Assembly: GCF_019131995.1 (NCBI RefSeq)
Contig: NZ_JAHONA010000024.1
Coordinates: forward strand, 1 to 33,199
Length of the DNA stretch: 33,199 nt
From: Collinsella aerofaciens
GTDB lineage: Bacteria; Actinomycetota; Coriobacteriia; Coriobacteriales; Coriobacteriaceae
Direction of reading: 5' to 3'
The notes beneath the pieces were generated by a model, which saw only the letters and a program-made list of their open reading frames with translations, ran no database searches and was not told the origin of the DNA. Every line of letters begins with the position of its first letter. Positions within the stretch are counted from its first letter, which is position 1. Shown here in pieces: positions 1 through 33,199 of the stretch. The translations under genes were made by a program, and so were the position numbers.

Positions 1-93
1 CATCCTCTGGACCGTGTCCCGCTCGTGCCTCGTGAGCCTTCCGTAGGCCCTCGGGACCGCCCTCGCGGAGCCCCTATTCTTCTTTCCGGACAT
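1..93 (-). CDS. IS30-like transposase, N-terminal fragment (cut by window edge)
   Basis: The minus strand has an ATG at 93-91 and stays open to the window edge, giving 31 residues. It begins MSGKKNRGSARAV and runs through YGRLTRHERDTVQRM. A GGAGGA Shine-Dalgarno-like sequence lies just upstream of this ATG. The segment LTRHERDTVQRM resembles the first helix of the helix-turn-helix that opens IS30-family transposases, where a phrase of the type LT..ER..I..ML is usual. The basic, Gly/Ser/Arg-rich leader also fits a DNA-binding protein. The catalytic DDE domain would lie outside the window, so the family call is tentative. The gene points away from metK, so the insertion-sequence end should lie between 94 and about 250, where a 40-bp palindrome is found. 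Confidence 0.5.
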   Translation of the reverse strand, partial: MSGKKNRGSARAVPRAYGRLTRHERDTVQRM

Positions 94-144
94 GCCGTCC
101 TCCGATCTCCCGGGGCCGGCCGGTCCGGCCCTCAGGGTATCGGG

Positions 145-184
145 TTCCCACATTCATCCGCACATGTGCGGATGAATGTGGGAA
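145..184. repeat. 40-bp perfect palindrome
   Basis: Bases 145-164 are the exact reverse complement of 165-184, with no spacer. The centre reads CGCACATGTGCG. A partial copy of one arm (CGGATGAAG) follows at about 190-198. The palindrome lies between the putative IS30-type transposase start and metK. It could be the element end, a palindromic IS30-type target, or an operator. Confidence 0.85.
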
Positions 185-293
185 GTGTTCGGATGAAGTT
201 GATAATCAAGGTTTAAGTCTGTCCCCAATGAGTAGGTGCGGAAAGGGTGTGAATGTTTGATTTACGCGCTATGATGTGCCCTTGCATAGAGAG

Positions 294-320
294 CCCGGCG
301 GAATGGTAACGGTCGCCGGG
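294..320 (+). other. Short hairpin in metK leader
   Basis: CCCGGCG (294-300) can pair with CGCCGGG (314-320) around a 13-base loop. It ends 23 bases before the metK ATG and just before its Shine-Dalgarno sequence. No SAM-riboswitch core was recognised around it. Its role is unknown and it may be incidental in GC-rich DNA. Confidence 0.35.
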
Positions 321-343
321 ACACGTTTTTGAAAGGGGCTATC

Positions 344-1624
344 ATGCCAGAAGAACTTCGTTCCATCCCACCCCAACACGGGTCCTTTGTATTTACGTCG
401 GAGTCGGTGACCGAAGGCCATCCCGATAAGATCGCTGACCAGATCAGCGACGCCGTCCTCGACGCAATCCTCGCCAAAGAAATAGAGCTGCAGGAGCAGG
501 GCTACATCGCGCCCAACGGCGTGCCCGCTAACGTCGAGAACGTCCGCTGCGCCTGCGAGACCCTCGTGACCACCGGCACCGTCATCGTCGCCGGCGAGAT
601 CCGCACCCAGGCCTACGTAGACGTGCAGGAGATCGCCCGTGGCGTTATCCGCCGCATTGGCTACAACCGCGCCAAGTTCGGTTTTGACTGCGATACCTGC
701 GGCGTTATGAGCCTCATCCACGAGCAGTCGCCCGATATCGCCCAGGGCGTCGACGAGTCCTTCGAGACCCAGACCGGCGCTACTACCGACCCGATCGACC
801 TGATCGGCGCCGGCGACCAGGGCATGATGTTCGGTTATGCCTCCAACGAGACCAAGACCCTCATGCCCATGCCACACTACCTTGCCAGCCGCCTGGCCGA
901 GCGCCTGGCTGCCGTACGTCATGATGGCACCCTGCCCTATCTGCGTCCCGACGGCAAGACCCAGGTCACCGTGCGCTACGAGGACGGTAAGCCCGTCGAG
1001 GTCACGACCATCGTCATCTCCACGCAGCACGCCGCCGAGATCGAGGACATGGGCAAGATCAAGGACGACCTCATCGAGCATGTCATCGCTCCCGTCATGG
1101 CTGCCGAGAACATGCCGTGGAACAACGCGGACATCTATGTGAACCCCACCGGCCGCTTTGTCGTGGGCGGCCCCATGGGTGACGCGGGCCTGACCGGCCG
1201 CAAGATCATCGTCGACACCTATGGCGGCTACGGCCGTCACGGCGGCGGCGCCTTTAGCGGCAAGGACTGCACCAAGGTCGACCGCTCCGCCGCATACGCC
1301 GCTCGTTGGGTCGCCAAGAACGTCGTCGCCGCCGGCCTGGCCGACCGCTGCGAAGTCGAGCTGGCCTACGCCATCGGCGTGTCCAAGCCGCTTTCAATCA
1401 TGGTCGACACCTTTGGCACCGCACATGTTGCCGAGGACAAGATCGTCGAGGCCGTGGAGAAGACCTTCGACCTGCGCCCGGGCGCAATCATCCGCGACCT
1501 AGACCTGCGTCGCCCCATCTACGAAAAGACGGCAGCCTACGGTCACTTCGGCCGAGAAGACGCCGACTTCACCTGGGAGAAGACCGACCGTGTCGAAGAA
1601 CTCAAAGCAGCCTGCGGACTGTAA
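344..1624 (+). CDS. metK: S-adenosylmethionine synthase
   Basis: This 426-residue enzyme makes S-adenosylmethionine from methionine and ATP in the cytoplasm, releasing phosphate and pyrophosphate. SAM supplies methyl groups for, among others, the corrin-ring methyltransferases further along this window. The family landmarks are all visible. [10 protein letters not shown] lies near residues 24-33 with the ATP-contacting His26. The first signature [11 protein letters not shown] starts at 155. The glycine-rich second signature GGGAFSGKD covers 300-308. The residue after that motif is Cys309 where most homologues have Pro. The protein is somewhat longer than the common 385-400 residues, with an insertion around residues 46-66. 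The ATG at 344 is chosen because GAAAGGGG (331-338) sits 5 bases upstream. A TTG at 329 in the same frame would put this Shine-Dalgarno sequence inside the gene. A strong terminator follows, so metK is probably monocistronic. Confidence 0.97.
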
Positions 1625-1661
1625 TTGGGAACCACCAAGGTCACAACTCGCACGCGCTTTC

Positions 1662-1697
1662 AAAAGAAGTACCGCCCCCAAGCGGTACTTCTTTTTT
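1662..1697 (+). terminator. Rho-independent terminator after metK
   Basis: A perfect 14-bp stem (1662-1675 with 1682-1695) closes a six-base loop and ends in a run of T. It sits 37 bases after the metK stop. The A/T symmetry of the stem ends could also support termination from the opposite direction. Confidence 0.92.
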
Positions 1698-1791
1698 ATT
1701 AATTCGGTAGTGAAGATGTTTCGATATGAGCCCACGCTGCGTCCCCAGCTAATAAATTTTGCCATCTACCAACTCCAACCATGTATCCTTA

Positions 1792-1913
1792 GTCCCGAGG
1801 TGCGGGGCATAAGGTCGATCGCGAGTTCCGCACGAGCCGGAGAGCACTTAATGTGCTCTCCGTGCGAGTCAGGACTGTCCGAGCAGGCGACCTTATGCCC
1901 CGCACCTCGGGAC
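1792..1913 (+). repeat. 122-base structured element with perfect 26-bp ends, upstream of sdaA
   Basis: Bases 1792-1817 are exactly complementary to 1888-1913. Inside is a second hairpin, GGAGAGCAC (1839-1847) with GTGCTCTCC (1853-1861) around TTAAT, extended by CGCAC (1829-1833) with GTGCG (1862-1866). The element ends 14 bases before the sdaA Shine-Dalgarno sequence. The 1698-1791 stretch before it is AT-richer and may hold the sdaA promoter (TTGCCA at 1759, TATCCT at 1784, but a 19-base spacer). If so, the transcript would start almost exactly at the element. It has no T-run after the right arm, so it is not a simple terminator. It could be a regulatory leader or a miniature repeat element. 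Confidence 0.8.
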
Positions 1914-1938
1914 GACGGGATAGATTAAAGGAGCAGCC

Positions 1939-3546
1939 ATGGCAGGCAAGCCGCAAACACTAGCTACGACCTCGGCATTCGAGATCTTGGGCCCCGTCAT
2001 GGTCGGCCCCAGCTCATCGCACACCGCCGGCGCCCTGCGCTGCGCCCAAGTTGCCGCCAGCCTGCTGGAAGGCCGCATCACCAAAGTCACCTTTGGCCTG
2101 TGGAACTCCTTCGCCCACACCTACCGCGGCCACGGCACCGACCGTGCGCTCGTCGCGGGCATCCTGGGCCTCGACACCGATGACGAGAACATCAAGCAGG
2201 CCTTCGACCTCGCACGCGAGCAGGGCCTCGAATATCACTTTGACATCAAGGGCGACGACGCCTCCATCCACCCCAACACCGTCGACATCGACATGGTCGA
2301 CGACACGGGCGCCACGGCACAGGTCCGCGGTGAGAGCCTGGGCGGCGGCAAGATGCGCATCAGCCGCATTAACGGCGTCGGCGTCGACATCTCGGGCATG
2401 TACTCCACACTCTTCGTGGCGCACTACGACGTCCCCGGCGTGCTCGCCGCGCTCACCAACCTGCTCGCCTACGCACACGTGAACATCGCCTTCTGCCGCA
2501 CCTACCGCACCGAAGTGGGCGGCCAGGCCTACTCCGTCTTTGAGACCGACGGCGCGCCCGACGACACCGTTATCCCCATGCTACGCAAACTCGACAATGT
2601 CGATTACGCGACCTTTATCGAGCTCCCCGGTTCTGCCTCGTCGCTCTCCCCCGGTGTCTCGGCAAAGGAGATCTTCGACGACGGCGAGCAGCTGCTCGAT
2701 GCGTGCGCCGAGCTCGGCCTGAATATCGGCGCCGTTATGGCCGTGCGCGAGGCGCGTCTGACCGGCGAGACCCACGCCGTCGCCGCCATGCGCCGCGTGC
2801 TCGACGTCATGCGCGAGGAGACCACGACCCCCATCGTCAATCCGCAGCGATCGCTCGGCGGGCTTATCGGCGGCGAGGCTAAACTCGTCGATGCCACCGG
2901 CCGCAACGATTTGAGCACGAGCCTGATGGGCACTGTTCAAACCGACGCCGTGGCCCGCGCGATGGCCGTGCTCGAGCGCTCCGCCACGATGGGAGTGATC
3001 GTCGCCGCCCCCACGGCAGGCTCCGCGGGTGTTGTGCCCGGCTGCGTGCTGGCGCTCGCCGATCACCTTCAGCTCGACGACGAGCAGGTCATGGACGCGC
3101 TCTACTGCGCAGCCGCCATCGGCCTCAACCTCACCACAAGCGCCTGCGTCGCCGGCGCCGAGGGCGGCTGCCAAGCCGAGGTCGGAAGCGCCGCCGCCAT
3201 GGCCGCCGCCGCACTGGTCCAGATGATGGATGGCACGCCCGAGCAAGCGCTCGATGCCAGCTCCATCGCGCTGAGCAACCTGTTGGGCCTCGTTTGCGAC
3301 CCTGTCGGCGGCCTTGTCGAGGTGCCCTGCCAAAACCGCAACGCCATAGGCGTGGCCGCGGCCTTTAGCTCGGCGCAACTCGCCCTCGCCGGCATCAAGA
3401 GCCTGGTGCCGTTTGACCAGATGGCACACGTCATGCTCTCGGTGGGCCACGCCCTGCCGGCCACGTTGCGCGAGACGGCCAAGGGCGGCATCGCGCAGGC
3501 TCCGGCCGCACTTTCGGCCTGTGCAAAATGCGGCGTGTGCGGATAA
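1939..3546 (+). CDS. sdaA: L-serine dehydratase (L-serine ammonia-lyase), iron-sulfur, fused single chain
   Basis: This 535-residue protein converts L-serine to pyruvate and ammonia using an oxygen-sensitive 4Fe-4S cluster. The beta domain comes first (about 10-150, with GPSSSHTAG at 23-31). An ACT-like segment follows (about 155-230, HYDVPGVLAALTNLL), then the catalytic alpha domain (about 240-525). The cluster ligands can be read from spacing: Cys411, Cys453 (LVCDPVGG) and Cys464 (VPCQNRNAIG). Their 42 and 11 residue intervals match the type 2 enzyme of Legionella. The chain ends CAKCGVCG, so its penultimate residue is Cys534. In type 2 enzymes that tail cysteine folds back onto the cluster. 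AAAGGAG at 1927-1933 sets the ATG start. The gene stands alone, preceded by a large structured element and followed by a terminator. It fits amino-acid fermentation in an anaerobe. Confidence 0.95.
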   Translation: MAGKPQTLATTSAFEILGPVMVGPSSSHTAGALRCAQVAASLLEGRITKVTFGLWNSFAHTYRGHGTDRALVAGILGLDTDDENIKQAFDLAREQGLEYHFDIKGDDASIHPNTVDIDMVDDTGATAQVRGESLGGGKMRISRINGVGVDISGMYSTLFVAHYDVPGVLAALTNLLAYAHVNIAFCRTYRTEVGGQAYSVFETDGAPDDTVIPMLRKLDNVDYATFIELPGSASSLSPGVSAKEIFDDGEQLLDACAELGLNIGAVMAVREARLTGETHAVAAMRRVLDVMREETTTPIVNPQRSLGGLIGGEAKLVDATGRNDLSTSLMGTVQTDAVARAMAVLERSATMGVIVAAPTAGSAGVVPGCVLALADHLQLDDEQVMDALYCAAAIGLNLTTSACVAGAEGGCQAEVGSAAAMAAAALVQMMDGTPEQALDASSIALSNLLGLVCDPVGGLVEVPCQNRNAIGVAAAFSSAQLALAGIKSLVPFDQMAHVMLSVGHALPATLRETAKGGIAQAPAALSACAKCGVCG

Positions 3547-3562
3547 CGGCAAAGTATGACTC

Positions 3563-3591
3563 AAAGGTGGGACAAATGTCCCACCTCTTTT
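3563..3591 (+). terminator. Terminator after L-serine dehydratase gene
   Basis: AGGTGGGAC (3565-3573) pairs with GTCCCACCT (3578-3586) around AAAT. CTTTT follows on the plus strand and AAA precedes it. It lies 17 bases after the stop codon. Confidence 0.8.
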
Positions 3592-3632
3592 GAATGCCAC
3601 CGTTTCCGTACCACAAACAGCAGGGCAATCGC

Positions 3633-3638
3633 TATAAT
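3633..3638 (+). promoter_or_regulatory. Likely -10 element for the L,D-transpeptidase gene
   Basis: A consensus TATAAT sits 57 bases before the chosen start codon, downstream of the previous terminator. No good -35 hexamer is found 16-18 bases upstream, so the promoter is only partly supported. Confidence 0.45.
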
Positions 3639-3695
3639 GCAAGCCCAGTAAAAACACGATGAGCCATAAGGCGAAATTCGAAGGATATGCATACG

Positions 3696-5429
3696 ATGTC
3701 GCAAAACGATCGAACTCAACTGATTCCCGATCCGCAGCAGCCGAGCAGGCACACCGGCGGCGTTCAGTCACCGCGTCCTATCGCGCCGAGCCACGGTCAG
3801 CAGCGTGGTGCGGCAAACGCTTACCAACGCCCGAACCAACAGCGACAGCAGCGTCAACAACGTCAGCAGCGCCAGGCAAACGGCAATGCGCCCAAGCAGC
3901 CCCCCACGCACGCTCGAGGCGATCGCGGCCCCGCGCGCAAACCCGCCGGCAACAATAAGTCGGGCAAAAAAACGACGCTCTTTGTCGTCCTGGGTCTTAT
4001 CGTCATTGTCTATATCGTTGGCATCGTAGCGTTTTCGCAGCTAGCCTACCCCAACACCACCATTGCCGGCGTCGACGTCTCGTTCTCCAACGCTTCGTCT
4101 GCCGCCACCAAGGTCAACTCGGCATGGAAGCACTATAAGCTCACCGTGACAGGCGATGACTTTAGCTGGACCTATCAGCCCGAGTCCGATGAACCCATCG
4201 TCGACGGTGAAGCTGCTGCAAAAGAAATCATCAGCCACAACGAAGCCTTTATTTGGCCGGTCCGCCTTGTGGAATCCTTAAGCGGCAAGACCAAAACAAC
4301 CGCTACCTCCAACGAAGTCGATCTTGATCAAGACGTCGACCTGTCCATGCTCTCCGACACCTTTGACCAAAAGAAGTTTGAGAAGGATCTGGGCGCTGCC
4401 ATCGACGAGTTTAACGAGGGGCGTTCGGGCACGTTTGAGGCCAATAGCTCCTATGACGAGCAGGCCGGCAAGTTTACCGTCGAGAAGGCGCGCTCCAACG
4501 AAAAACTCAACCGCGAGCATGTCATTAAGTATGCCGAGCTCGAGCTTGCCTCGCTGGCCGAGACCGTAGATCTTTCCAAGCTCGGCAACGATGCCTATGA
4601 GCCGCTCAATGGAACGCTGACCGATGATCAGATTCAGGCCGCATGCGATGCCGCCAACAACTTCCTGGGCGTCAACGTGACCCTCAAGCTCAACGGCGAG
4701 GATGCCGGCAAGGTTGATGGCGGCTCCGTATTGCAGTGGATCAGCTTTGCCGATCCGGCCAACCCCACGCTCGATACGTCGCAGATCAGCAGCTGGGCAG
4801 CCGAGCTCGCCAACGGCTTTAATACCGTGGGCTCCACTCGCTGGTGGACGCGCGCCGATGGCAAGCAGTGTGCCGTCGAAGGCGGTGACTTTGGTTGGTC
4901 CATCGACAGCAGCTCGCTCGCCAAGCAGGTCGAGGACGCCATTAACAACAAGCAGACCGGCGAAATCGAGATCAAGTACTCCCAGAAGGCCGACACCTTT
5001 ACCGCAAAGGGAGAGCCCGACTGGAAGGCGTATATCGACGTCGATCTGTCCGAGCAGCACGCGCGCTACTATGACGAGAACGGTAATATCGTTTGGGAGG
5101 CCAACTTTATTTCTGGCAAGCCGGGAGAGGACGCCACCCCCGAGGGCGTATGGCAGATCAACAGCAACAATGGCGCCAGCAAGCTTATCGGTGCCAAGGA
5201 CCCCGAGACCGGCAAGCCCAAATACGAGAGCCCGGTCAGCTATTGGATGCCGTTCGAGGGCAATATGGTCGGATTCCACGACGCCACCTGGCAAAACGAC
5301 AAGAGCTTCGATAATGCCGAGTCGTACAAGTGGTGCGGCAGCCACGGTTGCATCAATCTGCGCCTGGCCGACGCCAAGGCACTGCACGATTGCATAAAAG
5401 TCGGCCTGTGCGTGGTTGTCCACTCATAG
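3696..5429 (+). CDS. L,D-transpeptidase with peptidoglycan-binding-like ectodomain
   Basis: This membrane-anchored cell-wall enzyme (577 residues) is expected to make 3-3 peptide cross-links or otherwise act on peptidoglycan stems outside the cell. It has a cytoplasmic Gln/Arg-rich low-complexity tail (residues 1-90, with QRQQRQQRQQRQ near 49-60). One membrane helix follows (about 93-115), then a long ectodomain resembling the PG-binding module found in front of YkuD domains. The C-terminal YkuD domain starts near 445 and carries the catalytic motif SHGCINLR with His550 and Cys552. An upstream His528 (GFHDATW) is also conserved in the family. Type II topology is inferred. The start at 3696 is preferred because AAGGA (3681-3685) is 10 bases away. 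The in-frame ATG at 3687 would leave almost no spacing. It appears to be a single-gene unit. Confidence 0.93.
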   Translation: MSQNDRTQLIPDPQQPSRHTGGVQSPRPIAPSHGQQRGAANAYQRPNQQRQQRQQRQQRQANGNAPKQPPTHARGDRGPARKPAGNNKSGKKTTLFVVLGLIVIVYIVGIVAFSQLAYPNTTIAGVDVSFSNASSAATKVNSAWKHYKLTVTGDDFSWTYQPESDEPIVDGEAAAKEIISHNEAFIWPVRLVESLSGKTKTTATSNEVDLDQDVDLSMLSDTFDQKKFEKDLGAAIDEFNEGRSGTFEANSSYDEQAGKFTVEKARSNEKLNREHVIKYAELELASLAETVDLSKLGNDAYEPLNGTLTDDQIQAACDAANNFLGVNVTLKLNGEDAGKVDGGSVLQWISFADPANPTLDTSQISSWAAELANGFNTVGSTRWWTRADGKQCAVEGGDFGWSIDSSSLAKQVEDAINNKQTGEIEIKYSQKADTFTAKGEPDWKAYIDVDLSEQHARYYDENGNIVWEANFISGKPGEDATPEGVWQINSNNGASKLIGAKDPETGKPKYESPVSYWMPFEGNMVGFHDATWQNDKSFDNAESYKWCGSHGCINLRLADAKALHDCIKVGLCVVVHS

Positions 5430-5498
5430 CACAACGCGCGCATTCCTACAACGTGGAACCGCTGCGACCAATCTAACAGTTCCGAAAGAAACCGTTCC

Positions 5499-5526
5499 AT
5501 GCGCCCACCCCAACCGGTGGGCGCAT
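5499..5526 (+). terminator. Hairpin, possible terminator between L,D-transpeptidase and macA-like gene
   Basis: ATGCGCCCACC (5499-5509) pairs perfectly with GGTGGGCGCAT (5516-5526). The bases after it are only moderately T-rich, so termination may be weak. It could also stabilise the leader of the next gene. Confidence 0.5.
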
Positions 5527-5561
5527 ATACTTATCAAGGTTCTTTCTATAAAGGAGACGCT

Positions 5562-6998
5562 ATGCCGAATGTCCCCACGATCACCCCGGGCCCAGATGAT
5601 ACCGAGAACACGCCCGAAGGTGCCACCGAAACGATTCCTCTGATTACAAACGTACATGCCGACAAGCAGAGCGGACGCACGAACGATACGGCCGAGATTT
5701 CCGATGAAGAGGCATATGCCAAGCTCAAGGCAAAGCGTGCCGAACGTCGACGCAAAAAGCTGATTCGTCGCGGTGTTGCCGCCGGCGTCATAGGTGCCAT
5801 CGCGCTCATTTCCATTGTCGCAACCCTGGTTATCAATGCGCAGCCACAGGGCGCTAGCGATCCTGTGACCGACATGGCGACCGAGGGCACGTTTACCACA
5901 ACGGTCGAGGCGAAAGGCCAGCTCAAACCCATTTCGTCCTCAGTGGTCTCCCCTTCTGTCGACGGAACGGTCGATTCAATCAACGTGCAGGCAGGCCAAT
6001 CCGTCAACGAGGGCGACGTGCTTATGACCATTAAAAACGACGAGCTCGATCGCAACGTTGCCGAGGCGCAGCGTGCAGTTGCAGCCGCTCAAGAAGACCT
6101 CGCCAACGCACAGAAAGCCGCAGCCGCTGCGCAGGCCACCCCAACGACGGACGATGATGGAGCTTCCGCAGCAGCTGGCATCACCGCCGCATCAGCGGAC
6201 ACAAACGCCGTATCGGCCGCACAGCGCAGCCTCGCATCGGCCCAGGCAAACCTCGATCAGGCGAACGCCAAGGCAGCCAGCCGTACGGTCACGGCCCCGA
6301 GCTCGGGTAGCATCGTGGAGCTCAACGCCAAGGTGGGCGCCACGGTAACAGGCGGCATGATCATGGGCGAAAGCGATACGAGCGGCGGCAAGCAGTGCAT
6401 GCAAATCGCCGACCTATCCAAGATGAAGGTGACCGTGCAGGTAGGCGAAAAGGACATCGCCAAGATCGCCGTTGGGCAGAGCGCCAACGTCACGTATCCT
6501 GCGTTTCCCGATATCGTGAGCCAGGGCACCGTCACGGCTATCGCATCGGTGGCAAACTCCGACGCCGCCAACGGTGGCGGCGGCAGCGTAACCTTTAACG
6601 TCGACATCCTCATCGAGGCGCCCGACGCGCGCCTGAAGCCGGGCATGACGGCCGAGGTATCGGTGGTGACCGAGCAGCTCGACGACGTGGTGATGGTGCC
6701 GACGATGGCGCTCATGACCGAAGACGGCGAACATTATTACGTCAACGTGGCGACCGATGACGAGGGCAAGCAAACCCGTCGCGTGAAGGTGACTGTCGTG
6801 ACGCAAAACGACAACGAAGCCGTAGTCGGCAAGACACAGGTCAAGTGCGACGACCAGGGCAACGAGATCAACCCCAACGTGCCGGTTACCAAGCTGCGCG
6901 ATGGCGACACCCTCGTCATGGACACCGGAGCGGACGCAACGGCTGACGGCGGCTACGGCGCGGATTCGGGCAGTATGTCTGCCGACGAGGGCATGTAA
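5562..6998 (+). CDS. Efflux periplasmic-adaptor-type protein (HlyD/MacA family)
   Basis: This 478-residue protein is predicted to link or assist a MacB-type ABC exporter encoded just downstream. It has a charged cytoplasmic N-terminus (1-70), one membrane helix (about 72-93) and an extracytoplasmic part. The lipoyl-like half motif SPSVDGTVDSINVQAGQSV is followed by an Ala/Gln-rich coiled-coil hairpin (about 165-255). The returning lipoyl half (TVTAPSSGSIVELNAKVGA), a beta-barrel domain and an acidic Gly-rich tail complete it. In Gram-positive relatives such adaptors work without an outer membrane partner. AAGGAG at 5551-5556 fixes the ATG at 5562 rather than an upstream in-frame ATG at 5499. 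The stop overlaps the next start by one base (TAATG), so the three genes form an operon. The substrate cannot be read from sequence. Confidence 0.9.
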   Translation: MPNVPTITPGPDDTENTPEGATETIPLITNVHADKQSGRTNDTAEISDEEAYAKLKAKRAERRRKKLIRRGVAAGVIGAIALISIVATLVINAQPQGASDPVTDMATEGTFTTTVEAKGQLKPISSSVVSPSVDGTVDSINVQAGQSVNEGDVLMTIKNDELDRNVAEAQRAVAAAQEDLANAQKAAAAAQATPTTDDDGASAAAGITAASADTNAVSAAQRSLASAQANLDQANAKAASRTVTAPSSGSIVELNAKVGATVTGGMIMGESDTSGGKQCMQIADLSKMKVTVQVGEKDIAKIAVGQSANVTYPAFPDIVSQGTVTAIASVANSDAANGGGGSVTFNVDILIEAPDARLKPGMTAEVSVVTEQLDDVVMVPTMALMTEDGEHYYVNVATDDEGKQTRRVKVTVVTQNDNEAVVGKTQVKCDDQGNEINPNVPVTKLRDGDTLVMDTGADATADGGYGADSGSMSADEGM

Positions 6999-7771
6999 TG
7001 CGTCCCGTTATCGACATCCGCAACGTGCACCGCATCTTTGAGAGCGAGGCGGGGTGCGCCCACATCCTGCACAACGTGAGCCTGGCAGTAAATCCCGGCG
7101 AATTCGTCGCTATTACCGGCCCTTCGGGCTCGGGTAAGTCAACGCTCATGAACATCCTGGGCTGCCTGGATAAACCGACGGCGGGCGACTACTACCTGCA
7201 AGGGATCAACGTGGCCGAGCTCGATGATGACGAGCTCACCGAAGTTCGCGCCCTGAGCATTGGCTTTGTCTTTCAGAGCTTCAACCTGCTGCCGCGCCTA
7301 TCGGTTATCGAAAACGTCATGCTGCCGCTGGCCTACACCAATGTGCCCCGTAGCCAGCGCGAACTGCGCGCCGTGCACGCGCTGCAGGCTGTCACGCTGC
7401 CCGTTGACCACTGGGACCACCGCATATCCGAGCTCTCGGGCGGCCAGATGCAGCGCGTCGCAATCGCACGCGCCCTCGTTAATGACCCGCCCATCATCCT
7501 GGCCGATGAGCCAACGGGAAACCTGGACTCCGCTACCGGAGCGCTTGTGATGGAGACCTTCCATAAGCTCCAGGAGCGCGGCAAAACCATCGTGCTTATC
7601 ACACACGACCCCGGCATCGCCGCTGAGGCAGACCGTGCCGTGACCATCCGCGACGGTCGCATTCACGACGGCGCGTATATTCCACATGCACCGCGGACCC
7701 TGCGCAGCGCCGTAGATAGCCTGCCCATGATTTCCGCCTCCGCCAACCCGCCGAAAGGAGTGGTGGCATGA
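6998..7771 (+). CDS. ABC transporter ATP-binding protein, MacB/LolD type
   Basis: This 257-residue cytoplasmic ATPase is expected to drive the FtsX-like permease encoded next to it. The canonical motifs are present: Walker [10 protein letters not shown] (41-49), the Q-loop in [11 protein letters not shown] (90-100), signature LSGGQ (146-150), Walker B IILADE (166-171) and the switch histidine His203 (ITHD). The phrase [14 protein letters not shown] is typical of the MacB/LolD/FtsE group. A C-terminal extension of about 30 residues after DGRIHDG has no recognised domain. The start overlaps the adaptor stop by one base, and its own stop overlaps the permease ATG (ATGA at 7768-7771), which implies translational coupling. 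Confidence 0.95.
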
Positions 7772-8982
7772 GCGCCCGCGATCTCATCCAGGAAGCCCTT
7801 CAATCGCTCGAGGCCAACAAGGGGCGCAGCCTGCTCACCATCCTGGGCATTGTCATCGGCATCGCCTCGGTTATCGCCATGACTTCGCTCATCGGCGGCA
7901 TCCAAAACAGCCTGGTCAACAGCCTGGGCCTCAACGCAGCTCGTATGGTGCAAATCTATTCGTCGCAAGAACTCACCGAGTCGGACATCGAGAAGCTTCA
8001 AAAACTGGTGCCGCAGATTGAGCAGATCGGCATTGTCGACAGCGCGTATACCGAGTACAAGACCGGCGATAAAAGCTATACCGTCATGGCACAGGGTGTC
8101 GATAGCAACATGCTCGACGCCGTGGGGGCCAGCAAGCTCGTTGCGGGGCGCACCTATTCCCAGGCCGAGTCCCAATCGGGCTCACGCGTGGCGCTCATCA
8201 GCCGCGGCGGCGCTGATCAGCTTTACGGCAACGAACAGGATGCGCTGGGGAAAACCATCAAGGTGTCCAACGGCGAGGTGCAGATTGTCGGCGTGATTGA
8301 TGGCGGCAGCGACTCCATGGGCTCGCTCACGCTCTACATGCCACGCGCCACGATTGCCGAGCTGTTCGGCGACGACAACCCCTCGTTTCCCAGCGTCACG
8401 GCACTCGCTGTCGAGGGTACGGACATAGATGAACTCTGCAAGACCATCGAGTCCAAGGTACGCAGCATGAAGGGCATCTCCGAGGACGACGAATACGAAA
8501 GCGTGATGGTCAGCTCCATGAAGAGCGCCATCGACGCCCTCAATTCCTTTATGGGCGCCTTCTCGCTCATCATGGGCGCGGTCGCCAGCATATCGCTGCT
8601 CGTAGGCGGTATCGGCATTATGAATATGATGCTTACCAACGTAACGGAGCGCATTCGCGAGATCGGCATCCGCCGCGCTCTGGGCGCCAGTCGTCGCGAT
8701 ATCACCGCGCAGTTTTTGGCCGAGTCTTCGGCGCTGTGCGTCACCGGCGGACTGTTGGGTGTCCTGATAGGCTATCTGCTAGCCTGGGGCCTCGCGATGT
8801 TTGCCTCCGGATCCGGGATTCTTGGCGAGCTCGGAGCCAGCGGGCAAATCATACCGAGCTTTTCAATCGCCACGGTGCTGCTGGCCTTCGCCGTCTCCGT
8901 CGGCATCGGCGTAATCTTTGGCTTCTACCCCGCTCGCCGCGCAGCAAAGCTCGACCCCGTCGAGTGTCTACGCTACCAGTAA
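7768..8982 (+). CDS. ABC transporter permease, MacB/FtsX family
   Basis: This 404-residue membrane protein is the transport or mechanotransmission subunit of the MacAB-like set. It has the family architecture: a first helix (about 22-44, SLLTILGIVIGIASVIAM), a MacB-type extracytoplasmic domain (about 45-260), and three C-terminal helices (about 265-290, 320-345 and 368-390). The conserved cytoplasmic stretch TERIREIGIRRALGASRRDI lies between helices 2 and 3. The ending FYPARRAAKLDPVECLRYQ is typical of this family. MacB proteins export peptides, antibiotics or lipoprotein-like substrates; which applies here is unknown. It is the last gene of the operon, and no clear terminator follows before the inverted-repeat element at 8996. 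Confidence 0.95.
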   Translation: MSARDLIQEALQSLEANKGRSLLTILGIVIGIASVIAMTSLIGGIQNSLVNSLGLNAARMVQIYSSQELTESDIEKLQKLVPQIEQIGIVDSAYTEYKTGDKSYTVMAQGVDSNMLDAVGASKLVAGRTYSQAESQSGSRVALISRGGADQLYGNEQDALGKTIKVSNGEVQIVGVIDGGSDSMGSLTLYMPRATIAELFGDDNPSFPSVTALAVEGTDIDELCKTIESKVRSMKGISEDDEYESVMVSSMKSAIDALNSFMGAFSLIMGAVASISLLVGGIGIMNMMLTNVTERIREIGIRRALGASRRDITAQFLAESSALCVTGGLLGVLIGYLLAWGLAMFASGSGILGELGASGQIIPSFSIATVLLAFAVSVGIGVIFGFYPARRAAKLDPVECLRYQ

Positions 8983-8995
8983 GCCACCACCAATA

Positions 8996-9062
8996 AGTTG
9001 CGGTGAATTAGGGACTGAATATGCTATCTAACAGCAAAAACAGACACTATTTCACCGCAACT
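8996..9062. mobile_element. 67-bp element with 22-bp imperfect inverted ends (miniature-element-like)
   Basis: The left end (8996-9017) begins AGTTGCGGTGAATTAG. The right end, read on the opposite strand from 9062, begins AGTTGCGGTGAAATAG. Over 22 positions 19 match, the first 12 perfectly. The 23-base core is AT-rich and non-coding. The long paired ends look like insertion-sequence termini, or a transcriptional hairpin between the convergent macB-like and cbiJ genes. No flanking target duplication was recognised. It marks the left edge of the cobalamin locus. Confidence 0.55.
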
Positions 9063-9074
9063 GATTGAAGGGCC

Positions 9075-9095
9075 CTAGGCGCGGTGAGCGCCTAG
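9075..9095 (-). terminator. Hairpin at the end of the cobalamin biosynthesis operon
   Basis: CTAGGCGC (9075-9082) pairs with GCGCCTAG (9088-9095) around GGTGA. It spans the cbiJ stop codon. On the minus strand no T-run follows, so intrinsic termination is doubtful. The inverted repeat at 8996-9062 may help. Confidence 0.4.
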
Positions 9096-9865
9096 CGCGC
9101 GAACTCCCGTAAGAGCGCGTCTTCCACTTCCCGAAGCGAAAGGACCCCGCCTCCCTCGGCGGGACGGGCGACCACGATGCAGCGCGCTCCCGCGTCGCGC
9201 GCGGCGGCGAGCTTCTCGGCCGTGCCGCCTACGGTTCCCGAGTCCTTGGTCACAAGCCACTGGGCGCCCACCTGCCGAAGCATCGCCTCGTTGAGCTCGC
9301 GGGTGAAGGGTCCCTGCATGCCGATGACGTGCGACGGCGAAAACCCCGCATCGATGCACTTCGTTATAGCACCGGGCAGCGGGAGCACACGCACAAAGAA
9401 GCGCTCCGCGAAATCGGCGACGCGCGTGTAGGGAGCAAGCTCCTTGCTCCCCGTCGTGAGAAGCGCGCGACCCGGGTTCTCGGAGAGAAAGCGCGCCGCG
9501 CAGGCGATCGACGCGACCGGCACGACGCCTTTGGGCAGCGCCTCGACCGGGCGCGCAAGACGCAGGCACCGTGCACCCACGGCGAGCGAAGCGGCCCGGA
9601 TGTTGCCGCTTGCGAGCGTAGCGAAGGGGTGCGTGGCGTCGACGACGATGCGCGCGCCGGAAAGCTCGCGCTCCATGTCGGCCTCGTCGAGCCTGCCCGC
9701 ATGCACCTCGATGCCCGGAAGCTCGCCCAAAAGCTCGCCTCCGTACTCGGTTGCCGCGTAGGCACGGGCGGGGATGCCCGCCCCGCTCGCCCATTCGCAC
9801 AGAAGGCGGCCCTCGGTGGTGCCGGCGAAGATGCGCAGCGCCGGCGCGGATGCGGGCGCCGTCAC
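9092..9865 (-). CDS. cbiJ: Cobalt-precorrin-6A reductase
   Basis: This 257-residue NADPH-dependent enzyme reduces a double bond of the corrin macrocycle to give cobalt-precorrin-6B, mid-way through the anaerobic B12 route. CbiJ/CobK features are visible: an N-terminal nucleotide-binding start (LRIFAGTTEGRLLCEW), the segment VDATHPFA, LLTTGSKEL, and the late motifs GMQGPF and TKDSG.VGGTAEK. Its length is normal for the family. The GTG at 9865-9863 overlaps the cbiC stop as GTGA, the same junction style used throughout this operon. Longer in-frame extensions would run far into cbiC. It is the last gene of the minus-strand biosynthetic run. Confidence 0.93.
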   Translation of the reverse strand: MTAPASAPALRIFAGTTEGRLLCEWASGAGIPARAYAATEYGGELLGELPGIEVHAGRLDEADMERELSGARIVVDATHPFATLASGNIRAASLAVGARCLRLARPVEALPKGVVPVASIACAARFLSENPGRALLTTGSKELAPYTRVADFAERFFVRVLPLPGAITKCIDAGFSPSHVIGMQGPFTRELNEAMLRQVGAQWLVTKDSGTVGGTAEKLAAARDAGARCIVVARPAEGGGVLSLREVEDALLREFAR

Positions 9866-10503
9866 TTCGGGCCGCCTGGGCGCGTGATCTCGTAGAGCAG
9901 CGCGTTCATAATGGCGGCCGCCACGGTCGAGCCGCCCTTGCGACCCCTCGCGACGATGGCCGGCACGCGTCGCGCGAGTAGCTCCTCTTTCGCCTCGACC
10001 ACGTTCACAAACCCAACCGGCACCCCAACGACGAGCGCGGGCGAGATCTTCCCCGCGTCCATGAGCTCGGCGAGGCGCAGAAGTGCTGTGGGAGCGTTGC
10101 CGACGGCCACGATGAGCGGACCCTCGATGCCGCAAGCTTTGCCCATGCTCGCAACGGCGCGAGTCGTGCCCGCGGCGCGCGCCGTTGCGGCGACATCCGG
10201 GTCGGCCATGTAGCACACGGCCTGGCAGCCGATCTTAGCGAGCGCGGGCTTGCTTATGCCTGCGAGCGCCATGTTCGTGTCGGTGAGCACCGTGGCCCCT
10301 GCGCGCAGTGCGTCGAGCGCACAGTGCGCGGCGTCATGGGTGAACACGAGGGAATCGGCGTACGAGAAGTCAGCAGTGGTGTGGATGACGCGCTTCACGA
10401 CGGGCTCTTCGAGCGGCGGGAACGTGCGGCCGCCGAGCTCTTCGGTGATGATCTCGAAGCTGCGCCGCTCGATGTCGCCGGGCGCCATCTCCTTGGAATC
10501 CAT
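9862..10503 (-). CDS. cbiC: Cobalt-precorrin-8 methylmutase (precorrin-8X methylmutase)
   Basis: This 213-residue enzyme moves a methyl group from C11 to C12, turning cobalt-precorrin-8 into cobyrinate. The proposed catalytic histidine is His41 in RVIHTTADF. Other family stretches are TNMALAGISK, YMADPDVA and the C-terminal GRKGGSTVAAAIMNAL. Its length is typical for CbiC/CobH. The ATG at 10503 follows the btuR stop codon directly with no intervening base. Its stop overlaps the cbiJ GTG. It acts after CbiT and before the amidase CbiA, all encoded in the same run. Confidence 0.95.
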   Translation of the reverse strand: MDSKEMAPGDIERRSFEIITEELGGRTFPPLEEPVVKRVIHTTADFSYADSLVFTHDAAHCALDALRAGATVLTDTNMALAGISKPALAKIGCQAVCYMADPDVAATARAAGTTRAVASMGKACGIEGPLIVAVGNAPTALLRLAELMDAGKISPALVVGVPVGFVNVVEAKEELLARRVPAIVARGRKGGSTVAAAIMNALLYEITRPGGPK

Positions 10504-11019
10504 CTAGTACTCCACTCCTTCCCTTGCACATATCCCTTGCTCGTAGGGGTGTTTCTCGCACCGCATCTCGGTTATGTAGTCGGCCTTCTCCACGATCTTG
10601 CGGGAAGGCGCGCGCCCGGTGAGCGCTACTTCGACGCCGCGCGCGGACATATCGAGCGCGCGGTCCACGAGCGCCTCGTCGACAAGCCCCTTCGAAAGCG
10701 CGTCGAGCGCCTCGTCGAGCACGAGCAGCCCCTCCTGCGCGCCCTCGAGCTCGGCGAGCGCGGAAGCGAGGTTCCCATCGTGCAGCTCGCGCGTCGCGGC
10801 AAGTTCTTCCGACGTCATGGACCAGGTAAACTTGTCCGACGCCTTCCCCGCGAACACGGGCACGCCGAAATGCTCGGCGAGCAGGCGCACCTCCCCGCTT
10901 TCGCCGTCTTTCAGGAACTGCACGACGACGACGCGGCGGCCTGCGGCGAGCATGCGAAGGGCGAGGCCCATCGCCGCCGTGGTCTTGCCTTTGCCGTCGC
11001 CATGATACACGTGGATCAT
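10504..11019 (-). CDS. cobO: Cob(I)yrinic acid a,c-diamide adenosyltransferase, CobA/BtuR/CobO type
   Basis: This 171-residue enzyme attaches the 5'-deoxyadenosyl group of ATP to the cobalt of corrinoids. It carries the family P-loop near its N-terminus (GDGKGKTTAAMG, residues 8-19). It also has VVVVQFLKDGESGE, LLVLDEALDAL (Walker B-like) and the ending PYEQGICAREGVEY, where EQGI..R.G.E.. is characteristic of this class and absent from PduO-type enzymes. The ATG at 11019 overlaps the cbiP stop (ATGA). The protein is cytoplasmic and needs Co(II) reduction by an unseen reductase. Confidence 0.95.
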   Translation of the reverse strand: MIHVYHGDGKGKTTAAMGLALRMLAAGRRVVVVQFLKDGESGEVRLLAEHFGVPVFAGKASDKFTWSMTSEELAATRELHDGNLASALAELEGAQEGLLVLDEALDALSKGLVDEALVDRALDMSARGVEVALTGRAPSRKIVEKADYITEMRCEKHPYEQGICAREGVEY

Positions 11020-12515
11020 ACGCCCTCCTCGATAATGCGGTAGACATACTCCATGTCGAGCGCCCCGCGCACGGAGTCGGCCAGGCGGTCGAACTCGCGC
11101 GCACGGTGATCGGCCGCGGACACCGCGCCCTCAGCACCCACGACGCTCTCGGGCAGGCCGCGCACGCGCGCGAGCGAGCGTGCGAGGGCGAGCGCCACCC
11201 CCGGTTCGTCGAACAGGCCGTGGAGATAGGTTCCGAACACGTTTCCGCAGGCCGCGCCTTCTGGTTTGCCGCCAATCGTGCCCGCAGGGGCGCAGAAGAC
11301 GGTCGTTACGCCGTCGTGAATCTCGTACCCGCGCGCCGTCATGCCGTTCCACACCGAGAACGCGCCTTGGGCGCCCGTGATGCGCAGCTCCGACTGGGCG
11401 AGGCGCTTTTCCTCCTTGAACACCGTACTTGCAGGGATGAGCCCGAGCCCGCGCGCGGTGCCAGCGCCTTCCCTGCCATGCGGGTCGGAAAGCTCGTCTC
11501 CCAAAAGCTGGTAGCCTCCGCATATGCCGAGCACCGGCGTGCCCGCGCCCGAAAGCGCGCGTACACAGGCTCCGATGCCGCTAGCCGCAAGCCAGCGCGC
11601 GTCGTCGAGCGTGGCCTTCGAGCCGGGGAGCACCACCAGGTCGGGTCGGCCCAGATCGGTCGCAGAGGAAACGTAGCGCACGCCCACGCCGGGCACGCGC
11701 GAAAGCGGGTCGAAGTCGGTGAAGTTCGACAGATGCGGAAGGCGCACGACGGCGACGTCGATGACGCCACGCGCCTCGCGGGCAGATAGGCGCGGCGCGA
11801 GCGAGTCCTCGTCGTCCAGGTCGAGCGTAAGATACGGCACGACCCCCACGACGGGAACCCCGCACATCTCCTCGAGCGGGGCCAAACCCGGGCGCAGGAT
11901 TTCCACATCGCCGCGGAACTTGTTCACCACAAGCCCCCGCAAAAGCGCGCGGTCCTCGGGTGCAAAGAGCGCGACCGTACCGTAGAGCTGGGCAAAGACC
12001 CCGCCTGGGTCGATGTCGCCCGCGAGCAGCACGGGGGAGGACACGGCGCGCGCGAGCCCCATGTTGACGATGTCGTTTTCGGCAAGGTTGATTTCGACGG
12101 GGCTGCCGGCGCCCTCGATGACGATGACGTCGTTTTCCTCCGCGAGCGAATCGAACGCCTCCAAAATCTGCGGCATGAGCGCCTTCTTTCGCGCGAAGTA
12201 GTCCCTGGCAGCAAAGGCTCCCTGCGCCTTGCCGGCCACGATAAGCTGGCTTCGGTGGTCGCTTTCGGGCTTGAGCAGGATGGGGTTCATGCGCACGTCG
12301 GGCGCGATGCCGCACGCCTCGGCCTGCATGATCTGGGCGCGCCCCATCTCGAGCCCGTCGGCCGTGACACCGCTGTTGAGCGCCATGTTCTGGCTCTTGA
12401 AGGGAGCCACGCGCAGGCCGTCCTGCGAAAGCACACGGCACAGCCCCGCCGCAAGCAGGCTCTTCCCCGCGTTCGACATGGTGCCCTGGATCATGATGGG
12501 CTTCGCCCTACCCAC
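11016..12515 (-). CDS. cbiP: Adenosylcobyric acid synthase (glutamine-hydrolysing)
   Basis: This 499-residue enzyme amidates carboxylates b, d, e and g of adenosylcobyrinate a,c-diamide, with glutamine as nitrogen donor and ATP. It shows the dethiobiotin-synthetase-like N-terminal ATPase half (MIQGTMSNAGKS at 8-19, FKSQNMALNS). The C-terminal class I glutaminase half has the nucleophile Cys in VLGICGGYQLLG and the triad His in GTYLHGLFD. The GTG at 12515 is preferred because AAGGAGG lies 9 bases upstream and the overlap with cobD is then 8 bases. An ATG at 12548 would add 11 Arg-rich residues and place the Shine-Dalgarno sequence inside the gene. Also known as CobQ. The stop overlaps the cobO ATG. 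Confidence 0.96.
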   Translation of the reverse strand: MGRAKPIMIQGTMSNAGKSLLAAGLCRVLSQDGLRVAPFKSQNMALNSGVTADGLEMGRAQIMQAEACGIAPDVRMNPILLKPESDHRSQLIVAGKAQGAFAARDYFARKKALMPQILEAFDSLAEENDVIVIEGAGSPVEINLAENDIVNMGLARAVSSPVLLAGDIDPGGVFAQLYGTVALFAPEDRALLRGLVVNKFRGDVEILRPGLAPLEEMCGVPVVGVVPYLTLDLDDEDSLAPRLSAREARGVIDVAVVRLPHLSNFTDFDPLSRVPGVGVRYVSSATDLGRPDLVVLPGSKATLDDARWLAASGIGACVRALSGAGTPVLGICGGYQLLGDELSDPHGREGAGTARGLGLIPASTVFKEEKRLAQSELRITGAQGAFSVWNGMTARGYEIHDGVTTVFCAPAGTIGGKPEGAACGNVFGTYLHGLFDEPGVALALARSLARVRGLPESVVGAEGAVSAADHRAREFDRLADSVRGALDMEYVYRIIEEGV

Positions 12516-13731
12516 GGGTATCGACCTCCTTCGCCGAGCGTCGGCCATCCGCGCCCGCTATAGCGCCGCTGCAAGAAGCGCCGCCCCGTTCGTCGGGTTC
12601 GCCTTCGCCCGATGCGCCTTCCGCCCGAAGCGCGCGGCTGAACGCCATCACAAGCCGGGCGTTCTCCTTGCGCGTGCGCACCGCGACGCGGCACCAGAAG
12701 CGGGACAGTACCGAAAACGAGTCGCACGTGCGGACCAAAACCCCCTGTTTATACAGACGCTCGGGGATGTCTTTCGCCGGCGTGCGGACTAAAAGGAAGT
12801 TCGCATCCGACGGCACGACGGAAAGCCCGAGCGAGGAGAGCTCGTGGGAAAGCCACGCTCGCTCGCCCGCCAATACATCGCGCGTGCGCGAGACGTATTC
12901 GACGTCTTCCAGGGCGGCGATGCCCGCGGCCTCGGCGACCGAGGAGACGGGCCACGCCTGCCCCGCCCGGCGAATCCCCTCGATGAGTTGGGCGTTTCCA
13001 CTGATCAGATATCCCAACCGCAACCCCGCCATTCCGTAGAGCTTGGTGAACGCGGAGAGCACGGCCACATGGCGCGAACACGCGGCGCGTGCGGCCACGC
13101 TCCTTTCGCGGGCGTCGGGCGCAAATCCGAGGAAGCACTCGTCCACGACGAGCAGCGCGCCCACCTGCTCGCAGCGGCAAGCCGCGGCATCGATCACGCG
13201 GTGGTCGACGAGGCGCCCCGTCGGGTTGTTCGGATTGCAGAGGTACGCCACTTCTCCCGGCCCCTCGATCGCGCGGGCGAAGGAGGCGGGCACGTCGAAG
13301 TAGTCCGCTTCGGAAAGCGGGAACTCCTGCACGCATGCGCCGTAGTACGATGCCGCCTCCGCATATTCAGAGAACGTCGGCGCGCACACGACGATGCGTT
13401 TCGGGCGCACCGCCGCAGCGAGCCGCCAGATGATGTCGGACGCGCCCGCGCCGCAGACGATAGTATCTTCGGGAATGCCCTGGGCGCGCGCTAGGGCGCG
13501 AACGAGGGCGCGGCTTTCCCTATCGGGGTAGGCGTCGATTCGAGAAAGCGCCTTGCAAGCTGCGGCGACGGCGAGCGGCGAGGGGCCTGCCGGATTCACG
13601 TTCACCGAGAAGTCAATGAGGTTGGAGGCGCCCCCTTCGCAAGCGATGCCGAGCGATTGCGTGCTACCCCCATGCGCACGGGCGCGCAGGATTCCCCCGG
13701 CAGCCCGGGACGCGGCGTGGTCTTCCCTCAT
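12508..13731 (-). CDS. cobD: L-threonine-O-3-phosphate decarboxylase-like aminotransferase (CobD/CobC)
   Basis: This PLP enzyme of 407 residues has the class I/II aminotransferase fold and is expected to make (R)-1-aminopropan-2-ol phosphate, which CbiB joins to adenosylcobyrate. Motifs include DFSVNVNPAGPSP near the start, NPNNPTGRL, VVDECFLGF, and the Schiff-base lysine in SAFTKLYGMAGLRLGY. These phrases separate CobD from histidinol-phosphate aminotransferase only moderately, and the operon position supports CobD. The ATG at 13731 overlaps the cbiB stop (ATGA). The last ~40 residues (after LVMAFSRALR) are Gly/Ser/Glu-rich and have no family counterpart. They overlap the cbiP ribosome-binding site. 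Confidence 0.9.
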   Translation of the reverse strand: MREDHAASRAAGGILRARAHGGSTQSLGIACEGGASNLIDFSVNVNPAGPSPLAVAAACKALSRIDAYPDRESRALVRALARAQGIPEDTIVCGAGASDIIWRLAAAVRPKRIVVCAPTFSEYAEAASYYGACVQEFPLSEADYFDVPASFARAIEGPGEVAYLCNPNNPTGRLVDHRVIDAAACRCEQVGALLVVDECFLGFAPDARERSVAARAACSRHVAVLSAFTKLYGMAGLRLGYLISGNAQLIEGIRRAGQAWPVSSVAEAAGIAALEDVEYVSRTRDVLAGERAWLSHELSSLGLSVVPSDANFLLVRTPAKDIPERLYKQGVLVRTCDSFSVLSRFWCRVAVRTRKENARLVMAFSRALRAEGASGEGEPDERGGASCSGAIAGADGRRSAKEVDTRG

Positions 13732-14702
13732 GACATCGCCCCCACGGCGAGCACGACCGCCGCGCGCGCGGCGCCGAAGACGACGAGCGCGCATACGGAC
13801 GCGGCGAGCATGAGCCTAGTCGCCCGGGCGATGTCGCCCCACTCGATTTCGCGGGACGCGTCGCCTATCGTCGGTTTCTCAACGAGCTTGCCGAAATACA
13901 CCGCGGGTCCTGCCAGGCGCAGCCCGAGCGCGCCCGCACACGCTGACTCGGTCTGCGCCGAGTTGGGGCTCGCATGGCGACGCCTGTCGCGGCGCCAGAT
14001 GCGCGCCGCCCCACGCGCGTCGAGCCCGACGATCGGGCACACGGCGATCATGAGCAGGGCCGATAAGCGCGAGGGAATCCAGTTCACCGCATCGTCGAGG
14101 CGCGCCGAGGCGCAGCCGAAGTCGATGTAGCGCTCGTTTTTGTAGCCCACCATGCTGTCGAGCGTATTCACCGCCTTGTACGCCATGCCCAAGGGCGCAC
14201 CCCCGATCATAAGGTAGAAAAGCGGCGCGATGACGCCGTCGCTCGCGTTCTCCGCCACCGTTTCCACGGCGGCGCGCGCGACGCCCTGCTCGTCGAGAAC
14301 AGACGTGTCGCGTCCCACGATGAGCCCGACGGCTTCGCGCGCCGCGACAAGGCCGCCCTTCGAGAACGCGCGGGCCACGGCCAGGCTCTGGCGGTGCAGC
14401 TCGCATGCCGCGAGAATCTGATAGCTCGCCCATGCCTCGGCCACGAAGCGCAAGCCGGAGTGAACCATGCCGCAAAGATGCAGGATTCCCCAGGTCAAAA
14501 GCCCACACGCAAGCGGAAGCGCCACGGCGAGCACAAGCCCTGCGGCGCGCGTGCCCGTGGACGTTTGCGGGAATGCACGCCGCAGGCGTCCTTCGGCCCA
14601 CGTGATCGCGCGCCCCATGGCGACGACGGGATGGGGAAGCCAGCGCGGGTCGCCGAAGGCAAGGTCGGCCGCGAACCCGGCGGCGACGGCAAGAATGGTC
14701 AT
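13728..14702 (-). CDS. cbiB: Adenosylcobinamide-phosphate synthase, membrane protein
   Basis: This 324-residue integral membrane protein condenses adenosylcobyric acid with aminopropanol phosphate (or aminopropanol). Characteristic stretches are GFAADLAFGDPRWLPHPVVAMGR near the N-terminus (in two family blocks), ETVAENASDGVIAPLFY, AYKAVNTLDSMVGYKNERY and NWIPSRLSAL. Several hydrophobic helices are visible. The ATG at 14702 shares one base with the upstream TGA (TGATG). A much longer in-frame extension to 14981 is only the shadow of the neighbouring phosphatase gene. Its stop overlaps the cobD ATG, so the enzyme and the source of its aminopropanol substrate are coupled. Confidence 0.95.
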   Translation of the reverse strand: MTILAVAAGFAADLAFGDPRWLPHPVVAMGRAITWAEGRLRRAFPQTSTGTRAAGLVLAVALPLACGLLTWGILHLCGMVHSGLRFVAEAWASYQILAACELHRQSLAVARAFSKGGLVAAREAVGLIVGRDTSVLDEQGVARAAVETVAENASDGVIAPLFYLMIGGAPLGMAYKAVNTLDSMVGYKNERYIDFGCASARLDDAVNWIPSRLSALLMIAVCPIVGLDARGAARIWRRDRRRHASPNSAQTESACAGALGLRLAGPAVYFGKLVEKPTIGDASREIEWGDIARATRLMLAASVCALVVFGAARAAVVLAVGAMS

Positions 14703-15703
14703 CACCGGACATCGCCCCCCGAAGCGGGGCGAACGTCGAGAAGGCAGCGCCCATCCCAGGTGGCGGCCCATGCGCCGCCCGGCTCGGTATGCACGTCGAA
14801 GTATCCCATTTTCGGGACAGCTAGCTCGGAGAGCAGCGCTTTCACGGTACCCGCGTGAACGACGAAGACGGCGCGCCCACTCCCCTGGGCGCGCTCCGAT
14901 TCGCACGCCTCCCGAAACGCCGCGACGACGCGGCGGGTGAAATCGCTCTTGCCCTCGCCATGCGGGCAGCGCGTCTCGCACCAGGAGTCTACCCAGGCGC
15001 GGTAGCGCACATCCTCTTTAAGCTCGGCAGCGCTTCGCCCCTCGAAGTCACCGAAATCCATCTCGCGCAGACCGGGGCACGCCATAAGCTCCGCGTTCGG
15101 GAAGAGGATGCGCGCCGTCTGGTCGGTGCGGGCCATGCCGCTCGTGATAACACGGAACACGTCACGATCGCACGCGAGGTCGCGCAAAGCGCGCTCGCCC
15201 GCGATCGACAGGGGCTCGTCGGTGCCCGCCCCGCTGTAGCGATGGTCTTCCGTGCCCGCCGTGGCACCATGGCGCACGAAGACGACTTCCAAAGGCGCGC
15301 CCGCGCCCTGCGTCCCTCGAGGCGCATCGTCAAGGTTTCCTTTGATGACCTGGGGTATCCCGCACGTCATGCGCACGACGACGTCGGCGCGCGCAGCGAG
15401 CGCGCATCCCAGGCGCCCCGCGCGCTCGCGCCATTGGGCGTCTTCCGCGCGCATGGGGACGACCCCCGAGCCGACCAAGGGCAGAATCACTACGTCGAAG
15501 CCGATCAGCCGCTCGAGCGCCCGGTCAGCGTCGAGCGCGCGTACGAGTTCCTCAGCACGGTACGCGACACGGCCGGCAAAAGCCGCGGACACGCCGCCCT
15601 CCGCAAGCTGCGCCGCGTCGACGAAATCGTCCGCCGCGAACCCGAGCTTTTCGCGCACGAAGGTCCTCTTCCCCGAATGCGCGCCACCTACCACGAGAAT
15701 CAT
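14702..15703 (-). CDS. Fusion: shortened CobU-like P-loop domain + histidine phosphatase (CobC-like)
   Basis: This 333-residue two-domain protein has a CobU-like N-terminal part (1-122): P-loop GGAHSGKR (6-13), then VVILPLVGSGVVP, a segment ending AARADVVVRM, and CGIPQVIKG at the end. These match the start and last third of CobU, but the middle with the guanylylated His (R-H-R region) is missing. The C-terminal part (about 138-333) is a histidine phosphatase with RHG at 144-146 and a second histidine at 283 (VVHAGTVK). That domain likely removes the 5'-phosphate of alpha-ribazole or adenosylcobalamin phosphate, the CobC step. The start at 15703 overlaps the cobS stop (ATGA). A complete CobU is encoded two genes upstream, so this domain may be an auxiliary or structural relic. 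Confidence 0.85.
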   Translation of the reverse strand: MILVVGGAHSGKRTFVREKLGFAADDFVDAAQLAEGGVSAAFAGRVAYRAEELVRALDADRALERLIGFDVVILPLVGSGVVPMRAEDAQWRERAGRLGCALAARADVVVRMTCGIPQVIKGNLDDAPRGTQGAGAPLEVVFVRHGATAGTEDHRYSGAGTDEPLSIAGERALRDLACDRDVFRVITSGMARTDQTARILFPNAELMACPGLREMDFGDFEGRSAAELKEDVRYRAWVDSWCETRCPHGEGKSDFTRRVVAAFREACESERAQGSGRAVFVVHAGTVKALLSELAVPKMGYFDVHTEPGGAWAATWDGRCLLDVRPASGGDVR

Positions 15704-16467
15704 AGGAGCATGCCCCCCGCCACCAGCATGGCAAGCATCGCGAGCTCGGCCCATTGCAGAAACCATCCGGCCAAATCCCCCGTCACCCCGCCAAAGCGGG
15801 ACAGGGCAACATGGCGATACCACGCGAGCGCCAAAAGCCCCGCCACCGCTATAAGGGCGCCGACGGCCTGAGCGCACGCGACCATCCCTGCAGCCGAAGC
15901 AGCAGCGAAAGCGCAAAGCGGCACGACGATCTCCGCGCGCTTCTTCGCAGGCGAGAGCCCCGCGGCCATGCCGTCCGCCCGCGCGGCAGGCCAGCATTCT
16001 ACGGCGAGCCCCGAAAGCGCGCGGGAGAACACGAGCGAGCACAGAAGCGCGAGGAACGCCCCCGCCGTAAGCGGCAGCGCGGTGAACAGGGAAAACTGCA
16101 GAATAAGGTACACAACAACACCGATGACCCCGAAGGCGCCCGCCCGCGGGTCGTGCATGATCTCGAGCTTTCGCTCGCGCGGGGCCCAACTTGCAAGCGC
16201 ATCGGAGGTGTCGCAGAGCCCGTCTAGGTGGATGCCTCCCGTCACCGCCACAGGCAGCGCCACGAGCACGGCCGCGACGATGGTCGCGGGCACGCCGAGC
16301 AGGTTCGCAACGTGTCCCCACGCCGTCATGAGGAAGCCTTCCGCAAGGCCCACCAGGGGAAACGCGGCAAGCGCATGGGTTGACCCGAAATCGGTCCAGG
16401 CCGATTTCGGGACGGGGATGCGCGAGAACGTTCCGAACGCCGCGCCGATTGCCTCTGCTATCTTCAC
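15700..16467 (-). CDS. cobS: Adenosylcobinamide-GDP ribazoletransferase (cobalamin synthase)
   Basis: This 255-residue membrane enzyme joins adenosylcobinamide-GDP and alpha-ribazole (phosphate) to finish the nucleotide loop. It shows the family phrases FGTFSRIPVP near the start, GGIHLDGLCDTSDALAS, MHDPRAGAFGVIGVV (a metal/substrate acidic region) and FGGVTGDLAGW near the end, plus several hydrophobic helices. The GTG at 16467 overlaps the cobU stop (GTGA), with GAAGGA upstream. An in-frame ATG at 16578 would overlap cobU by 115 bases and is rejected. Its stop overlaps the start of the CobU-like/phosphatase fusion. Confidence 0.95.
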   Translation of the reverse strand: MKIAEAIGAAFGTFSRIPVPKSAWTDFGSTHALAAFPLVGLAEGFLMTAWGHVANLLGVPATIVAAVLVALPVAVTGGIHLDGLCDTSDALASWAPRERKLEIMHDPRAGAFGVIGVVVYLILQFSLFTALPLTAGAFLALLCSLVFSRALSGLAVECWPAARADGMAAGLSPAKKRAEIVVPLCAFAAASAAGMVACAQAVGALIAVAGLLALAWYRHVALSRFGGVTGDLAGWFLQWAELAMLAMLVAGGMLL

Positions 16468-17012
16468 CTTGTAGGTCCTTCGCCTTTCATCCACACGGGA
16501 ATCCCGCATACCACTTCGACTGCGCGGTCGGCCAGCGCCGCCACGCCCGCATTCACGCGCGCGAGCGCGCGCCTCCATGCCTCGGTCCCCTCATCGTAGC
16601 GCATCCCATCGGCGAACACGTCGACGGAGACCACCACCGTATACGCAGCGGCCTGAGCGAGCCGTTCGATGCCTCCGAGCACCTCGCGCGCCGCAGCGTC
16701 GGGGTCACGTGGGGACAAGCCGCCTTCCGCGAAGAGCTCGTTCGCAACCAGGTTGCCCACGTCCTCCAAAAGAAGCGTGCAGCCGCACGGAAGCCCGGGC
16801 ACTGCGGCGCCCACGTCACGCGTGCGCTCGAGGGTGGAAAACCCCTCGCCCTCGCGCATCGCCCGATGGCGCGCGATGCGGCGGGTGCCCTCTTCCCCGA
16901 AGGGCTCCATCGTTGCCAGGTACACGCGGGGGCCGTCGTGCCCGAGACACAGGGACTCGGCATAGGCGCTCTTGCCGCTCGCGGCGGCGCCGATAACGAA
17001 CGTCACCGTCAT
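16464..17012 (-). CDS. cobU: Adenosylcobinamide kinase / adenosylcobinamide-phosphate guanylyltransferase
   Basis: This 182-residue enzyme phosphorylates adenosylcobinamide and activates it with GMP from GTP. The P-loop is GAAASGKS (8-15), slightly unlike the usual GGARSGKS. The presumed guanylylation site is His49 in RRIARHRAMR. LLLEDVGNLVANELF and the closing CGIPVWMKG are further CobU marks. Its length matches the family, in contrast to the shortened copy fused to the phosphatase downstream. The ATG at 17012 overlaps the cobT stop (ATGA). Confidence 0.93.
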   Translation of the reverse strand: MTVTFVIGAAASGKSAYAESLCLGHDGPRVYLATMEPFGEEGTRRIARHRAMREGEGFSTLERTRDVGAAVPGLPCGCTLLLEDVGNLVANELFAEGGLSPRDPDAAAREVLGGIERLAQAAAYTVVVSVDVFADGMRYDEGTEAWRRALARVNAGVAALADRAVEVVCGIPVWMKGEGPTR

Positions 17013-18151
17013 TTCCCAGCCTCGAAATGCTCGTAAGCAGCCATGCCAGTCGCCGTGAACGTCTTCCCATCCCGGTACACGCGCAGCGCAGAATCCAGAA
17101 GGGGCAGATACGCCATGGCGCCCGCGCCCTCGCCCAAATGCATGCCTGCGTCGAGGGGTGCCTTTATGCCGAGCTCGCGAAGGAGCTCCTGGCTTGCGGG
17201 TTCGCTTGATGCGTGGGTGCCCACGAGGTAGCCCAAGGCGTTGGGGCACAGGCGCGCCGCGCACAGGGCCGCCGTGCAGGATATGACCCCGTCGAGGAGC
17301 GCCGGCGCCTTCGAGGCGGCGGCCCCCAGGTAGAAGCCGCACATCGCCGCGATGTCGAAGCCGCCCACCTTCGAGAGCACGTCGATCGGGTCGGCGGGAT
17401 CGGGCGAGTTCGTGTCGATAGCACGTTCGACCACGTCGCGCTTGCGCGCGAGCGAGGCGTCCGAGAGCCCCGCGCCGCGCCCGACGAGGCTCCGCGCGTC
17501 CGCCCGGATGAGCACTGCGGCCACCGCCGCCGAGGTGGTCGTATTGCCGATGCCCATCTCGCCCGCGGCGAGAAGGCGCACGCCGGCGCGGGCAAGCCCG
17601 CACGCGACGGCGATTCCGACCTCGATCGCGCGCACGGCCCCATCACGAGACATAGCGGGGCCATGCGCGATGTTGCCGCTCCCCCGCCGCACGTTCGCGC
17701 GCACCATGCGCGCGTCTTCTATGCCCCGGGCCATACCCACGTCGATGGGCACGACCTCGGCACCCGCGAACGCCGCCATGCGGCAGGCGCTCGTGGCCCC
17801 CTCGCACATGTTGCGCGCGACGGCTCGCGTCACGTCTTGCCCGCTTTGCGACACGCCTTCGGCAACGACCCTGTTGTCGGAGAAGAATACCGCGAGCGCA
17901 CGGGGGAACTCGGCCACCTCGGCGCTCCCCTGAGCTGCGGCGATACACGCGACGGCGTCTTCAAAGTCGCCCAATCCCCCCAAGGGGTGCGCGATGGAGT
18001 CCCACGCGGCGTACGCGGCGGCGCGGGCGCACTCGTCTGCGGGCGCGATCCGGGAGAGCGCGGCTTCGAGCACGGCACCCGGCGCCGACGAGAACGCGCG
18101 CTCGACTTCCTCGCGGATGCAGGCAAGCGCGGTTTCGGTTGCTTCAGCCAT
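17009..18151 (-). CDS. cobT: Nicotinate-nucleotide-dimethylbenzimidazole phosphoribosyltransferase
   Basis: This 380-residue cytoplasmic enzyme makes alpha-ribazole phosphate (or an analogue with another lower base) from nicotinate mononucleotide and the base. The family signature GEMGIGNTTT lies at 198-207. The catalytic glutamate is Glu341 in HLGEGAGAM. GFDIAAMCGF near 264 is also typical. The ATG at 18151 has GAGGAGA upstream and overlaps the cbiA stop by 8 bases. No genes for making dimethylbenzimidazole (bluB or bza) are present here, so the lower base must be obtained elsewhere. Confidence 0.95.
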   Translation of the reverse strand: MAEATETALACIREEVERAFSSAPGAVLEAALSRIAPADECARAAAYAAWDSIAHPLGGLGDFEDAVACIAAAQGSAEVAEFPRALAVFFSDNRVVAEGVSQSGQDVTRAVARNMCEGATSACRMAAFAGAEVVPIDVGMARGIEDARMVRANVRRGSGNIAHGPAMSRDGAVRAIEVGIAVACGLARAGVRLLAAGEMGIGNTTTSAAVAAVLIRADARSLVGRGAGLSDASLARKRDVVERAIDTNSPDPADPIDVLSKVGGFDIAAMCGFYLGAAASKAPALLDGVISCTAALCAARLCPNALGYLVGTHASSEPASQELLRELGIKAPLDAGMHLGEGAGAMAYLPLLDSALRVYRDGKTFTATGMAAYEHFEAGK

Positions 18152-19526
18152 GCCGTCTCCTCTCTGCGAACGACGCTGCGGCAGACGCGAACGCGCGCGC
18201 AACGTCGGGGTTCGTAGGATAGTACACATGCGGGAAGCCCGCCACCAGGGACGGGGTGGTCGTCATGCACGGCCAGCCCTTGTCGCGCCGGGGCTTCTGC
18301 GCCCAGAAGTCGCCGCCCGGGCAGGTGGACTGCCAGTAGTGGAACTCGTGCGCGCGGATGTGTGTGCCGCGCGGCCCGTAGAGACCGTCGCGTTGGGAAG
18401 CGAGCTCCACGTACCCGAAACGGGACAGCCTTCCCCCGTTCTCACTTGCGCCCTCAAGGGCGCCCGCAACAGGCCAGCGTCGCCCCTCGTTATCGGCGAT
18501 TTCGCGCTGCAGGTACAGAAACCCACCGCATTCGGCGACCGTCGGCATGCCGGATTCCACCGCGCGCCGCACCGCCTCGCGCATCGGCGCGTTCTCGGAG
18601 AGCTGCCGCGCATGGAGCTCCGGGTAGCCGCCTCCCAGATAGAGGGCGCTTGTCCCCCAGGGCAACTCGCTATCACACAGGGGGCTGAAAAAGGCCAGCT
18701 CGCAACCCAGGTCCTCGAGCGCGCGCAGGTTCTCCTCGTAGTAGAACGAGAACGCCTCGTCACGCGCGACGGCGACGATGGGCCGCGCTCCCGCGATCGG
18801 CTCCAACCGGTAAGGTTCCTCGCGGATATCGGGTGCCGTCGCCGCTATTTCGAGCAAGCGGTCGACGTCGACGCTCTTTTCCACCAGCTCGGCCATCTTG
18901 TCGATGCGCGCGGAGAGTTGCTCGACTTCGTCGGCGGTCACAAGTCCCAGATGCCGGCTTTCGAGCGAGAACGCCTCGTCGGCGGGGATATTACCCAAAA
19001 CCGCGACGCCCGTGTGCTTCTCGATCGCAGGCGCCGCGTAGGCGCAGGCAGCGGCGCTCGTCTTGTTCAGCACGACGCCGCGCACGTTCGCACAAGGCAG
19101 GAACTCGGCGATGCCGCGGATTACGGCGGCGAGCGATAAAGACGCCCCACGCCCGTTCACCACTAAAACGACCGGCGTTTCCGTATCGCGCGCAACCTGG
19201 TAGCTGCTCGCGTCGGCCACTCCGGGCGCCATGCCGTCGTAGAAGCCCATGACCCCCTCGAGCACCGCAACATCCGCGCCCGCGGCGCCGCGTACGAGCA
19301 GGGCGCGCAGCGTCGGGGCGTCGGTGAAGAAGCCGTCTAAGTTGCCCGAGCGCGCACCCACGACGCGGCGATGAAAGAGCGGGTCAATGTAGTCGGGGCC
19401 GCATTTGAAGGCCGCGCATGCAAGACCGCGGCGCGCGAGCGCGCGCAGGAGCGCGCACGTTACGACCGTCTTGCCGCTCCCGCTCGAGGGCGCAGCGACC
19501 ATGAAGCGCGGGATGGACGTGCTCAC
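18144..19526 (-). CDS. cbiA: Cobyrinic acid a,c-diamide synthase
   Basis: This 460-residue glutamine amidotransferase amidates the a and c carboxylates of cobyrinate using ATP. The N-terminal P-loop domain reads MVAAPSSGSGKT (9-20), followed by FKCGPDYIDPLFH and EGVMGFYDG. The C-terminal glutaminase domain has LGGGYPELHA, the nucleophile Cys in PTVAECGGFLYLQ, and IRAHEFHYW. All are diagnostic of CbiA/CobB. The GTG at 19526 overlaps the cbiET stop (GTGA) and gives normal length. A longer frame upstream is an antisense-type shadow of cbiET. Confidence 0.96.
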   Translation of the reverse strand: MSTSIPRFMVAAPSSGSGKTVVTCALLRALARRGLACAAFKCGPDYIDPLFHRRVVGARSGNLDGFFTDAPTLRALLVRGAAGADVAVLEGVMGFYDGMAPGVADASSYQVARDTETPVVLVVNGRGASLSLAAVIRGIAEFLPCANVRGVVLNKTSAAACAYAAPAIEKHTGVAVLGNIPADEAFSLESRHLGLVTADEVEQLSARIDKMAELVEKSVDVDRLLEIAATAPDIREEPYRLEPIAGARPIVAVARDEAFSFYYEENLRALEDLGCELAFFSPLCDSELPWGTSALYLGGGYPELHARQLSENAPMREAVRRAVESGMPTVAECGGFLYLQREIADNEGRRWPVAGALEGASENGGRLSRFGYVELASQRDGLYGPRGTHIRAHEFHYWQSTCPGGDFWAQKPRRDKGWPCMTTTPSLVAGFPHVYYPTNPDVARAFASAAASFAERRRHG

Positions 19527-20872
19527 CGGGCGCCGCCTTCCCCACCTGCACCACGCGCGCTGACGAGGAACACGGGGTTTTGCGCCTTCATAAGATGGTG
19601 CGAGCCTACAGCCTCGGCGCGGGCGGCCGACACCTGGCACGCCTCGAACCCATTAAAGCGCGAACCCGAGAGGAGCGCGCACGCCTCGGTGAGCGTTTCA
19701 ACGGTGACGCATGGCACGCACAGGCGAACCTGCGAGTTCTTCTCGAGCGCCGCCTCCACGATAGAGGGAAGCTCGCCCGCGCTCCCGCCGACGAACACGG
19801 CGTCGGGGACGGGCAGTTTCGCGAGCGCTTCGGGGGCGACACCGGGGACCGCATGCACGTTGCCGCACCCGAATGCATCCGCGTTCTCTCGGATGAGCCG
19901 CACGCCGGCCGCGTTGCGCTCGACCGCCCATACCGACCCCGCTCGCGCGACGAGCGCCGCCTCGATCGACACGCTCCCCGTGCCGGCTCCGACGTCCCAC
20001 ACGGTGTCGGTAGCGGTAAGGCGCAGCTTCGCGAGCGCGACGGCGCGCACCTCCTGCTTGGTCATGGGAACGTCGCCGCGGATGAAGAGCTCGTCGGGAA
20101 TGCCCGAGGAAGCGTACGGCCAGCGGGGGCTCGCGGCGCGGGATGCGCCCGCAGAGTCCGCCGCGGAAGAAGCCGCCGCGGGCGCAGACGCGCCGGCCGG
20201 CGCCTCGGAGGCTGCGCTAGAGCCAGCGGGCGACCCGGCGCCGCCTGCGAACTCGATAAGCATCACGTTCAAGTCGTCGAACGTCTGACCTGCGATTTCA
20301 CTTGCGGTCGCACAGGTGATGCGCTCGTCGGGGTACGACAGGCGCTCGGCCACCGTCACGCGCGCGTCCCCGAAGCCCGCCTGCACAAGTTCGCCCGAAA
20401 ACCGCGAGGGGTCTTCCCCGCCCGACGTGACGAGGAAGAGCTCACCTGCGCGCTCGGCCTCGGCCACGATGTCGCACGCCACGCCGTGAGCGCTCGCGAA
20501 GCGCCAATCCTGCCATGGACGCGCGAGGCGCGCGGCGAGATAAGACGCTGAGCTTATGCCGGGAATGACGCGCACGTCCACCTGCGCGTCGCCGGAGAGC
20601 GCCTCTACCAGGCGGCGCGCGCCGCTGAACAGCCCCACATCGCCCGTCATCACGACCACGGCGCGCTGCCACGACGCCGCATCGGTGAGCGCGGCGACGA
20701 TGTCCGCCGTCTTCACGAGCTCGCATCTCACCACGTCGGGCGGCACGTCGATGCCGGCAAGCGCGCGATGAGCGCCGATGACCACGTCGGCGATGTCGAT
20801 CGCGTCGAGCGCCGCGCGCGAGAGCAAGTCGGGGTTTCCGGGCCCCGCCCCGATGATCGTTACCTTTCGCAT
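19523..20872 (-). CDS. cbiET: Fused cobalt-precorrin-7 C5-methyltransferase / C15-methyltransferase-decarboxylase
   Basis: This 449-residue bifunctional enzyme is comparable to CobL. The CbiE domain covers about 1-209 (IIGAGPGNPDLLS at 6-18, MTGDVGLFSGA, VIPGISSASYLAARL). An Ala/Ser/Gly-rich linker spans about 210-255. The CbiT domain covers about 256-449 (IRGDVPMTKQEVR, SAM-binding VWDVGAGTGS at 291-300). It methylates C5 and C15 and removes the acetate carboxyl at C12, giving cobalt-precorrin-8 for CbiC. The 46-residue low-complexity linker is unusually long. The ATG at 20872 overlaps cbiH by 13 bases. Confidence 0.95.
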   Translation of the reverse strand: MRKVTIIGAGPGNPDLLSRAALDAIDIADVVIGAHRALAGIDVPPDVVRCELVKTADIVAALTDAASWQRAVVVMTGDVGLFSGARRLVEALSGDAQVDVRVIPGISSASYLAARLARPWQDWRFASAHGVACDIVAEAERAGELFLVTSGGEDPSRFSGELVQAGFGDARVTVAERLSYPDERITCATASEIAGQTFDDLNVMLIEFAGGAGSPAGSSAASEAPAGASAPAAASSAADSAGASRAASPRWPYASSGIPDELFIRGDVPMTKQEVRAVALAKLRLTATDTVWDVGAGTGSVSIEAALVARAGSVWAVERNAAGVRLIRENADAFGCGNVHAVPGVAPEALAKLPVPDAVFVGGSAGELPSIVEAALEKNSQVRLCVPCVTVETLTEACALLSGSRFNGFEACQVSAARAEAVGSHHLMKAQNPVFLVSARGAGGEGGAR

Positions 20873-21603
20873 GGAATCTCCCGATACCCGCGCGGCGTGA
20901 CCATACGGCCGCCTACGCGCTTCGTGCCCGCGTTGCCGACGAACACGGTGGTGAACATGTCGGCATCGAGCTCCCCCAGCTCGGAGAGCCTGCACATTCC
21001 CGACTGCTGCCCCTCGCGCCCGATGTTGCGAACCCAGCCGCAGAGCGTGTCGGGGGCCTTCCATTCGAGCATAATCTTCGCCGCGCGCGAGAGCCTGTCG
21101 GCGCGCTTTCTGCTGCGCGGGTTGTACAAGCAGATGCAGAAGTCGGTGCTCGCCACGGCGGCGAGCCTGCGCTCGATGACCTCCCACGGTGTGAGCAGGT
21201 CGGAGAGCGACACGACCGCGAAGTCGTGGGCAAGCGGGGCGCCGAGCACCGCCGACCCGCTCTGAGCCGCGGTGGCCCCGGCGATAACTTCCACGTCTAC
21301 ATCGGGGTAGTCCTCCGCAAGCTCCAGCACGGGGCTCGCCATGCCGTACACGCCCGCGTCACCGCTGCACACGAGCGCCACGGCTTCTCCGCTCTGCGCG
21401 CGCGAAAGCGCCAGGCGGCACCGTTCGACCTCGTGCATCATCGGCGTCGCGAGATGCGCCGCGTCGGGCACGGCGGCGAGCGCGAGCTCCACGTATTTCG
21501 TGTACCCCACAACGATGTCGGCCGCCTCGAGCGCGCGCCGAGCCGCAATCGTCATGCCGTCGGGGCCGCCCGGGCCAATCCCCACCACGAAGATCTTTCC
21601 CAT
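20860..21603 (-). CDS. cbiH: Cobalt-precorrin-3 C17-methyltransferase
   Basis: This 247-residue SAM-dependent enzyme methylates C17 and contracts the ring of cobalt-factor III. CbiH/CobJ motifs include VVGIGPGGPDGMTIAA at the N-terminus, VALVCSGDAGVYGMA, VEVIAGATAAQSGSAVLGAP and CLYNPRSRKR. The ATG at 21603 is preferred to the GTG at 21606 because AAGGAG is 5 bases before it. Either choice overlaps the cbiG stop. In the pathway it uses the product of CbiL, whose gene here is reduced to a remnant. Confidence 0.95.
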   Translation of the reverse strand: MGKIFVVGIGPGGPDGMTIAARRALEAADIVVGYTKYVELALAAVPDAAHLATPMMHEVERCRLALSRAQSGEAVALVCSGDAGVYGMASPVLELAEDYPDVDVEVIAGATAAQSGSAVLGAPLAHDFAVVSLSDLLTPWEVIERRLAAVASTDFCICLYNPRSRKRADRLSRAAKIMLEWKAPDTLCGWVRNIGREGQQSGMCRLSELGELDADMFTTVFVGNAGTKRVGGRMVTPRGYREIPCER

Positions 21604-22736
21604 CACCGCTCCTTAAACGAAAGTTCGATAGTTGCCTTGGAAAACGCGACGGTCACGCCGCCGTGAGCGAGCTTCGGGAAGATAAGTTTGCCCCCGCCCA
21701 CGAGCGCCGCGCGCTCGCACACGTTGTCGACCCCCACCGTCGCGCGCACGAAATCAGATGGCGAAACACTGCCTTCGACCTGCGACAACTCCTTTGCGGA
21801 ATACGTCGCAAGCGGGATATTGCGCGCGCGGCAGAAGGCGAGCAGACCCTCCTCGTGCGCCTTCACGTCGATCGTCGCCGCCTCGCGGACGGCCGAAGGC
21901 GAGATGCCCGCCTGCCCGCACGCGAGAAGAAACGCCTCCCCGATCGCTTCGGCGCACGCACCGCGACGGCACCCTATGCCCGCAACGATGCAGGGCACGA
22001 CAAGGCGAAGCGGCTCGGGCGCAGGCGCCTGCGCCCGCACGCCCGCCGGCTTCCCCGTCTCACCGGCGGGCACGACCACGCCCGTTGTCTCCGCCGCGCA
22101 AACGGACGCACCCGCATTCGCGCCAGCGAACGGCGACACGACGATATCGGCCCGAGCGCGGTCGGACGCAATGTCAACCCCCTCAGGCGGCTGTCCCGAA
22201 ATCGGCATGTCGGAATAGAGCGCCACGCGCCCGCCCGAAAGCAGCCGCGCCGACACTCGCTTGATGGCCTCGGGATTCGAAACGGCGAGCCCCGCACGGC
22301 GCGCCCACGTATCCACCGCCCACACGCCGCGGACGTCGGTCGCCGTGGTGATGACGGGAATGGCCCCTGCCACGCGTGCCACAGTTTGCGCCAGCTCGTT
22401 CGCACCGCCCAAATGCCCCGACAAAAGCGGGACGGCAAAGCGCCCCGCCTCGTCGATCGCCACAACCGCGGAATCGCTTGCCTTCGAGGCGACATGCGGC
22501 GCGATAGCCCGCACGGCGATGCCCGCCGCGCCCACGAACAGAAGCGCGTCCGACGCTTCCCACGCGAGCGCCGTCCATGCGCGCAGGTCGACCTTCCCCT
22601 CGCCGAACCCGCGCGAAACGGAAACGTCCCAGCCAGGGTCATCTTCACCTGTCTGCGCGCAATCGGAAAGCGCGCGTGCGATGCGCTCCGCCAACGCATG
22701 CCCCCTCTCAGTGAACGCTATGCAGGAAACCCTCAT
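21603..22736 (-). CDS. cbiG: Cobalt-precorrin-5A hydrolase
   Basis: This 377-residue enzyme opens the delta-lactone of cobalt-precorrin-5A and releases acetaldehyde, a step unique to the anaerobic route. The N-terminal domain is recognisable by LLFVGAAGIAVRAIAP and PLLSGHLGGANELA, followed by TTATDVRGVWAVD. The C-terminal domain has VAGIGCRRGAC and the late FSKATIEL. A Gly/Ala-rich central region (about 190-245) is variable in the family. The ATG at 22736 directly follows the stop of the cbiL remnant with no gap. Together with CbiD, CbiH and CbiK it marks the oxygen-independent pathway. Confidence 0.95.
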   Translation of the reverse strand: MRVSCIAFTERGHALAERIARALSDCAQTGEDDPGWDVSVSRGFGEGKVDLRAWTALAWEASDALLFVGAAGIAVRAIAPHVASKASDSAVVAIDEAGRFAVPLLSGHLGGANELAQTVARVAGAIPVITTATDVRGVWAVDTWARRAGLAVSNPEAIKRVSARLLSGGRVALYSDMPISGQPPEGVDIASDRARADIVVSPFAGANAGASVCAAETTGVVVPAGETGKPAGVRAQAPAPEPLRLVVPCIVAGIGCRRGACAEAIGEAFLLACGQAGISPSAVREAATIDVKAHEEGLLAFCRARNIPLATYSAKELSQVEGSVSPSDFVRATVGVDNVCERAALVGGGKLIFPKLAHGGVTVAFSKATIELSFKER

Positions 22737-22970
22737 CTAGCGCACCACCATCGTCGAGAAGTAGCTGCCCCGATCAGGCACATCGTCGAGCGAGCGGTAT
22801 ACGCGCTCGCCCGGAAGCCCACAGTCCTCTACGAGCTCGGCACCGTCGAAGGCGCCCTCCTCGCGAAGGATGCGTTTCGTGTCCGCAAGCGAGCGGCGCG
22901 CCTTCATGACCACCTTCGTCCCCGGCCAGCCGATTGCGCGGCCCACCCCGTACAGCACGCCTTTACTCAT
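22737..22970 (-). pseudogene. cbiL: Precorrin-2 C20-methyltransferase, internally deleted remnant
   Basis: This frame has only 77 codons where the family has about 230-240. Its start, MSKGVLYGVG, is the opening strand and first glycines of a CbiL SAM-binding site. It continues directly into GWPGTKVVMKARRSL, EDCGLPGERVYRSL and YFSTMVVR, which correspond to the C-terminal part of CbiL. About 150 codons, with most SAM- and substrate-binding residues, are missing, yet the join keeps the frame and no stop interrupts it. The start overlaps the cbiD stop by 8 bases and its stop abuts the cbiG start, so the deletion is neutral for the operon. It should be inactive as a methyltransferase. A small protein with another role cannot be excluded. 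Confidence 0.82.
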
Positions 22971-24147
22971 ACGTCGCCCCCAATTTCCCGATAACTGCAT
23001 CGGCGCCCGACGTGCGGAAAAGCTCGCGGCGCTCGGCGTCGAACACGACCGCGGCGATGTCGCATGCGCCCGCCGCGCGGCGGCGCAACCTGTCCTCGAT
23101 TGCCGCAGCGAGCGAGGCGCGCGCAGCGTCCCCCACGCCGGCGGCCTCGATTACCTCGAGCGCCGCCGTGGTCGTGACCGACGACATGATCTCGCGCACG
23201 GTCTTCGCGCCCGCGCCGGCCAAGGCCGCGTGGGCGGCCAGAATCTCCGCGCGGCAGTCAGCGGTACGCGAATGGGTGTCCATGATGCCGCCCGCGACCT
23301 TCACCAGCTTGCCGATGTGTCCCACAAGAAGGGCATTGGTAAATCCCTCGCGAACGCAGCAATCAATCGCATCGCCCACGAAGTTGGAGATGAAGACCAC
23401 CGGCACACCGTTTAGGTGGAAATGCCCCGAGATGAACTGCCCGCCGTAGTTGCCGGGCGTGAGCACGACTTCGCGCCGCCCCATAGCCGCATGCTGCCGG
23501 ATCTCGAGCTCGATGCTGTCGCGCAAGGCAGCGAGGCTGCGCGGCTCGACGATGCCCGTCGTGCCCAGGATGGAGATGCCGCCCTCTATTCCCAGGTGCG
23601 GGTTGAAGGTCTTTTCGGCAAGGGAAACGCCCTCGGGTACCGAAATCGTCACAGCAATATTTCCAGAAAAGCCGTGCGCGGCGCACACCTCGCGCACCGC
23701 CGAAGTGATCATCGCGCGCGGCGTCGCGTTGATGGCGGCCGCCCCCACCGGCTGCTCGAGCCCGGGCAACGTCACGCGCCCCACGCCCACGCCGCCATCG
23801 ACGGAAACTTCCGCTTCGCGCGTGGGCACGCCCTTGCTGCCCGCAGCGCCCGTGCCCGACCCCGCATGTTCCACGCGCGCGTACACGAGCACGCCGTCGG
23901 TCACATCGGCATCGTCGCCTGCGTCCTTTCGCACGGCGCACTGGGCGCACCCCTCGCCGATACATGCGTCGACCACGTCCGTCTCGACGGGCAGCCCGCC
24001 GGGGGTGACGATCGACACGCAGCCGACGGGCTTTCGTGACAAGAGCATCTCGCAGGCCGCCTTCGCCGCGAGCGTGGCGCAGCTCCCCGTGGTATAGCCG
24101 CAGCGCAGGCGGGTCGTCCCGGTATATATGTAGTGCTCGAAGGCCAC
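22963..24147 (-). CDS. cbiD: Cobalt-precorrin-5B C1-methyltransferase
   Basis: This 394-residue SAM-dependent enzyme methylates C1 in the anaerobic route. The hallmark N-terminal phrase CGYTTGSCATLAAKAAC is present, as are ISILGTTGIVEPRS, VVLTPGNYGGQF and GHIGKLVKVAGGIMDTHSR, all typical of CbiD. The GTG at 24147 begins one base after the cbiF stop and gives the usual length. No ATG lies between this GTG and the signature motif. Its end overlaps the cbiL remnant by 8 bases. Confidence 0.94.
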   Translation of the reverse strand: MAFEHYIYTGTTRLRCGYTTGSCATLAAKAACEMLLSRKPVGCVSIVTPGGLPVETDVVDACIGEGCAQCAVRKDAGDDADVTDGVLVYARVEHAGSGTGAAGSKGVPTREAEVSVDGGVGVGRVTLPGLEQPVGAAAINATPRAMITSAVREVCAAHGFSGNIAVTISVPEGVSLAEKTFNPHLGIEGGISILGTTGIVEPRSLAALRDSIELEIRQHAAMGRREVVLTPGNYGGQFISGHFHLNGVPVVFISNFVGDAIDCCVREGFTNALLVGHIGKLVKVAGGIMDTHSRTADCRAEILAAHAALAGAGAKTVREIMSSVTTTAALEVIEAAGVGDAARASLAAAIEDRLRRRAAGACDIAAVVFDAERRELFRTSGADAVIGKLGATYE

Positions 24148-24148
24148 G

Positions 24149-24940
24149 CTAGCTTCTCGCCTTCCGATACCCCGTGGCAAACGAAGGGTCGTAAAGCTTG
24201 CTGCGCTCGTACGACTCCGCTTGCGCGCCATCGTGCGCAAGCCCGCCGCGAGCTCCGAGCACGCGGCCCACCACCACGAGCGCCGTGCGGTCGATGCCCT
24301 CTCGCGCGCCCGCATCGGCGAGCGTGCCCACTGTGCAGCGCACCACGCGCTCCTCAGGCCAGGTCGCCTTGTACACGAGCGCCGCCGGCTCGTCGGAGCT
24401 GCGGCCCGCGGCCAAAAGCTCGGCGGAAAGCTCGGCGAGCATACCCGAGCTCAGGAAGATGACCATAGTCGAGCCGCTTTCCGCCATGGTGCGCATGCCC
24501 TCGCCCGCGGGCATGGAGGTGCGCCCGGAAAGCCGCGTGATCACGACCGACTGGCTGATTCCCGGCAGCGTGTATTCCTGGCGAAGCGCCGCCGCGGCAC
24601 CGCAAAAGCTCGACACGCCGGGCACCACCTCGTAGTCCACGCCGCGCGCGCCGAGCGCGTCCATCTGCTCCTGGATGGCGCCGTACAGGCACGGGTCGCC
24701 CGTGTGCAGGCGCACCACTTCCTCGCCCCGCGCATCTGCCGCGCACATCACGTCGAGCACTTCCTCCAAGGTCATGTGCGCGCTGTCGTAGACGATGCAG
24801 GGTTCCTTGCACTCAGCGAGCAGCTCGGGGTTCACAAGGCTCCCCGCCCAAACGACCACGTCGGCCGCGCGCAGAAGACGCACCCCGCGCAGCGTGATAA
24901 GGTCGGCGGCGCCCGAACCTGCGCCAACGATATGAATCAT
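24149..24940 (-). CDS. cbiF: Cobalt-precorrin-4 C11-methyltransferase
   Basis: This 263-residue SAM-dependent methyltransferase acts at C11 and is the first gene of the minus-strand run. Family marks are IHIVGAGSGAADLITLRG at the start, VVWAGSLVNPELL, RLHTGDPCLYGAI, YEVVPGVSSFCGAAAAL and TRLSGRTSMP. The ATG at 24940 follows a GGGAAGG Shine-Dalgarno-like stretch. The C-terminal 25 residues are basic and variable. Its leader contains the 26-bp perfect hairpin at 24975-25036. No cobalamin riboswitch was recognised on this strand. Confidence 0.95.
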   Translation of the reverse strand: MIHIVGAGSGAADLITLRGVRLLRAADVVVWAGSLVNPELLAECKEPCIVYDSAHMTLEEVLDVMCAADARGEEVVRLHTGDPCLYGAIQEQMDALGARGVDYEVVPGVSSFCGAAAALRQEYTLPGISQSVVITRLSGRTSMPAGEGMRTMAESGSTMVIFLSSGMLAELSAELLAAGRSSDEPAALVYKATWPEERVVRCTVGTLADAGAREGIDRTALVVVGRVLGARGGLAHDGAQAESYERSKLYDPSFATGYRKARS

Positions 24941-24974
24941 CCGAGCCTTCCCTTCCCGTTTCTCGTCGCAACTG

Positions 24975-25036
24975 TTTGCGTCGCCCTTCGCGCAGCGGGC
25001 AAAACACGGCGCCCGCTGCGCGAAGGGCGACGCAAA
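24975..25036. repeat. Perfect 26-bp inverted repeat between the divergent B12 operons
   Basis: Bases 24975-25000 are exactly complementary to 25011-25036 around the ten-base loop AAAACACGGC. It lies between cbiF (starting at 24940) and the plus-strand promoter near 25073. No T-run follows on either strand, so it is not a standard intrinsic terminator. In RNA of the minus strand it would form a very stable stem ending 34 bases before the cbiF start codon. It could be a repeat insertion, an insulator or a leader structure. Confidence 0.85.
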
Positions 25037-25072
25037 TACGCAGGCAGGAGGCGCAATGCCGCCCGCCCTGGC

Positions 25073-25101
25073 TTTACACGCCCGCAAGCGCCCACTATGA
25101 T
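25073..25101 (+). promoter_or_regulatory. Promoter of the riboswitch-controlled cbiK/transport operon
   Basis: TTTACA (25073-25078) and TATGAT (25096-25101) are separated by 17 bases, a near-consensus sigma-70-type promoter. Transcription would start near 25108, right at the beginning of the cobalamin riboswitch, and continue to cbiK at 25400. Confidence 0.75.
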
Positions 25102-25104
25102 AGT

Positions 25105-25282
25105 AACAGTTTCGGCAACGAGCATATGACAATCGGATAAAAGGAAATGACCGGCGCGGCGCCCGCACAGCCCGCGCTGGCTTGCGGAGGGAACCAGGTG
25201 GGAATCCTGGGCAAGGGACATTACTGTATAGGACGCGCGGGCGAACCGCCTCGCGCCCCAAGCCAGACTGCTTCGCCTTTTC
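25105..25282 (+). promoter_or_regulatory. Cobalamin riboswitch
   Basis: The leader contains the conserved core GGGAACCAGGTGGGAATCC followed by GGGACATTACTGTA (about 25188-25228). Downstream is AGCCAGACTGC (25261-25271), a B12-box-like element that would pair in the core. Boundaries are approximate. A small hairpin (25285-25299) and another, ACCCC/GGGGT followed by TTTTCTTT (25317-25340), could form the expression platform, the latter a weak terminator. The rest of the leader up to 25399 shows no reading frame with a ribosome-binding site. It predicts that high adenosyl- or methylcobalamin turns down cbiK and the transport genes. Confidence 0.83.
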
Positions 25283-25399
25283 CTCACGGCATCGCCGTGG
25301 CGTTAGCTCCTTGTGAACCCCGAGGGGTGCGCTTTTCTTTCGCTTGTGCCGACAAGCAACTGTCGCCGGGGGACCGGCAAACCGAGGAAAGGAAAAACC

Positions 25400-26326
25400 A
25401 TGTCCGACCAGATGTCACGCCGCGGCTTCATGGGCGCCGCAGCAACCGGAGCCGTCGCGCTCGCCGGAGTCGCGCTCGCGGGCTGCTCCAACACCTCCGC
25501 GAGTTCCGAGAAATCGAGTGAAAAGGAGAAGGCCGTGAAGCCGGTCATCCTCGTCACGAGCTTCGGCACGAGCTACAACGACTCGCGCCACATCACCATC
25601 GGCGCCATCGAAGACGCTATCCGCGAGAAGTACTGGCAGGACTACGACATCCGCCGCGCCTTCACCGCGCAGATCATCATCGACAAGCTGAAGAAGCGCG
25701 ACGGTATCACGATCGACAACATAACCGAGGCGCTCGACCGCTGCGTGGAAGACGGCGTGAAGGAAATCGTCGTGCAGCCGACGCATCTCATGGGCGGCCT
25801 GGAATACACCGACGTGAAAGACGAGCTCGACAAGTACGCCGACAAGTTCGATAAGATCTCGCTCGGCGACCCGCTGCTCACCTCCGACGACGACTACAAG
25901 AAGGTGGCCGCAGCCATTAAGGAAAACATGGCGTCCTTCGACGACGGCAAGACGGCGCTGTGCCTCATGGGCCACGGCACCGAAGCCGATTCCAACGCCG
26001 ACTATGCCAAGATGCAGGAAGTGTTCAAGAACGAGGGCTTGACGCAGTTCTTCGTCGGCACCGTCGAGGCTGAACCGACCTGCGAGGATGTTATCGCCGC
26101 CGCGAGCGCCGCAGGCTACAAGAAGGCCGTGCTCGCGCCGTTCATGGTGGTCGCGGGCGACCACGCGAACAACGACATGGCAGACGAGACCGACCCCGAC
26201 AGCTGGGCTGCGAAGTTCGTGGCCGCCGGCTTCGAAGTGACGTGCCTGCTCCAGGGTCTGGGACAGAACGTCGCGGTCGACGACATCTACGTCTCGCACG
26301 TGGACGACGCCATCGCCAAGCTGTAA
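25400..26326 (+). CDS. cbiK: Exported CbiK-type sirohydrochlorin cobaltochelatase (Tat lipoprotein)
   Basis: This 308-residue protein belongs to the CbiK chelatase family, which inserts Co(II) (or Fe(II)) into sirohydrochlorin. The chelatase domain starts near 47 (KPVILVTSFGTSYNDSR). The metal-site histidines are His192 in LMGHGTEAD and His255 in AGDHANNDM, spaced as in characterised CbiK. His129 (QPTHLMGG) is a further candidate ligand. Unlike cytoplasmic CbiK, it has a twin-arginine motif (SRRGF, 6-10), a hydrophobic core and a lipobox LAGC with Cys29. This points to folded export and lipid anchoring outside the membrane. GAGGAAAGGA at 25385-25394 sets the start. It opens the riboswitch-controlled operon before a BtuCDF-like importer. 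Periplasmic CbiK forms in Desulfovibrio are the nearest known parallel. Its role could be metal or tetrapyrrole handling rather than biosynthesis. Confidence 0.92.
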   Translation: MSDQMSRRGFMGAAATGAVALAGVALAGCSNTSASSEKSSEKEKAVKPVILVTSFGTSYNDSRHITIGAIEDAIREKYWQDYDIRRAFTAQIIIDKLKKRDGITIDNITEALDRCVEDGVKEIVVQPTHLMGGLEYTDVKDELDKYADKFDKISLGDPLLTSDDDYKKVAAAIKENMASFDDGKTALCLMGHGTEADSNADYAKMQEVFKNEGLTQFFVGTVEAEPTCEDVIAAASAAGYKKAVLAPFMVVAGDHANNDMADETDPDSWAAKFVAAGFEVTCLLQGLGQNVAVDDIYVSHVDDAIAKL

Positions 26327-26335
26327 ACTCGCCGC

Positions 26336-26407
26336 GCACGGGGCGCCGGTCGCGTCCCCGTGCAACGGGCATGCGCCTTCCCCGACTGACGGCGCACGCC
26401 CGTTGCA
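26336..26407 (+). other. Two overlapping hairpins in the cbiK-lipoprotein intergenic region
   Basis: GCACGGGG (26336-26343) pairs with CCCCGTGC (26356-26363). A 17-bp stem with one mismatch forms between 26361-26377 and 26391-26407. The two stems share three bases, so they are largely exclusive. No T-run follows. They could cause partial termination or mRNA processing that separates cbiK expression from the downstream transport genes. Confidence 0.5.
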
Positions 26408-26470
26408 TTCGCATCCCGCCCGCCCACCGCACGGCGCGGGCGGTCGGAGCGATTGAAAGGAACCCCCTCC

Positions 26471-27004
26471 ATGTTGAAGAAAACCCTCGCCTTCGCCCTG
26501 TCAGCGGCGCTTTTCGCGTTCTCGCTCGCCGGCTGCGGCGGAAATTCAATCGACAGCGCAAAGGCAAGCGATGCCGATTCCCAGGAAAAGACCGAACAGG
26601 CGGCCGATGCGCCCGAGGGCGCAAGCGCTGCCCCCATCACCGCCGACAAGGTGGCCGACGGCACCTATCCGATCACCGTAGATTCCAGCTCGAACATGTT
26701 CAGGATTGTGGACGCCCAGCTCATCGTGGAAAACGGCTCCATGCACTGCGTGATGACGCTTTCCGGCACGGGCTACGGCAAGCTCTTCATGGGCACGGGC
26801 GACGAGGCTGCCGCCGCGAGCGAGGCCGACTTCATCCCCTATGTGGAAAACGCGGAAGGCAAGTACACCTACGACGTGCCCGTTGAAGCGCTCGACGAGG
26901 ACACCGCCTGCGCCGCGTGGAGTATTAGAAAAGAGCAGTGGTACGACCGCACGCTCGTGTTCGAATCCGCCGGCGTCGATCTGCGCGCCGACGCACTGAA
27001 GTAA
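26471..27004 (+). CDS. Small lipoprotein with NEAT-like/iron-transport-associated-type domain
   Basis: This 177-residue exported lipoprotein has the signal peptide MLKKTLAFALSAALFAFSLA and lipobox LAGC with Cys22. A Ser/Glu/Ala-rich spacer (about 25-60) leads to one beta-rich domain (about 62-170, from ADGTYPITVD to WYDRTLVFES). The same domain pattern recurs at the N-terminus of the next gene product, including the spacing of V..G..., Y..F..P, LDED and the closing Y..TL.F. This suggests a shared ligand-binding module. By context (exported chelatase, BtuCDF-like importer, cobalamin riboswitch) it may bind a tetrapyrrole, corrinoid or cobalt complex at the cell surface. The NEAT-like label is by general pattern only. 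The ATG at 26471 is preceded by GAAAGGA at the right distance. An in-frame start at 26453 lacks one. Confidence 0.8.
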   Translation: MLKKTLAFALSAALFAFSLAGCGGNSIDSAKASDADSQEKTEQAADAPEGASAAPITADKVADGTYPITVDSSSNMFRIVDAQLIVENGSMHCVMTLSGTGYGKLFMGTGDEAAAASEADFIPYVENAEGKYTYDVPVEALDEDTACAAWSIRKEQWYDRTLVFESAGVDLRADALK

Positions 27005-27008
27005 CGCC

Positions 27009-28580
27009 ATGCGGTCGATTCTTCCCAAGGGGGAAAGCAGGAAGCGTCGCAGCATCGCGGTGCGCGCGATCGCCTGCGTTCTCGTCGCCCTGTTCGCGCT
27101 TCCCTTCGCGGGGTGCAGTGCGAGCCCGAACGCGACCGGTGGCACGGCAGGCTCTCAGGAATACACTGTGAGCGTCTCGCTCTCCGGCGGGTCAGGGCGC
27201 GCAAGCATCGCCTCACCCACCACAATTGTGAAGGATGGCGACACCTACACCGCGACCATCACCTGGTCGAGTTCGAACTACGACAAAATGACCGTCAACG
27301 GCGTGGACTACGCGCCCGTAAACGACGGCGGCAACTCCACGTTCGAGATACCCGTCACGCTCGACGAGGACATCGCCGTGTCGGCCGAGACCGTCGCCAT
27401 GTCGACGCCGCACACCATCGACTACACGCTCCACTTCGACTCATCCACCATGAAGGAGAAATCGGGCGACGATGCAAGCGGCGGCTCCCCTGCGGGAACG
27501 GCTTCAAGCGCCGCGGCCGACTTCCACAACGCCGATTTGGGCTGCGGCTGGGAGCCGACGGGGGCGCTTCAGCTTGAATACGCCGAGCACTTCACTGTCG
27601 ACGAGTACGAAGGCGGCCTGCGGCTTATCTGCATTTCGAACGGGGAGCGCTTCCTCGTGGTACCGCAAGATGCAAAGGTACCTGATGGGTTGAGCTCCGA
27701 CATCGCGGTCATAAGGCGTCCCGCCAACAAGGTGTACCTCGTGTCGTCGGCGACGATGTGCCTGGTCGACGCGCTCGATGCGAACGACAACATCCTCATG
27801 TCGGGCACGAAGGCCGACGATTGCTCGGTCGCGGGCTTCAAAAGCGCACTCGAAAGTGGGGCGATCGCCTACGGCGGCAAGTACAGCGCGCCCGACTACG
27901 AGCGAATATCGGCCTCGGGCTGCACGCTCGCCATCGAAAACACCATGATCAACCACACGCCCGATGTGAAGGAAAAGCTGCAGAAGCTCGGGCTCGTCGT
28001 GCTCACCGAACAGTCGTCGAGCGAGCCCGAAGCACTCGGGCGCGTCGAGTGGATTAAGCTTTTCGGCGTCCTGTTCGACAAGGAAGACGAGGCCGCGCAC
28101 CTGTTCAACGAGCAGAAGGCCCGCGTCGAGCAAACGTCGAGGCTCGCGTCGTCAGGTAAAACCGTGGCGTATTTCTACATTAACTCGAACGGGGCCGCCG
28201 TCACGCGGCGGGCGGGCGACTACGTGGCGCAGATGATCGAGCTTGCAGGCGGCAACTACGCGCTCGATGACGCGCAGGCGGCGTCGACGTCAGGTTCGTC
28301 AGTAACGCTCGAAATGGAGCGCTTCTACGCGACGGCGAAGGATGCCGACATTATCGTCTACAACGGCACCATCGACGAATCGGTTGCCACCTTGAACGAC
28401 TTCGTAGGCAAAAACGCGCTATTGTCGCAGTTCAAAGCCGTGAAGAACGGCAACGTCTGGGTCACAAGCGCCGACATGTACCAGCAGATGACTTCCAGCG
28501 CCGACATTATCGACGAGCTGCACGGGGCGTTCACCGGCGATGACGCGAGCAACTTCCATTATCTGAGGAAGCTCGGCTAG
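27009..28580 (+). CDS. ABC transporter substrate-binding lipoprotein (BtuF/FepB-like) with extra N-terminal domain
   Basis: This 523-residue surface lipoprotein has the lipobox FAGC with Cys36. A beta-rich domain (about 50-148) is related to that of the preceding lipoprotein. A substrate-binding domain of the iron/B12 type (Peripla_BP_2-like) follows from about 185 to 520. Visible landmarks include VAYFYINSNGAAVTRRAGDYVAQMIELAGG-type phrasing in short blocks, ADIIVYNGTIDES and VKNGNVWVTSADMYQQ, as expected for this class. It should deliver a chelated metal or corrinoid to the permease. It begins 4 bases after the previous stop and ends 4 bases before the permease start, so co-expression is clear. 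The ligand is not determinable from sequence. Confidence 0.88.
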   Translation: MRSILPKGESRKRRSIAVRAIACVLVALFALPFAGCSASPNATGGTAGSQEYTVSVSLSGGSGRASIASPTTIVKDGDTYTATITWSSSNYDKMTVNGVDYAPVNDGGNSTFEIPVTLDEDIAVSAETVAMSTPHTIDYTLHFDSSTMKEKSGDDASGGSPAGTASSAAADFHNADLGCGWEPTGALQLEYAEHFTVDEYEGGLRLICISNGERFLVVPQDAKVPDGLSSDIAVIRRPANKVYLVSSATMCLVDALDANDNILMSGTKADDCSVAGFKSALESGAIAYGGKYSAPDYERISASGCTLAIENTMINHTPDVKEKLQKLGLVVLTEQSSSEPEALGRVEWIKLFGVLFDKEDEAAHLFNEQKARVEQTSRLASSGKTVAYFYINSNGAAVTRRAGDYVAQMIELAGGNYALDDAQAASTSGSSVTLEMERFYATAKDADIIVYNGTIDESVATLNDFVGKNALLSQFKAVKNGNVWVTSADMYQQMTSSADIIDELHGAFTGDDASNFHYLRKLG

Positions 28581-28584
28581 CGCC

Positions 28585-29625
28585 ATGAGAAGCCGGCTTT
28601 CCATGACATACGACGAATCGGGGCGCGCCGCGCGGTGTCGCGTCGTGACGGCGCTGCTCGCTGTTGCCCTCATCGTGCTCGTCGGGGCCAACCTGTGCAT
28701 CGGGAGCGTGCTCGTGCCCGCAGACCACATCCCCGGCATCCTTTCGGGCGGCGCGGCCAATTCCATGGAAATCCAGATCATCTGGGAGATTCGTCTGCCG
28801 CGCGTGCTTTCAGCCGTGCTTCTCGGCGGGGCACTTTCGCTCTCCGGGTTCCTGCTGCAGACGTTTTTCAACAACCCCATCGCCGACCCGTTCATCTTGG
28901 GCGTCTCCTCGGGCGCAAAGTTCGTCGTCGCGCTTACGATGATCGTACTTCTGGGCGCGAACCAGGCCATGTCCTCGCCGGCCATGGTGGCCGCAGCGTT
29001 TCTGGGATCGCTTATCACCATCGGCTTCGTGCTCCTCATCGCACGGCGCATAAGTTCCATGGCCATGCTCATCGTGGCGGGCGTCATGGTGGGATACATC
29101 TGCTCGGCGGCGACGAACTTTCTCATCGCCTTCGCCGACGACCAGTCCATCGTGAACCTGCACAACTGGTCTTTGGGTAGCTTCTCGGGTTCGAGCTGGG
29201 ACGACATCGCGGTCATCGCGGTCGTGGTGATCACCGTGAGCGCATGCGTATTCGCGATATCGAAGCCCCTTTCCGCCTTCCAGCTGGGAGAAGCCTACGC
29301 GAAAAGCGTCGGCGTGAACGTCGCACGCTTCCGCGTGGTGCTCGTCCTTCTAGCGAGCATGCTCTCCGCCTGCGTGACCGCGTTCGCTGGTCCGGTGTCG
29401 TTCGTAGGCATCGCGGTTCCGCATCTCGTTAAGTCGGCGCTGAAGTCGTCGAAGCCCATCCGCGTGATTCCTGCGTGCTTCTTGGGAGGCGCCATCTTCT
29501 GCGCGGGCTGCGATTTGATCGCGCGCACGCTGTTCTCCCCCGTCGAGCTTTCCATCAGCGCCGTCACCGCCATCTTCGGCGCGCCGGTGGTTATCGCACT
29601 CATGTTGAAGAAACGAGTGAGGTAG
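28585..29625 (+). CDS. ABC transporter permease, BtuC/FecCD family
   Basis: This 346-residue polytopic membrane protein belongs to the family importing iron-siderophores, heme and cobalamin. Landmarks are IRLPRVLSAVLLGGALSLSG, NNPIADPFILGVSSGA (the most conserved stretch), NWSLGSFSGSSWDD, and PVSFVGIAVPHLVK near the C-terminus, which contacts the ATPase. About ten hydrophobic helices can be traced. The next start codon follows its stop without a gap. The cobalamin riboswitch upstream favours a corrinoid or cobalt-related substrate over iron, but this is inference. Confidence 0.95.
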   Translation: MRSRLSMTYDESGRAARCRVVTALLAVALIVLVGANLCIGSVLVPADHIPGILSGGAANSMEIQIIWEIRLPRVLSAVLLGGALSLSGFLLQTFFNNPIADPFILGVSSGAKFVVALTMIVLLGANQAMSSPAMVAAAFLGSLITIGFVLLIARRISSMAMLIVAGVMVGYICSAATNFLIAFADDQSIVNLHNWSLGSFSGSSWDDIAVIAVVVITVSACVFAISKPLSAFQLGEAYAKSVGVNVARFRVVLVLLASMLSACVTAFAGPVSFVGIAVPHLVKSALKSSKPIRVIPACFLGGAIFCAGCDLIARTLFSPVELSISAVTAIFGAPVVIALMLKKRVR

Positions 29626-30864
29626 ATGGGGGAATTCATGCCGCGGCCCAAAACGCTCAGAGGGGAGTCGAACCTCGAAACCCCGGTCGCAACGAAGGCT
29701 GACGGAGCGCCGCTTTTCCGCATAAGCGACCTGTCGGCGGGCTACGACAAGAAGGTCGTAGTCGAAGGCGTCGAGCTGGAGGTTCGCGCGGGCGACGTCG
29801 TGGCGCTCATCGGGCCGAACGGCTCGGGCAAGTCGACCATCTTGAAAACCATCACACGCCATCTGGCACCGCTTGCCGGCGCGGTCGAGCTCGACGGGCG
29901 GGAGATTTCCCGATGGAAGACGGCGGAGTTCGCAAGGAACCTTGCCGTTATGCTGACAGATCGACCCCGGACCGAGCTCCTCACCTGCCGCGATATCATA
30001 GAGGCGGGAAGGCATCCCTACACCGGGCGAATGGGCACATTCTCGCCCGACGACCATAGTCGGGTCGACGAGGCCATGAAAACCGCACATGTGGAAGAGT
30101 TCGCCGAGCGCGACTTCATGCAGATAAGCGACGGGCAACGCCAGCGCGTCATGCTCGCACGCGCCATCGCACAGGATCCGCGTGTGCTCGTGCTCGACGA
30201 GCCCACGTCATATCTCGATATCCGCTACCAGATCGACCTGCTGCGAATACTTCGCCACCTTGCGAAATCGCGGAATGTGGCTGTCATCATGTCCATCCAC
30301 GAACTCGAGCTCGCGCAGAAAAGCGCCGACAAGGTGATTTGCGTGAAGGACGGCCGGGTCTTCCGCGCCGGCGCACCCGAGGACATATTCACGCGCGAGA
30401 CGATTGGCGAGCTCTACGGCCTTCAACATGGCACCTTCAACGAGCGCTTCGGCAGCGTGGAAATTGGGCGCCCACACGGCGATGCGCACACGTTCGTCAT
30501 CGCCGGCGCAGGTACGGGGTCAGCTGTGTTTCGCCAGCTAATCCGGCAGGGCAAGGCGTTCTACGCGGGCGTTCTGCACGAAGGGGACATCGACTGCGAG
30601 CTTGCGCGCGACCTGGCGACGGAATGCGTGGCCGAGCGCGCCTTCGAGCCGATCGGGGATAAAACCATAGCCCGCGCCAAAGAGCTCCTCGTCCACTGCG
30701 CGCGTCTTATCGTGTGCCCCGCCGCCTTCGGCACCATAAACGCCCGCAACGCAGAGCTCGTCGAGTTCGCACGCTCGCATGGTATCGAGGTCATGCGAGC
30801 GTGCGAAGGCGCATCGGAGGATTCCAAAATTGGAGTGGGAAGGATAAACTGGACTTTCTTTTAA
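29626..30864 (+). CDS. ABC transporter ATP-binding protein (BtuD/FepC-like) with additional C-terminal domain
   Basis: This 412-residue cytoplasmic ATPase pairs with the preceding permease. The nucleotide-binding domain covers about 28-275: Walker A GPNGSGKST (63-71), signature ISDGQ (167-171, in place of LSGGQ), Walker B VLVLDE (186-191), and switch His225. The C-terminal region (about 285-395) is not part of a normal ATPase. It has a glycine-rich start VIAGAGTGSAVFR (291-303), followed by FYAGVLHEGDIDCELARDL and a second alternating beta/alpha stretch, reminiscent of a Rossmann-like regulatory domain. The start is either 29626 or an ATG at 29638 preceded by GGGGGA. The stop is followed immediately by an IS3-type transposase fragment in the same frame. 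Confidence 0.9.
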   Translation: MGEFMPRPKTLRGESNLETPVATKADGAPLFRISDLSAGYDKKVVVEGVELEVRAGDVVALIGPNGSGKSTILKTITRHLAPLAGAVELDGREISRWKTAEFARNLAVMLTDRPRTELLTCRDIIEAGRHPYTGRMGTFSPDDHSRVDEAMKTAHVEEFAERDFMQISDGQRQRVMLARAIAQDPRVLVLDEPTSYLDIRYQIDLLRILRHLAKSRNVAVIMSIHELELAQKSADKVICVKDGRVFRAGAPEDIFTRETIGELYGLQHGTFNERFGSVEIGRPHGDAHTFVIAGAGTGSAVFRQLIRQGKAFYAGVLHEGDIDCELARDLATECVAERAFEPIGDKTIARAKELLVHCARLIVCPAAFGTINARNAELVEFARSHGIEVMRACEGASEDSKIGVGRINWTFF

Positions 30865-30957
30865 GGATCCTCAGGCTACAGCTCCTACGCCGGCAAGGTC
30901 TCCAAGGCGCCGGAGAACCTCAGGAACAGGAATTTCCACGCCGACGAGCCCAACTAG
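30865..30957 (+). pseudogene. IS3-family transposase (OrfB) fragment
   Basis: Directly after the ATPase stop, 30 open codons read GSSGYSSYAGKVSKAPENL and then RNRNFHADEPN before a TAG. IS3-type OrfB proteins carry a similar stretch (YSSY.G..S.APEN.......F.A..PN) just before their catalytic DDE core (usually followed by a W.TD.TEF-type motif). Here it breaks off at that point, two bases before the converging TetR stop codon. There is no start codon or ribosome-binding site. It is best read as an insertion-sequence scar at the right edge of the cobalamin locus. Confidence 0.62.
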
Positions 30958-30959
30958 GC

Positions 30960-31571
30960 CTAATCCAAGCGAGATTCCAGACTCGACAGACCATTGAGAG
31001 TCAGATCGTTGGCGACCTCAGAGACGCGCTCGATAGGAACCGAGCCGTCAGACAGCGCCCACGTGCGATAGATACCGATAATACCCGACAGCAAAAACGC
31101 CAGATAGTAGTCGAACATTTCGTCCTTGAGACCTTGGGGCAGCAGATCTCGCTCGGCAATCTCGTGCTCGAGCGGCGCACGAAGACGAGCCATGAAATCA
31201 TCGAGCGGAATATTCTCGATCAGCTGACGATTGAGCACCAAGTTGTTGCACAGTGCCTCATTAACGGTTTTAAAGAAGGTCGCCGCCGCGCCAAGAGCGC
31301 GCTCGCTGGTGTCACCGTCCATAGAAGCAAGCGTTTTCTCGACCGAGTCGACAATCATCTCCACCACATCGACGGCAATGGCATCGAGCAGGCCGTCAAC
31401 CGTACCAAAGTGAACGTAAAAGGTCTTGCGGTCGACATTGGCCTCGCGCGCGATGGCACTCACCGTAATGTCTGCCAGCGGCTTTTCCATGAGCAGGCGC
31501 TCGAAAGCCGAAAGGATGGCATTACGGCTGCGAACGATGCGGCGATCAAGACGCGGTTTGCTGGTTGCCAT
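30960..31571 (-). CDS. TetR-family transcriptional regulator
   Basis: This 203-residue DNA-binding protein has an N-terminal helix-turn-helix (about 10-58). RNAILSAFERLLMEKPLADI is followed by TVSAIAREANVDRKTFYVHF, the classic TetR recognition helix. The rest is a helical ligand-binding domain of unknown specificity, ending in SLESRLD. The ATG at 31571 has GAAGGGA 7 bases upstream. An in-frame start at 31598 is less likely. It lies 116 bases downstream of the UPF0104-like gene on the same strand and may regulate itself or that neighbour. The gene is intact even though the IS fragment ends 2 bases from its stop. Confidence 0.92.
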   Translation of the reverse strand: MATSKPRLDRRIVRSRNAILSAFERLLMEKPLADITVSAIAREANVDRKTFYVHFGTVDGLLDAIAVDVVEMIVDSVEKTLASMDGDTSERALGAAATFFKTVNEALCNNLVLNRQLIENIPLDDFMARLRAPLEHEIAERDLLPQGLKDEMFDYYLAFLLSGIIGIYRTWALSDGSVPIERVSEVANDLTLNGLSSLESRLD

Positions 31572-31614
31572 GGGCGTGTCCCTTCGATATGCAAGCATTC
31601 ATCAACAGATGAGA

Positions 31615-31638
31615 GATAATCTACGTAAGAGGATTATC
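31615..31638. promoter_or_regulatory. Candidate operator upstream of the TetR-family gene
   Basis: GATAATC (31615-31621) and GATTATC (31632-31638) form an inverted repeat with a 10-base spacer, 44 bases before the regulator's ATG. The symmetry and position fit an autoregulatory TetR site, but no binding data can be read from sequence. Confidence 0.35.
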
Positions 31639-31687
31639 CCCCATACAGCACAAATATGCCCCGCATCATGAAGAACGCACGACTGCC

Positions 31688-32995
31688 CTACTGCGACTTG
31701 GGATGCTTCTTCTTATTGAGTGCCGACGGAGATACGCGAATACCATCGCCTGTCTGGCGCACATAGGCTTTATGAGCCGGCTTAGCGGTCCCAGAAGCCT
31801 TCTGAGCGCGCTTCTTGGGATCAACGGTAACAGCATTCGTGGGGTGCGGCATAGTGGGCGCAGAGGGCGTCTGAGGCGTGCGGCCGAGCTTGCGCATCAC
31901 ACGATCCCAGCGCGCATGGATGCTCTCGTTGTGGGCGCTCTTAAGTCCCAGCAGGGGCGCAGCCAAAATGGTCGGCGCAATAAACGTAATGAGGCGCCAC
32001 AGCAGATAGCCGGCGGTCGAAGCCGACCCAAAGAAATGACCCAAGAACAATGCAAAGCCGCCCTCAGCGCCACCAGTTCCACCGGGCAAGGGAACCGCAG
32101 AGCTCAGCAGCTGGACAAAGGCGCTCGCGGCCATGACCGAGAAAAAGTCGACCTCGTGGTGGCCAAAGGCAAGCATCAGGAAATACGGCACCAGATAGAA
32201 AAACGCGAGCTGCAGCATGGTGATGACCACCGTGAGCAGCATGGAAGAAAAATGTCCGGCCGAAAGCTTGAACTTCTCGGAGAAGGAGTAGATCTCGCCA
32301 TCGACAAACGTGCGCCATCCCTCGATCTTAGTGGCCGAGACACCAATGCGCTCAAGCCAATTGATGATGCAATGGGCGACGCGCGTGACGGTCTTAGGCA
32401 TGAGCGCGACGGCGAAGATGCCCAGCAAGATGCAGCAGTGCCCACCAAAGCTAAAGACGCACAGCAACGTCATGTCGCCATAGCGCTCGGCAAAAAACGG
32501 CATGCGAGCAAGCAGTAGGATAGCGCCCCAGGCAACGAGGCCAAACTGGTACACGATAAAACGCGTGAATTGCGTGGCGCCGGCCTCGCCCACGTTTTGG
32601 CCGGCCTTGGTCAGGCGATAGATTTGAGCCGGGGTGGAGCCCATCATCATGGGCGTCAGGTTACCAAAGAAGATGCCACTCGCCTCGACCGAGATCAGGT
32701 CGCGGATGCCGACGGGCGAATTGGGATCGAGCCAGACGGCGATCGCATAGGCCACAATGCCAAAGAACAGGTACATGAACATGCAAAGACACGCGACAAC
32801 GAGCCATGACGCCTGGACGCTCGACATAGCGGCCCAGAACTGCCCCATCTGCCCGGTTACCACCAGATAGACGATATAACCTACCAGCACGACGCCGATA
32901 AAGATGGCGCCGCGGCGTGCGCTCTTATTGTCATCTCCGCCCGAGGCCTCAACCTCGACCTGGGGCTTAGACGTATGCTGAGAGGACTCCGTCAT
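31688..32995 (-). CDS. UPF0104 / lysylphosphatidylglycerol synthase-type transmembrane protein (flippase-like)
   Basis: This 435-residue integral membrane protein has a polar N-terminus (1-30) and about eight hydrophobic helices. The late motif AVPLPGGTGGAEGGFALFL is characteristic of the AglD/MprF-flippase-like family, and GNLTPMMMGSTPAQIYRL corresponds to the other conserved block. Members are thought to move lipids or lipid-linked precursors across the membrane; the substrate here is unknown. A basic Lys/Pro-rich cytoplasmic tail (about 360-435) follows the last helix. The ATG at 32995 has AGAAGGAG five bases upstream. A longer frame to 33061 lacks a ribosome-binding site. Confidence 0.92.
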   Translation of the reverse strand: MTESSQHTSKPQVEVEASGGDDNKSARRGAIFIGVVLVGYIVYLVVTGQMGQFWAAMSSVQASWLVVACLCMFMYLFFGIVAYAIAVWLDPNSPVGIRDLISVEASGIFFGNLTPMMMGSTPAQIYRLTKAGQNVGEAGATQFTRFIVYQFGLVAWGAILLLARMPFFAERYGDMTLLCVFSFGGHCCILLGIFAVALMPKTVTRVAHCIINWLERIGVSATKIEGWRTFVDGEIYSFSEKFKLSAGHFSSMLLTVVITMLQLAFFYLVPYFLMLAFGHHEVDFFSVMAASAFVQLLSSAVPLPGGTGGAEGGFALFLGHFFGSASTAGYLLWRLITFIAPTILAAPLLGLKSAHNESIHARWDRVMRKLGRTPQTPSAPTMPHPTNAVTVDPKKRAQKASGTAKPAHKAYVRQTGDGIRVSPSALNKKKHPKSQ

Positions 32996-33098
32996 GAGGC
33001 TCCTTCTAACAGTCAAAATATCTTGGATATTGTACCCGTAAGGGCCATAGGCAGAACGCAAAGCTCTGGTTCAAACGGGAATTGCAGACGGTTGTTTG

Positions 33099-33133
33099 AA
33101 AATAAAAACCCGACCTTCCATGGGAAGGCCGGG
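33099..33133 (-). terminator. Terminator downstream of tRNA-Glu
   Basis: On the minus strand CCCGGCCTTCC pairs with GGAAGGTCGGG (33109-33133, one G-U-type mismatch) around a short loop. It is followed by TTTTTATTTT. It ends the tRNA transcript before the UPF0104-like gene. Confidence 0.85.
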
Positions 33134-33144
33134 TATCAGATGTA

Positions 33145-33199
33145 TGGTAGCCCGTACCAGATTCGAACTGGTGATCTCCGCCTTGAGAGGGCGGCGTCC
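33145..33199 (-). tRNA. tRNA-Glu (CTC anticodon), 3' part, cut by window edge
   Basis: Read on the minus strand, the anticodon stem CCGCC/GGCGG encloses the loop CTCTCAA, giving anticodon CTC (codon GAG, glutamate). The T arm ACCAG-TTCGAAT-CTGGT follows, then the acceptor strand ACGGGCT, discriminator A and an encoded CCA (33147-33145). The 5' half lies beyond the window. Confidence 0.9.

Follow-up and report, generated by a model that had tools for sequence, protein, structure and literature searches.

In-frame deletion of cbiL in a B12 cassette exchanged between Collinsella and Eggerthellaceae

An open reading frame of 77 codons, situated between cbiD and cbiG in the B12 cluster of Collinsella aerofaciens, is a remnant of cbiL in which residues 1–10 are joined to about residues 163–229 of a 229-residue CbiL. 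The window—the whole stretch of 33,199 nucleotides that was analyzed—bears this remnant within a cassette exchanged between Collinsella and Eggerthellaceae, and the loss of cbiL from this cassette is recurrent, with at least three in-frame deletion classes (456, 315, and 285 bp). Judging from the sequence, a functionless remnant is the best-supported reading of the frame, and we consider it fairly probable that it represents a loss-of-function CbiL in hosts that do not synthesize precorrin-2 and are left with corrinoid salvage. Carriers of a deleted cassette probably cannot build B12 from scratch.

The cbiL remnant and its junction

The TIGR01467 profile (CobI/CbiL, NCBIfam) matches the 77-residue product solely at profile positions 162–229 of 230 and with 40.9 bits, the curated cut-off being 163.25 bits. 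By this measure, the product falls outside the CbiL/CobI family, as it scores below the cut-off and does not cover the domain end to end. Aligned with full-length CbiL, it lacks exactly 456 bp in frame relative to the intact allele of record L002 (genome G318), which bears out the claim of the first-pass annotation that about 150 codons had been deleted internally, the catalytic part being lost. An imperfect repeat, GTGGGC/GTGCGC, marks the join. The segments GTGPGDP, LNLGDPSIY, and PGVPSF—presumably the SAM-binding segments of the CbiL family—all lie within the lost residues 11–162, which again places the product outside the family. The same residues hold the best-conserved segments in an alignment with solved C20-methyltransferases (PDB 2qbu, 8xj3, 2e0k). 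With the precorrin-2/cobalt-factor II C20-methyltransferase CbiL/CobI (TIGR01467), the remnant hence shares both of its ends and the operon place, but differs by the missing stretch between them. Both junctions with the neighboring genes are preserved, as had also been claimed: the end of cbiD still overlaps the start of cbiL by 8 bp, and the cbiL stop adjoins the cbiG start as TAG–ATG.

It is very unlikely, with a probability close to negligible, that the deletion in the window reflects a fault of assembly or sequencing, since the same 456-bp deletion is found in 12 Collinsella genomes and in record L001. Other deletions occur elsewhere, and the exact repeats of cbiL whose copies lie 30 or more bases apart do not exceed 10 bp.

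Gene content of the cluster

Table 1 Features of the B12 cluster and its surroundings, in coordinates of the window
Feature	Position	Strand	Basis and remarks
Transferred B12 cassette	9077..30828	.	97–99% identity edges and empty site; ~21.75 kb
cbiJ, cbiC, cobO, cbiP, aminotransferase (cobD-like), cbiB	9092..19500	-	Pfam families
cobC/cobU-like, cobS, cobU, cobT, cbiA	also within 9092..19500	-	Pfam families
cbiET fusion (start approximate)	19523..20870	-	TIGR02467 and TIGR02469 above cut-off
cbiH	20860..21606	-	TIGR01466 above cut-off
cbiG	21603..22736	-	NF004466, 245 bits, below cut-off of 326; start adjoins cbiL stop
cbiL remnant	22737..22970	-	TIGR01467 match and 456-bp in-frame deletion vs intact alleles
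Approximate deletion junction	22940..22943	-	Computed breakpoint range; GTGGGC/GTGCGC microhomology, at about base 28–30 of the frame
cbiD (start approximate)	22963..24150	-	TIGR00312, 387 bits; end overlaps cbiL by 8 bp
cbiF (start approximate)	24149..24942	-	TIGR01465 above cut-off
cbiK cobalt chelatase	25400..26326	+	PF06180; N-terminus read from sequence
ABC importer: lipoprotein, binding protein, FecCD permease, ATPase	26471..30864	+	PF01497, PF01032, PF00005

The N-terminus of CbiK bears what we take to be a Tat/lipobox-like signal. CbiK is possibly an exported lipoprotein beside the ABC importer, and a tetrapyrrole precursor could conceivably be taken up. The lipoprotein encoded by the first importer gene shows a NEAT match below the cut-off. 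Among the genomes compared, the one nearest to the window is of Collinsella type (G001) and shares 50% of sampled 31-mers with it. Eggerthellaceae had been proposed as reference relatives; the closest named loci turned out to be mostly Collinsella, though Eggerthellaceae carry the same cassette.

A cassette exchanged between families

The B12 cluster is an imported cassette that has been exchanged between Collinsella and Eggerthellaceae. From 9077 to about 30828, the window is ~97–99% identical to Ellagibacter, Gordonibacter (G365, record L004), G178, and G318 where these are covered. The edges are sharp, with the left one at 9077 (9092 in G178) and the right one at 30816–30828. In two other Collinsella, G033 and G007, the site is empty: the left flank, which ends at 9062, is separated by only 16–20 bp from the right flank, which starts at 30954. 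In the ring genes, Collinsella differ from the two Eggerthellaceae compared by a synonymous divergence of 0.046 and the deleted strains from one another by 0.054, vs 0.158 in the flanking genes of these strains. A query with the left flanking permease matched 7 of 12 cluster-negative Collinsella, G033 and G007 among them.

At the right edge, several Collinsella carry a transposase remnant that is shorter in the window; the piece in G023 corresponds to rve (34.6 vs 32.6 bits). The left-edge piece in relatives has no Pfam match and is read as IstA-like. Just left of the cassette edge, an imperfect inverted repeat (8991–9067, 35-nt arms, 80% complementary) can be appreciated, which also occurs in other Collinsella where the site is empty.

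Recurrence of the deletion in Coriobacteriia

A CbiL match at E 1e-20 or better is present in 58 of 396 Coriobacteriia genomes. Twenty of the 396 bear a near-identical cluster, with cbiL intact in 6 and deleted in frame in 14—12 Collinsella lacking 456 bp, an Ellagibacter (G227, record L014) lacking 285 bp, and a member of the Eggerthellaceae (G178) lacking 315 bp. The other 38 matches are divergent and nearly full length, and the count of 0/38 deletions among them is biased, since the threshold of E 1e-20 would pass over a divergent remnant. Within the genus Collinsella, 17 of 43 genomes have a CbiL match: 12 show the 77-codon form, four a near-identical full-length form, and one a divergent full-length form (G039). 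With L001 and the window added, which both carry the 456-bp form, the deleted near-identical clusters amount to 16 of 22.

The comparison of related strains that had been suggested thus yields four near-identical intact cbiL genes in Collinsella next to 12 deleted ones. It also lends no support to the idea of a recent recombination event, as the deletion is not private to the window (12/16 near-identical Collinsella clusters) and the diversity at the junction is undiminished. The 14 clusters of the 456-bp form show two junction spellings, as seven follow the GTGGGC type (with GTAGGC in one case) and seven the GTGCGC type, which makes either one or two origins of this form possible. For G178, the allele was read directly: its cbiL spans 375 instead of 690 bases including the stop, which is the 315-bp deletion, and cbiL harbors an exact repeat of 9 bp whose copies are spaced 315 apart.

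Metagenome-derived CbiL adds forms of 124 and 134 residues, which account for 62 and 93 of the first 212 proteins returned—counts among the matches listed in a clustered database that are not usable as frequencies. Rare other lengths are also found among the metagenome-derived matches listed. Singleton forms (e.g., those of 117, 201, 214, 217, and 224 residues, along with frame-shifted ones) were left out of the established alleles, since short forms of cbiH occur in single contigs too. The cbiH control, which covers the best 120 of 7,999 matches, is weak, as large deletions would rank below them.

Intact and deleted cbiL might also be alternative states in a recombining cassette pool, where regain by exchange keeps the ring genes healthy. 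Near-identical intact and deleted alleles indeed coexist in Collinsella and in the genus to which G227 and G318 belong, the similarity along the cassette is mosaic in pairs, and neither the junction types nor the intact state form one group on trees of neighboring genes—trees that are, however, poorly resolved. We nevertheless regard this explanation as rather unlikely: short and intact alleles share just one variant position beside the junction (codon 34), which argues against frequent exchange there, and the advantage of the intact state would be unclear, as HemB, HemC, and SUMT are missing from intact Collinsella as well.

Repeats and retention of the frame

Most imperfect repeats in the GC-rich cassette genes keep codon phase—83% of them in cbiL and a share of 0.52–0.95 in 13 other cassette genes. 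Hence, an in-frame deletion is partly a matter of geometry. The earlier proposal that the in-frame join reflects selection for downstream expression is plausible, yet loses some of its force, as part of the effect is expected from the repeats. The repeat density of cbiL is 50 per kb squared and lies inside the range of 32–63 of the same 13 genes. A mutational hotspot as the sole cause of the loss was rejected, since both density and in-phase share stay within the ranges of the other genes. cbiL accounts for 8.4% of the total length of the ring genes, and if all of these were equally expendable, the chance of finding all three deletion classes there would be 0.06%. The loss hence looks specific to cbiL.

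A second CbiL and the missing precursor genes

Searches with full-length CbiL and PF00590 found no second CbiL in the 12 deleted Collinsella. Each of these bears four TP-methylases—CbiF, CbiH, CbiE, and one distant copy that is read as RsmI—and the five Collinsella with full-length CbiL bear five each. A replacement cbiL elsewhere in the genome was rejected on the searches of these 12 relatives with the same deletion, and to this extent the expectation that the ring pathway is blocked unless a second cbiL exists holds.

The further claim that the pathway is otherwise complete does not hold for this lineage. HemB and HemC were found in 0 of 17 cluster-bearing Collinsella (16 near-identical, intact or deleted, and the divergent G039), and no SUMT is among the TP-methylases of these 17. 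None of the 20 genomes with a near-identical cluster has a SUMT over the cut-off, which was seen in 16 of the 58 searched Coriobacteriia with a CbiL match. The HemB and HemC searches gave clear matches in the Gordonibacter genome, whose hem locus contains a run of N, and none in the Ellagibacter genome.

Among the 38 genomes whose CbiL is divergent and full length, 21 have no HemC, and of the 19 that bear a near-identical cluster but no HemC, 5 retain an intact cbiL. A lack of precursor synthesis is, therefore, not a sufficient cause of the cbiL loss. As a side observation, SUMT is over the cut-off in none of the same 21 genomes without HemC (G039, record L087, and 20 others); it is common in Coriobacteriia to carry corrin-ring genes but no precursor synthesis.

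Selection on the remaining genes

Leaving aside assembly gaps, the ends of loci, genes with variable ends, and the weak matches in G039, the other genes are open in the 22 clusters checked, namely 17 Collinsella (including the divergent G039), Gordonibacter, Ellagibacter, L001, L002, and the window. The cluster genes of G178 are open as far as the sequence was read. An apparent stop in cobT was dismissed, as a direct check of the gene shows none, and is taken for a codon with several changes. One Collinsella with intact cbiL, G023 (record L085), carries an in-frame stop in a btuD-like ABC ATPase gene.

Changes private to the deleted strains—absent from 7 other alleles, so that a part may be older or imported—show an omega of 0.16–0.40 in the eight other ring genes and of 0.22–0.57 in the late genes. 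These eight ring genes bear 0 stops in the deleted strains, where ~26 would be expected if neutral, and cbiC and cbiJ, which close the operon, bear 0 vs ~4.9. Missense changes of the deleted strains avoid family-conserved positions in cbiF, cbiD, cbiG, cbiH, cbiET, and cbiK (AUC 0.69–0.81) and likewise in cbiA (AUC 0.67). This constraint on the other ring genes argues against loss with mere salvage left, and most of all in cbiC and cbiJ, since polarity should give no protection at the operon end. None of the explanations offered here accounts well for this steady constraint on the ring enzymes other than CbiL.

Such constraint would be accommodated, operon end included, if the ring enzymes were still used and CbiL alone were dispensable, either because a C20-methylated intermediate from beyond the CbiL step is taken up or because an unrecognized C20 methylase acts. 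The deletion haplotypes, which are as diverse as the remaining cassette, and the confinement of the loss to cbiL with its small share of the ring-gene length point the same way. Nonetheless, we find this explanation doubtful, and consider it quite unlikely that the loss of cbiL is recurrent, long-lived, and selected, with rings finished from a C20-methylated intermediate supplied by neighbors or via such an unrecognized enzyme. To our knowledge, uptake of a C20-methylated intermediate past CbiL is not known. There is no candidate enzyme, as only four TP-methylases are present in the deleted genomes, and a compensatory change elsewhere was rejected, as none of 3,530 residue tests (best p 4e-4) revealed a residue fixed with the deletion. 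In addition, C. aerofaciens is recorded, in passages of PMC6593275, as requiring B12.

The remnant itself could be a functional small protein, e.g., one that acts as a structural partner or as an inhibitor of a ring enzyme. It is open in 14/14 clusters of the 456-bp type, and its private changes, whose status rests on 7 comparison alleles, comprise 22 synonymous and 9 nonsynonymous ones (omega 0.17). The nonsynonymous share of 9/31 compares with 70% expected under neutral drift (P 3e-6), and near the junction it is 2/9 (P 0.004). However, missense changes in the remnant do not avoid conserved positions, with an AUC of 0.42 for 9 genome positions, 0.49 for the 77-residue, and 0.51 for the 124-residue database forms, and different deletion forms persist; a functional small protein hence appears highly improbable. 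The 134-residue form shows a weak avoidance (AUC 0.59, p 0.044), which together with the nonsynonymous deficit argues against a functionless remnant.

Synonymous diversity in the remnant is 0.064 for A–A and 0.052 for B–B pairs vs 0.015–0.058 in other genes. A recent spread of one deletion block thus finds no support, this diversity being as high as elsewhere in the cassette. Some B–B bins just downstream in cbiG are low (0.014–0.018, with 0.018–0.028 between families there), and there may be some local sharing among type B strains.

A possible course of events

Under the favored reading of a loss-of-function remnant with salvage left, the ~21.75-kb cassette was exchanged between Eggerthellaceae and Collinsella, and deletions between short, mostly codon-phased repeats would have removed most of CbiL in hosts without precorrin-2—at least three times. 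Losing the first SAM-using committed step may be tolerated or even favored where the precursor is lacking, which is perhaps why cbiL was hit rather than another ring gene. In-frame products might persist because the repeats favor codon phase and because cbiL lies in a long operon where its translation is apparently coupled to that of cbiD and cbiG, a coupling that is plausible since cbiL abuts or overlaps both genes. The later operon genes cbiA, cobT, cobU, cobS, cbiB, the cobD-like gene, and cbiP would serve corrinoid salvage: the cell is expected to import corrinoids via the adjacent ABC transporter and to finish them, without making B12 de novo.

Relation to published systems

Passages of Rodionov et al. 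(PMC6593275) record that C. aerofaciens needs B12 even though its gene set counts as "complete", and passages of Magnusdottir et al. (PMC4403557) predict B12 production, among the Actinobacteria of their gut set, for C. aerofaciens ATCC 25986 and G. pamelaeae only. This putative B12 producer or precorrin-2 auxotroph corresponds to the present case in genus, kind of gene set, and B12 requirement. The requirement, as recorded there, fits a broken cbiL with salvage: cbiL is broken in 12 of 16 Collinsella with the cassette, and the searches found HemB, HemC, and SUMT in 0/16, which offers a candidate explanation. It also cautions that remnants may pass as genes when gene presence is called. These passages of both papers make no mention of a cbiL deletion, of its recurrence, or of transfer across families, and neither a cbiL deletion in Collinsella nor a cross-family transfer of the cassette was found in the literature titles and abstracts examined. 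The repeated loss of one gene next to a constrained ring branch makes the sharing of partial corrin pathways among gut bacteria testable. If neighbors did supply the intermediate, the B12 pathway would be divided between gut bacteria at cobalt-factor III.

Tetrapyrrole precursor salvagers, as described in passages of PMC6461909, miss the early tetrapyrrole genes and have most ring and loop genes. The same is seen here, with HemC and HemB in 0/17 cluster-bearing Collinsella and SUMT absent. However, such salvagers need a complete ring pathway, whereas here cbiL is broken in most cassette genomes and has no other copy in the 12 relatives with the same deletion. Cobinamide or corrinoid salvagers, described in the same passages, possess the loop-assembly genes and lack all or most ring genes; in the cassette of the window, loop and import genes are present, most ring genes are kept, and cbiL alone is broken.
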